From assembly GCF_009908265.2 (NCBI RefSeq), contig NZ_JAAATX020000009.1:1-64000 (forward strand): 64,000 nucleotides of DNA, written 5' to 3'. Shown here piece by piece: positions 1-64,000 of this stretch; positions within the stretch are counted from its first letter, which is position 1, and each line of letters begins with the position of its first letter. The notes under the pieces are model-generated. The model saw only the letters and a program-made list of their open reading frames with translations, searched no databases and was not told where the DNA came from. The DNA is from Paragemmobacter amnigenus (GTDB taxonomy: Bacteria > Pseudomonadota > Alphaproteobacteria > Rhodobacterales > Rhodobacteraceae). The position numbers and the translations under genes were made by a program.

Positions 1-138
1 TTCGGCAAGCGTCGGCGGGCTGCGGTCCGTGCGGCTGCGCAACGCCATGATGGTTTCGAGCAGTGGATCCGGGATGACGGCATAGCCGAGGCGCAGCCCC
101 GGAAACAGCACCTTGGAGAAGGTGCCTAGAAACCAGTT
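1..138 (-). pseudogene. MocR-family (GntR/aminotransferase) regulator fragment
   Basis: The minus strand reads 46 codons without a stop and contains the motif GTFSKVLFPGLRLGYAV. This is typical of the PLP-binding lysine region (S-K) in the class I aminotransferase domain of MocR/PdxR-type regulators. The open frame runs off the left edge, so the C-terminal part may continue outside the window. On the other side, similarity stops abruptly near position 138, where unrelated sequence begins, so no N-terminal wing-helix domain is present. I read it as a gene cut by a rearrangement at about 138. A full-length gene would need about 350 codons upstream of this point, and they are absent. Confidence 0.7.
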
Positions 139-257
139 CTATCGCTCATGGCAAGGAACGCGAAAAGCATCGCCTACCTGTGTTGAATGACAATTTGTCA
201 GCGCTCGAAGCGATTTCAGATCGCCTTGGGTCGCGTTGGACCTCTCTGGTCCGCCCG
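139..257. other. Intergenic junction sequence, no gene seen
   Basis: This 119-base stretch separates the broken MocR fragment from the WGR gene. I see no convincing reading frame, no repeat ends and no promoter. It probably marks the boundary of an old rearrangement. Confidence 0.4.
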
Positions 258-518
258 TCAGCGAACGTAACCTTTCCGCTCCTTGGCTCGCGCAAGTTTC
301 ATCAGGGCGTTGACGGCCTGCCCTTCGTCAGAGTGGGTTTCGACTAGCATCTGCCCACGTGATCCGATCCGCCCCCATTCTCGCACCAGACTGGACTTAC
401 CGAAGAGATCGCTCTCAATTGCCATCCGATAGTAGCGCCGCATGTTGCGCGCAGGGTCAAGCCGCCGCAAATGCAGCAAGCGGGGGAAAACTTCGAACTG
501 GTCAGAGGATGCGGACAT
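258..518 (-). CDS. WGR domain protein
   Basis: The 86-residue protein is essentially one WGR domain: an RRYYRMAIESDLFGKSSLVREWGRIG core followed by a basic helix ending in LARAKERKGYV. WGR domains bind nucleic acid in PARP-type proteins. Short stand-alone copies are common on alphaproteobacterial plasmids and chromosomes, with unknown function. The length matches those stand-alone copies, so the gene looks complete. It lies downstream of the restriction-modification genes on the same strand but is separated from them by about 70 bases. A DNA-binding accessory role is inference only. Confidence 0.85.
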   Translation of the reverse strand: MSASSDQFEVFPRLLHLRRLDPARNMRRYYRMAIESDLFGKSSLVREWGRIGSRGQMLVETHSDEGQAVNALMKLARAKERKGYVR

Positions 519-586
519 TTCTACCGGGCAGTAAGGTATCCAGAATCTAACAGGCAGGACGCTTCACTGAAAGCCGGGAAAACCTT

Positions 587-1033
587 TCAGGGCGTACAAA
601 GCTTCGCATCATCAAGTGTGCTGGCGTAGAGCAGACAGGTTTCCATGTCGGCCAAGGTGGCCTCCAATCGGTCGTAGTCGGATTTCAGCGCCCGGGCTGC
701 GGTGATCGTTTCGTCAAATTCTGTGGCCAGCTCTTTGTGCTTCTTGAGCAGGCCATTGTATTCATCAACCAACGTGTTGTTTTCACCGAGCAGCTTGTCA
801 TAGGCTGCGGCGCATTCGGTCACGTTGGATTTGCACGTGAAGCCTTCGTAGTCGCATTGGTACTTGTCGAAACAGGCTGCGTTCTGGTCGACGCACATGC
901 CACTGCTCGAGCAGACCGTATCGCCAAATCCGAGGCATGCTCCCCGGTCACCGTAGGAACAACTGAACCCCTGCTGTGCACTGACGCCGGTCGGGATCAA
1001 TGTAAGTGCAAGCATCAAGCCCCGGATCATCAT
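587..1033 (-). CDS. Small exported cysteine-rich protein coupled to the type ISP gene
   Basis: The 148-residue product begins with a clear signal peptide (MMIRGLMLALTLIPTGVSA, probable cleavage after residue 19). A segment with about eight cysteines follows (residues 25-75: CSYGDRGAC, CSSSGMC, CFDKYQC, CKSNVTEC). The second half, residues 76-130, is predicted coiled-coil helix. The cysteine spacing suggests disulfides, so a periplasmic location is likely. Its ATG overlaps the stop of the restriction-modification gene as ATGA (1030-1033), which implies translational coupling. The frame is also open further upstream, but that stretch overlaps the end of the ISP gene and is not protein-like. I recognise no family. 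It may be an envelope protein that only shares the transcript. Confidence 0.75.
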   Translation of the reverse strand: MMIRGLMLALTLIPTGVSAQQGFSCSYGDRGACLGFGDTVCSSSGMCVDQNAACFDKYQCDYEGFTCKSNVTECAAAYDKLLGENNTLVDEYNGLLKKHKELATEFDETITAARALKSDYDRLEATLADMETCLLYASTLDDAKLCTP

Positions 1034-4000
1034 GCCATCACGTCCAGCTTCGGCAGGCCGCGCACGATTTCCATGGTTCGCAGGCTGACGGTGATGACGC
1101 GTTGGAACAGTTCCAGGGGGTAGGCTGGGTTGTTCATCGTCTCGATGGCATAGCGGTTGGCGTCGTTTTCGATGCCGCTGTCTTTGTCGGTCTTGACCAC
1201 CTGGCGTTCCATCACCCATTCCAGCGCGGGCTTGCCGTTCACGACGTAGTCGTAGGCCTCCAAGGGCACGTCCTGCATGGTTATGTTGGCGTTGTAGATG
1301 ACGGTGGTCTTGTCCTTTTCCTTGCCCGCCTTGCCGAAAGCCCATTTCGTGACGCGGTAGAAGGCCTCGGGGTTCTTGATGTCGGCCAGGCGCAGGTCGC
1401 CTTGCTTGATCGTGACCGGGTAGGGTTCGACGGTTTCATAGTTCACATGCAGATCGCCGAGTTCGCGGCCCGCGCGGCAGAAGGCCCAGAAGTCGGCGGC
1501 GGTTTTCACGCGGGGGATGCGGGGCAGTTCTTTGGACAGGTTGTCGGCGTATTTCGTGCGGTAGTCCTCGGAGTGCAGCAGGCCGTAGACGTAGTAGAAC
1601 AGGTCTTCCTTGGTGATAGTCTCACCGGGATAGGCATCCCGGAAGTGGTTTAGGCCTGCGTCCGTAATCCCGTCGAGACCTTCTTTTGATGGTGCTGTCG
1701 ACGCGAACAGGTCAGTTTCGGCTACTTCCGGTGTGTCGGAGAACAACCTCAGTGGATAGCACTGCACCCCGTCGACATCAGAAAAGTGGATGCTGGGAAC
1801 TGCATTTGTCATCAACGCGGAGAAGTTCCCTCGCCCACCCGGCCCAGAAGCGCAGATTGCAAGGTTATTGGTCGACGCCTCAGGAAAGAACCGGGGCATC
1901 AAATAACTGCTCCAATTCAAGGACTTGTGCTTGTAAACCCAATTCCTCAAGAAGGGCCGATACATGGCCTGCTGAATAACCTGCTCATGGAACTCGATCT
2001 TTCTGCCTTTTTCGACACTCCCTATCGTTGCTTGGCACCATTTGAATTTTGTTGGTTCCGTGTCGATGGAGTAGTTGGGATTGACCTGCCTTAGATCAAC
2101 TTGGTGATTGAAAAATCGAATGCTTGCCTGAGTACGGGCCTCAAGCTGTCTCTTGGATGAATCGTAGACCCATACGTCGCGATTTGTTTTCAAACCCGCC
2201 GAATGCGTTTCGAAAAGGCCAGCTTCGATGCCGCCCTTTGCCGAGATCGGCAGAAACTTCTCAAAGTCCTGTCCGCGCTGACCGATCCAATCATGATGTT
2301 GATTTGGAATTATTGGGACCCATCCGTTGACTTTGGAAATACCGCTTATGCTTCCAAATTCGCGTACAATAGAGAGCTTTTCTTTCTGATCGAGATAGTC
2401 ACCGATGTCGTGAAAGTGGATTTGACCATGCTTGGCAGCGCCAGGGTCTTTGACGAACACGTTGATAGAAATTGGTGTCCGCGTCCCTTCGCCAAAAACA
2501 TTTCCTCTTTCCTTCCTGCGCTGCTCACCCGATGTTCGTGCATTTCCGCGCAGATGGAAGATATAAAGGTTCGAGAACTCGCTTTCCAAGCAGGCGCGCA
2601 TACCATCTGCCGCCGTGCCGTCAAGCCAACCGGCATTGCTGACGTAGGCCATGACGCCAGCTTCACCAATGCGATCTGATCCCCATCGAACAGCCCGAAT
2701 GTAACTGTCATAGAGCGACCGCATATTTGTGTTCGCGGATTGCGCGGCATATGTATCGCGGATGCGACCGTCTAGCGTCGGGTAGACCACATTGGCATTG
2801 TTGTCGTTCGCACTGCCCTGACCCGCCGAATAAGGCGGATTCCCTACGATCACCCGAATATCTGTCTCCTTCTGCCTTTTCCGCCGCTCGGAGTTATCCG
2901 GCATGTAATGCGAGATCAGGTCGTCGCTTTCATACATCTGGAAGGTGTCGGTCAGGCAAATGCCCTCGAACGGCACATACTCGCCGCCCTGCAGCCCGTG
3001 ATAGACCGCCTCGATGTTGATTGCGGCGATGTAATAGGCCAGCAGCACGATTTCGTTGGCGTGGATCTCGTGGCGGAACTTGTGTTCCATCTCTTCGGGC
3101 GCGATCAGGCCGGATTGCAGCAGGCGGGTGATGAAGGTGCCGGTGCCGGTGAAGGGGTCGATGATGTGGACGCCGGGGGAGCCAAGGGTCTGGCCGAATT
3201 CGGACTGCAGTACCTCGTTCACCGAATGGATGATGAAATCCACGATCTCGACAGGGGTGTAGACGATGCCCAGCTTTTCGGTGGTGCGGGGGAAGGCACG
3301 GCGGAAGAACTTGTCGTACAGCTCGACGATCAGTTTCTGCTTGGCCTGCGGATCGGTGATGCCCTGTGACCGCAGCTTGACGCTGGCGTAGAACTTCTCG
3401 AGGTCGCGGGATTCCTTGTCGAGGTTGGCCTCGTTCAGCACATCCAGCACGCGCTGCATGGCGCGGGAGACGGGGTTTTCGGCGGTGAACTTGTGGCCTT
3501 CGAACAAGGTTTCGAACACAGGTCGGGTGATGATGTGCTGTGCCAGCATCTCGATGGCGTCGCCTTCGGAGATGGTGTCGTTCAGATCGTCGCGCAGTTC
3601 GCCAAGGAAGGCATCGAAGGCGCGGCGGGCCTCGGTGTCGGGATCCTTCAGCAGGGCAGTCAGGCGGGTTATGTGGTTCTTGGCGATTTCGGCGATGGAG
3701 GCTGACCAGTCCTCCCAATAGTCGCGGGTGCCGCACTTCTTGACGATCTTGGCCATGATGGCGCGGGAGAATTCGTCGATCGAGAAGGTCATTTCGGTTT
3801 GGGTGGGTTCTGGTCCTTCGATGACATCGTCGCCGGGACCGCCGCTGCCCGACCCGATGCCGGAACTGGCGGCCTTGGTCTTGCTCGGCAGGTTCTGGAC
3901 GACAGCGGTAACGGAACGCAGTTCTTCAGATTCGGCATTGATGCCGACGATCTCGACCTTGTCCGAGATGTCCTGACCGAGGGACGCCTTGTTGATGGTG

Positions 4001-5910
4001 CTGTCGAAGCGTTCATCGTGGGCGCGCAGGGCGTTCAGGATCTGCCAGACGACGCGGTAGCGTTCATTGTCGGCCAGCGCCTGTTCGGGCGGAACCCCGG
4101 CAGGGACGCCCACGGGCAGGATGACGTAACCCATCTTCTTTCCGTCGGCGCGGCGCATCACGCGGCCGACTGACTGGACGACATCGATCTGGCTCTTGCG
4201 GGGGTGGAGGAACATGATGGCGTCGAGGGCGGGAACATCGACGCCCTCGGACAGGCAGCGGGCGTTGGTCAGGATACGGCAGACATTGTCGCCCGCGTCA
4301 GCCTTCAGCCAATCCAGCAAAGTGCCGCGTGTTTTGGCGTTGAAGGTGCCGTCGACGTGTTCAATCTGGCACTGGAGGTGGTCAGAGGGGATGTCTTCGT
4401 CGATCAGGCTGTCTTGGCCGAGGTATTCATCGACCACGGCGGTGAATTCGTCACGGATTAGCTTGGAACTGCGGATGTCCTTGGCGAAGGCCAGCGCGCG
4501 GCGCATAGGATGGGGGTCGGTGGAGACATCGGCCTTCAGGTCAATCTTGGTCAGCGCCTTGTAGCAGCCGATGATCTTGGTGGCGTCGTCCAGAACCAGT
4601 TCGCTGCCCGCATCGCCGAGCCGCTTTTGCACGGCCGCACTGACCAGGCCCTCGTCCATCGCCAGAACGATGACCTTGTAATCGGTCAGCAGGCCATTCT
4701 GAACCGCCCAGCCGAAACCCCGGTAAAACAGTGTCTCGCCGAAGAGGGCCGGGTTATCCATCGAGGCCAGCTCGGCGCCGACCTCATCCGCCTTGCTGCG
4801 CACATTGTCGCCAAATATCCGGGGCGTCGCCGTCATGTAGAGGCGCTTGCGGGCTTTCACATTGTCATTGCTGTGGATCTTGACGAAGTTCGACTCTTCC
4901 TCGCCGTCAAGGGTGGCGCCCGTGGTGCGGTGCGCCTCATCGCAGATGATCAGATCGAACTCGGGCAGTCCCGCTTCCTGCGCGCGGGAAAGCGTGACGA
5001 TGGACTGGTAGGTTGAAAAGATGACGGTCATCCGATCCGGATCGTCCTCGCCCGCTTTCTCTGCGACCTTGACCGGGTCAGTGGTGGCCGGGAACGCTAG
5101 ATCGTGGATCTCGATTTCCGCGATGTCGTCCGTGCTTTTGCGGCGCTTGCCGACATGGGCGTCAGAACAGACGGCGAAGGCCCGGATTGGCGTTTCGGTG
5201 TCATTTGTCCATTCACGCACAGTCTGGGACATGAGTGCCAGCGACGGCACCATAAACAGGACGCGCTTGCCCTTGCCTGCGATGGCTTCTGCGATCTTCA
5301 GCGAGGTGAAGGTCTTGCCCGTGCCGCAAGCCATGATCATCTTGCCGCGGTCGGCCGCCGCGAGGCCCTTGCTGACGTCTGCCAGCGCATCCTTCTGATG
5401 GTCCAGCAGAGACTTCTTGGCGCTGAGGACGATTTCGCCGCGCGCCTCAAAAATCGTCCAGTCGATCCGGCTTTCGCGAAGGTCGGTCAGGCCGATGCGA
5501 ACGACGGGGATTGCCTGGTCCCGGATCATCTCCTCGGCGTTGGTACCCCATTCCTTTTCAGTAGTATCAAGAACGACGCGCCTGCTGAAAGGCTCCTTGC
5601 CAGAAGCCGAAATAAAACTGTCGATGTGGGCCTTCTGGATACGGGCATCCGCAGCGTAAAACTTTGCTTGAATGGCTGCGAAGCCTGCCTCATTACGCAG
5701 TTTTGCAACCAGGTCGATACCGACGTCTTTGCCGTCGCGGCCATTGGTTTTTGCCCATTCCGACCAAGTCCAGACCGCTTCATATTCTTCTGACTGAACA
5801 GGGTCATTCATGAAAAACACGAGGGCCAACCGTTCGAAATAGGTGCCCTTTTCACGCTCTGTAGCTGCAGCGTCGCGGTAAGACTGTAGGATTCGGTCGA
5901 TGGCAGTCAT
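1030..5910 (-). CDS. Type ISP restriction-modification enzyme (single-polypeptide)
   Basis: At 1626 residues this is the size of LlaGI/LlaBIII-type single-chain enzymes, which methylate one strand and translocate along and cut unmodified DNA. Domains in order: an Mrr-like nuclease (D66 then Q81-A-K83), a superfamily 2 helicase with Walker A GTGKT at 196-200, DEAH at 324-327, TATPR at 360-364 and an arginine-finger motif VGRVMRRA at about 581-588, then an N6-adenine methyltransferase with DPFTGTG at 918-924 and NPPY at 1024-1027. The remaining roughly 600 residues are the expected target-recognition region. All key motifs are present and the frame is intact. I chose ATG 5910; a GTG six bases upstream is possible. 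The downstream Cys-rich gene overlaps by four bases. Confidence 0.95.
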   Translation of the reverse strand: MTAIDRILQSYRDAAATEREKGTYFERLALVFFMNDPVQSEEYEAVWTWSEWAKTNGRDGKDVGIDLVAKLRNEAGFAAIQAKFYAADARIQKAHIDSFISASGKEPFSRRVVLDTTEKEWGTNAEEMIRDQAIPVVRIGLTDLRESRIDWTIFEARGEIVLSAKKSLLDHQKDALADVSKGLAAADRGKMIMACGTGKTFTSLKIAEAIAGKGKRVLFMVPSLALMSQTVREWTNDTETPIRAFAVCSDAHVGKRRKSTDDIAEIEIHDLAFPATTDPVKVAEKAGEDDPDRMTVIFSTYQSIVTLSRAQEAGLPEFDLIICDEAHRTTGATLDGEEESNFVKIHSNDNVKARKRLYMTATPRIFGDNVRSKADEVGAELASMDNPALFGETLFYRGFGWAVQNGLLTDYKVIVLAMDEGLVSAAVQKRLGDAGSELVLDDATKIIGCYKALTKIDLKADVSTDPHPMRRALAFAKDIRSSKLIRDEFTAVVDEYLGQDSLIDEDIPSDHLQCQIEHVDGTFNAKTRGTLLDWLKADAGDNVCRILTNARCLSEGVDVPALDAIMFLHPRKSQIDVVQSVGRVMRRADGKKMGYVILPVGVPAGVPPEQALADNERYRVVWQILNALRAHDERFDSTINKASLGQDISDKVEIVGINAESEELRSVTAVVQNLPSKTKAASSGIGSGSGGPGDDVIEGPEPTQTEMTFSIDEFSRAIMAKIVKKCGTRDYWEDWSASIAEIAKNHITRLTALLKDPDTEARRAFDAFLGELRDDLNDTISEGDAIEMLAQHIITRPVFETLFEGHKFTAENPVSRAMQRVLDVLNEANLDKESRDLEKFYASVKLRSQGITDPQAKQKLIVELYDKFFRRAFPRTTEKLGIVYTPVEIVDFIIHSVNEVLQSEFGQTLGSPGVHIIDPFTGTGTFITRLLQSGLIAPEEMEHKFRHEIHANEIVLLAYYIAAINIEAVYHGLQGGEYVPFEGICLTDTFQMYESDDLISHYMPDNSERRKRQKETDIRVIVGNPPYSAGQGSANDNNANVVYPTLDGRIRDTYAAQSANTNMRSLYDSYIRAVRWGSDRIGEAGVMAYVSNAGWLDGTAADGMRACLESEFSNLYIFHLRGNARTSGEQRRKERGNVFGEGTRTPISINVFVKDPGAAKHGQIHFHDIGDYLDQKEKLSIVREFGSISGISKVNGWVPIIPNQHHDWIGQRGQDFEKFLPISAKGGIEAGLFETHSAGLKTNRDVWVYDSSKRQLEARTQASIRFFNHQVDLRQVNPNYSIDTEPTKFKWCQATIGSVEKGRKIEFHEQVIQQAMYRPFLRNWVYKHKSLNWSSYLMPRFFPEASTNNLAICASGPGGRGNFSALMTNAVPSIHFSDVDGVQCYPLRLFSDTPEVAETDLFASTAPSKEGLDGITDAGLNHFRDAYPGETITKEDLFYYVYGLLHSEDYRTKYADNLSKELPRIPRVKTAADFWAFCRAGRELGDLHVNYETVEPYPVTIKQGDLRLADIKNPEAFYRVTKWAFGKAGKEKDKTTVIYNANITMQDVPLEAYDYVVNGKPALEWVMERQVVKTDKDSGIENDANRYAIETMNNPAYPLELFQRVITVSLRTMEIVRGLPKLDVMA

Positions 5911-6008
5911 AAGCACCCCTGACTATGTATTTCATCAACTTAGCGATGAACCAGCAGGGCGGCGACTACAAAAATTCGCCTTTGCTCCAGTGTCGATAAA
6001 AAGGGGGC

Positions 6009-6944
6009 TCACGCCCCCTTCTCGAACTTCAGGACAGGGATGCCCAGCTTCTTGGCCTTATCGGCGAGGTTTTCCTGGATGCCATTTCCCGGGAAGACAA
6101 GAACGCCCACGGGCAGCACGTCCAGCATGGCGTCGTTGCGCTTGAATGGCGCGGCCTTGGCGTGCTTGGTCCAGTCGGGCTTGAAGGCAACCTGCGTCAC
6201 GCCGCGGGCTTCGGCCCATTTGGCGGCGATGAGCTCAGCTCCCTTGGGGCTGCCACCGTGCAAGAGCACCATGTCGGGATGTTTGGTCCGGACCTGGTCA
6301 AGCTTGCCCCAAATCAGGCGATGATCGTTGAAGTCGGTCCCGCCGGTGAGGGCGACCTTGGGGCCCGTGGGGAGCATCACCTCGGTTTCCGAGCGGCGCT
6401 TGGCGGCCAGGAAATCGCGGCTGTCGATCAGCGCTGCAGTCAGGTGCTTGTGGTTCACCATCGAGCCAGAGCGCGGCCGCCATGTCGAACCGGTATGAAG
6501 CTCAAACGCCTCCGCGCTGCGGTCGCGGAAGGCTTCAAGACAATGCCGCCGTTCGACAAGGCTGGTGCCTTCGGCCGTCAAGCGCTCAAGCTCGGTGGAT
6601 TTCACCTCGGAGCCGTCCTGTTCGCGCTGCAGGCGGTGTTGCGCCACTTCGTTGTCATCGAGCAGGCGTTCCGTGCGGGCGGCGGCGCGGTGGAAGAGGT
6701 TGACCTGACCCCAGAGCAATTCTTCGAGGTCGGGTTCCATGCGGGTGTCCCCAAGGGTTGCGACGAGGGCATCGAAGATATCGCTGACCGCGTCGATAAG
6801 GCGCTCGGCCTCCGGCATCGGGCGCAGATCGACCTCGTCCTGGAAGGCACGGGTGCCGTAGAGCTGAAGCTCCTGAAGCGCCCAGGCGGTCTGGGAAAGG
6901 GCGGGGCTGCGGTCGAAATCCTCGCTCTGGAATTGGGTCGTCAT
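6009..6944 (-). CDS. DUF2493 (YspA/YpsA-related SLOG domain) protein
   Basis: This is a 311-residue protein. The N-terminal two thirds are helical and acidic. The C-terminal domain (about 195-311) has the SLOG-fold pattern KVALTGGTDFNDHRLIW, then LLHGGSPKGAELIAAKWA and LVFPGNGIQENLADKAKKLGIPV. SLOG proteins of the DUF2493 type are thought to bind nucleotides or nucleotide-like ligands. They recur beside strawberry-notch, Toprim and DUF932 genes on Rhodobacterales plasmids, as here. The ATG at 6944 has a good GGAGG about 10 bases upstream, so I rejected the longer frame. It is probably co-oriented with the Toprim and helicase genes but separated by 361 bases. No biochemical role can be assigned. 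Confidence 0.85.
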   Translation of the reverse strand: MTTQFQSEDFDRSPALSQTAWALQELQLYGTRAFQDEVDLRPMPEAERLIDAVSDIFDALVATLGDTRMEPDLEELLWGQVNLFHRAAARTERLLDDNEVAQHRLQREQDGSEVKSTELERLTAEGTSLVERRHCLEAFRDRSAEAFELHTGSTWRPRSGSMVNHKHLTAALIDSRDFLAAKRRSETEVMLPTGPKVALTGGTDFNDHRLIWGKLDQVRTKHPDMVLLHGGSPKGAELIAAKWAEARGVTQVAFKPDWTKHAKAAPFKRNDAMLDVLPVGVLVFPGNGIQENLADKAKKLGIPVLKFEKGA

Positions 6945-7305
6945 GGTCTTTTGCCTCCGGCTGCTCGGTCCCGCGCGACATCCCGCGCGGCCTTCATGGG
7001 CTGCGAAAGCTGTCACTGGGGACGCCCCTTCACCCCTTCTTTGGGGCCGGAACGCATGTGGAGGAGGACGGGGGGCGGCTGATTTGCTTCGCGATGCAAA
7101 GGCGGGGCGAGCCCCGCCGGCGGAAATCAGTTGCCCCCCGTCCTTGAAGGGGCGGCCGCTTTGACGGCCGCCTGCCCATCTCTTGAAGGACGTGCGGGTG
7201 CCTGCGCGGGTTTGACAGCCGGGATGCGTGGAAAGACGCGACCCGGTTCCTCAAGCGCTGCGTGACCCCTGCCCCGCTTCCAGACTGCCTTTGCGCTTTT
7301 AGGGT
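6945..7305. other. 361-base intergenic stretch with GC-rich hairpins
   Basis: No credible gene is seen. Two small inverted repeats stand out. TTTGC and GCAAA arms lie at 7083-7087 and 7096-7100. A GCGGGGC/GCCCCGC hairpin with a two-base loop lies at 7102-7117. The second could end transcription from the Toprim gene, though no long T run follows on the minus strand. Confidence 0.4.
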
Positions 7306-8337
7306 TCAGATCGTCAGCCGATGCTGATCCTCGAGGTCGATCTGCTGTGCCAGGTGCTGGCTCAGCGCCTCAGCGCCGTGGGCTCGGAGATCGTCGTTGA
7401 AATCCCCGAGACGCGGCTCGAGCACCCGTACGGCAATCCCGGCCTCGGTTGCTCTGGCGGTCAACCTTTCCGCCGCGCGCTGCCCCGCCGGATCGCGGTC
7501 GATGGCGATGTAAAGGCGCTGCAACCCTGCAGGCAATAAGACGGCTCCGAGGTGACTCGACGAGAGCGCCGCCCAGACGGGCAACGAAGGTGCCGCCTCG
7601 CGAACGGACAGCATGGTCTCGATGCCTTCCCCCAGCACGAGGGTTTGATCTGCAGGAGCGATCCTGACAGCATTGCCGAGGAGGTGACCCATAGCCCGCC
7701 GCGGTGTGTCGACAGCCGCCTTGTCCTGTCCGTCGGGCTCAAGCCAAGTGCGATGCACGCCCTGCAGGGCCCCTGCCCCATCGGTGACCGCCGCGATCAT
7801 CGCAGGTCTGGGAACAGGCTTGGTCTGGCCCTCATCCCGATGCCAGCACTTCGGGTGGAAGCGCAGGCTTGAACTCGGCAACGCTTGGGTGATGCCCCGG
7901 GCGCGCAGGTAGGCTTCTGCCAGAGTGCCTGCCAATGGCAGCGAGGCCGCAAACAAGCGCGCCGCTGCTGCTGGCGTACCCGACGGGGATTTTTGGCTGC
8001 GTGGGGAATTGGCATCCGGGAGAACCGGCTGCGGACGGCCAAGATGCGCGCGGGCCTCGGCCAAAAGGTCGGGAAAGCGGGTGATCCCCGTGCGTTCGCG
8101 GATGATGTCGAGGAGATCGCCGAATTCCGACGTGGCTGAATCGGTCCATTTGCCCCGAGCTCCCGGCCCCGAGGTGGGACCGGTCAGCCTGACGAACAGC
8201 GAGCGGCCCGGATTGTTTTGCAGATCACCGACCATCCAATAGGAGCCTTCCCGCCTGCCGGCGGGAAGATAATGGCGGCAAACGCTCTCGGCATTTTGCG
8301 AGAGATCCCGCAGCAGATCTTCTGTTTCCAATGACAT
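7306..8337 (-). CDS. Toprim domain plasmid protein (primase-like)
   Basis: The 343-residue protein has a C-terminal Toprim domain with the catalytic glutamate motif GEGIETM at 236-242 and the DxD motif DRDPAGQ at 280-286. The N-terminal region (about 15-90: CRHYLPAGRREGSYWMVGDL, then GDLLDIIRERTG) resembles the fragment found ahead of Toprim in plasmid and phage P4-type primase relatives. There is no helicase or zinc-ribbon module, so it is a stand-alone Toprim protein rather than a full primase-helicase. I took ATG 8337; a TTG at 8355 would overlap the upstream helicase stop by seven bases. It follows the strawberry-notch gene by 11 bases and is very likely in its operon. A role in plasmid DNA processing is inferred. 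Confidence 0.85.
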   Translation of the reverse strand: MSLETEDLLRDLSQNAESVCRHYLPAGRREGSYWMVGDLQNNPGRSLFVRLTGPTSGPGARGKWTDSATSEFGDLLDIIRERTGITRFPDLLAEARAHLGRPQPVLPDANSPRSQKSPSGTPAAAARLFAASLPLAGTLAEAYLRARGITQALPSSSLRFHPKCWHRDEGQTKPVPRPAMIAAVTDGAGALQGVHRTWLEPDGQDKAAVDTPRRAMGHLLGNAVRIAPADQTLVLGEGIETMLSVREAAPSLPVWAALSSSHLGAVLLPAGLQRLYIAIDRDPAGQRAAERLTARATEAGIAVRVLEPRLGDFNDDLRAHGAEALSQHLAQQIDLEDQHRLTI

Positions 8338-8348
8338 GGCACACACGA

Positions 8349-11300
8349 TTAACAACCTTTGCGTGCATGTAGACCCTGGATGGTGAAGCGTGCAAGCAGG
8401 TGGTCGAGCACGGCGATCCCACTCGCATCGGCGGGACAGAATAGCCGCAGCTTCCAGCTGATGATTTCCGAGAAGAAGCCATCAGCCTTGAGCCGGTCCT
8501 TCTGCGCTTCCGTGAACCCGGAGAGCTCGATCCGGTTGACCCCCATGACGCGGGAGCGGTGCAACTCCATTCCTTCGGCCAGCCGCACCACGGTCTTGCC
8601 CTCCAGAACGAGGGCATGGACCTGCGCTGCACTGAGCTTCGGCGCGTCATCCGCAAGCGTGGTCGCGACCCAGGCGGGTGAGACGCGGCGGCCGATGATG
8701 CGTTGGCCGTCATCGGTTTGGAGCCGGTAGACGCGGGTTTCGTCCTGTGGGAGCTGCTTCCAGATCGGCAACAGAAGCCCCGCGACGATGTGCAGCGTGG
8801 CTTCCGAGAACTCCGGCACCTCAGCCAGTTCCGCGGTCCAGGCGGCGGCGAAGGTGGCGCGGTCGGCTTCCAGCCAGTGGGTGTCCTCCATCATCTTGGC
8901 CGGGACTGTGCTCGCCTCGGTCGGACGGATCAGACGCAGGCGCGGCTCAATGGTGCCGTCGTCCAGCATCAGGCTGGTGGCAGGCACCTGCACGGCGGCC
9001 CGGCCCGAGCGGCTGTTGACCAGGAGCCGTGCCTTCGGGTCATCAAGCCAGTCCAGCGCATCGGCCAGCGAGGTCGGCGTGTTGCGCCGCTTCTCCGCGA
9101 TGGTCAGAAGCTGGGTTTCTGCACCGGAGCCGGGATGGGTGTAGATCACCCGTGCATCCGTGACGTGGAAGCTCTCGGCGCGCAGCGTCTCGAGCCCGAG
9201 GTCATAGACCCCGGCCGCGATGGCGCCCTCGATCCGCTGGTCGAGCAATTCCTCGAAGGCCGAAAACAGCACGGCCTGCATGTCAATCGTCAGCGCCAGC
9301 AGGCGATTGAGGAAGGTCGTGATCGGCGGCAAGTCGTCCTTCAGACCATTGTCATCGGTCAGGCTGAGCCCCGTCGCATCCTCGAAGGCCCCGAGTGAGC
9401 AGCCCGGCACATCGCCGCGATAGAGTTTGCGGTAAAGCTGGCGCAGGGCATCGCGGGCGTAAGGCGACTCGAGGTTGTCCTCGGGTCGGAACAGCCCCTG
9501 CCCGCCGGTCTGGCGCTGGCCGCGCGTGATGGCACCGAGCGTGTCGAGGCGACGGGCGATGGTGCTGAGAAAACGCTTTTCTGCCTTCACATCCGTGGCC
9601 ACGGGCCGGAAGAGCGGCGGCTGCGCCTGATTGGTGCGGTTGGTGCGACCCAGTCCCTGAATGGCCGCATCCGCCTTCCAGCCCGGCTCCAGAAGATAAT
9701 GGACGCGCAGTCGCTGGTTCTTCGCCCCGAGATCTGCATGATAGCTGCGTCCCGTGCCGCCAGCATCTGAGAAGATCAGGATGCGTTTCTGGTCATCCAT
9801 GAAAGAGGCGGTTTCCGCGAGATTGGCAGACCCCGCCCGGCTTTCCACGACGAGGCGCGCGGCATGCCCTTCGCCCTTCCTCACGATGCGGCGCGAGCGG
9901 CCCGTCACTTCCGCCACGAGATCGGTGCCGAAGCGCTGCACGATCTGATCCAGCGCGCCGGGCACGGGGGGAAGCGAGGCCAGCTTTTCGATCAGGGCGT
10001 CGCGGCTGCGGGCAGCCTCCCGACACTCGACGGGCTGGCCATCACCGAACACGGGCCGCGACGACAGTTTGCCCTCGCTGTCAGTGAAGGGCTCATAGAG
10101 CTGCACCGGGAAGGAATGGGCGAGGTAATCGAGGACATATTCCCGCGGGGTGATGTCGGCGCGGATGTCGCTCCATTCCTCGGTCGGGATGTCCGAGAGG
10201 CGACGTTCCATCAGCGCCTCGCCGGTCGAGACGATCTGGATGACGGCGGCATGGCCCGCTGCGAGGTCGGCCTCGATGGACGCGATCAGCGTGGGGGTTT
10301 TCATCGAGGTCAGAAGGTGGCCGAAGAAGCGCTGCTTGGCAGACTCGAAGGCCGAGCGCGCGGCGGACTTGGCCTGGCGGTTCAGCGTGCCGTTGGAGCC
10401 TGTCGAGCTGGCCGGGCCAGTGATGTTGGCGGCCTCCATCGCAGCGGCGAGGTTGTTGTGGATGATGGCGAAAGCCCCGGCATAGGCATCGTAGATGCCG
10501 CGCTGCTCCGGGGTCAGCGCATGCTCCAGCATCTCGTATTCGACGCCGTCATAGGAGAGCGAACGGGCGGTGTAGAGGCCAAGAGACCGCAGGTCGCGGG
10601 CTAACACCTCCATGGCGGCGACGCCGCCTGCCTCAATGGCCTCGACGAATTCGGCGCGCGTTGCGAAGGGGAAGTCTTCCCCGCCCCAAAGGCCGAGGCG
10701 TTGTGCATAGGCGAGGTTGTGAACTGAGGTCGCCCCGGTGGCCGAGACATAGACCACCCGCGCATTCGGTAGCTTGTGCTGCAGGCGCAGGCCTGCCCTG
10801 CCCTGCTGCGAGGCCTCAGTGTCGCCACGCTCGCCCTTCGAGCCGGCGGCATTGGCCATCGCGTGGCTTTCATCGAAGATGATGACACCATCGAAGTCGA
10901 CCCCGAGCCAGTCCGCGATCTGGTCGACGCGGGATTTCTTGGCCCCGCGTTCTTCTGAGCGAAGTGTGGCGTAGGTGGTGAAGAGGATGCCCTCGGTGAG
11001 GGGGATGTCGCGGCCTTGCGCAAAGCGCGACAGCGGCGTGACAAGCAGCCGCTCTTGCCCGAGAGCCGACCAATCGCGCTGAGCATCCTCCAAGAGCTTG
11101 TCGCTCTTTGACACCCAGAGGGCCTTCCGGCGGCCTTGGCACCAGTTGTCGAGCAGTATCCCGGCCGATTGGCGGCCCTTGCCCGCCCCCGTGCCATCGC
11201 CAAGAAAGAAGCCACGACGGAAACGGATGGCGTCAGGGGCATCATCGGGCGCGGCCGAGACCATGTCGCCGGTTTCATCGACTGTCCACGACCCCGCGAG

Positions 11301-12740
11301 ACAGGCGCCATGCGCTTCACCAGCGTAGATCACGGTCTCCAGCTGCGCGTCGGACAGAAGGCCATCGCGCAACACGGCAGCGGGCAGCTTCGGGCGGTAG
11401 CTGGGTTTTGGGGGCGCGGCCGAGGCCATGGCCGCCGATTGCACCAGCTTGGTCGGGTGTGGTTCTGCCCCGGGGATGTCGATCGCCTGCAGGCGGAAGG
11501 TCTCGTAAATCGCATCCGACAGGCGCGCAGTATCATCGTTGTCGCGCCCCTCGCACAGGGTATAGGCGAGGTCTTCGGCCTCGATCTTAGCGATGGCTTG
11601 CGCGGGTTGGGCCGCAGAAGTCACGCGAGATATGCCAATGGCCTTGCGCGTGGAGGGGGCAGAGTTTCCCGCGAAGAGGGAAAAACGGCTCTGACTTGCC
11701 GTGGCGGCCTGATCCGACTCAAAGCGTGGCGGAACGTCAGCGGTGATCCGGGAGAGGAGATGCGCTACATCCGGAGACGTTGGCTGACGCAGGTCAGCGG
11801 TGACGCCACCCATCTCGCCACTATAGCATTTGTCGAAGACCGAAATCCGGGTCTCTAAAGTGGTGCCATGCTTGGCGAAGGCGGCTCCCGACACAGCGCC
11901 GGTGAAAACCAGATGCGCGGACTCGGTTAGGCGGTCGAAAGTCTCGGCCCAGGCCGGAGCGTCGGGCGCGAAACCGGCACCGGTGATGGCGACCAGCCGC
12001 CCACCAGGGGCCAGCCGGGCAAGCGCCGAGCGCAGATGCCGCGCCGTCGCTTCGGTGGTGCGGCCATCGACATTTGCCACCGCCGAGAACGGCGGGTTCA
12101 TCAGGATGACGCTCGGGCGCATGCCCGCGTCGAGATGATCGTCAATCTGCGCGGCGTCAAAGCGAGTGACCGGGCAGCCCGGAAACAGCAGTCGCAGAAG
12201 GTCGGCGCGGGTGTCTGCCAACTCGTTCAGTGCGAGGCTGCCGCCCGCGATCTCGGCGAGGATCGCCAGAAGCCCGGTCCCGGCCGAAGGCTCGAGGACC
12301 AAGTCACGGGGAGTGATCTGCGCAGCCGCGAGCGCCGCGAGTCCCATAGGCAGCGGCGTCGAGAATTGCTGGAATCGCTCCATCTCCTCCGAGCGCCGGG
12401 TGTGCGTGGGCAAGAGGCCCGCCACCTTGGCGAGGATGGGCAGCAGCGCTGCAGGCGAGCCAGCCCGAGCCAACAGCGCACGGCCGAATTTCCGCAGGAA
12501 GAGGACAAGCGCAACCTCGCCCGCCTCATACGCCAGTTTCCAATCCCAAGCGCCCATCGCATCGGTGCCGCCAAAGGTGCGCTCCATTTCGAGACGCAGG
12601 CGCAGGGCGTCGATCTGAAAACCCTGCGCCAGATCCGGCTGCAGAGATTGCGCCACGATCACAATAGCGGCGGCGGTGTCGGGGCATTGCAGCGGGGCTA
12701 CCAGCGGCAGCGCAGTTGCGACTGAAGTCTGAAACGTCAT
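8349..12740 (-). CDS. N6-methyltransferase/strawberry-notch helicase fusion
   Basis: The 1463-residue protein joins two enzymes. Residues about 120-300 are a Rossmann N6-adenine methyltransferase-like domain with EPSAGTG at 150-156 and NPPF at 215-218. Residues about 450-1200 are the strawberry-notch superfamily 2 NTPase with GDGTGAGKG at 514-522, DESH at 623-626 and a late helicase motif GLGRTNRTNQAQPP. The architecture is common on alphaproteobacterial plasmids and recalls phage P1 DarB, which protects incoming DNA from type I restriction. That function here is inference. ATG 12740 has a GGAG site; the longer frame is not needed. It heads an operon with the Toprim gene. Confidence 0.9.
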   Translation of the reverse strand: MTFQTSVATALPLVAPLQCPDTAAAIVIVAQSLQPDLAQGFQIDALRLRLEMERTFGGTDAMGAWDWKLAYEAGEVALVLFLRKFGRALLARAGSPAALLPILAKVAGLLPTHTRRSEEMERFQQFSTPLPMGLAALAAAQITPRDLVLEPSAGTGLLAILAEIAGGSLALNELADTRADLLRLLFPGCPVTRFDAAQIDDHLDAGMRPSVILMNPPFSAVANVDGRTTEATARHLRSALARLAPGGRLVAITGAGFAPDAPAWAETFDRLTESAHLVFTGAVSGAAFAKHGTTLETRISVFDKCYSGEMGGVTADLRQPTSPDVAHLLSRITADVPPRFESDQAATASQSRFSLFAGNSAPSTRKAIGISRVTSAAQPAQAIAKIEAEDLAYTLCEGRDNDDTARLSDAIYETFRLQAIDIPGAEPHPTKLVQSAAMASAAPPKPSYRPKLPAAVLRDGLLSDAQLETVIYAGEAHGACLAGSWTVDETGDMVSAAPDDAPDAIRFRRGFFLGDGTGAGKGRQSAGILLDNWCQGRRKALWVSKSDKLLEDAQRDWSALGQERLLVTPLSRFAQGRDIPLTEGILFTTYATLRSEERGAKKSRVDQIADWLGVDFDGVIIFDESHAMANAAGSKGERGDTEASQQGRAGLRLQHKLPNARVVYVSATGATSVHNLAYAQRLGLWGGEDFPFATRAEFVEAIEAGGVAAMEVLARDLRSLGLYTARSLSYDGVEYEMLEHALTPEQRGIYDAYAGAFAIIHNNLAAAMEAANITGPASSTGSNGTLNRQAKSAARSAFESAKQRFFGHLLTSMKTPTLIASIEADLAAGHAAVIQIVSTGEALMERRLSDIPTEEWSDIRADITPREYVLDYLAHSFPVQLYEPFTDSEGKLSSRPVFGDGQPVECREAARSRDALIEKLASLPPVPGALDQIVQRFGTDLVAEVTGRSRRIVRKGEGHAARLVVESRAGSANLAETASFMDDQKRILIFSDAGGTGRSYHADLGAKNQRLRVHYLLEPGWKADAAIQGLGRTNRTNQAQPPLFRPVATDVKAEKRFLSTIARRLDTLGAITRGQRQTGGQGLFRPEDNLESPYARDALRQLYRKLYRGDVPGCSLGAFEDATGLSLTDDNGLKDDLPPITTFLNRLLALTIDMQAVLFSAFEELLDQRIEGAIAAGVYDLGLETLRAESFHVTDARVIYTHPGSGAETQLLTIAEKRRNTPTSLADALDWLDDPKARLLVNSRSGRAAVQVPATSLMLDDGTIEPRLRLIRPTEASTVPAKMMEDTHWLEADRATFAAAWTAELAEVPEFSEATLHIVAGLLLPIWKQLPQDETRVYRLQTDDGQRIIGRRVSPAWVATTLADDAPKLSAAQVHALVLEGKTVVRLAEGMELHRSRVMGVNRIELSGFTEAQKDRLKADGFFSEIISWKLRLFCPADASGIAVLDHLLARFTIQGLHARKGC

Positions 12741-12858
12741 CGGGGATCTCCGGATTGGGACAAGGACAAACCGTCGGGGCACTCTCTCTGTCCCCCTTCG
12801 GTTTAGCCTTTTCCCGCTCCCCTCTGCCTCTCAAACCCCGGAACTACGGATGCGCGGC

Positions 12859-12887
12859 TTGATTTTGTTCCCTTAATGTTCTATATA
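12859..12887 (+). promoter_or_regulatory. Probable sigma-70 promoter for the 98-residue gene
   Basis: TTGATT at 12859-12864 and TATATA at 12882-12887 are separated by 17 bases, close to the housekeeping consensus. The stretch is conspicuously AT-rich in a GC-rich neighbourhood. The ribosome site GGGAG (about 12905) and ATG 12917 follow. Confidence 0.65.
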
Positions 12888-12916
12888 CAAACTCAACGCC
12901 ACAAGGGAGATATCCC

Positions 12917-13213
12917 ATGGAAGCCACGACCTTTGCCCTGCCCGCCACCCCGCGTCAGATCGCCTATGCGCGGTCATTGGCCCTGCGAAACCAGACCCTG
13001 CTGCCGTGGGAGATCCAGCAGGATCGGCGCTCCTTAAGCACCTGGATCGATGCGCAGGCGCAGATGAAACCCCTCTCCGCGCTCGACAGCCGGCCGTCCT
13101 CCAAGCAGGTCGCCTTTGCCGAGCGTCTCGCACGCATCAAACGGCGCGCTGTCCCGGATGAATGCTTTCGCGATAAAGGCCTGATGTCGAAGTGGATCGA
13201 CGGGAATAGGTGA
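12917..13213 (+). CDS. Conserved small plasmid protein with internal duplication
   Basis: The product has 98 residues and two similar halves. Residues 11-45 begin TPRQIAYARSLALR and end LSTWID. Residues 60-95 begin SSKQVAFAERLARIKRR and end LMSKWID. Aligned, they share Q, A, A, L-A, P, E, D and a terminal S-x-W-I-D, so an ancestral unit of about 35 residues was probably duplicated. It is basic overall, consistent with nucleic acid binding, but I recognise no named family. ATG 12917 has a GGGAG ribosome site at the right distance. It points away from the strawberry-notch operon and shares the 176-base intergenic region with it. Confidence 0.75.
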   Translation: MEATTFALPATPRQIAYARSLALRNQTLLPWEIQQDRRSLSTWIDAQAQMKPLSALDSRPSSKQVAFAERLARIKRRAVPDECFRDKGLMSKWIDGNR

Positions 13214-13230
13214 ACTTAGCTGGACTGCAG

Positions 13231-14253
13231 CTAGGTCTGCGGCGCGAGAGCGTTTGCCTTACGTGCGATGATTTCACACCGCTCCATGAGCAGGTGAAAT
13301 GCTTCGGGCTCCGTCGCGAAGAGCCCGTCCTCCGACATGCGTCGGTAGTCTTCAGCCAGTAGATCAAAGGCTGCTCCGGCAGGAACCAGCTGCAACCTAC
13401 CAGTGACCGCAGCCAGATAGTCGATCTTCTGGCCGTGCGAATCCTTTTCCGCAAAGAACATGCTTTTGTGGCTGGCGACAGCACGCGCAAGGGCATGATC
13501 GCCAATGGCAGCGTCAGCAATGCCGGCGGCGTCAAGTCGGGTGAGGTCGTGCCAGTGCCTGGAAAATCTGTCGCCCCGCATGCGCTCTTGCTGGCAGAAG
13601 ACGTGTATGGCGGTGGCCTTCTCCCAGAAAGTACGTTCTGCATGCATAACCCGGGGAAGGGCTGTTGGGAAACTCACCCCTTCGACAGGCCCCGCCGCGT
13701 CACAAACGATGCTGCGCATTGATGCGGGCTCACCTGTCGATCTTGCCCCGAATTCGAGCATGACACTTGGTGAGACATATCCCGTACCTTTGGCGACTGG
13801 CGGGTAGTCGATGAAGAGCTTGTCGCCATCTGGGCGGATCGCTGCTTGAAGGCCCTGCAGAGCAATAGCCTTCGTGATGATCGGCTGAACTGTGTCCGCG
13901 ACCCAAAGGGGCAGAACCTCGCGAACCCGACGCGACCACCGGCGCTCTTCGCTGGTCGTCGCAGGAATGGCGTTACCCCGCGCCTCCACCAACTCAGGCA
14001 CGAGGGCGCGGATGTCATAGGTCAGATCGACATCTTCAGAAAACCGGTCAATGACGCCGTAGGCTTTCGAAAGAGAGGTGCCGCCCTTGAACACCAGATC
14101 GTCTTTGACAGCGGATTCAAAAAGAACCTGCAAGGCCCAGACGACCCACACATCCTTTTCCAACAGATGCGAGGGCCGACCGAGACGATCTGCGGCAATA
14201 CCCAAAACATCGAGGCGATCAGCCGCCTCGAGGGTTAGAAATGCTTCAGCCAT
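13231..14253 (-). CDS. AbiEii-type toxin, nucleotidyltransferase
   Basis: The 340-residue protein has the nucleotidyltransferase signature FKGGTSLSKAYG, then RFSEDVDL with the two metal-binding aspartates, and further on the ERTFWEKATAIH motif shared by the AbiEii/AbiGii family. These toxins use NTPs to modify RNA (tRNA acceptor ends in related MenT proteins) and arrest growth. They act in phage abortive infection and in plasmid or element stability. Length and motifs are complete. ATG 14253 lies eight bases inside the antitoxin gene, which implies translational coupling and antitoxin-first synthesis. An in-frame extension upstream is unlikely because it would overlap the antitoxin further. 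The exact RNA substrate cannot be told from sequence. Confidence 0.9.
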   Translation of the reverse strand: MAEAFLTLEAADRLDVLGIAADRLGRPSHLLEKDVWVVWALQVLFESAVKDDLVFKGGTSLSKAYGVIDRFSEDVDLTYDIRALVPELVEARGNAIPATTSEERRWSRRVREVLPLWVADTVQPIITKAIALQGLQAAIRPDGDKLFIDYPPVAKGTGYVSPSVMLEFGARSTGEPASMRSIVCDAAGPVEGVSFPTALPRVMHAERTFWEKATAIHVFCQQERMRGDRFSRHWHDLTRLDAAGIADAAIGDHALARAVASHKSMFFAEKDSHGQKIDYLAAVTGRLQLVPAGAAFDLLAEDYRRMSEDGLFATEPEAFHLLMERCEIIARKANALAPQT

Positions 14254-14839
14254 GCGCGACTTTACCAACAGTGCGGGCAAGCCATGTGGGGAACTGGGGT
14301 GCCGCCATCACCAACTCCATCAACACGGCATTCGGCAGTTTTGCCTTTAGCGTTTGCAACGCGCTCTCTGCCTGCTCTGGCCCGAGCCATGCCAAGGCCC
14401 TGACGGCCTGCCCAGCAGTTTTGCCGGCAAGCGAGAGCTGCCACTTCGGCGCATGGCGCAGCTCGACGGATTGCTTGCCCATCGTCAGGGTTCGGCTGCG
14501 CCCAGAGGTCAGGTAAACAGACCGGACAGGTACTTGAGTCGTTAGGCCAAGCGCATTCGCAGCGGCGGCACCGTTGGGCACAATGACCTCTCCACGTTGC
14601 TGAGCCAAAGCCTCAACTGCTTGCTCAATCGAAGGGCTTCTCGGCCCAAACCGCGTTTGGACAGGACGCAGATAAACGCCACGCCCGGCCCGGATGAGTT
14701 GGCCGCGCTCGGTCAGGCGCGAGAGGGCCTGATCCACTGCAGCCCGCGATCCGAGGTGCAATAACCCCTTCGCCGCAAGCGGCGTTCCTTCTGGCAAGGC
14801 GGCAGCCTGCTGGATGATCTGTTCTGAAAGTCGTTCCAT
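14246..14839 (-). CDS. AbiEi-type antitoxin (DUF6088-like winged helix)
   Basis: The 197-residue protein starts with a winged-helix segment, residues 1-60 (GTPLAAKGLLHLGSRAAVDQALSRLTERGQLIRAGRGVYLRP). A C-terminal antitoxin domain follows. This is the layout of type IV AbiEi antitoxins, which bind DNA cooperatively to repress their own operon and neutralise AbiEii without stable complex formation. The ATG at 14839 has a GGAG site. The gene precedes and overlaps the toxin by eight bases. The perfect inverted repeat at 14850-14879, just upstream of its start, is the obvious operator. The DUF6088 name is from memory of similar N-terminal sequences and is less certain than the pairing itself. Confidence 0.88.
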   Translation of the reverse strand: MERLSEQIIQQAAALPEGTPLAAKGLLHLGSRAAVDQALSRLTERGQLIRAGRGVYLRPVQTRFGPRSPSIEQAVEALAQQRGEVIVPNGAAAANALGLTTQVPVRSVYLTSGRSRTLTMGKQSVELRHAPKWQLSLAGKTAGQAVRALAWLGPEQAESALQTLKAKLPNAVLMELVMAAPQFPTWLARTVGKVAHG

Positions 14840-14849
14840 GATCTTTCTC

Positions 14850-14879
14850 CTGTCAGAAATATACGCAAGTTTCTGACAG
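14850..14879. promoter_or_regulatory. Perfect inverted-repeat operator of the AbiE pair
   Basis: CTGTCAGAAA (14850-14859) and TTTCTGACAG (14870-14879) are perfect complements separated by 10 bases. The repeat begins 11 bases upstream of the antitoxin ATG on the minus strand. AbiEi antitoxins are known to bind inverted repeats in their own promoters, so self-repression is the simplest reading. Confidence 0.75.
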
Positions 14880-14897
14880 TTTGCAATGCGCGCCACT

Positions 14898-15038
14898 TCA
14901 ACTTGACCCAAACCGCCGCCCTCCTTCGGTGAAGGTGTACTCGTTGACGATGATGCCCTCCTCGATGGCCTCGTCCGACGTGAGGTGATCGTATTCGGCC
15001 TGAAGCTGCCGATAGAGCCAACGGGCCATCTCAGGGTC
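14898..15038 (-). pseudogene. C-terminal remnant of the antitoxin-like gene split by the serine-recombinase element
   Basis: The minus strand encodes NDPEMARWLYRQLQAEY, continues with about 30 further residues and ends ...EGGRRFG and TGA at 14898. This is the usual C-terminus of the antitoxin-of-stability-system-like proteins whose N-terminal 180 residues are encoded at 17598-18137. Removing 15039-17597 restores a continuous frame, ...LADND-PEMARWLYRQ. There is no start codon or promoter of its own, so it is a remnant. Confidence 0.8.
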
Positions 15039-15061
15039 ATTCTGCCCATATCGGCGAGTTT

Positions 15062-15511
15062 GTGACCGTGCATTACCCTTACCACCCGCTTTTCGGAAGG
15101 CGGGTGCGGTGCGAAGGCGTCGATCGGTCCCGGAACGGTGCGATGGCGCGCGTTGAAGCCGCGCCGGGGCATGTCATCATAATTTCCACCTGGATGCTCG
15201 ATCCGGTCGCCTGCGTGGGCATGGCGATTGGCGAGGCGCGCGTTTCGCTTAGCGCCCTCGTCGAACTCGCCGAATTCCTCGCCACTCATCGCGGACGGGT
15301 ATGCTCCTCGACTGTAAGTTCAGTTCTGGAGATTCCCCCCGATGAAGCGATCGACATCGAATCCGCCCGAGAGTTCCCGCCAAATGATCATGGCGTTCGA
15401 TTCCCACAAGATGCGCGGCATGAGCCCGAGGCAACGCGAAGCAGTCCTGGTGGCGCTGGCGAACCTGCTGATGGAGGCGACCGAGGCTGCCGGGAAGGAG
15501 GAGCCGCATGA
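15062..15511 (+). CDS. DUF5372-like protein of the recombinase element
   Basis: The first 95 residues (HYPYHPLFGRRVRC, then a region ending SLSALVELAEFLA) resemble the short DUF5372 proteins that sit directly upstream of serine recombinases in rhizobial and rhodobacterial elements. The open frame is 149 residues, but the last 57 overlap the next small gene in another frame and are rich in P, G and E. The functional part is therefore probably the first 95. Function is unknown, perhaps a recombination accessory factor. The family name is from pattern memory, so it is tentative. Confidence 0.6.
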   Translation: MTVHYPYHPLFGRRVRCEGVDRSRNGAMARVEAAPGHVIIISTWMLDPVACVGMAIGEARVSLSALVELAEFLATHRGRVCSSTVSSVLEIPPDEAIDIESAREFPPNDHGVRFPQDARHEPEATRSSPGGAGEPADGGDRGCREGGAA

Positions 15512-15521
15512 ACGCGCTTAG
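15342..15521 (+). CDS. 59-residue recombinase accessory ORF
   Basis: This short frame encodes a helical, charged protein with the segment MRGMSPRQREAVLVALANLL. Similar small proteins with an L/M-S-P-x-x-R motif are typical just upstream of this class of serine recombinase. Its end overlaps the recombinase start by 14 bases, and its start lies inside the DUF5372-like frame. The three genes therefore form a compressed, probably translationally coupled cassette. Function unknown. Confidence 0.6.
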   Translation: MKRSTSNPPESSRQMIMAFDSHKMRGMSPRQREAVLVALANLLMEATEAAGKEEPHERA

Positions 15522-17577
15522 CCCTCTTCCCCCGGCAATTCTGAAGCGCAAGGCTGTCGTTTATGTGCGGCAATCGACACAAAGTCAGGTCCTGCACAAT
15601 CTTGAAAGCCAGCGAAGCCAGTACGACCTTGTGAATACGGCTCGTCGGCATGGATTCCAACAGGTCGAGGTCATCGACGATGATCTCGGGCGCTCAGCCA
15701 GCGGCGCTGTCGCCCGCCCAGGCTTCGAACGTCTCGTCGCCTGGCTCTGCGCCGGGGATGTGGGCGCAGTGCTTTGCCTCGACGCTTCGCGCCTCGCCCG
15801 AAACGGGCGTGACTGGCACCACCTGCTGGAGCTTTGCGGTCTAGCCGACGCACGGGTCATCGACCAAGACGGCATTTACAATCCTTGTTCCCCCAATGAT
15901 CGTCTGTTGCTCGGCATGAAGGGAACGATCAGCGAGTTCGAACTCGGCATTCTACGGGCGCGTATGCTCGAGGCGGCTCGGTCCAAGGCCAAACGGGGCG
16001 AGCTGCGCATCAACGTACCCATCGGCTATGTTTGGCACCGCGATGCGGGCCTTGGATTTGATCCCGATCTGCGTGTGCAGGAGGCCATCCGCCTGATCTT
16101 CAGCCGCTTCCGGGAACTGAAAAGCGGCCGTCAGGTCCTTTTGTCGCTGACGCAGGACAAGCTCTCGTTCCCACGCCCATCCGAAGGGCGATACATGACC
16201 TCATTCGATTGGACACCAGTCCGGTATCGTAACGTTATCTCTGTGCTAAAGAACCCCTTCTATGCTGGGATCTACGCTTATGGGAAAAGCGGACCCCGCG
16301 CCGAGATAGTCGATGGGCGAGCACACAAGTCCTACGGCCATGGCAAGCCCATGGAAGAATGGGAGATCTTTCTGAAGGACCACCATGAAGGTTATATCGG
16401 CTGGGAAGAATATGAGCGCAATCTGGGCCACCTGGCGACCAATGCGCACGGTCGGAAAGGCGGTGTAAAGTCTGGGCGCGGCGGGCGCGCGCTGCTCTCT
16501 GGGTTGATGTCCTGCGCGCGATGCGGCTGCCGTATCACGGTCACCTATCCCGGCCAGGCCCTGAGCCCGGTCTACCGTTGCGACTATATGAATTCGATGC
16601 TTGGCCACAACCGGTGTCTTCATTTTGGCGGGTCGCGGATCGACGCCGCGATCGCCGCGGAGATTCTTCGCGTGGTGCAGCCCGTTGCGGTAGAAGCAGC
16701 TAGGGAGGCAGAACGAATGCTGACAATGGCCAGCGAAGAACGACGACGCGCTGCGGAACTCGACTTGCAGAAGGCGCAGTATGAGGCTGGGCTGGCAGAG
16801 CGCCGCTATGCGGCCTGCGATCCCGAGAACCGGCTTATTGCCGCAACGCTTGAACGGAACTGGGAGGCGACCCTGCAGCGTCTCGAGGCGTGCAGAATGC
16901 GCGTTGACGTTGGGGAGGCCCCCATCGCCGCAGTGGAACCGCCCGACCTTGAGGGCTTGGCTGAAGACGTGGCCGCGGCCTGGAACGCGGCTGGCGTCAG
17001 CGCACGGACTCGCCAACGCTTGGTGCGCACGCTGATCAAAGACATTGTCGCGGACGTCGATGAGCAAAGTCGCGAAGTGATCCTGACCATCCACTGGCAA
17101 GGTGGCCAACACTCCCAGCTGCGCGTCAAGAAGCCCAAACCCGGCCAGCATGGCCGCGTGACTTCCGAAGATGCTTTGACCTTGATCCGATCCATGGCCG
17201 GGCGTTGGAGTGATAGTGACATTGCGGCGACGCTCAACCGAATGAGCCTGCGCACGGGGTGCGATCACAGTTGGACTGCGAAGCGTGTTTCCTCCACCCG
17301 GAAGATCAATGGCATACGAGCTTACGCGTCAGCCGACAAACAGGGCGGGTGGCTGACGATGGCCGAAGCGGCAGAGAAGCTCGGCGTGTCACATCACGTT
17401 GTCCGCCGCTTGATCAAAGAGAAAATCCTGCCTGCTGAACAGGTTATGCGGCATGCTCCACATCAGATAAAGGTTGTCGATCTGGAGCGCGAGGAGGTTG
17501 TCGAAGCCGTGAAGCACCGTAAAGCCCCGTGTCGCGACCCTCGGCAAGCCACGCTCCCAATGATTACAAACACTTAG
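15508..17577 (+). CDS. Large serine recombinase
   Basis: The 689-residue protein has an N-terminal resolvase/invertase catalytic domain with the nucleophile in VVYVRQST (Ser23) and the conserved DASRLARNGRDW and GTISEFELGILRARM segments. A recombinase domain follows, then a zinc ribbon (CARCGCR, with later RCD and RCLHFGG) and a coiled-coil region near 390-450. The C-terminus carries an added helix-turn-helix (WLTMAEAAEKLGVSHHVVRRLIKE), resembling the excisionase/MerR-type DNA-binding fold. These enzymes catalyse integration and excision at short att sites with a two-base crossover. The frame is intact. It is the only recombinase in the element and probably moved it into the antitoxin-like gene. 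Confidence 0.92.
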   Translation: MNALSPLPPAILKRKAVVYVRQSTQSQVLHNLESQRSQYDLVNTARRHGFQQVEVIDDDLGRSASGAVARPGFERLVAWLCAGDVGAVLCLDASRLARNGRDWHHLLELCGLADARVIDQDGIYNPCSPNDRLLLGMKGTISEFELGILRARMLEAARSKAKRGELRINVPIGYVWHRDAGLGFDPDLRVQEAIRLIFSRFRELKSGRQVLLSLTQDKLSFPRPSEGRYMTSFDWTPVRYRNVISVLKNPFYAGIYAYGKSGPRAEIVDGRAHKSYGHGKPMEEWEIFLKDHHEGYIGWEEYERNLGHLATNAHGRKGGVKSGRGGRALLSGLMSCARCGCRITVTYPGQALSPVYRCDYMNSMLGHNRCLHFGGSRIDAAIAAEILRVVQPVAVEAAREAERMLTMASEERRRAAELDLQKAQYEAGLAERRYAACDPENRLIAATLERNWEATLQRLEACRMRVDVGEAPIAAVEPPDLEGLAEDVAAAWNAAGVSARTRQRLVRTLIKDIVADVDEQSREVILTIHWQGGQHSQLRVKKPKPGQHGRVTSEDALTLIRSMAGRWSDSDIAATLNRMSLRTGCDHSWTAKRVSSTRKINGIRAYASADKQGGWLTMAEAAEKLGVSHHVVRRLIKEKILPAEQVMRHAPHQIKVVDLEREEVVEAVKHRKAPCRDPRQATLPMITNT

Positions 17578-17597
17578 AAAGAGGTGCATAATGAATC

Positions 17598-18137
17598 GTT
17601 GTCGGCGAGATCGCGCAGGGCTTCGGTCAAGGTCTCTTCGGCATCTTCGGTCGGCGATTGGCAGGTCGGGCTGTCGCGCGTGACGTCCACCGACATGGAA
17701 TATTCGTGATAGTATCGGCCACGGTGACTGGCCTCGGCGGCGAGCTGGTAGAAGTTCCGCCGCTGGATGGCTTGCAGGCGGTCGGCGATGCCGTGCAGCG
17801 TCGCGTCCGTCGGGGCGTAGTCCCGGATGCGCGCCGGTGCGCCCTTCGAGTGACTGAGGTACCCTTCGAAGGACGCCCCGTCGCCCTGGCTCCAGAAGCC
17901 GGAGAACCAGATGCAGGGTTTGGCCCGCATCCCGCCACCCATAAGGCGAACGGGCCTGGTCTTCAAACGAATGCCGAGGATTTCACAGACCCGCTCGAAA
18001 TCCTCGTAGACCGCGTCCCACCAAGCGTCATGGGGCTCGAGTTCGCGGTACCAGCTGCGCGCCTTTTCTTTGGCTGTATCCGAGAGTTCGGGGAACTGGT
18101 AGACGGTGGTGCAGATGACTTCAGGCATCGACGTCAT
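17598..18137 (-). pseudogene. Antitoxin-like gene, N-terminal part, interrupted by the serine-recombinase element
   Basis: 180 codons are preserved, beginning MTSMPEVICTTVYQFPELSD and including the family features KARSWYRE, RLMGGGMRAKPCIWFSGFWSQGDGASFEGY and RNFYQLAAEASHRGRYYHEYSM. Proteins of this type are often labelled antitoxin of toxin-antitoxin stability system on Rhodobacterales plasmids, but their function is untested. After residue 180 the frame enters the mobile element and stops within a few codons. The natural C-terminus lies 2.56 kb away at 14898-15038. It overlaps the upstream gene by 17 bases, so it was the last gene of this small operon. Confidence 0.82.
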
Positions 18138-18540
18138 CCCCGTTCAGCGCGGCGGCAAGCCATTCCTGGCTGCTGGTCCAGCCGATGGATTTGCGGGCAC
18201 CGAGATCGATGACATGCGCGCCGCCGCCGAAGGCGTCGAGGCGTGGCCGGGAGCAGGTCAGAGCGTAGGTGAAACCCCAAAGGCCCTTGAGGTCGAACGC
18301 CTCGGCAAGGCACAGCACGAAGCCGATCACCTGTTCGACGTCGCCAGATTCATCGTCGTGGATCCAGAGGATATGCGCAGCGTCGCCCTCTTGCAGCGAA
18401 AGTTCAAAGCCGCTGCAAAGTGGTTCATCGCGGTCCGCGTCTTCAAGCCGCGACTGGACGAACATGCGATGCGCGGCAAGTGCGTTTTCCGAAGTGCCAA
18501 CATCGAGCAGGCACGAGAAATGCGTGAAGTAATCAGCCAT
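18121..18540 (-). CDS. Conserved hypothetical plasmid protein
   Basis: The product is an acidic 139-residue protein (MADYFTHFSCLLDVGTSENA..., then ELSLQEGDAAHILWIHDDESGDVEQVIGFVLCLAEAFDLKGLWGF). I do not recognise a domain. The pattern of acidic loops and short beta segments suggests a soluble cytoplasmic protein. ATG 18540 has a GGAG ribosome site. The gene overlaps the antitoxin-like gene by 17 bases and follows the 64-residue and DUF6915 genes. The four look like one plasmid-backbone operon that has been hit twice by insertions. Confidence 0.75.
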   Translation of the reverse strand: MADYFTHFSCLLDVGTSENALAAHRMFVQSRLEDADRDEPLCSGFELSLQEGDAAHILWIHDDESGDVEQVIGFVLCLAEAFDLKGLWGFTYALTCSRPRLDAFGGGAHVIDLGARKSIGWTSSQEWLAAALNGDDVDA

Positions 18541-18628
18541 AGGTGACTCCTGAATGAGAACCACCCGACCGAAGGGCCGGGCGGTGTGATTGGAGGGGGG
18601 TAAGTCTTTGGGGTCGGGTGTCTGCCGG

Positions 18629-18823
18629 TCAGGACGACGCTGACCTTGCCCTGTCCTGTGCAGCCTCATGCGCATTCAGCATGTCGCGGTAGAACCGCCG
18701 CCGCGACAGCCGCAGACCGGGCTGGCGGCGAATCCACGGATGCAGCGCTTTGACCGCAGCCTTGATGACATCACGCGGTTTTGCCGTCAGGGGAAGATTC
18801 AGATGGGGATAGAACGGGTCCAC
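18629..18823 (-). CDS. Small basic conserved plasmid protein, 64 residues, GTG start
   Basis: The frame VDPFYPHLNLPLTAKPRD, followed by basic helices and RRRFYRDMLNAHEAAQ, is proline-, arginine- and aromatic-rich. The likely start is GTG at 18823, one base after the TGA of the DUF6915 gene, so re-initiation is likely. No ATG fits. Function unknown. The start choice depends on the upstream stop and the start of similarity, not on a strong ribosome site. Confidence 0.6.
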   Translation of the reverse strand: MDPFYPHLNLPLTAKPRDVIKAAVKALHPWIRRQPGLRLSRRRFYRDMLNAHEAAQDRARSASS

Positions 18824-18824
18824 G

Positions 18825-19046
18825 TCACTTGACCTCCAACACGGGCGATACCAGGTGCGGATCGACCAAAGGCTCAAGCTTCTCAGTTCGCCCCATCCAA
18901 GGTTCCGGCCGGATCGCCTTGACCCAGTCCGAAAAGCTGGGGATGAAGCCCAAATCTTCGCGGACGTGCTGCTCGCCGACCCATCGGGTTGGGATGATCC
19001 GGCCCGTCGACAGTGTGATCGTCGGCCCGAAGATCGTCTCCAGCAT
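18825..19046 (-). pseudogene. DUF6915 gene, C-terminal part, separated by the Tn554-like element
   Basis: The minus strand encodes MLETIFGPTI followed by RWVGEQHVREDLGFIPSFSD and WMGR. DUF6915 proteins normally continue from HHAEGIF directly into MLE-IFGP, and that N-terminal half is found at 22424-22582. The join falls at a shared ATG, plus-strand CAT at 19044-19046 and 22424-22426. This half may be translated from its ATG, but it has no promoter of its own that I can see and lacks half the domain. Confidence 0.85.
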
Positions 19047-19121
19047 TATATAGACAGAGTCGGTCAAAACCGACTTCGGGCGTATCGTGGCAGGCGATTT
19101 AGACTCAGTCGGAGATGCGCC

Positions 19122-20264
19122 ATGGTGGATGCAAAGCTTGAAGGCGCCGGCCCTGATCCATCTTCGTTCGCTGCAACCATCGCCGCGTTCGTGACGTACC
19201 TGAATGGGTCGGGATGTTCTCCCAACACCGCGCGCGCTTATCAGCACGATCTTTCGCATCTTCTTTCCTTTCTTGATGAACAGGGGTGGGATTGGCGTGC
19301 GCTGACACCGGCGCGCGCGGTTGACTTGCTGATCCATCTGCGCAGCAAGCCGAGCCGTCGCCGCGGCACCGGGCCGTACCCGTCGTTGGCCGCGACCGAT
19401 GGAGAACGATCTGCTCGGCTCAGCACGGCGACGATCAACCGGGTGCTTGCAGCGGTTTCTTCATTCTTCGAATGGGCGCGGTTCACTGATCGTTTTGCTG
19501 GCCCAAACCCGATCACCCGAATTCATGATCGCGCTGCCGCACATGTCGCTGAACGCCATCGACCGTTCCTGACTGGCGTCACCTCGCAGTCGGCCTTACG
19601 GAGCCCGGTGCGGTTGCGGCAGATCCATCGTTTGCCCCGCCCGATGGCGGATGAGCAGGTCGACGCGCTGATCGCGCAGCTGCGAACGCGCCGCGATCTG
19701 GCAATCATTCGCTTGATGCTCGACGGCGGTCTGCGACCAGGTGAGGTGCTTGGCTTGCACCTCGCCGACATCGCATATGGCAGGCGACGGGTGACCGTCA
19801 GGGTGCGTTTCGATCACCCGCGCGGCGTTCGGAGCAAGTCACGATCTGAGCGCGTCGTCGATTTGCATGAAACTGCAACGCTGCAGTCAGTCAGCGGATA
19901 TGTCATGACCGAACGACCACAGGATACAGACAGTCCCTTCCTGTTTCTAGTCGGTGGCAGTGGCCCACGCAGGCATGAGCCACTTTCCTACGCCGCGCTG
20001 GCCAAGCTTTTTGCGAGGGCGTGCGATCGTGCGAACATACGTAAACCATGGGTGACCCCACATGCCCTGCGCCATACACATGCAACAAAGATGTGGGAGG
20101 CCGGGATGCGCGAGCTGACGCTTCAGCGAAGGCTTGGTCATGCATCGCCAGAAGCAACCCGCGTTTACACCCGGGTTTCCGATCCGATTGTTGTCGCCGA
20201 ATATCGCCGTGCCCTCGGCCTTCCAGACGAGAAGGTGCAGGACCCTGCGGAAGGCGCAAAGTGA
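19122..20264 (+). CDS. Tyrosine recombinase, TnpA-like (Tn554 family)
   Basis: The 380-residue protein has an N-terminal SAM-like core-binding domain (FVTYLNGSGCSPNTARAYQHDL) and a C-terminal catalytic domain. The catalytic residues are the arginine in DGGLRPGEVLGL, H-x-x-R-H in HALRHTHATKM, the histidine in LGHASPEAT and the tyrosine in VYTRV. Length is close to Tn554 TnpA (about 360). ATG 19122 has a GGAG site; the open frame extends upstream into the target gene but is not needed. Its TGA overlaps the ATG of the next gene (TGATG), so the two recombinases are probably made in equal amounts. Confidence 0.88.
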   Translation: MVDAKLEGAGPDPSSFAATIAAFVTYLNGSGCSPNTARAYQHDLSHLLSFLDEQGWDWRALTPARAVDLLIHLRSKPSRRRGTGPYPSLAATDGERSARLSTATINRVLAAVSSFFEWARFTDRFAGPNPITRIHDRAAAHVAERHRPFLTGVTSQSALRSPVRLRQIHRLPRPMADEQVDALIAQLRTRRDLAIIRLMLDGGLRPGEVLGLHLADIAYGRRRVTVRVRFDHPRGVRSKSRSERVVDLHETATLQSVSGYVMTERPQDTDSPFLFLVGGSGPRRHEPLSYAALAKLFARACDRANIRKPWVTPHALRHTHATKMWEAGMRELTLQRRLGHASPEATRVYTRVSDPIVVAEYRRALGLPDEKVQDPAEGAK

Positions 20265-22306
20265 TGCGGGGCCCAGTCTCCGCGGCAGCGATGCAGGCAC
20301 GTTCGATCAATGCCCCATCTCTCTTTCGCAGCAGCCACTGTTCGGCCGATGAATACGACGCGTTTCTACAACGCTGCTATCCGACGAAGCAGTTCGTCCA
20401 ACAACGCCGAAGTCAGCGCAAGCAATTCGTCGAGGCCTGGCCACACATTGAAGAATGGCTGGCCGCGCCGCTCGCAGTCCGTGTCGGTCGGATCAACGGG
20501 CAAACCAGAGCTACCCTTCAGGATCGACCCTCCTATTTCGCGCGCGCCTATCTCTACTATCTGGCGCTGAAAGGGCATCTACGATTGGATTATCCGTGGC
20601 TGCTCGCCGTCGGCGACCTTTGCGTTCACGACGTGGCACGGCTGTTGGATATCGATCTCGGTGTCGAGAGACTTGCGCGCGAGGCGACAGACCTAGGTCT
20701 CGTCTATGCGGGTGCTGATCGAGCAATGCGGTGGACGCTCGGGCGTCTCGCCCTTCACCAGGGACCCCAACTGGTCAGCGCTTTGCGTCAGAACGACATC
20801 AATGAGCTCCTCGTCGCCGTTCGGATGTTCGGCGATAGATCAGATCTTGGTGCCTACTGGACCTCGAGCGACCGGTATCGTCTGGTCTCCAAAGCTTGGA
20901 TTACGATGATCGGCCAGCTGCGCTTGGCACTCTATCACCGCGGGCAAGTCGACGACCCGCCGCGAAAGATCATGCCATCGGCGGATTTGAAGGCGGCACA
21001 GCCTGAAATGGGCGCATTGATCGATGAATGGCTTGTACGCCGTGCACCAAGCTTGCGACCGGTCACCGTGTACCACCACGCGCTTACCGCCCGCCGATTT
21101 CTGCAGCATTTGGCCAAAACGGCACCAGAAGTGCGCACCTTTGGGCAGGTAAAGCATGAGCACATCGTCAGCTGGATGAACGCGATGAAGACCGAGTTGT
21201 CGCCAAAGACCGGGCGACCACTCACTGCGAATTCTCAGAGGGGACGCGTTGTCCGGCTGGCACAATTCTTCAAGGATGCCGAGGACTGGGCGTGGACTGA
21301 AGTGCCGCGATGGCCGCTCGTGGCAAAACGCGATCTGCCGCGCGTGCCCGACCGAATTCCCCGATACATCCCTCGTGCTGAGCTCGAACGGCTGATGGAG
21401 GAAATCCGGGCGCTTTCCGATCCGTTCCAGCGCGCAGCTATGCTCCTCGCTAGGTGGTCAGGTGCGCGCCGCAGCGAAATTCAGCGCCTATCTGTGGACT
21501 GCCTCGACCAATACGCCGATGGCACGGCGCGCCTTCGGCTGCCTGTCGGTAAGACCGCCCGTGAGCGCCAAATCCCACTGCATGATGAGGCCGCAGAGGC
21601 CCTTCGGGTTGTGCTGGGTCTCCGCGCTAAGGTCGCAGACCGAATGCTGCCCGACGAACGGACAGGCGATCTCGTCCGGTTCGTGTTCGTCTGGCGCGGA
21701 AAACTGATGAGCGGACGCCATCTGTTTGGTGCGCCATTGAAGCGGGTGTGTGCCGCCACGGGCTTGGTCGACGCCCGAGGCAGGCCAACCGTGACCATGC
21801 ACCGATTCCGCCACACGCTCGGAACCGAACTCGCAGAACGCGGTGCAAAGCTTCACACCATCATGAGCGTCCTCGGCCACGAAAGCCCTCAGATGACTAT
21901 GGTATATGCGCGGATCGGCGACGCAGAGGTGCTGCGCGACTACCAGTCCGTTCTGGAACCAGGCGCCATGATTGCGGGTGCAGGAGCGGAAGTGATCCGA
22001 TCCGGAAATCTTGGCGAAAGCGCGGTCGACTGGCTTCGCAGCAACTTCTTCAAGACTGCGCTGGAACTGGGACATTGTCTGAGGTTGCCCTCGGAAGGTC
22101 CTTGCGAATGCGACCTTTACCTGAGCTGTTCTCGCTTTGTAACGACGCCGTGCTACGCGCCGCGGCTGCGCGAACGCCGTCGATTGGAACTGTCTCTCGC
22201 CGAAGACGCGCGCGCCCGCTCTTGGTCGCGCGAAGTCGAACGTCATTGCGCCGTCGCAAGAAGAGTCGAACAACTCTTGACCGACCTCGGCGAGGAATTG
22301 GAATGA
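20264..22306 (+). CDS. Tyrosine recombinase, TnpB-like (Tn554 family)
   Basis: The 680-residue protein is about the size of Tn554 TnpB. Catalytic residues are visible in the C-terminal third: the arginine in RWSGARRSEIQRLS, H-R-F-R-H in TMHRFRHTLGTEL, LGHESPQMT and the tyrosine in MVYARIGD. After the catalytic domain comes a Cys-rich tail (CECDLYLSCSRFVTTPCYAP), typical of this TnpB group and possibly zinc-binding. The N-terminal 300 residues are a large helical DNA-binding region. ATG 20264 overlaps the upstream stop by one base. The frame is intact, so the element may still be able to move. Confidence 0.86.
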   Translation: MRGPVSAAAMQARSINAPSLFRSSHCSADEYDAFLQRCYPTKQFVQQRRSQRKQFVEAWPHIEEWLAAPLAVRVGRINGQTRATLQDRPSYFARAYLYYLALKGHLRLDYPWLLAVGDLCVHDVARLLDIDLGVERLAREATDLGLVYAGADRAMRWTLGRLALHQGPQLVSALRQNDINELLVAVRMFGDRSDLGAYWTSSDRYRLVSKAWITMIGQLRLALYHRGQVDDPPRKIMPSADLKAAQPEMGALIDEWLVRRAPSLRPVTVYHHALTARRFLQHLAKTAPEVRTFGQVKHEHIVSWMNAMKTELSPKTGRPLTANSQRGRVVRLAQFFKDAEDWAWTEVPRWPLVAKRDLPRVPDRIPRYIPRAELERLMEEIRALSDPFQRAAMLLARWSGARRSEIQRLSVDCLDQYADGTARLRLPVGKTARERQIPLHDEAAEALRVVLGLRAKVADRMLPDERTGDLVRFVFVWRGKLMSGRHLFGAPLKRVCAATGLVDARGRPTVTMHRFRHTLGTELAERGAKLHTIMSVLGHESPQMTMVYARIGDAEVLRDYQSVLEPGAMIAGAGAEVIRSGNLGESAVDWLRSNFFKTALELGHCLRLPSEGPCECDLYLSCSRFVTTPCYAPRLRERRRLELSLAEDARARSWSREVERHCAVARRVEQLLTDLGEELE

Positions 22307-22323
22307 AATACGCCCCCGGACAC

Positions 22324-22377
22324 GGAACAGGCCGACCACCGCCAGCTTTTTGGGGAGCGCGGCGGTCGGCCTGTTCC
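22324..22377. terminator. Long hairpin near the right end of the Tn554-like element
   Basis: GGAACAGGCCGACC at 22324-22337 and GGTCGGCCTGTTCC at 22364-22377 form a perfect 14-base stem with a 26-base loop that contains a T run. It begins 18 bases after the TnpB stop. It may end recombinase transcription or serve as a structural end of the element. Confidence 0.6.
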
Positions 22378-22423
22378 TACCCAATACCCCTGCACCTTTA
22401 CACTTGCCTGTCCATGTAACGGC

Positions 22424-22582
22424 CATAAAGATGCCCTCGGCATGGTGGCGCAGCGCCCGATGCCGGAAGTCGGCCGTGATCTCCTTGCTGGCATCGAACC
22501 AGGCATGCACCGAGATGAAATCGTCGACCGTGCCGCCCCATTTCTTCACCGAGGACAGGGCGTGGTGATAGGGATGTGCCAT
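22424..22582 (-). pseudogene. DUF6915 gene, N-terminal part, interrupted
   Basis: 53 codons remain, starting MAHPYHHALSSVKKWGG and ending with HRALRHHAEGIFM. This is the conserved N-terminal half of DUF6915 proteins. After residue 53 the frame runs into the recombinase element and reads nonsense. The rest of the gene lies at 18825-19046 on the same strand. Rejoined at the shared ATG, the protein is about 125 residues, normal for the family. Confidence 0.85.
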
Positions 22583-22592
22583 ACCCGCCCCC

Positions 22593-23084
22593 TCAGAAAT
22601 GGTGAGTGTAGAGTTCGGACGACGTGAAGCGTTCGTTGAACTCGAGGTGGATGCAGCGGGCCGCGGCGTCGAAGCAGAACTCGCCGTAGGCGCCGTCGTT
22701 GTTTTCCCAACCGCCATGGGTATCGGAGAGGAAATCGTAGGCGAGTTGCTCGACCACATCCTCCAGCGAGAGCTGCCGCATCTCGACCTCGGGGTCGTCC
22801 CAGGTCAATGCCGCATAGGCGATCTCGGTCGCTGGGAACTCGACGGCGGTCTCGCCGGACCAGGCGCCGATGCTTTCGATCTGGCCACTGTCCCCGGCAC
22901 CGTCGAAAGTCACTGTGACATGGGTGATGTCGGCGGCCATGAGGCCGTCGAAGAGGCGGTCCTTGTTGCCCGGGCGCAGCGCTTCGATCCGGGTGGTGCG
23001 TTCGGCATGCGCCGCGAAGATCTGCGCCATGTCGACGGTCGTGGGTGCCATCGGCGGCGCGAGGGTGGGTTCAGTCAGGGTCAT
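22593..23084 (-). CDS. DUF6878 family protein
   Basis: The 163-residue acidic protein has a central beta-rich segment (ITHVTVTFDGAGDSGQIESI) and a C-terminal segment (LSLEDVVEQLAYDFLSDTHGGWENNDGAYGEF, then IHLEFNERF). Both are characteristic of DUF6878 proteins on alphaproteobacterial plasmids. No catalytic motif is evident. ATG 23084 has an upstream GGAG. It lies 10 bases before the DUF6915 N-terminal half in the same direction, so the two belonged to one operon. The cellular role is unknown. Confidence 0.8.
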   Translation of the reverse strand: MTLTEPTLAPPMAPTTVDMAQIFAAHAERTTRIEALRPGNKDRLFDGLMAADITHVTVTFDGAGDSGQIESIGAWSGETAVEFPATEIAYAALTWDDPEVEMRQLSLEDVVEQLAYDFLSDTHGGWENNDGAYGEFCFDAAARCIHLEFNERFTSSELYTHHF

Positions 23085-23184
23085 CGGGGGTCTCCTGTAG
23101 GGGAAAGGGATTGAAGCCGGGCCGGGCGATCTCTCTCCCCCGGACAAGCTCCAAATCCCCCGGCCCTTCTCTGCCTCTCGGGCA

Positions 23185-23703
23185 TCACGCCGCGACCTGC
23201 AGCGCCCGGGCGGCGAAGGCGCGCCAGAGCGGGTCGACGAGACGCGCATCAAGAAGATCGGCGCGGTGGCGTAGCCGCTGCGCCAGATCGGGCTCACCCC
23301 AAGCAGCCGCGCGGCCCGCCTGCGCGCGCAGCTGGCTTGCCTCGGTTACGACGCCCCGCGCCTCGGCACCGCTCGTCACCGGGTGGCACCAGGCGACGGC
23401 GTGGTCGCTGGCGGCCCCGGCCAGCACAAGGCGCTCGTCGCGGTCGAGGATCGCCAGAAGCTGGGGCGCGGCGTTCGTGTCCATCCCCTCGGCATGGTCG
23501 ATCGCGCCCTGCATGGCCTCGGCCAGCGTCGCGAAGCGGGCGAGCACTAGGGGCGCGGCGCGGCCCGACATGAGATCAGTCGGTGCGCGGCGCGACAGGG
23601 TCAGGGCGAAGGGATGATTGGGGTCAGCGTCGCCCGAGGGAAAAAGCGGCGGAACGCCCCGCGCGTAGGCGGTCGGGTGGTTCGGCAAGGGCAGGTCGAA
23701 CAT
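23185..23703 (-). CDS. Conserved hypothetical plasmid protein
   Basis: This is a 172-residue protein with an alanine-rich helical C-terminal half. It begins MFDLPLPNHPTAYARGVPPLFPSGDADPNHPFALTLSRR, and a later segment reads LAEAMQGAIDHAEGMDTNAAPQLLAILDRDERLVLAGAA. I do not recognise a named domain. It lies between RadC-like and DUF6878 genes, an order I associate with Rhodobacterales plasmid backbones. ATG 23703 was chosen because the upstream extension lacks similarity to anything and has no ribosome site. It is soluble, with no signal peptide or membrane segment. Confidence 0.7.
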   Translation of the reverse strand: MFDLPLPNHPTAYARGVPPLFPSGDADPNHPFALTLSRRAPTDLMSGRAAPLVLARFATLAEAMQGAIDHAEGMDTNAAPQLLAILDRDERLVLAGAASDHAVAWCHPVTSGAEARGVVTEASQLRAQAGRAAAWGEPDLAQRLRHRADLLDARLVDPLWRAFAARALQVAA

Positions 23704-23811
23704 GGGCAGATCTCCGACGGCGCGGGAAGCCTCTCTCCCCGCTTCACCGTCAAAGACCAAACCGCCGCCCTCTTCCTCGAAGGGGCGACGGTGATGGATC
23801 TGGCCGCAGCG

Positions 23812-24252
23812 TCAGAGCTTGCCGAGTGCCCGCAGGCTCAGCTCCGTCCCGGCACCAACTATGATGTGGTCGTGCAGCGTCAGCCCGAGGTACTTGCAGC
23901 CCTTCTGGATCTCCTTGGTCATGCTGAGATCTGCCTCCGACGGCGTCGGGTCGCCCGATGGATGGTTGTGGACCAGGATCAAGGCGCTGGCGTTCAGCAT
24001 CAACGCCCGCTTGATCACCTCGCGCGGATAAACCGGGACGTGATCAACTGTGCCAGTCGACAGGAGCTCATCGGAGATGATGCGGTTCTTGCGGTCGAGA
24101 TAGAGGACGTGGAAGCGCTCGACCGGTCCGCGGACGGTGAGCGCGCAATAGTCCATGAGCGCCTGCCAGCTGCCGATGACCGGGTTCTGGCTGAGGTAGC
24201 GGCCGAGGATGTCACGTGCCTCGAGGACGATAGTTTCTTCCTGGGGGGTCAT
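23812..24252 (-). CDS. RadC-like JAB-domain protein
   Basis: The 146-residue protein contains the complete JAMM/MPN+ metal site HNHPSGDPTPSEAD (His95, His97, Asp108) that defines the RadC/YkfG family, plus the VPVYPREVIKRAL and LHDHIIVG segments. It lacks the N-terminal helix-hairpin-helix UPF0758 domain of chromosomal RadC, so it is the short plasmid or phage type. The fold is that of a zinc hydrolase, and the physiological substrate is unknown. Such genes commonly sit beside DUF932 and anti-restriction genes on plasmids, as here. Confidence 0.9.
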   Translation of the reverse strand: MTPQEETIVLEARDILGRYLSQNPVIGSWQALMDYCALTVRGPVERFHVLYLDRKNRIISDELLSTGTVDHVPVYPREVIKRALMLNASALILVHNHPSGDPTPSEADLSMTKEIQKGCKYLGLTLHDHIIVGAGTELSLRALGKL

Positions 24253-24376
24253 GGGATCTCGCTGAAAAGCGCAGGCCGAAGCCCCCTGCCCTCTCGAGGC
24301 GGGGCCTGCGGCATGCTGTTTGAAGGGGAAAGTGCGACCGCCGCGCGCGAGGGCGGTCGCGATGTCGGGCCCGGCG

Positions 24377-25576
24377 TCAGCCGACCCGATCGATGAGCTT
24401 CTTGGCGCGCCCTTCCATGTCGAGGCGGGCGTCCTGCTGGGTCTTGTCGCGCGCGAGCCGCGTGATGCCCTGCACGAAGTCGAAGATGCTCTCGGGCGGG
24501 CGGCCCTCTTCCATCAGCACCTTCTCGATGATCTTGCCCGACTCCGCCTTCGAGAAGCCGCGTTTTCTCAGGAAGTCATCCCTGTCCTCGTCCGTCCGCG
24601 CGACGATCTGCTGCCGTGCGGCCTTGATGCCGTTCACGAAGCCCTGCGGCGAGGAATTGGCGAAGCGCGTCAGCGCCGGGGCCGCCTCATGGGCAAAGCG
24701 GGATGCGGCATACTTCGAGTGGCGGATGGTGATCTCCTGGAAATCCTCGACGCCCCACAGGTTGCGGTTCTGGCACACCGCGCGAAGATAGAAGCTCGCC
24801 ATCCCAAGTGTCTTCGCGCCCACCTCGGAATTCCAGCAGTAGAAGCCCCGGAAATAGAGATCGGGGGAGCCATCGGGCAAACGGCCCGCCTCGATCGGGT
24901 TGTGATCGTCGACCAAGAAGAGGAAGACATCGCGGTCCGAGGCATAGAGCGTGGTAGTGTCGCGGCTAATCTCGACATCGGGGTTGTAGACCCCGGTCGA
25001 CCAGTCGAGCACGCCCGGCACCTTCCAGCGCGTGTCACCGGTGCCATTGCCCGCGATGCGCTGCACCGCCTCGACCAGTTCATGGTCATGGATGCGGCCA
25101 TAGTCGGGGCCGGTCACGGCACGCAGTTCGGTGCGGCCATCTTCGGTTTCGAAGGTCTTCACCTGCTCGGCGCGGTGGTTGGTCAGGCCGTATTGCAGGT
25201 TGATCCCCGCCAGCGGCGCGGGCAGCTGCCGCAAGTAGGAAGCCGGAGCGCCAACGATGCTGGCAAGCTGGCCGAAGGCCCAGTGCGTGGGTGCGACCGG
25301 TTCATGTGCCTTCGGCAGCATCAGGTGCAAGCGCTCCGGGTTGTCGCGCGCGGCCTCGACGTGGATGTCGGCGGTCTGCACGATCCGGCTGCGGCTGCGC
25401 TCGGAGCGGCCCTTCACCGATGTCCAGAGATCGTCGAGCGACAGATACCGCTCATCATCTGGCCGGTTGAACCATTCGGACGACACCCGCCCGTTCCGCT
25501 CACCCCGGCTCACGTCGACTTTCCAGCCACCAGTCCGCGTCGGTGCGACCGGATCCAGAACTTCAACAACGCCCAT
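24377..25576 (-). CDS. DUF932 domain plasmid protein
   Basis: The 399-residue protein matches the DUF932 (phage/plasmid-like TIGR03299) pattern. It has IVGAPASYLRQLPAPLAGINLQYGL, a middle VFLFLVDDHNPIEAG with GFYCWNSEVGAKTLGMASFYLRAVCQNRN, and a helical C-terminus. DUF932 proteins are widespread on plasmids and phages, but their biochemical activity is not established. It is full length with no frameshift. It lies upstream of the RadC-like gene in the same orientation, separated by 124 bases in which I see no gene. Confidence 0.85.
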   Translation of the reverse strand: MGVVEVLDPVAPTRTGGWKVDVSRGERNGRVSSEWFNRPDDERYLSLDDLWTSVKGRSERSRSRIVQTADIHVEAARDNPERLHLMLPKAHEPVAPTHWAFGQLASIVGAPASYLRQLPAPLAGINLQYGLTNHRAEQVKTFETEDGRTELRAVTGPDYGRIHDHELVEAVQRIAGNGTGDTRWKVPGVLDWSTGVYNPDVEISRDTTTLYASDRDVFLFLVDDHNPIEAGRLPDGSPDLYFRGFYCWNSEVGAKTLGMASFYLRAVCQNRNLWGVEDFQEITIRHSKYAASRFAHEAAPALTRFANSSPQGFVNGIKAARQQIVARTDEDRDDFLRKRGFSKAESGKIIEKVLMEEGRPPESIFDFVQGITRLARDKTQQDARLDMEGRAKKLIDRVG

Positions 25577-25732
25577 CGGTTATCTCCCGCGACGGGCGCC
25601 GGGAGCCACTCTCCCAACCCTCAACCCGTCACCGGGAAACCGGCACTCCTCTTACTCTTCGGGCCGTAACCAGCATCGGTCCAACCCTGTCGAAGGGTGA
25701 GCCACAAATTCATCCTTGAAGGACTTGGAAAT

Positions 25733-25754
25733 ATAGGGTAGCCCCCTACCCTAT
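25733..25754. promoter_or_regulatory. RcnR/DmeR-type operator covering the dmeR start codon
   Basis: ATAGGGTAG (25733-25741) and CTACCCTAT (25746-25754) are perfect inverted arms around CCCC. A G/C tract inside an AT-flanked palindrome is the known binding pattern for RcnR and DmeR. The right arm overlaps the first two bases of the ATG at 25753, which leaves no room for a conventional ribosome site. Confidence 0.8.
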
Positions 25755-26025
25755 GAGTCACACATCCCACCACCAAGCTACACTCCTGGCTCGCGTACGT
25801 CGTCTGAAAGGGCAAATGGAGGCGATCGAGCGTTCGCTCGAGGCCGGCGCCCCCTGTGCAGACATTTTGAACCTTGCCGCTTCGGTGCGCGGGGCAACGA
25901 ACGGTCTGGTTGTGGAGCTCTTGGAAGATCACCTGCAGAGCCATGTGGTCAAAGCCGATGACGATGCCGCTCGCGCTGCAGGCGCGATGGAGCTTGTCGA
26001 AGTCATGCGGAGGCATCTGAAATGA
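25753..26025 (+). CDS. dmeR: RcnR/CsoR-family nickel-cobalt sensor repressor
   Basis: The 90-residue all-helical DUF156 protein carries the exact RcnR metal ligands: His3, Cys35, His60 and His64. RcnR-type proteins release DNA when Ni(II) or Co(II) binds. It is followed, with a four-base overlap, by a CDF exporter, the dmeRF arrangement described in Rhizobium leguminosarum. The start is fixed by the His3 ligand. The palindrome at 25733-25754 overlaps the start codon, so the transcript may be leaderless or nearly so. Autoregulation is inferred from that position. Confidence 0.9.
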   Translation: MSHTSHHQATLLARVRRLKGQMEAIERSLEAGAPCADILNLAASVRGATNGLVVELLEDHLQSHVVKADDDAARAAGAMELVEVMRRHLK

Positions 26026-26987
26026 CAATGAGCGCATCCGGACCACATGATCACGTTTTTCTGGGTCGGGACCACGACCGCAACGAACGCAAGACATGGG
26101 CGGTCATCGCCCTGACGGCGGTGATGATGGTTGCCGAAATCGCTGCCGGAACGATCTACGGCTCCATGGCGCTTTTTGCCGATGGTTGGCACATGTCGAC
26201 CCATGCCTCAGCGCTCTTGATTACCGCTTTGGCCTACCGCTTTGCTCGCCGCAACGCCAGCAACCCACGGTTCACCTTCGGCACAGGTAAGATTGGTGAT
26301 CTGGCGGCCTTTGGCAGCGCGACAGTGCTTGCCATCGTGGCACTGCTCATCGGGTGGGAAAGCCTGATCCGGCTCTACAGCCCGGTGCCTATCCGTTTCG
26401 ACGAAGCGATCATCGTGGCCGTGATCGGTCTAGTTGTGAACCTCGTCAGCGCATGGTTGCTGAAAGACGACCATCACCATCACGGGCATCATCACCATCA
26501 TGCCCACGATCATGATCATGACGATCATCACCATGACGGCGGCCACGCGCCCTCGGGCGAGCGCGACAACAATCTGCGTGCTGCCTATCTGCACGTACTG
26601 GCCGACGCACTGACCTCTGTCATGGCGATTGTCGCGCTGCTCGCGGGGCGCAGCTATGGCTGGACATGGCTCGACCCGGTGATCGGGATTATCGGCGCGC
26701 TGGTCATTCTGAGGTGGTCATGGGGCCTGTTGCGCGATAGCGGCGTGGTTCTCGTGGACTACATCCCAGAGGACGAAGATCTGCCCGACGACATCCGCTC
26801 CGCCATTGCCACACCGACCGACGAAGTCGTCGATCTGCATGTCTGGCAGCTTGGTCCCGGACATCACGGGGCGATCTTGTCCATTGTCAGCACCGATCCA
26901 AAGCCTGTTGAGGAATACCGCAAGCGTCTGGCAGACATGCACGAGCTTTCGCACATTACCATCGAGGTGCAGACTCGCGCCGCGTAA
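26022..26987 (+). CDS. dmeF: CDF-family Co/Ni (Zn) efflux protein
   Basis: This is a 321-residue cation diffusion facilitator with six predicted membrane helices. Its histidine-rich cytoplasmic loop (about residues 148-175) carries repeated HHHHGHHHHH and DHDHDD segments. The second-helix site begins LFADGWHMSTHASAL, and the second metal-site histidines are in LHVLADALTSVMAI. The C-terminal cytoplasmic metal-binding domain ends with VQTRAA. DmeF proteins export Co(II) and Ni(II) by proton antiport. Translation is coupled to dmeR by the ATGA overlap. Family and context support Co/Ni as substrates, though sequence alone does not exclude zinc. Confidence 0.92.
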   Translation: MTMSASGPHDHVFLGRDHDRNERKTWAVIALTAVMMVAEIAAGTIYGSMALFADGWHMSTHASALLITALAYRFARRNASNPRFTFGTGKIGDLAAFGSATVLAIVALLIGWESLIRLYSPVPIRFDEAIIVAVIGLVVNLVSAWLLKDDHHHHGHHHHHAHDHDHDDHHHDGGHAPSGERDNNLRAAYLHVLADALTSVMAIVALLAGRSYGWTWLDPVIGIIGALVILRWSWGLLRDSGVVLVDYIPEDEDLPDDIRSAIATPTDEVVDLHVWQLGPGHHGAILSIVSTDPKPVEEYRKRLADMHELSHITIEVQTRAA

Positions 26988-27097
26988 CACTGGAGCACCG
27001 CAGCGATTGCGCGGGACGTCTCTGATCACATGCGCGGCAAAAGCCGAATATGTTCCCTTGGGCCAGATCACTTGACCGTTGAAGTTACCCGCGTTTC

Positions 27098-28348
27098 ATG
27101 AGCGACCAGCCAACCAGTCCGAAACCCCGCGACCTTCCTTCAGGTACCACCCCTGGAGTCACAGGCTCTGGTTTTGGTTGGCGGGGACTTCCAGCAGGCA
27201 TTTGGGCGCTTGGATTCGTGTCGATGCTGATGGACGTGTCGTCCGAGATGATCCACGCACTCTTGCCTGTCTACCTGACGGTGGGACTCGGCGCGACGGC
27301 TTTGGCCGTCGGCATCATCGAAGGCATCGCGGAGGCAACGGCCGCGATCACCAAGGTTTTTTCCGGGGCACTGTCAGACCGGATCGGACGACGCAAGGAA
27401 CTGGCTACCATCGGGTATGGCCTTGCGGCGATTGCGAAGCCTGTCTTTCCTCTGGCATCGGGGATGGATGCCTTGATCGGAGCCCGGTTCATCGACCGTA
27501 TCGGCAAAGGTATACGAGGCGCACCGCGCGATGCGCTGGTCGCCGACCTTGCCCCAGAAGGTCGGCGTGGCGCGGCCTTCGGTCTTCGCCAATCGCTCGA
27601 CACGCTCGGAGCATTCCTCGGACCGTTGTTGGCCATTTTGCTGATGTGGGCTTTTGCCAATGACTTCCGCGCGGTCTTCTGGATAGCAGTCATTCCGGCG
27701 TTCATGGCCCTTGGACTGATCGTGTTTGCGGTGAAGGAACCGCCGCGGCCGGCAGGGCTGCGCAAGGTACGCAACCCCTTGTCCCGAGCCGAACTTCGCC
27801 TCCTAGGTGGCATCTACTGGGCTATTGTCGGCCTTGCGACCATGTTCACCCTTGCACGGTTTTCCGAAGCGTTTCTCATCCTGCGTGCGGAGGAGGTGGG
27901 GCTGTCTCTGATGCTGGTTCCGCTGGTTCTAGTCGGCATGAACGCCGTCTATGCTCTGTCTGCCCTTCCTGCAGGTGTACTGTCCGACCGGATGGACCGC
28001 CCCACTTTGCTGATGAGCGGCCTGGTCCTGCTGATTGCCGCCGATCTTGTACTGGCACTTCTACCGGGGGTCTTGGGCCTTGGGCTTGGGGTCATGCTCT
28101 GGGGGCTGCATATGGGTCTGACACAGGGGCTGCTCTCCGCCTTGGTTGCCGAAGCCGTTCCGTCCGAATTGCGCGGAACGGCGTTCGGGATGTTCAACCT
28201 AATCACCGGTGCAGCAATGCTGCTGGCAAGCGTAATCGCGGGAGGCCTTTGGCAAGCGTTCGGGTCCGAGGCTACCTTCCTTGCCGGCGCAGCCTTCGCC
28301 TCGATTGCGATGATCGGCTTAATCCCCTTGCGGCGTCAACTCGCCTGA
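27098..28348 (+). CDS. MFS transporter, candidate metal or drug exporter
   Basis: The 416-residue protein has about 12 hydrophobic segments and the MFS loop signature GALSDRIGRRKELATIGY between helices 2 and 3. Further motifs are RFIDRIGKGIRGAPRDALVAD and AGVLSDRMDRPTLL in the second half. The RIGKGIRGAPRDALVAD motif recurs in MFS proteins linked to metal resistance loci. It follows dmeF in the same direction after 110 bases, so it may be part of the same resistance region. The substrate cannot be assigned. The gene is intact and converges on the truncated MFS gene with only three bases between. Confidence 0.85.
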   Translation: MSDQPTSPKPRDLPSGTTPGVTGSGFGWRGLPAGIWALGFVSMLMDVSSEMIHALLPVYLTVGLGATALAVGIIEGIAEATAAITKVFSGALSDRIGRRKELATIGYGLAAIAKPVFPLASGMDALIGARFIDRIGKGIRGAPRDALVADLAPEGRRGAAFGLRQSLDTLGAFLGPLLAILLMWAFANDFRAVFWIAVIPAFMALGLIVFAVKEPPRPAGLRKVRNPLSRAELRLLGGIYWAIVGLATMFTLARFSEAFLILRAEEVGLSLMLVPLVLVGMNAVYALSALPAGVLSDRMDRPTLLMSGLVLLIAADLVLALLPGVLGLGLGVMLWGLHMGLTQGLLSALVAEAVPSELRGTAFGMFNLITGAAMLLASVIAGGLWQAFGSEATFLAGAAFASIAMIGLIPLRRQLA

Positions 28349-28351
28349 GGG

Positions 28352-29529
28352 TCAGGCTGCCTTCGGCCATCTTCGATGCAGATCGTCAATCATCAAGGCG
28401 TGGGAATGCTGAGCCCCGTGTTCTGCCAGATGCGGATGGTCAGGTGCCAGGTCCGGATGTTCGTGAACCACCACAGCGGGATCGTTGGAAGGCCATATGC
28501 CGAGCACCGCCAGCAACCCCGCAGCGCCGATGACTGCTAGAGTCAGGGCCGCAGCCGACAATCCTGCGCCTGTGCCGATCCAGCCTGCAAGGGGATAGGT
28601 CACCAGCCAACATGCATGGGACAGCGCGAACTGCGCGGCGAAGACCGCTCCGCGGTCGGCCTCGCGCGCGGAGCGGTTGATGATCCGTCCGATAGGAGTT
28701 TGCGTCAGCGAGAAGCCGAAGCCGATCACGGCCCAAAGAGCGATGAGCGCGGAAAGGCCGCCGACCAGGGGCACCACCGCCACGCCTGCGACCATCAACG
28801 CCGCACCTCCGATCATGACCGGACGGTCCTCCAGCCGGTCGAGTATGCGCGGCAGAAGGAAGGCCGCCAGCATCGACCCGGCACCGAAGCCCGCGAAGGC
28901 AAGCGCCACAGCTTCCTCTCCCAGTCCCAGCCGGGCCTGCACCAGCACGACCGTGTTGACGTAGACCATGGCTCCGGCTGCCGCGACGGCAGCCTCCATC
29001 ATCATCAGTCCGCGCAGACGCGGGGTGCGGGTGTAGATGCGGATGCCCTTGGTTACGTCGGCCCAGAAGTGGCCGGAGTCTGACGCCACCTGCTCCGGAA
29101 GGCGCGCGGTGACCACGAGCAGTGCCGAGGCGACAAAGCCAGCGACCGTGCCCGCGAACAGTACAGGGAAGCTAACGACGGTCAGCAAGGCCGCCGCCAG
29201 CATGGGCGAGGCAAGCTGCTCCAGATCCTCGGCCAGCCGCAAGAGTGACAGTGCGTTGGTGTAGTCGTCCGCGTCTTTCAGGACGTCTGGGATGACCGCC
29301 TGGAAGGCCGGGGTGAACCCGGCAGAGGCGGCCTGCAGGAAGAAGATCAGGACATAGACCTGCCAGGCCTGATCCACGAAGGGCAAGAAGGCGATCACGG
29401 TTGCGCGGATCAGGTCCAGTGCAACCAGAAACGCACGGCGCGGCAGGCGTTCCGCAATCGCGGCGGCCACCGGGGCCAGAGTCACATAGGCCACCATCTT
29501 GATGGCAAGCGCGGTGCCGAGGACCGCCC
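28352..29529 (-). pseudogene. MFS transporter, 5'-truncated copy fused into a hupE remnant
   Basis: From AVLGTALAIKMVAYVTLAP to the C-terminal LHRRWPKAA this copy is nearly the same protein as the intact gene at 54446-55753, including the His-rich tail (HEHPDLAPDHPHLAEHGAQHSH). The first roughly 45 residues, including helix 1 and the start, are missing. Instead the frame runs antisense into a hupE gene at about 29525-29535. A deletion between two divergent genes, which also removed the regulator and His-rich protein genes seen in the other copy, explains this. It has no natural start or promoter. Confidence 0.85.
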
Positions 29530-30193
29530 TCGCCACCACCCTTGCCGCATTGCTGCTTGCAGGCGCGGCCCTCGCGCACGCTGTCATCGAAGGCGACGCA
29601 GGCTATGTGCAGGAGGTGACGGGCTTCCGCCCCATCACCTTCATCTATCTCGGCGCCAAGCACATGGTGACGGGCTATGACCACCTCCTGTTCCTCGCCG
29701 GGGTGATCTTCTTCCTCTACCGGTCCAAGGACATCGCGACCTACGTAAGCATCTTCGCCATCGGCCATTCGATCACGATGATCGCGGGCGTCTGGTGGTC
29801 GATATCGATCGATGCCTACATCATCGACGCGATCATCGCCTTCTCGGTGATCTACAAGGCGTTAGACAACCTGGGTGCGTTCCGCCTCTGGTTCGGGGTC
29901 CAGCCGAACACCAAGGCGGCGACGCTGATCTTCGGCCTGCTGCACGGTTTTGGTCTAGCCACCAAGATTCAGGAATATGAGATCTCGCCCGATGGCCTTC
30001 TGGGCAACCTCATCGCCTTCAACGTGGGGTGGAGCTTGGCCAGCTGATGGCGCTCGCCCTGATCCTGACGGCGATGACCCACTGGCGGGCGCGGCCCGCC
30101 TTCGCGCGGCAGGCCTATGCCGCGAATGTCCTGATGATGGTGGCTGGCTTTGCCCTGATGGGCCTGCAGATCACCGGCTATTTTGTCGCCTGA
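29530..30193 (+). pseudogene. hupE/ureJ-like gene, 5'-truncated and frameshifted copy
   Basis: The sequence matches the intact HupE-like gene at 52983-53708 from ATTLAALLLAGAALAH onwards. It lacks the original signal-peptide start and has lost one G in a G run near 30030 (GTGGGGTGG against GTGGGGGTGG). The frame therefore stops after ...AFNVGWSLAS, while the true continuation VELGQLMALALILTAM and onward is in the next frame, ending at 30193. Both defects are in the same gene, so it is almost certainly dead, although the following anchor gene looks intact. Confidence 0.85.
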
Positions 30194-30209
30194 AAGGAGG
30201 GCGAGACCC

Positions 30210-31052
30210 ATGAACAATCGTTTCGATATCTCCAAGGCGCCGCCCCTGCGGGCCGAACCTCGCCAGCACGGCGTGGCTGCACCCGTCCAGTCCGTTCCTG
30301 CCACGTCGGGCGGGCTGATCCGGTCGACGCTCATCGCCGCCGGGGCGGCAGGGGCGATCCTCGTCCTGTTCTGGCTTCCGGCCGAATACGGCATCGACCC
30401 CACCCGCGTCGGCGCGCTGACCGGCCTGACGGAGATGGGCGAGATCAAGCAGCAGCTTGCCGCCGAAGCAGAGGCTGACGCTCAGGCTGCAGCAGCCGAG
30501 GCTGTCGCTCCTCCCGCCCAGGCCCCCGTCGCCGTCCCTGCTGAGATCGTCCAGCGTCTGGACAGGATTGACGCCCAGCTTGCCGCCTTGGCGGCCGTGA
30601 TCGGTGCGCCACCCGCTGCTGTCGAACTAGCGGCCACGGCCCCGGTGGAAACAGCCGCGGCGCCAGCTGCCCCTGAGGCAGAAGCTGCCCCCACTACCGG
30701 AGAACCCGTCGAAGAAGCCGTGGCCGAGGCCGCAGCCCCGGAATGGCGCGATGAAATCAGCTACACTCTGGATCCTAGCGAGGGGATCGAGGTGAAGCTC
30801 ACGATGGAAGAGGGCCAGGTCGCCCGCTTCTTCTGGACGGCAAATGGCGGCGTCGTGAACTTCGACCTCCACGGTGATGGCGGGGGTCAGAGCATCAGCT
30901 ACGAGCAGGGCCGTGCCGTGCCCGAGGCCACCGGAGACCTGATCGCCGCCTTCACCGGCAACCATGGCTGGTTCTGGCGCAACCGCACCGAAGCGCCAGT
31001 GACCGTGACCCTACGCACGGGCGGGGAATATGCGGAGCTGAACGCTACTTAA
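30210..31052 (+). CDS. Transmembrane anchor protein, HupE-associated, copy A
   Basis: The 280-residue protein has a short cytoplasmic N-terminus (MNNRFDISKAPP), one membrane helix (about 38-58, STLIAAGAAGAILVLFWLP), a long Ala/Pro/Glu-rich linker (90-190) and a C-terminal beta-rich domain. That domain ends with YTLDPSEGIEVKLTMEEG, a central stretch and NHGWFWRNRTEAPVTVTLRTGG. Such proteins are annotated as transmembrane anchor proteins next to HupE/UreJ genes. The extracytoplasmic domain may bind a ligand. ATG 30210 has a strong AGGAGG. It follows a dead hupE copy, so whether it is still expressed is uncertain. Its paralogue is at 52118-52966. Confidence 0.8.
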   Translation: MNNRFDISKAPPLRAEPRQHGVAAPVQSVPATSGGLIRSTLIAAGAAGAILVLFWLPAEYGIDPTRVGALTGLTEMGEIKQQLAAEAEADAQAAAAEAVAPPAQAPVAVPAEIVQRLDRIDAQLAALAAVIGAPPAAVELAATAPVETAAAPAAPEAEAAPTTGEPVEEAVAEAAAPEWRDEISYTLDPSEGIEVKLTMEEGQVARFFWTANGGVVNFDLHGDGGGQSISYEQGRAVPEATGDLIAAFTGNHGWFWRNRTEAPVTVTLRTGGEYAELNAT

Positions 31053-31059
31053 GAGTGGT

Positions 31060-31092
31060 GATCCCGACGCGATGGTTCTTCGCGTCGGGATC
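31060..31092 (+). terminator. Intrinsic terminator after the anchor gene
   Basis: GATCCCGACGCGA (31060-31072) pairs perfectly with TCGCGTCGGGATC (31080-31092) over 13 bases with a seven-base loop. The T-rich sequence GTGTTTTCTTT follows. It sits eight bases after the anchor gene stop. Confidence 0.85.
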
Positions 31093-31182
31093 GACCGTGT
31101 TTTCTTTCAGGCTGCGCTGAAGCCCTCTCACTCGCAAAGTCTGCGAGCAGAAACCTCTGCGATCGAACAGTAATGGATCGAA

Positions 31183-31204
31183 CCCGGCGGGTTTCCCCGC
31201 CGGG
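31183..31204 (-). terminator. GC-rich hairpin downstream of ssb copy A
   Basis: CCCGGCGGG and CCCGCCGGG form a nine-base stem with a TTTC loop, 20 bases after the ssb stop on the minus strand. The same hairpin occurs after the second ssb copy (50798-50819). The T run is weak, so it may protect the 3' end rather than terminate. Confidence 0.5.
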
Positions 31205-31224
31205 CTGGAGGAGATATCCCGTTC

Positions 31225-31629
31225 TCAGAACGGGATCTCATCGTCGCGGTCGACCAGCTCGGGATTTTCATTCTCGGCCGACTTCGGGCGGCTCAGGAAG
31301 TCGACCTTCTCGGCGATGATCTCGCAGCCATAGCGGTCCGTGCCGGTGGCGTCGGTCCACTTGGTGTAGTGGATGCGGCCGTGGACGAGGACCTTCATGC
31401 CCTTTTCGCAGTGCTCTGCGACGGTCTTGCCGAGACCGTTGAAGCAGGTGATGCGGTGCCATTCGGTGTCCATGACCCGGTAGCCGTTCTCGTCGCGCAT
31501 CACGCGACCTTCCGAGATGCGGGGGCGGGAGGTGGCGAGGCTGAAGTTGGTGATCTTGGTGCCGCCCTGGGTAGTGCGGACTTCGGGGGTCTGACCGATG
31601 TTGCCGGCGAGGATGACGATGTTCTGCAT
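31225..31629 (-). CDS. ssb: Single-stranded DNA-binding protein, copy A
   Basis: The 134-residue protein is an OB-fold SSB (MQNIVILAGNIGQTPEVRTTQGG, then a region ending EWHRITCFNGLGKTVAEHCEKG). It ends in the acidic SSB interaction tip DDEIPF. The linker is very short compared with chromosomal SSBs, as is usual for plasmid copies. ATG 31629 has a GGAG site. A conserved, hairpin-rich leader of more than 200 bases precedes it. The paralogue at 50842-51246 differs at only a few residues. It would coat single-stranded plasmid DNA during replication or transfer. Confidence 0.93.
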   Translation of the reverse strand: MQNIVILAGNIGQTPEVRTTQGGTKITNFSLATSRPRISEGRVMRDENGYRVMDTEWHRITCFNGLGKTVAEHCEKGMKVLVHGRIHYTKWTDATGTDRYGCEIIAEKVDFLSRPKSAENENPELVDRDDEIPF

Positions 31630-31850
31630 GGTAAGCTCCTGTGTGTCCTGTCTTCGGGACCGTCCCTTCGACAAGACCCGGAAAAAGCCCGTCGGGTGAC
31701 GCGTGCACGGTGGACGGAACGGACGCCGGAAACCCCCAGAGGACCGGGGTGGAGCGGACAGCCCCAAAGGGGCAACACGGCCCGGGCTGACGCGGGGTTG
31801 CGCGCAGGAGCCCGAACGGGATTAGGGGATTGTCAGTCGAAGGGATGGCC
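31630..31850 (-). promoter_or_regulatory. Conserved structured leader of ssb copy A
   Basis: This non-coding stretch aligns closely with 51247-51470 upstream of the other ssb gene. It contains the hairpins GCCCC-AAA-GGGGC (31761-31773) and CCCC/GGGG (31734-31737 with 31746-31749). In the other copy the second stem is CTCC/GGAG, a compensated C-G to T-A change, and the first differs only in its loop. This suggests a folded RNA leader or a folded single-strand DNA promoter. Confidence 0.5.
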
Positions 31851-32060
31851 CAGAAGCCAGAGATCCGCGGGGAGCCCATGCCAGACCATGTCCCCTTGCC
31901 AATCGGGACAGCCTGACTCCGAGTTCAGCACCTCCTTGGCGACGGAAGTGCCGATCACCAGCCTCCGTCACCCCTTCCCTTGCCCTTGCCCCCCGGGAGT
32001 TGCGGCACCCTGACGCGACGGGCTATCGATACCTGGACATTCAGGACACGGACCGCATCA

Positions 32061-32381
32061 ATGGCTGACTACGATCTCGAGGCATTGTCGCTTGGCGAGC
32101 TGAAGAAAATGCAGAAGGACGTTGCCAAGGCGATCTCCACATTCGAGGATCGTCAGAAGGCGGAAGCCCGCGCCAAGGTGGAAGCTCTCGCCCGGGACCT
32201 GGGCTACTCTCTGGCCGAACTCGTCAGCACTGAGACGAAATCCTCCCGCGCGCCTGCTGCGGCGAAATACCGGCACCGTGAGAACCCGGCGCTCACCTGG
32301 TCCGGTCGTGGGCGCAAGCCGCAGTGGTTCGTGGAGGCGTTGGAGGCGGGAAAGACCGCGAGCGATCTGGCTACAACTTGA
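32061..32381 (+). CDS. H-NS/HvrA-family nucleoid protein, copy A
   Basis: The 106-residue protein has the N-terminal helical oligomerisation domain (LEALSLGELKKMQKDVAKAI) and the C-terminal H-NS DNA-binding motif KYRHRENPALTWSGRGRKPQWF. Proteins of this type silence AT-rich or foreign genes. On plasmids they reduce the fitness cost of carriage. ATG 32061 was chosen over a longer frame because family similarity begins there. It diverges from the ssb gene across the conserved leader, and the same pair recurs at 50842-51986. The paralogue shares most of its sequence, so the two may form mixed oligomers. Confidence 0.88.
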   Translation: MADYDLEALSLGELKKMQKDVAKAISTFEDRQKAEARAKVEALARDLGYSLAELVSTETKSSRAPAAAKYRHRENPALTWSGRGRKPQWFVEALEAGKTASDLATT

Positions 32382-32597
32382 GGTCTTGGTCGACGCGATT
32401 GGCCCAGCCCGGCCAACCGCAATGATTGTCAGCGATGCGGAGCGGTTTCACCAAACCGGCCATTCGTAATTTCTGCAGCATTTTCGGAGTGTGAAGGTCG
32501 GCTGAGCGAACCCTCCTACCGTTTTGACTGCGCAGGTACGAGTTCCGGGTCTGCGTTGGCAACGACCAAGACATGGTCTTGTTGAGCAGGTCAAACT
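32382..32597. other. 216-base stretch without a recognisable gene
   Basis: Between the H-NS-like and DUF1003 genes I see a 76-codon frame on the minus strand with no ribosome site and no family resemblance. I do not call it. No repeats or hairpins stand out. It marks the right edge of the duplicated ssb/H-NS block. Confidence 0.4.
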
Positions 32598-33128
32598 TCA
32601 ACTCCCGCGCGAGATGACCTTACCGTGTACCTCGCTTGTCATCTTCTCAATACGCTCGCTAAGCTTCCGCGTGAGTTCTGTCAGCTCGGTATTCTGTTTC
32701 AAAAGTTCGACAAGGTGGGCCGTCTGCTGCGCGGCAATAGCCTGACGTTGTTCCGAGGCCGCGGCCAGGGCCTCGCGATGCTGAGCATCGGCGGCAGCGT
32801 CCAGCTTGTCGCGATCCGCCTGTCGCGTCTGGGCAAGAAGGATCAGCGGTGCGGCATAGGCCGCCTGGAGGCTGAACATGAGGTTCAGTAGGATAAACGG
32901 ATATGGATCGAATTTCGTCCACCCGCCAACGTTGATCAGGATCCAGGCGCCCACGATCACGGTTTGCGCGATGAGGAAGACGGGAGTTCCGAAAAGCCGC
33001 GCAAAGGTTTCCGCACGTTTGCCGAACCAGTCATCGCCGAAGACTGACGAGGCGTGGTGTGTCGGCCAGTGGAAATGCCGTCCTGGTTTCGCAGGATAGG
33101 GCTGCCGCCCTTCGGTTTCATCGCGCAT
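32598..33128 (-). CDS. DUF1003 membrane protein
   Basis: The 176-residue protein has two membrane helices (about 47-66, FLIAQTVIVGAWILINV, and 75-98, YPFILLNLMFSLQAAYAAPLILLA). A coiled-coil tail follows (about 100-165) with the KLDAAADAQHREALA pattern. The NQxA-like region between helices, ending FDPYPFILLNLM, is the DUF1003 hallmark. Function is unknown. ATG 33128 is preceded by AAGGAG. It is the last minus-strand gene before the envelope island and may belong to it, but 147 bases separate it from the TSP3 gene. Confidence 0.85.
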   Translation of the reverse strand: MRDETEGRQPYPAKPGRHFHWPTHHASSVFGDDWFGKRAETFARLFGTPVFLIAQTVIVGAWILINVGGWTKFDPYPFILLNLMFSLQAAYAAPLILLAQTRQADRDKLDAAADAQHREALAAASEQRQAIAAQQTAHLVELLKQNTELTELTRKLSERIEKMTSEVHGKVISRGS

Positions 33129-33275
33129 GCATGGCTCCTTCAACATCTGCCGGCCGGTGTCGCCGAGATGCGGAGCCGATGACCTCGGCATCCGCTTCTC
33201 CATGCGCTCCAGGCGGTGTGTGTAATGTCCCACATTGTTGGTGAAACATTCCATCGCCGTCCAGTAACGGGACGA

Positions 33276-33893
33276 TCAGTCCGCAGTTTCTGCGCCGCCC
33301 GGATCCTTCTCTACAGCTCCCTGAACTGCGGCAAATCCATCGGCCTGGACCGAGACCGTGACGTGCTTTCCCGCAAGACTGGTCACGTAAAGCGAGTTCG
33401 GATTGGCTCGGAGATGGCCCGGTGCGGTGCCTTCGTCGACATGAATGCGAGCCTCTCCGCCGGCGGGTACGGTGACATGCGGACGAAAGACGTAGGCTTC
33501 CTTTGCGCCACTATCGGCATCTGTCAGCGTGTAGTACATCGTCAGAGCCGTCAGGTCGGCAGCACCATCGTTGAACACCTGAATCTCGAGATGGTCGGGC
33601 GCGTCGGTCTTTGTGGCGGGATCGACGTTGTTTTCGACGAGAATCTCGCCAAGCCGATAGGTGGAAGTCGCTCCACCCGCAACCGTGGGGTCGGGCGCGT
33701 TGACCGGATCGCTGTCGGCCAGATCGTTTTGGCCGTCGCCATCGGTGTCAGGGTTCATCGGGTCAGTATGCAGCAGCGGCTCCGAGATATCCGGCACGCC
33801 ATCGCCGTCCGTGTCGGTGCCCGAAGTCTGGGCATGGACCAAGCTCGTGCTCAGGAGCAGGGCCGCCAGGGTGGTGGAGAGGATCGTCTTCAT
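33276..33893 (-). CDS. Exported protein with thrombospondin type 3 calcium repeats
   Basis: The 205-residue protein has a signal peptide (MKTILSTTLAALLLSTSLVHA). Two TSP3-type calcium-binding repeats follow: DTDGDGVPDISE at about 26-37 and DTDGDGQNDLAD at about 49-60. The remainder is a beta-rich domain (EILVENNVDPATKTDAPDHLEIQVFNDGAADLTALTMYYTL) with a FRPHVTVPAGG segment. A periplasmic location is expected. It lies one base after the ABC permease gene and is very likely the last gene of that operon. It may be the periplasmic or outer partner of the transporter. No enzyme motif is seen. Confidence 0.8.
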   Translation of the reverse strand: MKTILSTTLAALLLSTSLVHAQTSGTDTDGDGVPDISEPLLHTDPMNPDTDGDGQNDLADSDPVNAPDPTVAGGATSTYRLGEILVENNVDPATKTDAPDHLEIQVFNDGAADLTALTMYYTLTDADSGAKEAYVFRPHVTVPAGGEARIHVDEGTAPGHLRANPNSLYVTSLAGKHVTVSVQADGFAAVQGAVEKDPGGAETAD

Positions 33894-33894
33894 G

Positions 33895-34893
33895 TCAGGA
33901 CTCCTTGGTCAGACGGTCGGGGTTGATCGGGCGCAGCAGCACAAGGCCGCCAAGCCCGAGGGAGAAGAGGAAAAGGAACAGCAGGTCGCCCCGTTTCTCG
34001 GCCAGCACCTTGTCGACGGGGGCACCGGTGTACGTGTCCTTTATGCCGAGGATGGCGAAGGTGAACCGCTCGAAGTGCTTGGTGACCGAGGCAACCTCGA
34101 TCCCGTTGCGGAAGGTCTCGTATCCAGCGAACCCGGCCTTGATTCGATCCTGTTCGGCCTTCGGGACCGAAAGCTGGGCAAAGACGCCGCCAGCAACCTG
34201 ATTGTCAGGATCCATCGTATCGCCAATCTGCGGGGCGACCAGAACGACGAGGATCCACAGTGCGAAGGCCGCGATCAGGCCACTGGCCGGGCTTCTGGCC
34301 CAGAGGCTGAGTCCGAAACCAAGCGTAAAGAGCACCGTCAGGTAGAAGACGCCAGCCGCCCATGTCAGGGCCAGCCGCAGCGCGTCGTCCGTGCCAAGGC
34401 CGATGCCCGAGACGACGGGCAACAGGATGGCTGTGGCGATGATCACGATCCCCAGCGAAACCGCCGCGAGCCCCATGCCACCGATGATCTTGGCAAGGCG
34501 GTAGGCCCAATGCGGTAGCGGCCTGGTCAGAATCAGGGCCAGCGTCTGTCGTCCACGTTCGGCAGCAGCGGCGCGGTAGCCCGCAACCAGCGCGATGACC
34601 GCCCCCATGATCTCGACCTGTTCGATCATGCCGCGCATCAACTTAAGCGGATAGAACTCGGGCGCCGCGATGGCAGCGGCATCCTTGCCAAGGGCAAGCA
34701 GTTGATCCCGCGCGGCGGCATAAGTCGCAGCATCGCTGTGGAGCGCAATGGCCCCGGTGACCAGCGAGGCGGTGGAGGCGACGACAAGGGCCAGCGTCGC
34801 CCAGAACAAAAATCGGTCGCGCAACTGTTCACGCGCGTCACGCAGCGCGATGGTCATGACGCTGCCCCGAATGGAGGGAAGGATATTAGGCAT
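33895..34893 (-). CDS. ABC-2 type permease, NosY-like
   Basis: The 332-residue membrane protein has about six helices and the ABC-2 permease layout: a first helix (FLFWATLALVVASTASLVTGAIAL), a large extracytoplasmic loop, then AAAAERGRQTLALILTRPLPHWAYRLAKIIGG. The last is the typical coupling segment for the ATPase. A second large loop near 230-290 precedes the final helix. ATG 34893 overlaps the upstream permease by eight bases. With that gene and the ATPase it forms a three-gene exporter. The substrate is unknown; NosFY-like systems act in cofactor or copper-protein maturation. Confidence 0.85.
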   Translation of the reverse strand: MPNILPSIRGSVMTIALRDAREQLRDRFLFWATLALVVASTASLVTGAIALHSDAATYAAARDQLLALGKDAAAIAAPEFYPLKLMRGMIEQVEIMGAVIALVAGYRAAAAERGRQTLALILTRPLPHWAYRLAKIIGGMGLAAVSLGIVIIATAILLPVVSGIGLGTDDALRLALTWAAGVFYLTVLFTLGFGLSLWARSPASGLIAAFALWILVVLVAPQIGDTMDPDNQVAGGVFAQLSVPKAEQDRIKAGFAGYETFRNGIEVASVTKHFERFTFAILGIKDTYTGAPVDKVLAEKRGDLLFLFLFSLGLGGLVLLRPINPDRLTKES

Positions 34894-35818
34894 CGGGGCC
34901 TCCGGCGGTAAGGTCAAGCTTTGCGGCAGAGCGCAGGGCGAAGAGGAAGGCGAGGAGCAGCGCCAGCGGCAGGGTGACCAACGGCGGAACCGGACCGCGC
35001 GGGGCAAGGCCGTCCGGCAGGAAGCTGAGCAGATCGCCAGACAGCCATGCGAAGGCCTCGGAGAGGGAGACGGGGCCAAGAAGTGTCGATGTCACCCGGA
35101 AGAAGGCCGAATCCGGCGTGGCCGCCAAGGTCGATACAGGGTTGATCGAGGCGGTCGGATGGATGTTCGCCGTCAGTTCCGGCAAGACGAAAGTCACGAC
35201 CAACCAGACCACCGATGCCGAGATCAACCCGCTTGCTGTTGCTGGCATCCGGGCCGCAGCCCCGAGGGCGACCAGCCCGAAGGTGGTAATGTAAGCCCAG
35301 CCAAGGATAAGGAACAACCCGAGCCGGGCCAGATCCGCCGACCTGACGACCAGAGACGGGATGGTGAACAGCGTGGCGACAGAGATCAGACCGGCAACTG
35401 CCATCATGGCGCCCGTCGCGACCCCAAGGGCGCGCATCTTACCCAAGGCGTAGTCGCGCCGCGCAAATGGGCGGGTGCCGAGCAAAGGCAGCGTCCCAGC
35501 GCGACGGTCAGCCTCGATCAATAGCTGCCCGATCACGATCGCGCCGAAGGTGCCAATCAGGCTGATGTAGACGCCAAGGTTGCGCAGAACCGCCAAGGGC
35601 GCGGACTGGCCGACAGGGTTCGACGGCACGGGCTGGCCTGCGCCGGCCAGGTATTGCGCCGCATCGGCGTAGATCGCGTTGACGGTGTTCGTGGCAGACC
35701 AGCCAAGCCAAGCCGTTACCATCACCATCGCCGCAAAGAACGCCACAAGGATCAGAACCGAACGATCCCGCATCAACCCCGCCAGCGATTGGCGCGCAAG
35801 AAGTCGCGAAGGGGTCAT
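34886..35818 (-). CDS. ABC-2 type permease
   Basis: This 310-residue membrane protein has six predicted helices. The coupling segment is GQLLIEADRRAGTLPLLGTRPFARRDYALGKMRA, equivalent to that in the neighbouring permease, so the pair probably forms a heterodimer. Large soluble loops lie between helices 1 and 2 (DAAQYLAGAGQPVPSN) and near 220-270. It overlaps the ATPase gene by four bases (ATGA) and the next permease by eight, typical of a stoichiometric complex. Confidence 0.85.
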   Translation of the reverse strand: MTPSRLLARQSLAGLMRDRSVLILVAFFAAMVMVTAWLGWSATNTVNAIYADAAQYLAGAGQPVPSNPVGQSAPLAVLRNLGVYISLIGTFGAIVIGQLLIEADRRAGTLPLLGTRPFARRDYALGKMRALGVATGAMMAVAGLISVATLFTIPSLVVRSADLARLGLFLILGWAYITTFGLVALGAAARMPATASGLISASVVWLVVTFVLPELTANIHPTASINPVSTLAATPDSAFFRVTSTLLGPVSLSEAFAWLSGDLLSFLPDGLAPRGPVPPLVTLPLALLLAFLFALRSAAKLDLTAGGPDA

Positions 35819-36561
35819 GCCGCCACCTCGGAGTGCCCCGCGGCGACGCCAACGTAAAGCTCTTCCAGGCTGTGTTCGTCATAGCGGGCGGCGACCACCT
35901 GCATCGTGTCGCGGAAGACGAGCCTGCCCTGCGCCAGAACACCGATGGACGTGCAGCTGCGCGCCACTTCCGACAGAAGGTGCGTGTTCATGAAGATCGT
36001 CATCCCGGCGGCGTTCAGTCGGTCGATAATCTCGCGCAGTTGGCGCACGCCCATCGGGTCGAGGCCCGAGGTCGGCTCGTCCAGAAACAGGACGTCGGGC
36101 CGGTGCAGGATCGCCTGTGCAAGGCCGACCCGCTGCCGCATTCCCTTGGAAAAGGTGCCAACACGGCGATCCGCCAATTCCGTGATATTAAGGAAGTCCA
36201 GCGTTTCGTGCACCGCATCAGCGGGCTTTTCCAAGCCCGACAGGCGGGCGAAAAACATCAGGTTTTCGCGGGTCGTGAACCGGTCATAAAGGCGCACATT
36301 CTCTGGCAGATAGCCAATGGCCGCGCGAACTTTCAAAGGATCGGAGATGATATCATGCCCCGCAACGCGTGCGCTGCCAGTGGTCGGTTCCAGCAGCGTT
36401 GTCAGAAGACGGATGGTCGTCGTCTTGCCCGCGCCGTTATGGCCGAGAAAGCCGAAGACTTCGCCCTTCTGGACATCAAGCGTCAGCGGATGAAGCGCCA
36501 CAGCATCGCCATAAGATATTCCGAGGCCGTGGGTCGAGACAGCAGAATTGGAGGAAGGCAT
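35815..36561 (-). CDS. ABC transporter ATP-binding protein, NosF-like
   Basis: The 248-residue ATPase has Walker A GHNGAGKTTT, the Q-loop region (GYLPENVRLYDRFTTRENL), signature FSKGMRQRVGLAQA, Walker B VLFLDEPTSGLDP and the switch histidine in NTHLLSEV. The PENVRLYDRFTTRENLMFFARL pattern is characteristic of NosF/GldA-like exporters. It is first in a four-gene operon: ATPase, two permeases and the TSP3 protein. ATG 36561 fits the start of similarity. Export of a lipid, peptide or cofactor is likely but the substrate is open. Confidence 0.9.
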   Translation of the reverse strand: MPSSNSAVSTHGLGISYGDAVALHPLTLDVQKGEVFGFLGHNGAGKTTTIRLLTTLLEPTTGSARVAGHDIISDPLKVRAAIGYLPENVRLYDRFTTRENLMFFARLSGLEKPADAVHETLDFLNITELADRRVGTFSKGMRQRVGLAQAILHRPDVLFLDEPTSGLDPMGVRQLREIIDRLNAAGMTIFMNTHLLSEVARSCTSIGVLAQGRLVFRDTMQVVAARYDEHSLEELYVGVAAGHSEVAA

Positions 36562-36633
36562 GGGTTGGGTCCTTATCGGGGGAGCGATGGTCCCGACATG
36601 CGCCGGGGCCAACGTCGTCTGGATTGGCCGGGA

Positions 36634-37425
36634 TCACTCAGCCGGGTCCGGTGCGGCCCGGGTGGTCATCACAAACACCGTCCCGGCGATTACCGCGAGG
36701 AAGGCGAAGCTGGTGACGATGGTCCCAAGTCCGAGGCCGCCGAACTCGGTCGGTTGTGCCAGGAAGTCGCCAAAGGACGCACCGAGCGGGCGGGTGAAGA
36801 TGTAGCAGAGCCAGAAAGCCCACATCCCGTCGAGGCCAAGAGCGAAATACCCAAGGGCAAGCGAGGCGATGATCAGCCCGAACAGCACCCCGGTCCCGGC
36901 GAAGCCCACGCCGAAGGCTTCGGAGATCAGGTCGCCGACCGCCGTGCCGAGAGCGAAAGTGAAAAGGATCGCAAGCCAGTAGAAGGCTTCGCGACGGAAG
37001 GTGTATACCTCGTGGATCGAAAGCGTACGTTCCATCGCGAACCAGACCGCGAAGATGGCAGCGAGCGCGAGCGTGAAGCCGATGGTCGAGGTGAGCAGCG
37101 GAATCCCAAGCGCGTCGGTCATGTTGTCGGTGATTAATGTGCCGACGACCGAAATCAGGACGACCGCAATCCAGTAATAAGCAGGAACGTAGGCCTTCTG
37201 GCGGAACTGCCAGAGCATGGCTGCGACAAGGACAGCGGTCATCAGGACCGTCGTCGCGCCAAGACCGAGGCCAAGGTTGACCGCAAGGAAGTCGGCGGCG
37301 GTTTCGCCCATGGTCACGGCCATGAGCTTGATGAGCCAGAACCCGGGGGTGACTTCGGGCACCCGGTTCACGCCCACGGGTTGTAGCTTGGGGCGGTCGA
37401 AGTCGGCGAAAGTTACGTCAGTCAT
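36634..37425 (-). CDS. COG4705 multi-spanning membrane protein
   Basis: The 263-residue protein has about seven membrane helices and internal repeat motifs of the COG4705 type: KLMAVTMGETAADFL in the first part, LFTFALGTAVGDLISEAFGVGF in the middle and YIFTRPLGASFGDFLAQP near the end. Each carries a G-x-x-x-x-D pair in a membrane helix, suggesting a transport path. Function is undetermined; some relatives are linked to metal or acid stress. It follows the 37433 gene by seven bases in the same direction, so the palindrome at 38162-38181 may control both. Confidence 0.82.
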   Translation of the reverse strand: MTDVTFADFDRPKLQPVGVNRVPEVTPGFWLIKLMAVTMGETAADFLAVNLGLGLGATTVLMTAVLVAAMLWQFRQKAYVPAYYWIAVVLISVVGTLITDNMTDALGIPLLTSTIGFTLALAAIFAVWFAMERTLSIHEVYTFRREAFYWLAILFTFALGTAVGDLISEAFGVGFAGTGVLFGLIIASLALGYFALGLDGMWAFWLCYIFTRPLGASFGDFLAQPTEFGGLGLGTIVTSFAFLAVIAGTVFVMTTRAAPDPAE

Positions 37426-37432
37426 GATGGGA

Positions 37433-38071
37433 TCATCCGTTCAGAAGGGCCAGCGCCTGCACCGAGAAGGCGTCGGCATGGGCGTCATCATCGGCATTGC
37501 AGCGCTCGAGCGCCTTGGACTGCAGGTCGGCGACAGTGGCGGGCGGAGTGGTGTTGCCGATCGCACTGCGAAGCTGGCCGATCAGGTCCTCGCAAGGGAT
37601 GGCGCGGCCGCTCTCATCGGTCACGGCGATGCCGGAGACGTATTGAATGGGGCTAGACGCTGCAGCTGGCACGGGGGCATCGAGCGTGGTGGACAGGGCA
37701 GCAAGCGCGGCATCGACGGTCGCTTGGTCGGGAGTTCCCGCTCGCAAAGCCGAGAAGGCCTCGTCAGCGGCCGCATCGACTGTATTCCAGGCGGCACGGT
37801 CAGCTTGCCGCAGGGCCGAGGCGTTCTGGTCCCACAGAGTCTCAAGGTCGGTGATGCGGTGTTCGGCGGCTTTGAGATCGCCGGTGGCGGCGATGGTCTG
37901 GGTATCGGCCACGATGGTCTTGTAGGCCGAGAGGTCGCCCAGCCCGGGCGATTGCGTTGCGGCGGTGGTTTGTGCGGCGGGCGAGATCATCATCTCGGCC
38001 AGCGCGAACCCTGCGGCCGGGACAGCTATCAGCGTCGCCGACAAGGCAAAGTTCCGAAAGGTGGCGTTCAT
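37433..38071 (-). CDS. Exported helical protein of the envelope island
   Basis: This 212-residue protein has a signal peptide or N-terminal anchor (FALSATLIAVPAAGFALA) and an Ala/Asp-rich helical body with DTQTIAATGDLKAAEHRITDLETLWDQ, a segment found in several proteobacterial periplasmic proteins next to COG4705 genes. Two cysteines (in IPCEDLIGQL and LERCNADDD) may form a disulfide. I do not know its function. ATG 38071 is preceded by GGAGG. The strong palindrome 91-110 bases upstream is shared with other promoters in this island. Confidence 0.72.
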   Translation of the reverse strand: MNATFRNFALSATLIAVPAAGFALAEMMISPAAQTTAATQSPGLGDLSAYKTIVADTQTIAATGDLKAAEHRITDLETLWDQNASALRQADRAAWNTVDAAADEAFSALRAGTPDQATVDAALAALSTTLDAPVPAAASSPIQYVSGIAVTDESGRAIPCEDLIGQLRSAIGNTTPPATVADLQSKALERCNADDDAHADAFSVQALALLNG

Positions 38072-38158
38072 GGGAGGCGTCCTGTCGATATGCACGCGGG
38101 CCTCCAACCGAGGTCCGTATGCGCGGTTCTGACAGCGACTTTCCCGAAGCGTCTGGCA

Positions 38159-38184
38159 AGCTTCTTACACTTCGGTAAGAAGCT
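38159..38184. promoter_or_regulatory. Palindrome TTCTTAC-N6-GTAAGAA, site 1
   Basis: AGCTTCTTAC and GTAAGAAGCT are perfect 10-base arms around ACTTCG. The core TTCTTAC-N6-GTAAGAA (38162-38181) recurs upstream of the mprF/PepSY divergent promoters and the cytochrome b gene. There is no T run on the minus strand, so it is more likely an operator for the 37433-38071 gene than a terminator of the PAP2 gene. Confidence 0.65.
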
Positions 38185-38191
38185 GATTTTC

Positions 38192-40225
38192 TCAGGGCAG
38201 GACGATGGACACGACGTTGTCCGAGGTGTGCGACGCGGCGAGGACGGTCGCGCCACGTGCCACAAGGCCCTGAACAAGCGTATCTCGGAGCATCGGGCTG
38301 GCCCCAATGGGCTGCGTCGTTTCCGTCTCTCCTGCCTCGTCGACACCCACGGTTCCGACAAAGGCGCGCAACCCATCGGCAGTGACGAATTCGGTGCGCC
38401 AGAAGCGGAGTTTTGGATCGGCCAGCGATGACGTCGCGCCCGGCGCACGCTGCACGAAGGCGAGATCGTTGGGCTGCCCGCGCCAGAAATGCGAGACGGT
38501 CTCGACGGTTGAATCTTCGCTGCCGCCGACCGCTGCGAAGATTGCGTCGAAGACAAGGCCCGGGGTCGGCAGCTGCGCCGCTGTCCAGTCCGATGCGAGG
38601 ACAGCATCGGAAAGAGCAAATTCGTCTCGGGCGAAAACGACGAGAGAGACCGGATGCACCGGCGAGCCCATCAGCGACTCGGTTTGCGCAGGGAGGCCCA
38701 TTTGCGCCAGAGCAGCGGCATCTGACAGAACCTGATCAGCGACCTGGACAGGGACATTGCGCGGATGGTCATAGCGCCAGACGTTTGACGCGGCCAGCAC
38801 GGCCAGTCCTGCGGCCAGGGAGAGAACCGCGACCCTCGCCCTGTCGGCCATCGGCGCCGTCGCGGCGGAGGTCTGCGACAGTCGCCATTCCGAGATCGCG
38901 ATGCCGACCGTCACCCAGAGCGCACCGACCAGCCAGCCGTTCAGGACATCGCTGAGGTAGTGCTCGATCAGGTAGATGCGGCTGACGCCGATGGCGAAGG
39001 CCATGAGGCCAGCCAGCAGAAGCGCCGTCTCGGCACGGAGCCTCCCCGCCCGCCAGACGACATACATCAGCATTCCATAGGCTGCGACCGAAGCCGCAGC
39101 ATGTCCGGAAGGGAAGCTGCCAGAGGTCTCGGCGAAGACACCGAGAGGCGAGCGCGGACGCCCGAAGGCGAGTTTGAGCGCCGCAACGGTAATGGTGTTT
39201 CCGGCCACCGAAACCGCCAGTCCAACCGCGAGCGCGCGCCGCCCTTCCGTTATCAGCCAGATCAGCGCCGCCACCATGACCGGCAGAACGACCTGCCAGC
39301 CGCCAACTGCGGTGATGAACGACGCCACCCGGATCGGACCCGGCGACTGGAAATGGTGGATCAACTCGGACAGACGGTTGTCGAGCCCAATCAAGGGATC
39401 GCCCGAGAGAAACTCGAAGACGGAGTCGGCCCAGACGGCACCGATATAGACGAAGATCAGTGCCAAGAGGCTGAGCGTCAGCCCCGAGAACGCGTTGCGG
39501 TCGAGTCGCGCCTCGACCCAGCGTGCTGTCTCAGGGTGGTCCTCGATCCGGTGCCGCACTGCGGGGATGTCTGCGAGACTGCGCAGCGCGGCAGACATGA
39601 CCGCCCATACGAGCGGCAGCAGTCTCAGCGCCGAATAGAGCGTGGTCCAGAGAATGATCAGCGCCAGAAGAACGACACCGGTCAAGACCGCGACCCGGGT
39701 CAGTGATCCGCCGATCCGGCCCATGACATCGCCCAGGAAATAGCCGATCGCGACATGGGCAAGCGCATAGGGAATGCTGCCCAGGATGTTCCAGATCAGG
39801 AACTTGCGGCGGTCCATGTCTGCCATGCCCGCGACGAGTGGAACGAGCCCCGCCACCGGCCCGAGGAACCGGCCGATTACCAGTGCCATACCGCCCCGCT
39901 TCTCGAAAAGTCCCTTGGCGCGGGCAAAGGCGGCGGACTCCCCGATGCGGCGCCGGCCCGGCAGGCGGTTCATGGCCAGCTTGCCGGTCCAGTAGCTCAG
40001 TTCCGATCCGAGGACCGACCCGAGCGCGACGAACCAGGCGAGATCAAAGAAGTCCAGCAACCCGCGCTGGACGAGGATGCCGCCGGCATCCACGATTAGC
40101 GTCCCGGGAATGACGACGCCGGTGACAAAGAACGCCTCAAGCATCGAGGCGAGCCCAATGAGCCAGTAACTGAGAACGCCGAGCGCCTGGAGCGAGGGAA
40201 GGATCTGGTCGAGGGACAGGCTCAT
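38192..40225 (-). CDS. DedA/PAP2 phosphatase fusion with LssY-like C-terminus
   Basis: The 677-residue membrane protein combines three parts. Residues about 1-200 are a DedA/SNARE-associated domain (EAFFVTGVVIPGTLIVDAGG, RFLGPVAGLVPLVAGM), a family now linked to undecaprenyl phosphate or lipid flipping. Residues about 250-440 are a PAP2 lipid phosphatase with KLAFGRPRSPLG, GSFPSGHAAA and SRIYLIEHYLSDVL, the three catalytic motifs. The rest resembles LssY C-terminal domains and is extracytoplasmic. ATG 40225 lies four bases after the mprF stop. Together with MprF this suggests membrane lipid remodelling. Confidence 0.88.
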   Translation of the reverse strand: MSLSLDQILPSLQALGVLSYWLIGLASMLEAFFVTGVVIPGTLIVDAGGILVQRGLLDFFDLAWFVALGSVLGSELSYWTGKLAMNRLPGRRRIGESAAFARAKGLFEKRGGMALVIGRFLGPVAGLVPLVAGMADMDRRKFLIWNILGSIPYALAHVAIGYFLGDVMGRIGGSLTRVAVLTGVVLLALIILWTTLYSALRLLPLVWAVMSAALRSLADIPAVRHRIEDHPETARWVEARLDRNAFSGLTLSLLALIFVYIGAVWADSVFEFLSGDPLIGLDNRLSELIHHFQSPGPIRVASFITAVGGWQVVLPVMVAALIWLITEGRRALAVGLAVSVAGNTITVAALKLAFGRPRSPLGVFAETSGSFPSGHAAASVAAYGMLMYVVWRAGRLRAETALLLAGLMAFAIGVSRIYLIEHYLSDVLNGWLVGALWVTVGIAISEWRLSQTSAATAPMADRARVAVLSLAAGLAVLAASNVWRYDHPRNVPVQVADQVLSDAAALAQMGLPAQTESLMGSPVHPVSLVVFARDEFALSDAVLASDWTAAQLPTPGLVFDAIFAAVGGSEDSTVETVSHFWRGQPNDLAFVQRAPGATSSLADPKLRFWRTEFVTADGLRAFVGTVGVDEAGETETTQPIGASPMLRDTLVQGLVARGATVLAASHTSDNVVSIVLP

Positions 40226-40229
40226 GAGG

Positions 40230-42815
40230 TCACTTCGCAATCAGGCCGCGCGCCGAGCCCGCAATCAGGAGGGCCACGTCACCCATAACGCGCATCGGCG
40301 AGACGTTGGGCGGCAGCGCCAGATAGCGCGGGCGCCAGTCCGGCTGAAACTTCTGCTTGAAGGTCCTGAGCCCCTCGAAGTTGTAGAATGCGCCGCCGTG
40401 ACGATAGATGAGCCGCCCGAAACGGTTCCACGATCGCGCGACCGACCGCTCGGACAGCCCCGACAGAGGCGCGGTGCCAAGGCTGAATTCCAGCGCCCCT
40501 TTCGCCTTGTAGTGTTCGATGAGGCTGAGGAACATGTATTCCATGAGGCCCGAGGCCTCTTCGGGCAGATAGCGCATCAGATCGACGGCCAGGTGTGCGC
40601 CGCCTTTTGACGCCAGAATATTGGCGAAGGCGACGATGCGACCATCCCTTCGTACAACCGAGATGTCGAACAGCGCCAGATAGTCCGGATCGAAGCGCCC
40701 GACAGAAAAGCCCTTCTCGCGTCCGGTCTTGCCGCCGAGCCACGCATCCGAGATTGCACGAAGTTCGGCAATGAGTTCGGGGGTATGGGGCGATGTCAAC
40801 ATGGTGAACTCGTACCCGTCGCGCTGGTGCTTGCTCATCGCGGCGCGCATGGTCTTGAACCGACCGCCCGCGAGGCTGAACTCGGGAAGCCGGACGACCG
40901 CTTCCTCTCCGACCTTGTGCAACGTCAGGCCGAGTTCGACCCAGAGCCCGAGGTTGCGCGCGCTGACCTCGTAGAAGACGGAGCGCGCGTTGGACCGGGC
41001 GGCCTGGTCGGCAAAGGACCAGGCGAGTGCTTCAAACTCTGCCCGCTCGCCAACCGGGTCGCCGAGCGCAATCCACGATCCGCCCCGGACGGCATACATG
41101 ATGAAGGATTTTCCGGTTTCGGAAAACAGGAACCGCTTGTCTCCGGTCTGGCTCAGCCAGGCCTGCGGGTCTTCGGACATCTCGCACAGGACGGCGGCCT
41201 GGGACATCGATGCCGGGCGCGCCTCCTCGGGCGGTTTCCGCCGGATCGGGCGCGTCAGGAGGTAGATCCCGAAAAAGAACATGAGCGCGGTCGCCGCGAG
41301 TCCCGCTCGGAGCGCACGGGGTGTGTTCGAGTCGTGCGAGAACTCCGACCACAGGTCATTCGAATACGGGACGGCCTTGTGCACGAAGAAGAAGAACGCA
41401 GCGGTTGCGACCCCGACGCCGATGACCGTGGCGAACCATCGGGTATCGAAGACGCCGGCCGTCAGGCGGCCGGGTCGGTCGAAAGCTTTCCTGAACGGCA
41501 GGAGCAGAAGCGCACCGGCCCCCAGGAAAGCCGCGTTCTCGAACGCGAAATCGTTGAGGAGCGACGCGACGGCCCCCGCCGACAGCGCACCGATGGCGAA
41601 CCACCAGGCCGAGGAAACCCGGCGCGCGAGGCCATGCGACACGATGATCAGCGTGACGCCTGCAATCGCCGACGCGAGGGTTCCGCCTTCGAGCAGAAGC
41701 ACACCGACGACGTCGCCTTCCGCCATCGCTTCCGCGCGCACGGAAGGCAACATCGTGATGAGCAGCAGCCAGGCCCCTAAGCCGAAGGCGACGGTTGCGA
41801 CGACACCCGGCGAGAACCCGTGCAGCGTGGCAAAGGCCGGTTGCAGGGCCGGTGCCCGGGCAATAAGACGGCTGCCGAAGCCGCTGGCCAGCCGGATCTC
41901 GTTCAGGGCGACCAGCAGGAAGGCAAATGCGAACGGAACCAGATAGTAGACCAGGCGGAAGAGGAGCAGTGCCGCAGCTGCATCCCCGGCCGGCACCGAG
42001 CCAGGCAAGGTGCCGATGACCACCGTCTCGAAGACACCGATGCCGCCCGGAACGTGGCTCAGCACTCCGATCATCGTCGCGGCGGCATAGATGGCGACGA
42101 AGGTAGCATAGTCGGGTTTTCCGGCGGGAAGAAGAACCCACAAGGCGAACGAGGCAGCGGCGATGTCGATCAGGGTGACGACAAGTTGTCCGGTAAGGTC
42201 GGCAGGCGGCGGCAGGTGCAGTTCATGACCGCGAATGCTCAGCGAACGCTGCGAGACGGACATCCAGGCGATGAGGGCAACCGAAACCGTGGTAATCCCG
42301 GCGGCAACGACCTGGATAGTCGATGGGGCATAGGGGAGCCAGGCACCGACTGCGGCGGGATGGACGGCCAGGGCCGCGATGCCGACGAGGGTCAATCCAG
42401 TGCCGAGGGCGATCGCAATGTAGCCAGAAACGGCGGCCACCTCGAATGCGTTCAGGCCGACGGCGGAATAGATCCGGTATCGTACCGCGCCGCCGGAGAT
42501 GACGCTGACGCCAATCGTGTTGCCGAAGGCATATCCAAGGAAGCCACCCAGCGCCACGACGCCCCGGTCAAGCGTTTTCCCGATGAACCGAAGGCCGAAC
42601 CAGTCATAGAAGATAAGCGCGACGTACCCGATGGCGGTCGCCCCGAACGCCGCGGCAAGCGCACCCATTGGAGTCGCCCTGATCTGCGCTGCGACGTCGG
42701 CCGGGTTGACGGGCTTCAGGAGGTGATAGAGCGCATAGAGCCCCAAGGCGAAGAGACCGGCGCCCAGAATGATGGGCGCGGCGCTTCGCAGGAATTGTAA
42801 GTTCAGTTGGGCCAT
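40230..42815 (-). CDS. mprF: Phosphatidylglycerol lysyltransferase/flippase
   Basis: The 861-residue protein has about 14 membrane helices (flippase half, residues 1-520) and a C-terminal cytoplasmic GNAT-type transferase domain (540-861). That domain contains WIALGDPVGERAEFEALAWSFADQAARSNARSVFYEV, REKGFSVGRFD and LGTAPLSGL. MprF transfers lysine or alanine from aminoacyl-tRNA to phosphatidylglycerol and flips the product, which protects against cationic peptides. Length matches the bifunctional form. ATG 42815 has a GGAG site. It is first in an operon with the DedA-PAP2 gene, and a shared palindrome lies about 95-110 bases upstream. Confidence 0.92.
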   Translation of the reverse strand: MAQLNLQFLRSAAPIILGAGLFALGLYALYHLLKPVNPADVAAQIRATPMGALAAAFGATAIGYVALIFYDWFGLRFIGKTLDRGVVALGGFLGYAFGNTIGVSVISGGAVRYRIYSAVGLNAFEVAAVSGYIAIALGTGLTLVGIAALAVHPAAVGAWLPYAPSTIQVVAAGITTVSVALIAWMSVSQRSLSIRGHELHLPPPADLTGQLVVTLIDIAAASFALWVLLPAGKPDYATFVAIYAAATMIGVLSHVPGGIGVFETVVIGTLPGSVPAGDAAAALLLFRLVYYLVPFAFAFLLVALNEIRLASGFGSRLIARAPALQPAFATLHGFSPGVVATVAFGLGAWLLLITMLPSVRAEAMAEGDVVGVLLLEGGTLASAIAGVTLIIVSHGLARRVSSAWWFAIGALSAGAVASLLNDFAFENAAFLGAGALLLLPFRKAFDRPGRLTAGVFDTRWFATVIGVGVATAAFFFFVHKAVPYSNDLWSEFSHDSNTPRALRAGLAATALMFFFGIYLLTRPIRRKPPEEARPASMSQAAVLCEMSEDPQAWLSQTGDKRFLFSETGKSFIMYAVRGGSWIALGDPVGERAEFEALAWSFADQAARSNARSVFYEVSARNLGLWVELGLTLHKVGEEAVVRLPEFSLAGGRFKTMRAAMSKHQRDGYEFTMLTSPHTPELIAELRAISDAWLGGKTGREKGFSVGRFDPDYLALFDISVVRRDGRIVAFANILASKGGAHLAVDLMRYLPEEASGLMEYMFLSLIEHYKAKGALEFSLGTAPLSGLSERSVARSWNRFGRLIYRHGGAFYNFEGLRTFKQKFQPDWRPRYLALPPNVSPMRVMGDVALLIAGSARGLIAK

Positions 42816-42907
42816 CCTCACTCCGGTCCGCTCGGCGTTTCGGTGATCGGGATGTGACTACCCTCGGGAAACCCTATCTGAAAACAGTAAAATTCCCAAA
42901 GCCTTGG

Positions 42908-42927
42908 TTCTTACGAAGTTGTAAAAA
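42908..42927. promoter_or_regulatory. Palindrome TTCTTAC-N6-GTAAAAA, site 2
   Basis: It lies in the 193-base region between the divergent mprF and PepSY genes. The left arm is identical to sites 1 and 3, and the right arm keeps GTAA. Its position would allow control of both directions. Confidence 0.6.
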
Positions 42928-43008
42928 GCCGGAAAAGCGATCCTTGGACTCGATGCCCAATTGTAGAATGCAGGCGAAAAGACCTGTGCATTAAAAGGAA
43001 CCTATCCC

Positions 43009-43383
43009 ATGCTTCGCAAGACCATACTCCTCCTGCCCGCCGCGCTCCTTGGGGCCCTGCCGTTCGCGGCATCGGCCGAAACCATGGACCAGAGCGAGCT
43101 CGACATGTTCCGCTCCGCATCGGTCACGATCAGCCAAGCAAGTGATGCCGCCCTTCAGGCCCATGCCGGCACGCTGGCGACCGTCGCCTTTGGCGACGAG
43201 AACGGGCGCGCGGCCTACGAGGCGGTGGTGATCGGCAGCGACGGACAGCCCTGGACCGTATTGATCGACGCCAAGACCGGCGAAGTCTTCGCCTCGGCCC
43301 TGTCTTCGTCTATGGATGATCACGAGGATCAGGGCGACGGCCAGGACGAAGAAGATCACGACGGCGAAACGAACGACGGCTGA
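43009..43383 (+). CDS. Exported PepSY-domain protein
   Basis: The 124-residue protein has a signal peptide (TILLLPAALLGALPFAASA) and one PepSY domain (about 30-100: TISQASDAALQAHAGTLATVAFGDENGRAAYEAVVIG, then WTVLIDAKTGEVFAS). A very acidic tail follows (DDHEDQGDGQDEEDHDGE). Single-PepSY periplasmic proteins are commonly encoded beside OmpR-type two-component systems and are thought to inhibit proteases or feed back on the kinase. The acidic, His-containing tail could bind cations. It is transcribed towards the response regulator, with a terminator between. Confidence 0.88.
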   Translation: MLRKTILLLPAALLGALPFAASAETMDQSELDMFRSASVTISQASDAALQAHAGTLATVAFGDENGRAAYEAVVIGSDGQPWTVLIDAKTGEVFASALSSSMDDHEDQGDGQDEEDHDGETNDG

Positions 43384-43414
43384 TCCAACGTCCCCTCGAA
43401 AATTCAGACCATTG

Positions 43415-43447
43415 CCCGGCCGCGTTAGGCGGCCGGGACGCATTTTT
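43415..43447 (+). terminator. Intrinsic terminator after the PepSY gene
   Basis: CCCGGCCGC (43415-43423) and GCGGCCGGG (43429-43437) form a nine-base stem with a five-base loop. GACGCATTTTT follows. Termination may be partial, with read-through supplying the regulator gene 16 bases downstream. Confidence 0.75.
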
Positions 43448-43463
43448 GGAAAGACCGCGGCGC

Positions 43464-44135
43464 ATGAAGATCCTTTTGGCCGAAGACGATAGCGAAACAG
43501 CCGCCTACGTGGTGAAGGGTCTCTCCGGGGAAGGCCATGTCGTCGACCATCTGACCAACGGGAAAGACGCGCTGTCTCAGGCCATGTCGGGTGACTATGA
43601 GCTCTTGATCCTCGACCGCATGATGCCCGGGCTCGACGGTCTGTCGGTGCTGAAGTCACTGCGTGCGGCCAAGATCGACACACCCGCGATCCTGCTGACG
43701 GCAATGGGCGCGGTCGACGACCGGGTGGCGGGCCTGCGGGGCGGCGCCGACGATTACATCGTCAAACCCTTCGCCTTCGTCGAACTGCTGGCTCGGATCG
43801 ACACGATCTGCCGAAGGCCAGCGACGCGCGATGAGGTACTGGAACTCGTCATCGGTGAACTGCGGCTCGACTTGCTGAAACGCGAAGTCACGCGAGATGG
43901 CGAAAGTATCGACCTTCAGCCCCGCGAATTCCTGCTCCTGAAGCATTTCATGGAACGGCCCGGTCGCGTTCAGACCCGAACCGTGCTTCTGGAATCGGTC
44001 TGGGGGCTCCATTTCGACCCCAAGACCAGCGTGGTCGAAACCCATATCAGCCGACTGCGCAACAAGATCGACAAGCCCTTCGACAAGCACTACCTCGTGA
44101 CGCTGCACGGGGTCGGTTACGTGCTCCAGCCATGA
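43464..44135 (+). CDS. OmpR-family response regulator
   Basis: The 223-residue regulator has a receiver domain with the acidic pair Asp8-Asp9, phospho-acceptor Asp51 (LLILDRMMPGLDG) and the T-A-M and K-P-F switch residues. Its C-terminal winged-helix DNA-binding domain contains LQPREFLLLKHFMERPGRVQTRT and VETHISRLRNKI. It resembles the QseB/TctD/PmrA group. ATG 43464 follows a short upstream frame without a ribosome site. It overlaps the kinase by four bases. Its likely targets are the promoters with TTCTTAC-N6-GTAAGAA in this window, an inference from their number and position. Confidence 0.93.
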   Translation: MKILLAEDDSETAAYVVKGLSGEGHVVDHLTNGKDALSQAMSGDYELLILDRMMPGLDGLSVLKSLRAAKIDTPAILLTAMGAVDDRVAGLRGGADDYIVKPFAFVELLARIDTICRRPATRDEVLELVIGELRLDLLKREVTRDGESIDLQPREFLLLKHFMERPGRVQTRTVLLESVWGLHFDPKTSVVETHISRLRNKIDKPFDKHYLVTLHGVGYVLQP

Positions 44136-45526
44136 GGCGGCCACTGTCCTGGTCGATGCGCTTCGCTCTGGCGCTGTCGGCGGTGTTTGCCATCGGCACA
44201 CTGTCCGCGGGAGGGCTCTCCTACCTGTTCCTGTCGCGCGAGATGACTGCCCGCCTATCCGCTGACGTCAGGTCGGGAGCTGAAAGTCTCGCAAGGATCG
44301 CGGCAACAGGGGACAGGACTGACCTGCGGGAACAGATCCTCGCGCAAGTGCGATCCAGCCGGGACGGTGCTAGCCTGTTCGCCTTTGTCGACGCCGGATC
44401 CGGTCAGGCACTCGGATCATTGCATGTCGCCGAGCCGTTCGAAGGCGCGCGACGGCTGCTGGTCGGTCAGGACATTCCGGAAAGCGACGTGACCGGCACC
44501 GAGAGTGCCGAGGCCTACCTTGCCTACGGAATCCGGACCGACCTAGGCTGGGTTATCGCGGCACGTGACGAGGCATGGGTCGCTGAAAGCGGCGAAATCC
44601 TGATCCAGACAACCGCCTGGTCGCTGGTTCTTGCCACGCTCCTGTCCATAGGACTCGCGGTCGTTATCGCCCGTAAGAACGAAAGGCGCATTGACGGGAT
44701 GGACAGGGTCCTGGACGAAGTTGGCGAAGGCAGACTTGACCGCCGGATCGGCGACACCGGCAATGACGATCTGGCGGCGCTGGCAGTCCGGGTGGACCGG
44801 ATGCTCGACCGGCTCGAAGCGGGGGTCGCGTCTATCCGGCAGGTCTCCACCGATGTCGCCCACGACCTGCGCGCCCCGCTCGCGCGTCTCCGGATGCGGC
44901 TCGAGCCTCAGGCCCTGTCTGCCGATGTGCCGACCGAGACTCGGCACGAAATCGGCTCGGCCCTGATAGATATCGACGCCATCTCGGCGACATTCGATGC
45001 GATCCTCCGACTTGCCCGCCTGCAATCCGGCACGGTGGCGCGGCGCGACGAAGCGGTAGACTTGGCAGCGCTGGCGGCCTCAGTTCACGAGATCCTGCAA
45101 GCCTCTGCCGAGGACAGGGGCCACACCCTCGATCTCGACCTGCCCATGATGCCCATCAAGGTGGAGGGAGACGAGGACATGCTCTCGCAGGCCCTGACCA
45201 ACCTCGTGGCCAACGCCATCGGGCATTGCCCGCCCCCGACACACGTCCGGATCAGGGCCGGACTGCGCGATGCGCGTCCTTTCCTTGAGGTTTCGGACAA
45301 TGGCCCGGGCATTCCCGAAGCCGACCGCGCCCGGGTGCTGGAGCGGTTCGTGCGGCTCGACGCCAGCCGATCGGTTTCCGGAACCGGGCTTGGCCTCAGC
45401 CTTGTCGCGGCCATCGCCGCTCTGCATGGGGCCGAGCTGGTTCTCGAGGACAACGGGCCAGGACTCCGGGTTTCAATGGTTTTCCATTCGATTGCGCCGG
45501 AGGCGTCGGTTCTTACGAAATCGTAA
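44132..45526 (+). CDS. Sensor histidine kinase
   Basis: The 464-residue kinase has two membrane helices (about 10-32 and 155-180) bracketing a periplasmic sensor of about 120 residues. A HAMP linker follows (RRIDGMDRVLDEVGEGRLDRRI), then the H-box with the phospho-acceptor in TDVAHDLRAPLARLRMRLE, the N-box LTNLVANAIGH, DNGPGIP and GTGLGLSLV. Everything is intact. It is coupled to the response regulator by ATGA. Sensors of this class respond to envelope signals such as cations or antimicrobial peptides. The presence of mprF and PepSY genes beside it supports that reading. Confidence 0.93.
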   Translation: MRRPLSWSMRFALALSAVFAIGTLSAGGLSYLFLSREMTARLSADVRSGAESLARIAATGDRTDLREQILAQVRSSRDGASLFAFVDAGSGQALGSLHVAEPFEGARRLLVGQDIPESDVTGTESAEAYLAYGIRTDLGWVIAARDEAWVAESGEILIQTTAWSLVLATLLSIGLAVVIARKNERRIDGMDRVLDEVGEGRLDRRIGDTGNDDLAALAVRVDRMLDRLEAGVASIRQVSTDVAHDLRAPLARLRMRLEPQALSADVPTETRHEIGSALIDIDAISATFDAILRLARLQSGTVARRDEAVDLAALAASVHEILQASAEDRGHTLDLDLPMMPIKVEGDEDMLSQALTNLVANAIGHCPPPTHVRIRAGLRDARPFLEVSDNGPGIPEADRARVLERFVRLDASRSVSGTGLGLSLVAAIAALHGAELVLEDNGPGLRVSMVFHSIAPEASVLTKS

Positions 45527-45529
45527 GGT
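45510..45529. promoter_or_regulatory. Palindrome TTCTTAC-N6-GTAAGGT, site 3
   Basis: It overlaps the last codons of the kinase gene and lies 70-89 bases upstream of the cytochrome b start. The segment GGTTCTTACGAA is identical to that in site 2, although one lies in coding sequence and the other does not. Confidence 0.6.
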
Positions 45530-45598
45530 GGCGGCAAGGCAATCCGGGACGGCGGCTGCCATATGAGGGGAACAACCCGCCAACAAGGCTTCCCTCCA

Positions 45599-46201
45599 AT
45601 GTCCCTCGCACTTGAAACTCTTCAGCCGGATCAGCACAGCCTCTCGACCCGCCTCGTCCATGCAGGGCTTGCTCTGTCCATCTGCACCCAACTTGCCACA
45701 AGCCTCATCATGCAGGGCCCGACCGACACGACGGCAGGCGACGCGATCTTCCAGCTTCACCGCTACTCCGGTTTCGCGGCGCTGGCCTTTGCCTTCTTGT
45801 TCTGGATGACCCTGACGTTCCGGAGTCGCGGAACGGCTCCCTCGGCGCTCTTCCCCTGGTTCTCGAGCGCGCGACGCCGCGCCTTCGCGACGGACGTGAG
45901 CAACCACTTGCGCCGCCTTTTGCACGGACAACTGCCCGCCTATGAGGAAACCGGTCCCCTTGCATCGGCAGTTCACGGACTCGGCCTGCTCTTAATGACG
46001 GCTATGGCGGTCAGCGGCGGGGTCTATGCGGCGCAGGTCTGGACAGGCCTCCAATCACCTGAACCCGATGGTTCGCTGGCCATGACGATTCACTTTGCGC
46101 TCGCCAATCTCGTCTGGGTCTATCTGATCGCCCATGCCGGCATGGCGACAATCCACCACTTCGCCCGATCGGCACCGCTGGGCAAGATGTGGAAGTTCTA
46201 G
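45599..46201 (+). CDS. Cytochrome b561/b6-like membrane protein
   Basis: The 200-residue protein has four membrane helices. Histidines suitable for two b-type hemes lie in STRLVHAGLALS, FQLHRYSG, AVHGLGLLL and VYLIAHAGMATIHHF. It belongs to the cytochrome b/b6-domain family that passes electrons across the membrane. The partner is not obvious here; periplasmic PepSY or thiol proteins are possibilities. ATG 45599 was chosen from the start of similarity. It follows the kinase in the same direction, with its own probable operator (site 3). Confidence 0.85.
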   Translation: MSLALETLQPDQHSLSTRLVHAGLALSICTQLATSLIMQGPTDTTAGDAIFQLHRYSGFAALAFAFLFWMTLTFRSRGTAPSALFPWFSSARRRAFATDVSNHLRRLLHGQLPAYEETGPLASAVHGLGLLLMTAMAVSGGVYAAQVWTGLQSPEPDGSLAMTIHFALANLVWVYLIAHAGMATIHHFARSAPLGKMWKF

Positions 46202-46417
46202 GAAGGATTGAAGACCTTAGTCGGCATGCCAAGTTCGTTTGCAACCTTGCAGATCAATGAAGTAAATGCCTACTGTCCATCCAAAGTGAAGATACCCGGC
46301 CGGTGGCAGGTGGATGATCAGCGCGCATCGGACCGGCTTCGCCGGTCCTTAGGCTGTCAAAGGCCTCGGAGGCGTGTCTGCACTGTACCCGGACCTTCTG
46401 GAAGTGAGGCCGAAGCC
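46202..46417. other. 216-base intergenic stretch with a terminator hairpin
   Basis: The only clear structure is GGACCGGC-TTC-GCCGGTCC at 46330-46348, an eight-base stem after the cytochrome b gene. From about 46360 the sequence becomes similar to 57480 onward, the left edge of the duplicated microprotein region. Confidence 0.5.
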
Positions 46418-46582
46418 TTACCCGAAGGGATCGTATTCCGAGACGATCACAACCTCGTCTCCGTCGATTTCATCGGCGGGGACGGCGCCGAACGTTCCAT
46501 CCCCTGCCTGGAAGACGACGATCGAGACCATGAGCGTGGCGGCAAGGGAGGCGGCGAAAGCGTGAGCATCTTTGCGGGACAT
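46418..46582 (-). CDS. 54-residue membrane or exported microprotein, copy A
   Basis: MSRKDAHAFAASLAATLMVSIVVFQ is a positively charged start plus one hydrophobic helix. A short acidic tail ending VSEYDPFG follows. The protein encoded at 57536-57700 is identical. At the DNA level the two copies differ at about five codons, all synonymous, and use different stop codons (TAA here, TGA there), which shows selection on the protein. ATG 46582 has an AGGAG site eight bases upstream. No family is recognised. The hydrophobic segment could be a signal peptide or a membrane anchor. Confidence 0.8.
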   Translation of the reverse strand: MSRKDAHAFAASLAATLMVSIVVFQAGDGTFGAVPADEIDGDEVVIVSEYDPFG

Positions 46583-46972
46583 CTGTTTGGCTCCTGTCTT
46601 GGAGGCGGGGGACCATCCCCCGCGCAACAGGACCCCGCAGGCCCGAAGACTGGCTGACATCACCGGGTGCGTTCGGGCATGCCCCGAATCCACCCGGCGG
46701 CACGGGCTCGCCCGTAGTCCGACCCCTCGCGGGTTGATCTCGAAGACGGGATTCGGGGCAAGGAAGGGAATGGCGAGCGAGGGATGGTGCCCCAACGTCA
46801 GGAGCCGGTTGTCCCGCTGATGCTTGGAACGCCGCCAGCCTTCCGGCCAGGCTCTTGGTTGATGACCTCCGTCTTGGGGGATGGATCCTTTGTTGCCCCG
46901 CGATTTTGCGGGACCTGGGTGTGGTCGGTGAGAGGCACGCCCATGGGTAGGCCCCTCACGCATTGTCAGGGC
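46583..46972 (-). ncRNA. Conserved hairpin-rich non-coding region, copy A (candidate structured RNA or leader)
   Basis: About 390 bases with no supported gene align with 57701-58089. Hairpins conserved in both copies are GCGGGGGA/TCCCCCGC (46605-46623), TTCGGG/CCCGAA (46672-46688), ACGGGC/GCCCGT (46702-46715), AGCCT/AGGCT (46837-46853), GGGGAT/ATCCTT (46877-46890) and CCCGCGA/TTGCGGG (46897-46912). Differences between copies fall in loops or exchange G-C for G-U pairs. It probably forms the leader of the microprotein transcript, or an independent RNA. Confidence 0.5.
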
Positions 46973-47082
46973 TCAGGCGGCCAGGTCCGCGCCACCTGCC
47001 CCCTTGCCGTCCTCGGCACCGACTATCTCGAGCCGCGCGTTGCGAAAGCCCTCCCGCGCGATCCAGAGATCAGCCGCCGTCA
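46973..47082 (-). pseudogene. C-terminal remnant of the 157-residue gene (copy of 58090-58563)
   Basis: The minus strand encodes TAADLWIAREGFRNARLEIVGAEDG and ends GGADLAA with TGA. The intact protein at 58090-58563 ends with nearly the same residues. The match stops at about 47082, exactly where the Fic gene stop lies. The Fic-integrase segment therefore appears to have replaced the rest of this gene. Confidence 0.8.
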
Positions 47083-48282
47083 AACGGCATCAAACAGACG
47101 TGGAAACAACACATCGTGGGTTTTGCTCGGAAAGCGCAGCATCAAGGCTCCACGCGGAGTCTCGGACCCGACCACGCCATCGTCCAGGAGGGATTTCATC
47201 GTGGCCCGTGCAGTTCGTGGGGCCACGCCCAGCAGGGCGGCCACGTCACCACGGTCGACCTCACCGCGCAGGAGGATGATGCGTAGCAGGTCCCCTGCCC
47301 TCTCGCCGAGACCTGAAAGCGCAGCGTAACGGGCCAGCCGCTCGCCCAGTCGGTCGAAGTCGAACATGCCCGCCATGAAGGTGACTTGATCCTCGCAAAC
47401 CGCCAGGAACCATTTGGTAAAGCTGACCAGCGCTGCCAAAGAGAGGTTCCCGCGCCCATCACGGTCGCCCTGACGGACACGATCAGCAAGTTGCATCATC
47501 TCGCGGTACTCCTCGCGGCCCGGGAGACCGTCTTGCAGACCGCGCGCCAAGCCACGCGAAACTGACCAAAGCCCGCCCGCCCCGATCCCGGCGTGATGAG
47601 CCATCGCATGCGACATCAAACGGCTGACGCGACCGTTCCCGTCGTAGAACGGGTGGATGAAGTTGAAGCGATGGTGCGCCGTCGCCACGGCGAGTGTGCG
47701 CGTGACCTGACCATGAAGCCAATCCAACCGAAACCGGGTGTGGAAATGCGCCATGAACGAGGGAACCGCATCAAACGGGGGCGGGACATGGGCGCCAACT
47801 TCCACATCGCCCTGCCGCCACTCCCCGGGCACGATCCGGACCACCTGGCCGCCATGGCGCAGGGTCAGCATCTCTTCGGTGGCACCTTCATAGAAGGCTT
47901 CGTGCAGCCATTTGATGAACGACGGGTCACTCGGATCTGGGAGAGTGCCCTCGACCGCCCGGCGGTCGATCTCTTCCTGCAGGCGGACATGCGCCGCATG
48001 TTCTTGCTGCAGCGCCCGACGTCCCGGATCAGCGTCAAAGTCACCAGCGAGCGCCCGTTCGATGTCGCGCGGACGGGTGTTGTTGCCCTCGATACGGTTG
48101 GAATAGTAGCTGTTCATCATCCGCACCATCGCGGCCAAGTCGGCTAAGGTACGGACAGGCATATTGCGACCCAAACCGCGCGACGATTGGATCAGCCGGT
48201 TTGCTGTCTCGACCAGGTCAAGCGGGATGCCATCTTCGAGCCGAGCAGGCTCAATCCGCGATGGGGACACGATGTAGGTCAA
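47080..48282 (-). CDS. Fic-family AMP-transferase with self-inhibition motif
   Basis: The 400-residue protein has the canonical Fic motif HPFYDGNGRVSR at 210-221, with catalytic His210. The N-terminal inhibitory helix motif SNRIEGN at 61-67 contains the glutamate that normally blocks ATP binding (class II Fic). A winged helix follows at the C-terminus (GDVAALLGVAPRTARATMKSLLDDGVV). This is the common architecture of self-regulated Fic proteins that AMPylate target proteins such as gyrase or topoisomerase IV. The C-terminal wHTH may bind DNA. It lies downstream of a broken integrase and probably arrived with it. Confidence 0.92.
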   Translation of the reverse strand: MTYIVSPSRIEPARLEDGIPLDLVETANRLIQSSRGLGRNMPVRTLADLAAMVRMMNSYYSNRIEGNNTRPRDIERALAGDFDADPGRRALQQEHAAHVRLQEEIDRRAVEGTLPDPSDPSFIKWLHEAFYEGATEEMLTLRHGGQVVRIVPGEWRQGDVEVGAHVPPPFDAVPSFMAHFHTRFRLDWLHGQVTRTLAVATAHHRFNFIHPFYDGNGRVSRLMSHAMAHHAGIGAGGLWSVSRGLARGLQDGLPGREEYREMMQLADRVRQGDRDGRGNLSLAALVSFTKWFLAVCEDQVTFMAGMFDFDRLGERLARYAALSGLGERAGDLLRIILLRGEVDRGDVAALLGVAPRTARATMKSLLDDGVVGSETPRGALMLRFPSKTHDVLFPRLFDAV

Positions 48283-48294
48283 GCGGACTCCGGA

Positions 48295-48383
48295 ATGCCA
48301 CTAGGAGTGACACGTAACATATTCGCTAGCTTCGGAAAAAGATAGGGTAAAGCGAGCCTACGCCACTATCACATGCCACTAGG
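48295..48383. repeat. Direct repeat ATGCCACTAGG upstream of the Fic gene
   Basis: ATGCCACTAGG occurs at 48295-48305 and 48373-48383, 78 bases apart, each followed by AGTG or CAGTG. A related CGCCACTAT lies between them (48361-48369). They lie in the 165-base gap between the integrase and Fic genes. They could be regulator half sites for the Fic promoter or core-type sites of the integrase. Confidence 0.45.
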
Positions 48384-48447
48384 CAGTGCCACTCTCGGAT
48401 TTGGAGTGTGGGTCGGGACACGTCCGGACCCACACCGCCTCATCTGA

Positions 48448-50711
48448 TCAGGCCGCTTCCCAGACCTGGTTCAGGATCCGTGCCGCGATCTCGGATTTGT
48501 CCTGAGGCAAGAACCGACCGTAGTGCTGCGCGACCATATCCGGTGTATCCTGAATGGCGTAGCTCGCTTGTTCGTAGGACTCGGTGCGCTTCAGGATATG
48601 GGTGGCCAGAACGTCCCGCACATTGTGCGGCCCGTGCGGCAACAGGCCTTCAATCGCGCCGCGCTTGGTCCAAGGGTTATAGATCTCGTAGTGCTGGATC
48701 GCGGTGCGCCATCCCTCATAGAATGTGTTCTGGCAGTAGGCCGCATTGGTGCTGGTCATCTTCGCCGTCTTGACGAAGAACGTACCCGGGTCAGCCGCCT
48801 CGCCGATCAGCCGCGCGCGATGCCGCTCGATCCAAGCTTCGATCAGTTCGTAAAGTCGCCCGAGGTCCGGCAGGATCAGGCGAAATGGTTTTGAGCCGAA
48901 GAACGATGAGTTGGCGTTCTTGAAGGCGACCGACGGGATCAAGATTTCCCAACCCTGGTCGCGGCTGCTCCAACGCAATTCGCCCCGCTTAAGGTCCTCC
49001 AGCTTGCGCTCCGAGGTCGGCAAAGTCCCTGACCGACACAGCATCAGTTCGCGCAAGTTCTTCTGCCGCAGCCCCGTGTGAAGACCGATGCGCAGCATCA
49101 GGAAAGCGCGGACAGCTTCTGCTGCCGCACGGGCGTTGTTCCGTTCATCTGGCATCCGCTGCAGGATTTCTTCGGTGATCTTGCGGTACTCGCCGACCGG
49201 ACTTGGCGCTTCGAGCACCGGCAGGATGGGCTCGAAAGGGTCTCGATGAATGCGGGCAACGCGGTCGATCTCCTTGATCCGACGACGGGCGTGTTTGTAC
49301 ATGCGGTCGCAGGCGGCGGGCCAATCCGACTGCACCGCGTTGATATCAGCCTCGGTAACCAAGCCCTCAATCGGCCGAAGGCTGCTCCCCATGCGGGGCG
49401 ATTGACGCAGCCAACCGGTCTCTTCTCGGCAGATCGCTGCAGCGATCGATAGCAGGTCGATCTCCCATTTGGTGTAAAAGCCGCGACGACGCTCGCGCCA
49501 ATGAAGGTACCAATCCCAAACCTGGGGGAAGATCATCATGGCAAAGGTCAGAAGTTTTGGATCGACACCGAGACCCTGTACTTCGCTCTCGGGTGGGGCC
49601 ACGAACGCCCCGAACCACAGCCCGAAATGCTCCACCTTCTGGGGAGCTGTTTCCGTGCCCCACACCCCATTCCGCTGCATGCCGAAGGCAGCGAATGTCG
49701 ACGTCTTGAAGCGAAGGAATTCGGCCATCTCGTCGCTCAGGCGCTTCGGCGCGATGACGATGCCAGACTCTTCCGGCGTCCGTGCGGGTGAAGACTTGCG
49801 GACCGGCCCCGAGGCACAGCTGAAGCGAACCGCATAGCACTGGCGAATGGCCGCTGCCTGATACCTGCGATAGTCCGTTGACCCGCTTATGATCACGGTG
49901 CGGACCCAGTTCAGGATTTCTGCCTTCTCCTGGCTTGGCCGTCGGTTGAAATCTTCGGGCAGGTGCCACGCTAGACGCCGGCGCTCAGATGGGGAAATGT
50001 CGTCCAGATCAAAATCGCCTGGTGCTCGATCCGGAGTACCGGACAGGCTCAGGAAGTAGCCTGCGCGTAGCCGATAGCGACGTTCGATCCGCCCAAGATT
50101 TCCAGGCTGATCGCGGCGCGCGGGACCTTCTTGCCGCGCCCCCAGCTGATCAGCGTGCTACGATTGATACCGTCCTCGGGTCTAACCACCGCGTTGTAGA
50201 GGTGGTAGATGGTTTCGCCATGACGGCGGGCATGCAGTTGAAGGGCTTCGCCAAAGGTCGCGGGGTCCTTCCATGTCGTGTCCAGTGGCTCGGGAAACTC
50301 GACGATCGCCCGCGGCCGGACACCGGGCTTCTTGCGAACCTTCTCGGTGCTGGTCGTGGGAACGTCAGCACGGTTCGGGGAAGGCGCGGTGACCTTGGAA
50401 CGCATTGAGTGGCTCGCCGTGCGAGCCTGTCGCAAGGCCACATTCGAAACTTCCCGTGCCACAGCATCGAAGATCGGCTGCAAGTGCGCCCGATGGGCGC
50501 GGAGCCGCTCGACATTGATGTCGAGCATGGCCGACAGAGACGGCAAGTCGAGGCCACTGCCCCGATAGGGCGGGTATTCGGCTCGCTCGAGCAGGTCGAC
50601 CAAGCAGCCGTAGAGCAAGCGCACCTCACCTTCGGTGAAGATCATCGTGAACCGGCTCTTGCAAAACTCGGCGATCTTACGCGGCGTGAGTGCAGAAGAC
50701 GTTGATTTCAT
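48448..50711 (-). pseudogene. Site-specific integrase (tyrosine recombinase-like), frameshifted
   Basis: Two frames belong to one protein of about 750 residues. The N-terminal part (from ATG 50711) includes GETIYHLYNAVVRPEDGINRSTLISWG and reads through ISLEILG, then shifts out of frame and stops at 50049. The correct continuation RIERRYRLRAGYF, then ISPSERRRLAWHLPEDFNRRP and on to QVWEAA, is in the next frame to 48448. One missing C near 50100 (GGCGG for the expected GGCCGG) explains it. Catalytic residues are visible in GLHTGLRQKNL, HNVRDVLATH and AQHYGRFL. A programmed shift is less likely because no slippery heptamer is seen. Confidence 0.8.
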
Positions 50712-50797
50712 TTTCCATCCTTCGATTTCTGGGGCGGCCCAGCTATCGAAATGACCGATTGGACGGGAGGGGCATTCGACGGTCGCGAAGCCCAGAA

Positions 50798-50819
50798 CCC
50801 GGCGGGTTGCTCCGCCGGG
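50798..50819 (-). terminator. GC-rich hairpin downstream of ssb copy B
   Basis: CCCGGCGG and CCGCCGGG form an eight-base stem with a six-base loop, 22 bases after the ssb stop. It is the counterpart of the hairpin at 31183-31204. Confidence 0.5.
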
Positions 50820-50841
50820 CCCGAGGGGGAGACCCCGTTCC

Positions 50842-51246
50842 TCAGAACGGGATCTCGTCGTCGCGGTCGACCAGCTCGGGGTTTTCGTTCTCGGCCGACT
50901 TCGGGCGGCTCAGGAAGTCAACCTTCTCGGCGATGATCTCGCAGCCGTAGCGATCGGTGCCGGTTGCGTCGGTCCACTTCGTGTAGTGGATGCGGCCATG
51001 GACGAGGACCTTCATACCCTTTTCGCAGTGCTCCGCGACGGTCTTGCCGAGGCCGTTGAAGCAGGTGATGCGGTGCCATTCGGTGTCCATGACCCGGTAG
51101 CCGTTCTCGTCGCGGATCACGCGACCTTCCGAGAGGCGCGGCCGCGAGGTGGCCAGGGTGAAGTTGGTGATCTTCGTGCCGCTTTGGGTCGAGCGCACTT
51201 CGGGCTTTTGACCGATGTTGCCGGCGAGGTTAACGATGTTCTGCAT
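50842..51246 (-). CDS. ssb: Single-stranded DNA-binding protein, copy B
   Basis: The 134-residue OB-fold SSB differs from copy A at only a few positions (for example VNLAGNIGQKPEVRSTQSG against VILAGNIGQTPEVRTTQGG). It keeps the C-terminal tip DDEIPF that recruits partner proteins. ATG 51246 is preceded by GGAG. It is in the same orientation as copy A and shares its conserved upstream leader. Two near-identical SSBs on one replicon suggest either a co-integrate of two related plasmids or a duplicated transfer/maintenance region. Confidence 0.93.
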   Translation of the reverse strand: MQNIVNLAGNIGQKPEVRSTQSGTKITNFTLATSRPRLSEGRVIRDENGYRVMDTEWHRITCFNGLGKTVAEHCEKGMKVLVHGRIHYTKWTDATGTDRYGCEIIAEKVDFLSRPKSAENENPELVDRDDEIPF

Positions 51247-51470
51247 GGTAAGCTCCTGTGTTTCCTGTCCCTGGGACCGTCCCTTCGACAAGACCCGGAA
51301 AAAGCCTGTCGGCTGAGGCGTGCACGGGAGGCGGAACGGCGACCGGAAACCTCCAGAGGGCCGGAGTGGAGCGGGCAGCCCCAGAGGGGCAACACGGGCC
51401 GGACTGACGCGGGGTTGCGCGCCAGAGGCCGAACAGGCTTAGGGGATTGTCAGTCGAAGGGATGGCACCG
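51247..51470 (-). promoter_or_regulatory. Conserved structured leader of ssb copy B
   Basis: It aligns with 31630-31850. The hairpins are GCCCC-AGA-GGGGC at 51378-51390 and CTCC/GGAG at 51351-51354 with 51363-51366. The latter carries a compensated base-pair change relative to copy A. The block GGGGATTGTCAGTCGAAGG at the far end is identical in both copies and could hold the promoter. Confidence 0.5.
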
Positions 51471-51668
51471 GGGATAGGGGCGACCTGGGGCTCTCGCAGA
51501 ACTCGGCCTTCCTCACCAAGGCAACCGGGTTGAAACAGTTGCGAAACCGCCGACCCGGCAGCTCAAGCCAACCTCATCTCCCTGCCCTATCGCGGCGTCC
51601 TCCGTAGGAGTTGCGATGTTGCAGCCTGACGGCTATCCCGGACGCATCATTCAGGACACGAGGGCCCA

Positions 51669-51986
51669 ATGGCTGATTTCAATCTCGAGGCGATGTCGCT
51701 CAAGGAACTGCGGCAATTGCAGAAGGACCTCGCCAAGGCGATTTCCACCTATGAGGACCGTCATAAGGCCGAAGCCCGCGCCAAGCTGGAAGCCATCGCC
51801 AAGGAGATGGGCTACTCCCTCGCCGACCTGATTTGTATTGAGGTGAAAACCACCCGTGCGCCAGCCGTGGCGAAGTATCGTCACCCTGAGAACGCAGGCA
51901 TCACATGGTCTGGCCGCGGCCGGAAACCGCAGTGGTTCGCAGACGCGCTGGCTTCTGGGAAGACCTCTAGCCAAATGGAGATCTAG
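51669..51986 (+). CDS. H-NS/HvrA-family nucleoid protein, copy B
   Basis: The 105-residue protein has the helical dimerisation region (LEAMSLKELRQLQKDLAKAI) and the DNA-binding motif YRHPENAGITWSGRGRKPQWF. It is about 70-75 percent similar by eye to copy A at 32061-32381. It diverges from ssb copy B in the same arrangement as copy A. Silencing of foreign DNA on the plasmid is the family role. Confidence 0.88.
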   Translation: MADFNLEAMSLKELRQLQKDLAKAISTYEDRHKAEARAKLEAIAKEMGYSLADLICIEVKTTRAPAVAKYRHPENAGITWSGRGRKPQWFADALASGKTSSQMEI

Positions 51987-52076
51987 CCAGGGGACGTAGA
52001 AACTGCGCAGGGCAGTTTTCAGCGGGGCTAGCGAATTTTCGTCCCGCTTATGAGTGCGATCTAGAAACATCGAGCC

Positions 52077-52111
52077 CGGCGGGGGCAGACAGATTTGGTC
52101 TGCCCCCGCCG
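52077..52111. terminator. Bidirectional hairpin terminator between convergent genes
   Basis: CGGCGGGGGCAGAC and GTCTGCCCCCGCCG form a perfect 14-base stem with the loop AGATTTG. It lies between the H-NS-like gene and the convergent anchor gene, ending seven bases before the latter's stop. Confidence 0.8.
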
Positions 52112-52117
52112 AAGTGA

Positions 52118-52966
52118 TCACGGAGCCTTGATCTCTGCGTAATCCCCACCCGTGCGCAGGGTCACGGTGACCGGCGCCTCGGTGCGGTTGCGCCAGAACC
52201 AGCCGTGGTTGCCAGTGAAGGCGGCAGTGAGGTCGCCTGAGGCCTCGGGCACGGCCCGGCCCTGTTCGTAGCTGATGCTCTCGCCGCTGCCGTCGCCGTG
52301 AAGATCAAAGTTCACCACGCTGCCGTTCGCCGTCCAGAAGAACCGGGCGGTCTGGCCTTCCTCCATGGAGAGCTTCACCTCGATCCCCTCGCCAGGGTTC
52401 AGTGTGTAGCTGACCTCATCGCGCCATTCGGGGGTGGCCGGTTCCGGTGCGGCGGCCTCGGCGACGGCGGCCTCGACCGGGTCGGGCGCAGGGGCTGCCG
52501 CCGCTTCGGGCGCTGGTTCTGCAACGACCGTGGCAGCCGCCGCAGGCTCGGTCAGGCTGGGCGGCGTGCCGATCACGGCAGAGATGGCCGCAAGCTGGGC
52601 GTCGATCCGGTCAAGCCGCTCCAGGATTTCGGGCGCGGGGGCGGCCGTGGCAGGCGTGTTTTCAACGGCAGCGACAGGCGCCGCTGCGGCGGCCTGGACA
52701 TCGGCCTCGGCTTCCGCAGCAAGCTGCTGCTTGATCTCGCCCATCTCGGTCAGCCCGGTCAGGCCACCGACGCCGGTCGGGTCGATCCCGTATTCGGCGG
52801 GCAGCCAGAAGAGGACGAGGATCGCCCCTGCCGCCCCGGCGGCCAGCAGGGTGGACCGGATCAACCCGCCGGGTGTCGCCGGAACGGACTGGATGGGTGC
52901 AGCCGCCGCAGGATGGCGGGGTTCGGGCCGCAAGGGGGCTTTCGAGATATCGAAACGGTTGGTCAT
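52118..52966 (-). CDS. Transmembrane anchor protein, HupE-associated, copy B
   Basis: The 282-residue protein has the same plan as copy A: a short N-terminus with FDISKAPLRPEP, one membrane helix (about 35-55), an Ala/Pro/Glu-rich linker and the beta-rich C-terminal domain with YTLNPGEGIEVKLSMEEG and GNHGWFWRNRTEAPVTVTL. The linker has diverged far more than the two ends, consistent with a spacer. It follows the hupE-like gene by 16 bases, so the two products probably work together at the membrane. The function is not established. Confidence 0.82.
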   Translation of the reverse strand: MTNRFDISKAPLRPEPRHPAAAAPIQSVPATPGGLIRSTLLAAGAAGAILVLFWLPAEYGIDPTGVGGLTGLTEMGEIKQQLAAEAEADVQAAAAAPVAAVENTPATAAPAPEILERLDRIDAQLAAISAVIGTPPSLTEPAAAATVVAEPAPEAAAAPAPDPVEAAVAEAAAPEPATPEWRDEVSYTLNPGEGIEVKLSMEEGQTARFFWTANGSVVNFDLHGDGSGESISYEQGRAVPEASGDLTAAFTGNHGWFWRNRTEAPVTVTLRTGGDYAEIKAP

Positions 52967-52982
52967 GGGTCTCGCCCTCCTT

Positions 52983-53708
52983 TCAGGCGACGAAATATCC
53001 GGTGATCTGCAGGCCCATCAGGGCAAAGCCAGCCACCATCATCAGGACATTCGCGGCATAGGCCTGCCGCGCGAAGGCGGGGCGCGCCCGCCAGTGGGTC
53101 ATCGCCGTCAGGATCAGGGCGAGCGCCATCAGCTGGCCAAGCTCCACCCCCACGTTGAAGGCGATCAGGTTACCCAGCAGGCCGTCGGGCGAGATATCGT
53201 AATCCTGAATCTTGGTGGCCAAGCCGAAGCCGTGCAGCAGGCCGAAGATCAGCGTCGCGGCCTTGGTGTTTGGCTGAACCCCGAACCACAGGCGGAAGGC
53301 GCCGAGGTTGTCGAGCGCCTTGTAGACCACCGAAAACGCGATGATTGCATCGATGATGTAGGCGTTGATCGAGATGGACCACCAGACGCCCGCGATCATC
53401 GTGACCGAATGGCCGATGGCGAAGATACTGACGTAGGTGGCGATGTCCTTGGACCGGTAGAGGAAGAAGATCACCCCGGCGAGAAAGAGAAGGTGGTCGT
53501 AGCCCGTCACCATGTGCTTGGCGCCGAGATAGATGAAGGCGATGGGGCGGAAGCCCGTCACCTCCTGCACATAGCCCGCGTCGCCTTCGGTGACGTTGTG
53601 GGCAAGGGCCGCGCCCGCAAGCAGCAGGGCGGCAAGAGTGGTGGCGACCGCGAGAAGTACCTGCCACGGCAGGGATGGGCGTCGGTGCGCCCTTGGGTTG
53701 GATGTCAT
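52983..53708 (-). CDS. HupE/UreJ-like membrane protein, probable Ni/Co transport
   Basis: The 241-residue protein has a signal-like first helix (VLLAVATTLAALLLAGAALAH) and about six further helices. The family metal-site region is GAKHMVTGYDHLLFLAGVIFFL, and GLLHGFGLATKIQDYD and FNVGVELGQLMALAL follow. HupE/UreJ proteins are nickel (or cobalt) permeases. This subgroup with the extra signal-like helix usually sits beside a transmembrane anchor gene, as here. It is the intact form of the decayed copy at 29530-30193. It is divergent from the regulator/MFS pair across the His-rich gene. Confidence 0.85.
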   Translation of the reverse strand: MTSNPRAHRRPSLPWQVLLAVATTLAALLLAGAALAHNVTEGDAGYVQEVTGFRPIAFIYLGAKHMVTGYDHLLFLAGVIFFLYRSKDIATYVSIFAIGHSVTMIAGVWWSISINAYIIDAIIAFSVVYKALDNLGAFRLWFGVQPNTKAATLIFGLLHGFGLATKIQDYDISPDGLLGNLIAFNVGVELGQLMALALILTAMTHWRARPAFARQAYAANVLMMVAGFALMGLQITGYFVA

Positions 53709-53765
53709 CGTTAGATTTTCCTGACTGATGGAACTGTCGGACCGCCCGCTGACGCAGGCGGCGGC

Positions 53766-54119
53766 TCAGGTCATCGTCAGTCGGGGTGGCCGTCGCGGCC
53801 CGTCACGGGTAGTCCCATCAGCCGCAAAGGAGGCGGGGCGCAGCGTCCGCGCAGGGGGTGGCGGGACTTCGGCTCCTGGCGCCGCGAGCAAGGCCGCGCC
53901 AACATGATCATGATCGCTCGAGTCATGATGATCCGACCCGGCAATGTCATGCACATGGCCATGCTCGGCATGATAGGCACGATGATCAGCCTCTGCGGCC
54001 ATCGCGCCGGGCCCGTGCTTCAACGCTTCCACGGCCGGAGCAACCGCCAGCGACAGGGCCATGAGCAGACAGACGCAAAGCGCCCTGATCGCTGCCCAAG
54101 TTACCGAGATTGCTCGCAT
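53766..54119 (-). CDS. Exported histidine-rich protein, candidate metal binder
   Basis: The 117-residue protein has a signal peptide (ALCVCLLMALSLAVAPAVEA). A histidine/aspartate-rich stretch at about 46-72 (HRAYHAEHGHVHDIAG followed by DHHDSSDHDH) could bind several Ni(II), Co(II), Cu(II) or Zn(II) ions. ATG 54119 has an AGGACGAGG ribosome site. It is divergent from the metal-sensing regulator and shares with it the palindromic operator at 54160-54176, so it is probably metal-induced. No named family is recognised. It is absent from the deleted copy A module. Confidence 0.75.
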   Translation of the reverse strand: MRAISVTWAAIRALCVCLLMALSLAVAPAVEALKHGPGAMAAEADHRAYHAEHGHVHDIAGSDHHDSSDHDHVGAALLAAPGAEVPPPPARTLRPASFAADGTTRDGPRRPPRLTMT

Positions 54120-54159
54120 CCTCGTCCTTTGGGGTTGGCCCCCTTCACTCTCTTGCCTC

Positions 54160-54176
54160 ATCCCCCCAGGGGGGAT
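54160..54176. promoter_or_regulatory. G/C-tract palindromic operator of the CsoR-like regulator
   Basis: ATCCCCCCAGGGGGGAT is a perfect palindrome with a central A. It lies between the divergent His-rich gene and regulator gene. CsoR/RcnR-family proteins bind G/C-tract palindromes of this kind. Confidence 0.75.
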
Positions 54177-54188
54177 AATCTCCTCTAT

Positions 54189-54446
54189 ATGGCAGAAGAT
54201 CACACCCACGCAAGCCACCCCGCCATCGCCACCCGACTGAAGCGCGCCGAGGGGCATCTGCGCCGCGTCATCGGCATGATCGAGGAGGGGCGGCCTTGCG
54301 TCGATCTGGCCACGCAGCTGCACGCCGTCGAGCGCGCCGTGGCCGAGGCAAAGCGGGCGCTGATCCACGACCATATAGACCATTGCCTGACGGGCGCAGG
54401 GACTCATGATCTGGCCGAGATCAAGTCCCTGACAAAGCTGCTCTGA
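54189..54446 (+). CDS. CsoR/InrS-type metal-sensing repressor
   Basis: This 85-residue DUF156 helical protein has Cys37, His62 and Cys66, the C-H-C pattern of CsoR (Cu) and InrS (Ni) sensors, unlike the RcnR pattern of DmeR at 25753. Extra histidines lie at 5, 7 and 10. It is followed, with a one-base TGATG overlap, by an MFS exporter with a His-rich tail, an arrangement resembling nreA-nreB nickel resistance. Nickel is therefore the favoured ligand, but copper cannot be excluded from sequence. ATG 54189 is fixed by the family start. Confidence 0.85.
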   Translation: MAEDHTHASHPAIATRLKRAEGHLRRVIGMIEEGRPCVDLATQLHAVERAVAEAKRALIHDHIDHCLTGAGTHDLAEIKSLTKLL

Positions 54447-55753
54447 TGCTTAGCGCCCTGCGCAACCCCACGTTCCGACATCTCTTCGCCGCACAGATCG
54501 TGGCGCTGGTCGGCACGGGGCTTGCCACCGTCGCGCTTGGCCTTCTCGCCTGGCAGTTGGCGGGGGAAAACGCAGGGGCCGTACTGGGCACGGCCCTGGC
54601 GATAAAGATGGTGGCCTATGTGACGCTTGCGCCGGTGTCAGCGGCCATCGCCGAACGCCTGCCGCGCCGAGCCTTTCTTGTAGCACTGGACCTGATCCGG
54701 GCGGGCGTGATCGCCTTCCTGCCCTTCGTGGATCAGGTCTGGCAGGTCTACGTCCTGATTTTTGCCCTTCAGGCCGCCTCGGCCGGGTTCACCCCGGCCT
54801 TCCAGGCAGTCATTCCCGACGTGCTGAAAGACGAGGACGACTACACCAACGCCTTGTCCCTCCTCCGGCTAGCCGAAGATCTCGAACAGCTCGCCTCGCC
54901 CATGCTGGCTGCGGCGCTTCTGACGGTCGTCAGCTTCCCAGTGCTGTTTCTGGGCACGGTCGTGGGTTTTCTTGCTTCGGCTGCGCTTGTTGTGACGGCG
55001 CGCCTGCCAGCGCGGGCGAAGGCCGAACCCGGCCACTTCTGGGCCGACGTAACCAAGGGCATCCGCATCTACACCCGCACCCCGCGCCTGCGCGGGCTGA
55101 TGGTGATGGAGGCCGCTGTCGCCGCAGCCGGCGCAATGGTCTACGTGAACACGGTCGTTCTGGTGCAGGCCCGATTGGGTCTGGGCGAGGAAGCCGTGGC
55201 GCTCGCCTTCGCAGGCTTTGGCGCCGGGTCGATGCTGGCGGCTTTCCTGCTGCCGCGCATCCTGGACCGTCTGGAAGACCGCCCCGTGATGATCGGCGGG
55301 GCGGCTCTGATGGTCGCAGGCGTGGCGTTGGTGCCGCTGGTGGGTAGCCTTGCCGCGCTGATCGCACTTTGGGCCGTGATCGGCTTCGGCTTCTCGCTGA
55401 CGCAAACCCCCATCGGGCGGATCATCAATCGCTCAGCGCGCGAGGCCGACCGGGGTTCTGTCTTTGCCGCGCAATTCGCACTTTCGCATGCGTGCTGGCT
55501 GGTCACCTATCCACTTGCCGGATGGATCGGCGCGGGAGCTGGACTTTCGGTGGCGGCCATCAGTCTGGCCGTCATCGGCGCCGCAGGCCTTGCCGCCGTG
55601 TGGCACCTCTGGCCCGCGAACGACCAGACAATCCTTCCGCATGACCACCCGGAACTTCCACCAGGCCACCCGCATCTGGCCGAGCATGGCGAGCTTCACG
55701 CCCACGCCGTGGTGATCGACGACCTGCATCGCCGCTGGCCGAAGGCTGCATAA
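54446..55753 (+). CDS. MFS exporter with His-rich C-terminus, NreB-like
   Basis: The 435-residue protein has 12 membrane helices and the MFS motifs (AAIAERLPRRAFLVALD in the first half). It has a cytoplasmic C-terminal tail rich in histidine (HDHPELPPGHPHLAEHGELHAHA). NreB-type nickel exporters share this plan. It starts at the TGATG overlap with the CsoR-like regulator. It is the intact version of the 5'-truncated gene at 28352-29529. Substrate assignment rests on the His-rich tail and the HupE and regulator neighbours, so it is probable rather than proven. Confidence 0.85.
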   Translation: MLSALRNPTFRHLFAAQIVALVGTGLATVALGLLAWQLAGENAGAVLGTALAIKMVAYVTLAPVSAAIAERLPRRAFLVALDLIRAGVIAFLPFVDQVWQVYVLIFALQAASAGFTPAFQAVIPDVLKDEDDYTNALSLLRLAEDLEQLASPMLAAALLTVVSFPVLFLGTVVGFLASAALVVTARLPARAKAEPGHFWADVTKGIRIYTRTPRLRGLMVMEAAVAAAGAMVYVNTVVLVQARLGLGEEAVALAFAGFGAGSMLAAFLLPRILDRLEDRPVMIGGAALMVAGVALVPLVGSLAALIALWAVIGFGFSLTQTPIGRIINRSAREADRGSVFAAQFALSHACWLVTYPLAGWIGAGAGLSVAAISLAVIGAAGLAAVWHLWPANDQTILPHDHPELPPGHPHLAEHGELHAHAVVIDDLHRRWPKAA

Positions 55754-55823
55754 CGTCCAACAAGCCCCAGATCGCAAGGCCGGGAACCAAATTCCGCTTA
55801 ATTGGCGCGTTACTGTTTGAGGG

Positions 55824-56678
55824 TCAAGCTTGTCGGTCCTTTGGCGCTATCGGTAAGTCAAGAGCATGACCGCTGACTGGTCCGCGCAGCGGCTGCGTCA
55901 GCATCCGGTCAAGCCACAGGTCACGGCGCGTGCGGAACTGCTCGATCCCTATGTCCATCCCCTCGTGCCCCTTTGCCGGTTGGGCGATGTAGGTACCCAA
56001 GAGCCGGTCCCACCACGGCAGGTTGAAGCCGTAGTTCGAGTTGGTCTCGCGCGGGTCGACTGAATGATGGACGCGGTGCATGTCCGGGGTGACGACGAAG
56101 AGGCGCAGCACCCTGTCCACCGGGCGCGGCAGATCGATGTTGGCGTGGTTGAACAGTGCGGTCGCGTTGAGGATCACCTCGAACAGTAGCACTGCGACAG
56201 CTGGCGGGCCCAGGGCCGCAACCGCCGCCAGCTTGATACCCATCGAAATGAGGATTTCCACCGGGTGGAAGCGCAGACCTGTCGTTGCGTCGAAGTCGAG
56301 ATCGGCGTGATGCATCCGGTGCAGCCGCCAGAGCCCAGGCACTGCATGGAACATCACATGCTGAAGATAGATCGTCAGATCGAGCAGCAGCATCGAGACG
56401 ATGATCGCGACCCAGAACGGCACATCGAGATTGTTGAACAGGCCCCAGCCGCGATCCTCGGCCATGACGGCCAACCCGACCGCAAGGATCGGGAACGACA
56501 GCCGTAGGATGATTGTGTCGACCACCACGAGCGCGAGATTGTTCGTCCAGCGGATCACCCGAGGAATCTCCCGCCGACGCCGGGGGGCTGCCACTTCCCA
56601 AAGCGCCATCGCTGCCAGAACACCCAGAAAGATGGCAAGACGGATGGTCGCCTCGGTGGCAAGGATGGTCTCGGACAT
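55824..56678 (-). CDS. Sterol desaturase/fatty acid hydroxylase family protein
   Basis: The 284-residue membrane protein carries the di-iron histidine clusters H-x3-H (HVMFH), H-x2-HH (HRMHH), a histidine in ALFNHANIDLP and the last cluster HRVHH, with four membrane helices around them. These enzymes hydroxylate or desaturate lipids using oxygen. The true substrate cannot be read from sequence. It is transcribed divergently from an ArsR-rhodanese regulator with an inverted-repeat operator between. Such pairs suggest control by sulfur or redox state. Confidence 0.88.
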   Translation of the reverse strand: MSETILATEATIRLAIFLGVLAAMALWEVAAPRRRREIPRVIRWTNNLALVVVDTIILRLSFPILAVGLAVMAEDRGWGLFNNLDVPFWVAIIVSMLLLDLTIYLQHVMFHAVPGLWRLHRMHHADLDFDATTGLRFHPVEILISMGIKLAAVAALGPPAVAVLLFEVILNATALFNHANIDLPRPVDRVLRLFVVTPDMHRVHHSVDPRETNSNYGFNLPWWDRLLGTYIAQPAKGHEGMDIGIEQFRTRRDLWLDRMLTQPLRGPVSGHALDLPIAPKDRQA

Positions 56679-56723
56679 GGGGCGCGGGCCTTGGGGCTTG
56701 TGGGGCGCGATGGAGTCGCTATT

Positions 56724-56743
56724 ATTCAAGTTATCGCTTGAAT
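56724..56743. promoter_or_regulatory. Inverted-repeat operator ATTCAAG-N6-CTTGAAT
   Basis: Perfect seven-base arms separated by TTATCG lie between the divergent desaturase and ArsR-rhodanese genes. The site is 24 bases upstream of the regulator start. ArsR-family repressors such as BigR and SqrR bind AT-rich ATTC/GAAT repeats. Confidence 0.7.
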
Positions 56744-56766
56744 GATGTAGCGTCAGGAGACATGAT

Positions 56767-57432
56767 TTGTCAATCGGCCCTAAGCTCGCCCTGCTGGAGG
56801 AATACGCCCTCGTCGCGCGCGCCATGTCGGCACCGGCGCGTCTGATGCTGTTAGAACAACTGGCGCAAGGGGAGCGTGGGGTGGAGGCGCTGGCCGACAA
56901 AACGGACCTCACCATCGCCAACTGCTCGCAACACCTACAACAGTTGCGCCGAGCCGCTCTCGTCACCAGTCGCCGCGACGGCAAGGCGGTGATCTACCGG
57001 CTGACCGACGCGAAGACGCTCGCGCTCATGGACCTTCTGCGCGTCGTCGCGGAGCGGAACCTCGCGCAAGTCGAGCGCCTCTTGCGAGGGCTTTCAAGCG
57101 GCGAGGATGCCCCTGAGCCAGTAAGCAGGGAGGACCTAGCAGCCCGGATCGCCGAGGGCTCTGTGACCGTGCTCGATGTACGCCCCGCAGATGAATACGC
57201 TGTGGGTCACATTCCGGGGGCGCTCAACATGACGCTGACGGAGATCGAGCGGATTGTCCCGACGCTCGATCCGGCCACCGAAATCGTGGCCTATTGCAGG
57301 GGCCCCTATTGCATCTATGCCCACCAGGCTGTCGCCGCCCTACGCAAACACGGCCTCAATGCGCGCCGCCTTGACGGCGGTTTGCCGGAATGGCGCGAGG
57401 ATGGCCTGCCAGTGATGGCAGGCGCGCAATAG
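56767..57432 (+). CDS. ArsR regulator fused to a rhodanese domain
   Basis: The 221-residue protein has an N-terminal ArsR winged helix (1-105; LTIANCSQHLQQLRRAALVTSRRDGKAVIYRL) with Cys53 in the recognition region. The C-terminal rhodanese domain (118-220; VTVLDVRPADEYAVGHIPGALN) carries the active-site cysteine at 177 in YCRGPYCIYAHQA. The fusion is known but not common knowledge in function; persulfide sensing is a reasonable inference. The start is TTG 56767: AGGAGA lies about seven bases upstream and no in-frame ATG fits. It is divergent from the desaturase gene. Confidence 0.88.
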   Translation: MSIGPKLALLEEYALVARAMSAPARLMLLEQLAQGERGVEALADKTDLTIANCSQHLQQLRRAALVTSRRDGKAVIYRLTDAKTLALMDLLRVVAERNLAQVERLLRGLSSGEDAPEPVSREDLAARIAEGSVTVLDVRPADEYAVGHIPGALNMTLTEIERIVPTLDPATEIVAYCRGPYCIYAHQAVAALRKHGLNARRLDGGLPEWREDGLPVMAGAQ

Positions 57433-57535
57433 TCCGATGACCGTGCATTTCATCGGCGCAAGGCCACTCGGCCGACGATAGGCCCGGCGGCGCGTCTGCG
57501 CCGTACCCGGGCCCTCTGGAAGTGAGGCCGAAGCC

Positions 57536-57700
57536 TCACCCGAAGGGATCGTATTCCGAGACGATCACGACCTCGTCGCCGTCGATTTCATCGGCGGGGA
57601 CGGCGCCGAAGGTTCCATCCCCTGCCTGGAAGACGACGATTGAGACCATGAGCGTGGCGGCGAGGGAGGCGGCGAAAGCGTGAGCATCTTTGCGGGACAT
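57536..57700 (-). CDS. 54-residue membrane or exported microprotein, copy B
   Basis: The protein sequence is identical to that encoded at 46418-46582, while the DNA carries only synonymous differences and a TGA stop in place of TAA. The AGGAG ribosome site is conserved. The upstream 390 bases are also conserved and hairpin-rich. In this copy the complete 157-residue gene lies upstream at 58090-58563, so the natural order appears to be that gene, the structured region, then the microprotein. Confidence 0.82.
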   Translation of the reverse strand: MSRKDAHAFAASLAATLMVSIVVFQAGDGTFGAVPADEIDGDEVVIVSEYDPFG

Positions 57701-58089
57701 CTGTTTGGCTCCTGTCTTGGAGGCGGGGGACCATCCCCCGCGCGACAGGACCCCGCAGGCCCGAAGACTGGCTGACATCACCGGGTGCGTTCGGCTCGTC
57801 CGAATCCACCCGGCGGCACGGGCTTGCCCGTAGTCCGACCCCTCGCGGGTTGATCTCGAAGACGGGATTCGGGGCAAGGAAGGGAATGGCGAGCGGGGGA
57901 TGGTGCCCCAACGTCAGGAGCCGGTTGTCCCGCTGATGCATGTAACGCTGCCAGCCTCCCGGGCAGGCTCTTGGCTGAAGACCTGCTTCTTGGGGGATGA
58001 ATCCCTTGATGCCCCGCGATTTCGCGGGACGAGGGGTGTGGTCGGTAAGAGGCCTGCCGGAGGGCAGTCCCCTCACGCCTTGACAGGGC
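57701..58089 (-). ncRNA. Conserved hairpin-rich non-coding region, copy B (candidate structured RNA or leader)
   Basis: It aligns with 46583-46972. Stems here are TTCGG/CCGAA (57790-57804), AGCCT/AGGCT (57953-57969), GGGGAT/ATCCCT (57993-58006) and CCCGCGA/TCGCGGG (58013-58028). The CTGCC/GGCAG hairpin near 58055-58070 is not matched base by base in copy A. Relative to copy A, a G and a C are lost symmetrically in the first stem, G-U becomes G-C in others, and loops differ freely. Confidence 0.5.
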
Positions 58090-58563
58090 TCAGGCGGCCA
58101 GGTCCGCGCCCCCTGCCCTATCGCCGTCGTCGGCGCCGACGATCTCAAACCGTGCGTTGCGATAGCCCTCCCGCGCGATCCAAAGCTCGGCTGCGGTGAC
58201 GGACTCCGCCAGATGCAGCAGTTCCGTATTGCCCCCGAAGTCCAGCAGCACACAGACCTGCCCGGGCTTCGGTTCCTCGGCCACCTCGAAGATCAGACGG
58301 CTATCCGCCGAATGACTGCGCATGATGGTGACCAGGATGACCCCGTCCGAGGAGAAATTCCCCTCATGGAGCGTGAAGGAGGCCGGAGCGGTCCAGGTCG
58401 GATAGACCCTGGGCGGTTCCTTCTTCACAAGGCGGCCGACACCGTTCGAGCGCTCCCAGGCCGCGAGCTTCTTGGTGAAACGTGCTGGCGGCTTGGGATT
58501 ACCGTCGGTATAGCGAATCAGCGCCCCCAAAGGGGCTGTGTCGATGATGGTCGTTGCAGACAT
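58090..58563 (-). CDS. Conserved hypothetical plasmid protein, 157 residues
   Basis: The protein begins MSATTIIDTAPLGALIRYTDGNPKPPARFTKKLAAWERSNGVGRLVKKE. It is beta-rich, with GQVCVLLDFGGNTELLHLAESVTAAELWIAREGYRNARFEIVG towards the end. I recognise no catalytic motif. The high proportion of basic residues in the first 50 might indicate nucleic acid contact. A C-terminal remnant of a second copy survives at 46973-47082. It lies between the large ParB-like gene and the structured region, all on the minus strand. Confidence 0.75.
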   Translation of the reverse strand: MSATTIIDTAPLGALIRYTDGNPKPPARFTKKLAAWERSNGVGRLVKKEPPRVYPTWTAPASFTLHEGNFSSDGVILVTIMRSHSADSRLIFEVAEEPKPGQVCVLLDFGGNTELLHLAESVTAAELWIAREGYRNARFEIVGADDGDRAGGADLAA

Positions 58564-58660
58564 GATTCCTCATCCCGAATGCGAGTGTTCGCATTCATCA
58601 TATTGATATTGCTGTATTTTGTGAGATTGGGGCGGGTTTCCCCGCCCCGGATGGCTCAGA

Positions 58661-60832
58661 TCACTCCGCTGCCATCATTGACGCATAGCTGTCCGGCAGA
58701 TCAGCCGTCAGGAAGGCCGGGAGATCGACCTCTTCGGGCTGACCAGCGTCCTCCCCCTGCCCTTCTCCGACCGCCTCGCCGTCGAACGCCACCAGATCGG
58801 CCCGGCGCAGGACCTCGGGCAACCAGCCGCTGCCTTTGAGGAGCCGCTCGGCTTCCGTGGCCATCTCACCCTTCTTCAGATGGTCGAGCAGCTGCGCGGT
58901 GCCCTCCCCCCTTGCCTCGCGCACAGCCTCGAGGATCCGGGCCTTGGGCACACGGTTGAGGTAACCATCGACGGTCGGCTCCCAGCCTGCCTTGACCATG
59001 TCGAGATCGACGGCACGGGCCACCAGATCGGCATGAGCCATGCGGCGGGTCAGACCGCTGGCCGAGATACCCGCTCCATAGGGGTTCACCTTCTCATGGA
59101 GCGCGTTGATCCCAAAGCTGAGGCAATGCGCCAGAAGAGCCAGACGGCTGCCCTGGTCGAGGGCCGCAAGATAGTCCCAGAGCGCCACATCATCGCCGAG
59201 GGGCAGATCGGCCTCCCAGGCGGCGTGACGCTCATCGACGAGCTTCGCCACGACGCTGTCCTTCAGATCGGGCGCCTGCGCCGACATGTAGACGTGACGA
59301 ACGGAGGCTTCGAGACAGCTGCCCGAGGCAGAGGAGGTGCGGAACGTATCCGTCACCAGTTTCAGGAGCAGGAGCGTCAGCGCGACGTCCGGCGAGCGTC
59401 CGATGGCTTCGCGCAGTGCAAGGGTCCTGTGGGCGGTCAGTTCCATGACCAGCCGCTCGGGCAGCGGTTTCAGCGCGCCATCGTCCTCATCATCGGTCGG
59501 ATCGGCGCCGATCGGTTGACCACCCGAAGTAATGACGGTGCCGCCAGCAGAGGTCGCCGACGGTTTCCAGCTGGAACCCCCGACATCACCCCCCTGCCCC
59601 ATGCCGTCCGCGTCGTCGCCCTCCTGGACCGCGGTCTCCTCGCGCGGCTCGTCCTCGGGCCGGACATAGCCGCGATAGACAGCCAGGCTGCCATCCCGAT
59701 CCAGCGTGACGAAGACGCCCGCGCGCGCAACTTCGGCCGGGTCGTAGATCAAGGCCCGCTGTTCGAGCGCTTCCATCGCCATCTCGAGCTGACCGAGGCG
59801 CGCATCGATCTCCTCGGGGTACTCGTCCTGGCCGGAGTATTCCTCCTCCAGCGCGCGGTATTCGGAGAGCAACGCCGCATGGGACGCGCTTTCCTCGTCG
59901 GTCATCCGCGCGGGATCACCGAGGAGACGCCGCAGACCGTGGCTGTAGCCATAGGGCAGGTCGGTCGCGACCTCGATCCACTTCCAGCCTTCGGAAGTGA
60001 GCGCTTCGGCTTCAGCCTGAAGCTTCTCGGCCACCAGCCGATCGAGAAGGGCAGGGTCCTCGAGCCAACCACCATCATCGCCCTGGAAGAGATCGCGCAG
60101 CACAACACCGCCCGCGGCCTCATAGGCATCGATACCGACGAAGACGGCGCGACGATCCGAGGCCCGAACCGAGCTCTCGGTCAGCATGCGGCGGATGGCG
60201 TAGGGCTCTTTGTTCCAGGAGTTCTTCACCGCGTCCCAGACCTGCATCTGACGCCCGTGGTCGGGGTTCACCGTGAACGCCATCAGCTGTTCCAACGTCA
60301 TGCCATCCTCGGCATAGACCTCGAGCAGGGCAGGGGTCACGGAGGCAAGTTTCAGGCGCTGCTTGACGATCTGCGGCGTCACGAAGAACGCTGCCGCGAT
60401 CGCTTCCTCGCCCTGACCCTTTTCGCGCAGCGCCTGAAACGCACGGAACTGGTCGAGCGGATGCAGGGCGACGCGCTGCATGTTCTCCGCGAGCGAGTCG
60501 TCCTCGGCCAGAATCTCGGACGCGGCATCTCGCACGATGCAGGGGATCGGCGCGGTCTTCGCCAGCCGCTTCTGCTTCACCAGCAACGACAGCGCCTGGA
60601 AGCGACGACCACCGGCCGGGATCTCGAACATGCCGGTCTCCACCCCATCGGCATCGAGCATGGGCCGGACGTTCAAGCCCTGCAGCAGGCCGCGCCGCGC
60701 GATGTCCTCGGCAAGTTCCTCGACCGAGACGCCAGCGTTGATGCGCCGCACGTTGGACTGGCTCAGCGCGAGCTTGTCGAAGGGGATGTCCCGTGCGGGG
60801 GACAGGGTGACTTTCTGGGCTGCTTTCGCCAT
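58661..60832 (-). CDS. Large ParB/Spo0J-like plasmid protein
   Basis: The 723-residue protein has an N-terminal ParB nuclease-fold domain (residues about 15-120: IPFDKLALSQSNVRRINAGVSVEELAEDIARRGLLQGLNV, then box II LAENMQRVALHPLDQ). A helix-turn-helix follows at about 135-165 (EEAIAAAFFVTPQIVKQRLKLASV). The remaining 500 residues are acidic and helical and are not found in partition ParBs. It has no adjacent ParA, while RepA and RepB of this plasmid are nearby. It is therefore probably not the partition protein; transcription or replication accessory roles are open. It is typical of Rhodobacterales plasmid backbones. ATG 60832 begins the similarity. Confidence 0.85.
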   Translation of the reverse strand: MAKAAQKVTLSPARDIPFDKLALSQSNVRRINAGVSVEELAEDIARRGLLQGLNVRPMLDADGVETGMFEIPAGGRRFQALSLLVKQKRLAKTAPIPCIVRDAASEILAEDDSLAENMQRVALHPLDQFRAFQALREKGQGEEAIAAAFFVTPQIVKQRLKLASVTPALLEVYAEDGMTLEQLMAFTVNPDHGRQMQVWDAVKNSWNKEPYAIRRMLTESSVRASDRRAVFVGIDAYEAAGGVVLRDLFQGDDGGWLEDPALLDRLVAEKLQAEAEALTSEGWKWIEVATDLPYGYSHGLRRLLGDPARMTDEESASHAALLSEYRALEEEYSGQDEYPEEIDARLGQLEMAMEALEQRALIYDPAEVARAGVFVTLDRDGSLAVYRGYVRPEDEPREETAVQEGDDADGMGQGGDVGGSSWKPSATSAGGTVITSGGQPIGADPTDDEDDGALKPLPERLVMELTAHRTLALREAIGRSPDVALTLLLLKLVTDTFRTSSASGSCLEASVRHVYMSAQAPDLKDSVVAKLVDERHAAWEADLPLGDDVALWDYLAALDQGSRLALLAHCLSFGINALHEKVNPYGAGISASGLTRRMAHADLVARAVDLDMVKAGWEPTVDGYLNRVPKARILEAVREARGEGTAQLLDHLKKGEMATEAERLLKGSGWLPEVLRRADLVAFDGEAVGEGQGEDAGQPEEVDLPAFLTADLPDSYASMMAAE

Positions 60833-60946
60833 CAGATCTTCTCCGCGACGGGCGCCGGGAGCCACTCTCCCGATCTCACTTCCCGTCACCCCTCAAACCC
60901 CCAACCTTTCCCTCTGTTCGTTCATCGTCTTGCGACCTGTCATGTA

Positions 60947-60962
60947 GTTCACAGCTGTGAAC
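60947..60962. other. parS site 1
   Basis: GTTCACAGCTGTGAAC is a perfect 16-base palindrome fitting the repABC parS consensus GTTNNCNGCNGNNAAC. It lies downstream of repC, where many repABC plasmids carry their centromere. Confidence 0.85.
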
Positions 60963-60981
60963 TCTCGTCCCGCTCGAGCCA

Positions 60982-60997
60982 GTTCACAGCTGTGAAC
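60982..60997. other. parS site 2
   Basis: A second, identical copy of GTTCACAGCTGTGAAC lies 35 bases from the first and ends one base before the repC stop codon. Paired sites would allow cooperative RepB loading. Confidence 0.85.
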
Positions 60998-60998
60998 A

Positions 60999-62210
60999 TT
61001 ATGCCGCGGTTCGCCGGGACATCAGCGCCATGATCATCGGCCCGCAGGAGAACTCGCCCGCTGCCGCCTTCGATGTCAGCGCGCGGAGGTAGCCACCGGG
61101 CGATCGGATGTCGGCAAAGCGTTCCAGCATGGCCACAACTACGATGGATGCCTGCTCAGGGCCCATGAACCGTTGTGCTTCTTCCCAAGCGGACGCACTG
61201 ATCCCCATGGCGGGCCGTACATGGCAAGCCGCGTCGAAGAGCTGATGCCAATGGCGGATGTCGCCCTGGTAAAAGGTTTTGAGCGACGGGCAGCCAGCGA
61301 TCACCAGATGGAGCGGGATCTTTGGCACGCGTCTTGTGTCCGCTTCTTCCACGTTAGCACCAGGTGCATCCGTTTCAACATCTGGCGCGGCGGCCGACGC
61401 CCCTCCTTTTTCTAAGGCAGGTTCAATATCTATAGATTCTTCATTTGAATTATGATGATGGCGCTCAAACTGGGCACCATTGGTGTTCATTTTTTCTGTT
61501 TCAGGCCCATCAATGACGTTGCGTGCATGATCAAGAAGGGCTTCGAGGCCGATCCGATATGCGGAGAGCTCTTCAAGCGTAAGCTTGCGGCGCAGGGCGC
61601 GCGCTGTGAGGACAGCCTTGTCGCGAAACTGATCCCATAGGCCAAGGCCTGGCTGGAGCTCCTCTCCAAACTCCGCGAGGGCGGCGAGATCGCGCCGCAT
61701 CAGGCTCACGACCTCCCGCAGTCGCCGCACACGGTCCTCGGCCTCACGCACGGCCTCTGCGGCCCGTGTAATCTCCTCGGTCCGACAGTAGAGCGGCGAC
61801 AGGTCGAACCCAAAAGCCACGCGCTCTTCGCCGTGCTTGCGGACATATCGCTTCCCGTTGGGGCTATCGCGCCGCATGAGCAAGCCTGCCTCGACAAGGC
61901 GCGCCAAGTGTCGGCGCATGGTGGAGCAGGGCATGCCATTCAGGCGCTCGCAGATCGCCTTGTTGGACGGGAAGACGACCATTTCAGCGTTCCCGCCAAG
62001 CGCATCGTCCGGGAAGAAGCTGAGGAGACACTGCATGACCGTCAGATCACGTTCCGTGACCCCAAAGGCCGCTTGCGCCTTGGACAGTTCGCGCAGGAGT
62101 TCCCACTTGTTGATGGGCTTGCCCGGAACAGACGCCTCAGGTCGCTCGACCACGCGCAGATGGGCGTGCGAGATTGGCCGCATAAACGGCGAAATCGGTG
62201 TGTACTCCAT
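60999..62210 (-). CDS. repC: Plasmid replication initiator RepC
   Basis: The 403-residue protein has the RepC N-terminal winged-helix region (KWELLRELSKAQAAFGVTERDLTVMQCLLSFFPDD, then VVFPSNKAICERLNGMPCSTMRRHLARLVEAGLLMRRDSPNGKRYVR). A low-complexity linker (about 240-290) and the C-terminal domain (PSLKTFYQGDIRHWHQLFDAA and FADIRSPGGYLRALTSKAAAGEFS) follow. RepC binds the origin within its own gene and is limiting for copy number. It lies 184 bases after repB in the same direction, with the ctRNA gene on the opposite strand between. ATG 62210 gives the family start; an internal ATG at 62183 is possible. Confidence 0.93.
   Translation of the reverse strand: MEYTPISPFMRPISHAHLRVVERPEASVPGKPINKWELLRELSKAQAAFGVTERDLTVMQCLLSFFPDDALGGNAEMVVFPSNKAICERLNGMPCSTMRRHLARLVEAGLLMRRDSPNGKRYVRKHGEERVAFGFDLSPLYCRTEEITRAAEAVREAEDRVRRLREVVSLMRRDLAALAEFGEELQPGLGLWDQFRDKAVLTARALRRKLTLEELSAYRIGLEALLDHARNVIDGPETEKMNTNGAQFERHHHNSNEESIDIEPALEKGGASAAAPDVETDAPGANVEEADTRRVPKIPLHLVIAGCPSLKTFYQGDIRHWHQLFDAACHVRPAMGISASAWEEAQRFMGPEQASIVVVAMLERFADIRSPGGYLRALTSKAAAGEFSCGPMIMALMSRRTAA
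61410..61500. other. Candidate oriV within repC
   Basis: Inside repC, in the segment encoding the variable linker, a run of about 90 bases is strikingly AT-rich (TCAATATCTATAGATTCTTC, ATTTGAATTATGATGATGG and TTCATTTTTTCTG). In repABC plasmids the replication origin is an AT-rich block at this position. I see no obvious iterons. Confidence 0.6.
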
Positions 62211-62289
62211 GATGTCAGTTCACGAAGGCATAGAAAGACCGTTCCGCGAATCACATATGACTTGCGGTTTGCGCGCTGGCCCACTACCT

Positions 62290-62347
62290 TGAAGGTGCTA
62301 AGATCAAAGTTGGGGTCTCGTGGAGCGCAAGCTTTGCGGGACCTTTT
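62290..62347 (+). ncRNA. Counter-transcribed incompatibility RNA (ctRNA/incA-type)
   Basis: In the repB-repC gap on the strand opposite repABC there is an excellent intrinsic terminator. GGTCTCGTGGAGC (62314-62326) pairs with GCTTTGCGGGACC (62331-62343) over 13 positions, including G-U pairs. The loop is GCAA, and TTTTCTTT follows. A weak promoter (TTGCGG, 17 bases, TACCTT; about 62263-62291) would give a transcript of about 55 bases, the usual ctRNA size. These RNAs repress repC translation and set incompatibility. The 5' end is uncertain. Confidence 0.75.
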
Positions 62348-62393
62348 CTTTAGCCTGTACCGTGCCTCCTTTTTGTTGCTGCTCTGCCTCTCT

Positions 62394-63386
62394 TCATGTC
62401 TCGCGTCTCCAGCGATCATGAAGCTCGTCGAGGACGTCCTGCGCACGGGCGTCGAGCCACTGCGCAAAGGCATCGTCCACATCCGTAAGGTCCAGCCTGA
62501 CCGCCCGAGCCGACCGCTTTATGGCGCCCGCAGGTGCGCCATCGATCAAAAGAGGCGTCGCTTTGGGTCTCGGCTTTCTGCCAAGAGAAGGACCAGTGGT
62601 CTTCTTCACATGGCGGACAACGGCTTCAAATGCCGCGACCGAAGGATCAAGCTGGGGCTCCTCTTCGGCCTGTTCGACTGCAGCCGCCTTGCCTCGGGCA
62701 TCACTTGCAACACGGCAAAGCTCGTCCATGCCCATGCCGGTATTGGAGAGTTCCTTCGCCAACGATTCCCATCTGGGGCGCCCGATTCCATGAGCCGGTC
62801 CAATCGCACGGGCCAAGTCGGTCCCGATCGACTTGGCAACCGAGATCGACATCGACACAGCAGAACGGGTCACATTCAGCACTTCGGCAATCTGAGCCTG
62901 CGAACCAAAGCCGCTGGCGAGCAGCTCCTGGGCGAAGAGGGCGCGTTCGATATAGCTCAGATCGCGCCTTCCAGTGTTTTCGGAAACCTGGGCACGCAGC
63001 GCGGCCGTGTCGTCCAGGTTCGCGATAAGCGCTCGAACCTTCTTGACCTTGTCGGAGGCACGAATGGCCTCAAGACGGCGGCGTCCATAGACGAGTAGAT
63101 AGCGATTGGTCTCGGTCGGGTGGCGCCTTACGAGAATGGGGACGGTCTGGCCGTTCTGCTCGATCGACGCACGCAGATCATCCACATCCTTGGGGTCGAG
63201 GCGATCCGAATACCTCTCGTCCTCGATCTCGACCGGGTCGAGTTCCCAGACATGATGGGCATCTACGGCATCACGCGCGGAGCGCAGGGCCCGATTGCTT
63301 GACATCATGCTGCCCGGGGCAGGGGGCGTCCCCGCTGCTGCCAGACTGTCGAGCATGGACATGCGCTTTTTCTTGCTATCGGTCAT
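62394..63386 (-). CDS. repB: Plasmid partition protein RepB (ParB family)
   Basis: The 330-residue protein has the ParB N-terminal domain (LDPVEIEDERYSDRLDPKDVDDLRASIEQNGQTVPILVRRHP, YLLVYGRRRLEAIR, SENTGRRDLSYIERALFAQELL). A helix-turn-helix follows (QAQIAEVLNVTRSAVSMSISVAKSI), then a C-terminal dimerisation region. RepB binds parS and interacts with RepA to segregate the plasmid. Its ATG overlaps the repA stop by one base (TGATG), which fits the RepA:RepB coupling of repABC operons. The two parS sites at 60947-60997 are its probable targets. Confidence 0.93.
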   Translation of the reverse strand: MTDSKKKRMSMLDSLAAAGTPPAPGSMMSSNRALRSARDAVDAHHVWELDPVEIEDERYSDRLDPKDVDDLRASIEQNGQTVPILVRRHPTETNRYLLVYGRRRLEAIRASDKVKKVRALIANLDDTAALRAQVSENTGRRDLSYIERALFAQELLASGFGSQAQIAEVLNVTRSAVSMSISVAKSIGTDLARAIGPAHGIGRPRWESLAKELSNTGMGMDELCRVASDARGKAAAVEQAEEEPQLDPSVAAFEAVVRHVKKTTGPSLGRKPRPKATPLLIDGAPAGAIKRSARAVRLDLTDVDDAFAQWLDARAQDVLDELHDRWRRET

Positions 63387-64000
63387 CAGCGCCCCCACGT
63401 CCTCTGAATGAGCTGGGCAATCTCATCGTTGACGGCATTCAGACTTTCGACTGCCCGGTCATAGGTTGTCCGGGTGAAGGCGCTCCGTTCGACCTCGTAC
63501 AGGGTCTGCTTTGTCAGGCCGGCATCCGAGATGGCCGTCGACTTGAGCATCGGTGCGTTCAATACCTTGTCTCCGTACATAGTTCGCAGGAAGGCAACGA
63601 TGCGATTCTGTGGTGCATCCGTCGGCTCGTAGCGGGTCAAGAGATAGCGCATCCAGTCATGCGACATGTCGGCTCCGCTATCGGCGATGACATCCATGAG
63701 GTCGGCCGTCATCCTGAGGAACTGGCTCATCGACATCACGTCGAGCATCTCGGGATGGATCGTCACCAGAACGCCCGTCGCGGCAGACAGCGCCGACATG
63801 GTCAAGAACCCGAGCTGCGGAGGGCAGTCGATAACGACGACATCGTACCGGTCATCGACCTGCGCCAGAGCTTCCTTCACGCGGAAGAAGAACAAGCCCG
63901 CGTTGCCGCGAGACAGTGCCCGCGGCGTTTCGTGCTCGAACTCCATGAGTTCGAGGTTTCCGGGAATCAGATCCAAGTTTGGTATGTAGGTCTTGCGGAT
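63386..64000 (-). CDS. repA: Plasmid partition ATPase RepA (ParA family), partial
   Basis: The last 204 residues are present; the start lies beyond the right edge. The visible part has the ParA switch II motif VVVIDCPPQLGFLTMSAL, the segment VLVTIHPEMLDVMSMSQFL and a C-terminal region TDAPQNRIVAFLRTMYGDKVLNAPMLKSTAISDAGLTKQTLYEVERSAFTRTTYDRA, typical of RepA in repABC plasmids. The Walker A region is not in the window. RepA moves plasmid copies apart and represses the operon promoter, which must lie to the right of this window. Confidence 0.92.
   Translation of the reverse strand: MRKTYIPNLDLIPGNLELMEFEHETPRALSRGNAGLFFFRVKEALAQVDDRYDVVVIDCPPQLGFLTMSALSAATGVLVTIHPEMLDVMSMSQFLRMTADLMDVIADSGADMSHDWMRYLLTRYEPTDAPQNRIVAFLRTMYGDKVLNAPMLKSTAISDAGLTKQTLYEVERSAFTRTTYDRAVESLNAVNDEIAQLIQRTWGR

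Follow-up and report, generated by a model that had tools for sequence, protein, structure and literature searches.

A conserved folded element upstream of a small protein gene on alphaproteobacterial plasmids, and its possible action as single-stranded DNA in the conjugative leading region

A duplicated non-coding region and its folded core

Two copies of a hairpin-rich non-coding region, each directly upstream of a gene for the same 54-residue protein, lie in the 64,000-nucleotide window of Paragemmobacter amnigenus DNA analysed here, and raise the question of what this region does, and on which strand. The initial annotation had pointed out both the duplication and the identity of the protein, and rightly so: in a blastn comparison, 46361-47065 and 57480-58182 share 648 of 706 positions (92%), and the two ORFs encode the same protein, their DNA differing by five synonymous third positions and the stop codon. 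At copy 2, the region adjoins a 157-aa gene, of which the 3' end alone is retained at copy 1 (about 46963-47065). The features of both copies are given in Table 1.

Table 1. Features of the two copies of the element and of the neighbouring genes (window coordinates)
Feature	Position	Strand	Basis and remarks
54-aa protein, copy 1	46418-46582	minus	sequence comparison with copy 2
Hairpin D, copy 1	46593-46631	minus	fold prediction
P1 and hairpins C, B, A, copy 1	46642-46757 (P1 arms 46642-46655 and 46744-46757)	minus	fold prediction
S arm, copy 1	46777-46789	minus	fold prediction
54-aa protein, copy 2	57536-57700	minus	translation, relatives
Ribosome-binding site AGGAG, copy 2	57709-57713	minus	sequence
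Hairpin D, copy 2	57711-57749	minus	conserved; outer stem CCTGTC/GACAGG overlaps the ribosome site, inner stem GCGGGGGA/TCCCCCGC
P1 (long-range helix), 3' arm, copy 2	57760-57773	minus	covariation
Hairpin C, copy 2	57781-57813	minus	conserved pairing, fold prediction
Hairpin B, copy 2	57814-57837	minus	conserved pairing, fold prediction
Hairpin A (ACCC/GGGT), copy 2	57838-57850	minus	conserved pairing, fold prediction
P1 5' arm, copy 2	57860-57873	minus	covariation, fold prediction
S arm, copy 2	57893-57905	minus	complementary to hairpin D 5' arm and loop; covariation, folds
157-aa gene adjoining the element, copy 2	58090-58563	minus	blastn, Pfam scan
Large protein with ParB N-terminal domain	58661-60889	minus	Pfam PF02195
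repC	60999-62210	minus	Pfam PF03428
repB	62394-63398	minus	Pfam PF07506

The 54-aa protein belongs to a family of 52-61 aa and matches no Pfam or NCBIfam family; profile searches gave no convincing PDB relative and a best PHROGs E-value of 0.011. Its AlphaFold2 model (pLDDT 90) consists of one helix and three strands and has no match in the PDB at E<=0.001. A lectin identity was considered and rejected, the profile matches (E 0.05-0.08) being judged due to chance. The folded region likewise corresponds to no named family, as had been noted: nowhere in the window does an Rfam model attain its gathering score, and the six matches returned by a relaxed scan of 57500-58200 (E<=10), with E-values of 0.95 to 6.7, all fall far short of it, so that assignment to a known RNA family was dropped.

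Among homologues, the element with its S arm, P1 helix and hairpins is a folded structure conserved beyond chance. Cells with double-sided changes number 168, as compared with 40.9 in shuffles (0 of 500 as high), in an alignment that had been fitted to the structure; in alignment-free tests, none of 5000 partner permutations was as good as the real pairing, either for P1 or for the helix formed by the S arm and hairpin D (S:D). These permutations prove pairing, not which strand pairs. For helix Q, which is short and lies between S and P1, covariation support is lacking, 665 of 2000 permutations being as good. The pairing initially suspected from the two copies is partly borne out: two of the stems then listed, ACGGGC/GCCCGT and TTCGGG/CCCGAA, are found in conserved hairpins, as hairpin B and inner hairpin C, respectively. 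Two others, CCCGCGA/TCGCGGG and GGGAT/ATCCC, belong to the half of the region that extends upstream of S. This outer half is not a conserved fold, because Watson-Crick pairs there became plain mismatches 18 and 16 times on a tree of 74 relatives. According to predicted folds, pairing of S with D closes the entire element into a single long imperfect hairpin, and for both window copies this S:D plus P1 hairpin comes out as the best fold of the template strand. Hairpin D keeps its outer stem in altered form in rhizobia, where CCTGTC/GACAGG becomes CCATC/GATGG.

Association with the protein gene and with conjugative transfer

Relatives of the 54-aa protein occur in 264 plasmid records (E<=0.01), including agrobacterial, rhizobial and marine plasmids, and at least 553 were found in genome contigs; no relative turned up in viral contigs or in a phage collection, and a phage origin was rejected. 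A folded core of about 200 nt lies directly upstream of the gene at all 100 protein-bearing loci scanned, a chosen subset of those collected (one match, L114, is clipped by a contig end). Conversely, the element model has four strong matches in the genome of P. amnigenus, which are the four protein copies, as well as two weak ones (E 0.13 and 0.80), and its five matches among 82 genomes of one order are in the same five genomes as the protein. Neither in this genome nor in the 82 was the element seen before any other gene, the arrangement expected of Frpo-type use. One plasmid, L157, has kept hairpin D and the protein and is devoid of P1-A-B-C. For comparative purposes, 112 copies remained after exclusion of rows with N, with less than 260 nt upstream, or duplicated, and of L015 (misread ORF), L069 (no upstream sequence) and L157; redundancy cuts reduced these to 25 or 17.

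The gene has a fixed orientation relative to conjugative transfer. Of 20 plasmid records fetched, 17 were tested, and in every one of these the 54-aa gene has the transferred strand as its template, whether orientation was taken from a Ti-type nic motif (6/6, the motif being present in 6 of 12 records searched), from a PF03432 relaxase (10/10) or, for one further record, from the traA annotation. The nic motif lies between traC and traA in five of its six records, the sixth being unannotated, and a P-type nic motif upstream of 2 of the 10 relaxases is on the predicted strand in both. NC_011984.1 contains another nic-like match (89170, plus strand), which would give the opposite orientation and was dismissed because it is inside an SDR gene. 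Position could be computed for 16 of the 17 records, and all 16 place the gene on the leading side, at 3-74 kb or 1-38% of the plasmid. In P. amnigenus itself, all four copies are on the relaxase strand of their contig, and the two window copies lie off the near leading side of their contig's relaxase if the 220 kb contig is complete. Neighbours of leading type are found in many records (ArdC, toprim, helicase, ParB-N, YAcAr); of 18 annotated records, 11 have a gene annotated as toprim (primase-like) close by, three of these being confirmed as toprim by Pfam, and a further record has a DUF3991 gene.

Which strand folds

If the element folded as mRNA, G-U pairs should be in excess over A-C oppositions on the minus strand, and they are not. 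Over 25 divergent copies read on this strand, P1 has 10 G-T and 13 A-C, which do not differ from each other, and S:D has 8 and 11, whereas a tRNA control has 26 and 1 (Fisher p 5.5e-5 against P1). This control comprises the acceptor and T stems; the anticodon stem was excluded because it had been cut out of register (52 mismatches, 14 G-T, 9 A-C). The two G-U changes originally cited in favour of an RNA turn out to be G-T on the plus strand but A-C on the minus strand, the very strand proposed to be the RNA. Wobble events placed on a tree lean towards A-C (33 versus 6 G-T); since many of them fall in few columns, they serve as support only. Unpaired columns lean the same way (64 versus 39). 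In the unconserved outer half, the same count gives 23 and 23.

Folding energies were also compared between strands. The P1-C segment folds better on the template (plus) strand in 22 of 25 copies with DNA energies and in 20 with RNA energies (15 and 14 in the set of 17 less redundant copies); hairpin D, in contrast, prefers the coding strand (19/25 with DNA and 20/25 with RNA energies). The ORF displays a smaller shift (17/25, DNA energies), and A-B-C alone none (14/25, DNA energies). However, this test was demoted as proof of strand because its tRNA control failed: for 27 tRNAs, RNA energies favour the wrong strand (18/27, p 0.015) and DNA energies neither (12/27), an earlier control having used two tRNAs only. 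A long stem-loop on the transferred strand is predicted and may form, its pairing being supported by covariation that does not tell the strands apart. Besides, the coding strand can also form S:D in 17 and P1 in 19 of 25 copies (DNA energies), and in copy 2 it can form both with RNA energies too; the start of hairpin D is misplaced in four copies (L004, L038, L116, L162) in these counts and in the 17-copy test. RNAalifold, applied to a rough alignment, gave the coding strand the lower energy (-19.0 versus -7.3); this result was set aside, as the alignment included N-containing rows and one row that had been misread. Of all the parts of the element, hairpin D alone looks like mRNA structure.

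Candidate modes of action

Single-stranded promoters are established in F-like plasmids (PMC9849209, PMC11541004), and our tentative preference, held at somewhat less than even confidence, is that the element is a leading-region single-stranded-DNA element, Frpo/ssi-like in action, that subsequently provides an mRNA hairpin over the ribosome site. It would be a cis element of the plasmid's leading region, the first part to reach the recipient. While single-stranded, the DNA strand that is transferred (the template of the 54-aa gene and the plus strand of the window) would fold into a long, imperfect hairpin, in which the 5' arm of D is paired with S, P1 is located above this pairing and hairpins A, B and C form a crown. 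We infer that such folding occurs in vivo and creates a double-stranded mimic, bound by RNA polymerase or primase, at which RNA synthesis could start on the incoming strand (as an ssDNA promoter and/or a primer site); under this proposal, the 54-aa protein would therefore be made early, ahead of second-strand synthesis. The fold would be lost as soon as the DNA has become double-stranded, and in the mRNA hairpin D may cover the ribosome site and tune translation.

The likeness to Frpo/ssi of F and ColIb-P9, as these are described in PMC9849209 and PMC11541004, lies in a non-coding leading-region hairpin upstream of early genes, in the use of the transferred strand as template, and in the possible presence of more than one copy. 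In contrast to Frpo, the element is devoid of -10 and -35 boxes: 57690-58100 contains no sigma-70 site, and across 25 copies the closest matches have more mismatches than those in shuffles (5.28 versus 4.83). It also has a GC-rich multi-hairpin crown, is tied to one protein with an mRNA hairpin at its ribosome site, and has no match (blastn, E<=0.01) in a collection of E. coli chromosomes and plasmids in which F-like plasmids are expected. The preferred explanation is weakened by the lack of sigma-70 boxes, the failed tRNA energy control, the ability of the coding strand to form S:D and P1 as well, the lack of any copy seen before another gene, the position of the two window copies (if their contig is complete), and L157 without P1-A-B-C.

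A serious rival, although on balance a less probable one, is an mRNA leader, transcribed on the minus strand from upstream of S, that would alternate between S:D, leaving the ribosome site free, and D, covering it, with P1-A-B-C as a sensor. Such a leader would account for the linkage of element and protein wherever searched, for the covariation of hairpin D and its better folding on the coding strand, and for the formation of S:D and P1 by that strand; the complementarity of S to D, which covaries, would provide the two mutually exclusive pairings known from riboswitch-like or autoregulatory leaders. An RNA-only element is at odds with the missing G-U excess in P1 and S:D and with the transfer orientation, and would not explain why the element is locked to that orientation and to the leading side; the template-strand preference of P1-C, in the energy test whose control failed, also speaks against it, and no Rfam family matches. 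Of the original proposal of a structured minus-strand RNA upstream of the 54-aa protein, the structured cis element stands; the same absence of G-U excess in P1, P1-C preference and transfer orientation argue against its being simply a minus-strand RNA.

More doubtful is a single-strand initiation site of ssi/sso type that primes the second strand, with the protein a mere neighbour or cofactor. Origins of this kind, such as the sso of ICEBs1 (PMC4595007), likewise are single-strand sites on a conjugative element. The strand and position evidence is the same as for an ssDNA promoter, and the nearby toprim and DUF3991 genes and the absence of promoter boxes would suit such a site. To our knowledge, a gene-linked hairpin at a ribosome site is no feature of an sso, and the one-to-one link with the protein together with this conserved hairpin suggests gene control.

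Two further explanations appear very improbable. A small plus-strand antisense RNA, folding as P1-A-B-C and regulating the 54-aa mRNA, fits the template-strand preference equally well, but neither strand of 57690-58100 has a site resembling a promoter or terminator, P1 has no clear G-T excess on the plus strand (13 versus 10), and the transfer orientation would go unexplained. Similarly, a double-stranded protein-binding region for replication, partition or recombination, with the inverted repeats as operators, is consistent with the ParB-like and repABC genes that adjoin the element both in this window and in two plasmids of Rhodobacterales, and with the near balance of wobble signs (10 versus 13 over 25 copies), but P1 arms that vary yet keep pairing over about 100 nt would be needless for a sequence-specific operator.

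More broadly, it is possible, though we hold this with greater reserve than the preferred reading, that the element represents a class-wide alphaproteobacterial family of ssDNA regulatory elements without sigma-70 boxes and independent of Frpo, in which the DNA strand starts RNA synthesis and the mRNA gates a 52-61-aa establishment protein. Among the papers listed on single-stranded promoters, Frpo or leading regions in connection with oriT or Alphaproteobacteria, no title or opening of an abstract describes such an element in this class, which is no proof of absence. If the single-stranded-DNA reading is true, conjugation would have arrived convergently at early gene expression from incoming ssDNA in bacteria far removed from the enterobacteria, and a small uncharacterised protein of agrobacterial, rhizobial and marine plasmids would become a candidate establishment factor.

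Anatomy and pairing of the element

The initial annotation had proposed a structured element in two similar non-coding regions of the window, each lying 5′ of a gene for a 54-aa protein. This element is real, its pairing being supported both by covariation and by partner permutations, although two of the annotation's stems lie in the outer half, upstream of S, which is not a conserved fold. Along the direction of the gene, it consists of the distal arm S, the 5′ arm of the long-range helix P1, hairpins A, B and C, the 3′ arm of P1, and hairpin D over the ribosome site, followed by the ATG. A suspected short helix between S and P1 received no support in the pairing test.

A covariance model built from 22 copies found one element match at each of the 100 protein-bearing loci supplied. 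In an alignment of 85 distinct rows that had been fitted to the structure, the pair count gave 85.5% paired, double-sided cells numbered 168 versus 40.9 in shuffles (0/500), and the covariation score was 0.184 versus 0.084 in shuffles, falling to 0.05-0.07 when the partner was shifted by one column. Because of this fitting, pairing was also assessed by partner permutations, which need no such alignment: the arms of P1 pair better with their own partner than with those of other copies (0/5000 permutations as good), and S likewise favours its own D, where its partner is the 5′ arm together with the loop (0/5000). Since S:D encloses P1, the whole element is able to form one long imperfect hairpin; S:D pairing and the local hairpin D are mutually exclusive.

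The two window copies represent one block present in duplicate (648/706 identities); besides the non-coding region it contains the ORF for the 54-aa protein and, from a 157-aa gene, the 3′ end. The two 54-aa ORFs differ by five synonymous changes and the stop codon, a pattern consistent with purifying selection acting on the protein. Four copies of the element are present in the genome; contig C9 carries three of them and contig C14 the fourth. The 54-aa protein belongs to no Pfam or NCBIfam family, and its only PHROG match has an E-value of 0.011; its predicted fold, one helix and three strands (pLDDT 90), has no convincing match in the PDB.

Location of the element copies and associated features
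Feature	Location	Strand	Details
Duplicated block, copy 1	window 46361-47065		only a 3′ remnant of the 157-aa gene; adjoins a Fic gene
Duplicated block, copy 2	window 57480-58182	minus	gene order repA (partial)-repB-repC-ParB_N-157 aa-element-54 aa (Pfam)
157-aa gene	window 58090-58563		between ParB-N and element; no match in Pfam, NCBIfam or PHROG
Third element copy, with protein	C9:153635-153982		80% alike, more divergent; 33 kb on leading side of relaxase
Fourth element copy, with protein	C14:12558-13106		
Relative in Aminobacter aminovorans pAA03 (L157)	3730-3949		protein and hairpin D present, P1-A-B-C not found 5′: natural separation of the halves
Rfam ar15 sRNA match in pAtS4c (L036)	11401-11510	minus	116.8 bits; few hundred bases upstream of element
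Small hypothetical ORF, Ancylobacter plasmid (L163)	4459-4617		second ORF, directly 3′ of the 54-aa relative

Distribution and orientation relative to transfer

DNA matches (E≤0.001) occur in 33 of 295 genomes of the bacterial family, three of them only as pieces shorter than 60 nt; at E≤1e-5, the DNA also has matches in 86 plasmid records. The protein matches 264 plasmid records at E≤0.01 (with at least 80% of its length covered in 86), of which 161 are typed as conjugative, 77 as non-mobilizable and 26 as mobilizable. Genome contigs contain its relatives at no fewer than 553 sites, and in a class-wide set of 385 genomes it is present in 7, that of P. amnigenus among them. Two contigs labelled Verrucomicrobiaceae (a MAG, L053) and Enemella evansiae (L074) encode it nearly unchanged; they are probably mis-binned or contaminant, rather than evidence of transfer to other phyla. 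No prior description of the element family was found in the literature searched.

Orientation could be tested in 17 of the 20 plasmid records fetched, with L155, L157 and L159 outside the count. A Ti-type nic motif was present in 6 of 12 records searched, between traC and traA wherever the record is annotated (5/6). In relaxase-driven transfer, the strand that is transferred leads with its 5′ end, which lies on the 3′ side of nic; with this polarity, the transferred strand is the template of the 54-aa gene in 6/6 records, and the gene is located 3-33 kb to the leading side. Where a PF03432 relaxase was used instead, the 54-aa gene shares the strand of the relaxase gene in 10/10 records, 20-74 kb on the leading side, assuming that oriT immediately precedes the relaxase gene and that this gene enters last, as two nic motifs support. 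One further record agrees through its traA annotation. In P. amnigenus itself, all four copies have the same strand as the relaxase on their contig, but only those at C9:153635 and on C14 lie near the leading side; if C9 is complete, this does not hold for the two window copies. A toprim-annotated gene occurs within the fetched stretch in 11 of 18 annotated records (L161 and L164, which lack annotation, being outside the 18), and one additional record has a DUF3991 gene; other neighbours include ArdC, helicase, ParB-N and YAcAr genes.

Strand preference of the fold

The main alternative to an element acting in the transferred strand is a plain mRNA leader on the minus strand. In true RNA, Watson-Crick pairs are replaced by G-U far more often than by A-C: a control on 27 distinct tRNAs from the same genome, using their acceptor and T stems, gives 26 G-T and 1 A-C. 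Read on the gene strand, where A-C corresponds to G-T on the template strand, 25 divergent copies of P1 display 10 G-T and 13 A-C (Fisher p 5.5e-5 versus tRNA), and 59 distinct P1 helices 17 and 37; S:D displays 8 and 11. When changes were mapped on a tree of 74 close relatives, pairs of P1, A, B and C showed 33 changes to A-C and 6 to G-T, and those of D 2 and 8, these events being concentrated in few columns and unpaired columns showing the same lean. Shuffle-corrected folding energies are better on the template strand for P1-C (22/25 copies with DNA energies, 20/25 with RNA energies) and on the gene strand for D (19/25 and 20/25), with the same outcome under a stricter redundancy cut; this test failed on tRNAs and thus carries little weight. 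Overall, P1 behaves unlike an mRNA helix and its evidence leans toward the template strand; hairpin D behaves like an mRNA hairpin.

A candidate single-stranded DNA element

The Frpo/ssi single-stranded promoters of F-type plasmids (PMC9849209, PMC11541004) provide a comparison: the element resembles them in where it lies and how it is oriented, and probably also in the strand that acts. It differs in two defining respects, sequence similarity and promoter boxes: blastn gave no match in the E. coli collection of chromosomes and plasmids, and a search for -35/-10 boxes in the element found none. Given the lack of boxes, it is not classed as Frpo. Nor is it a member of any Rfam family. As the most likely mechanism, we propose that the transferred strand would fold as it enters the recipient and that the folded stem would be a start site for RNA on single-stranded DNA, leading to early 54-aa protein, until second-strand copying removes the fold. 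The mRNA would start near D, whose stem would cover the ribosome site, and the candidate start site may rely on another sigma factor or on primase. Of this scheme, the computations show the pairing, the linkage to the protein, the position and orientation, and the non-mRNA character of P1; the enzyme, its timing and the effect are inferred. The element belongs to a family that is spread over several orders of Alphaproteobacteria and tied to plasmid transfer, and is probably more than a mere RNA leader.
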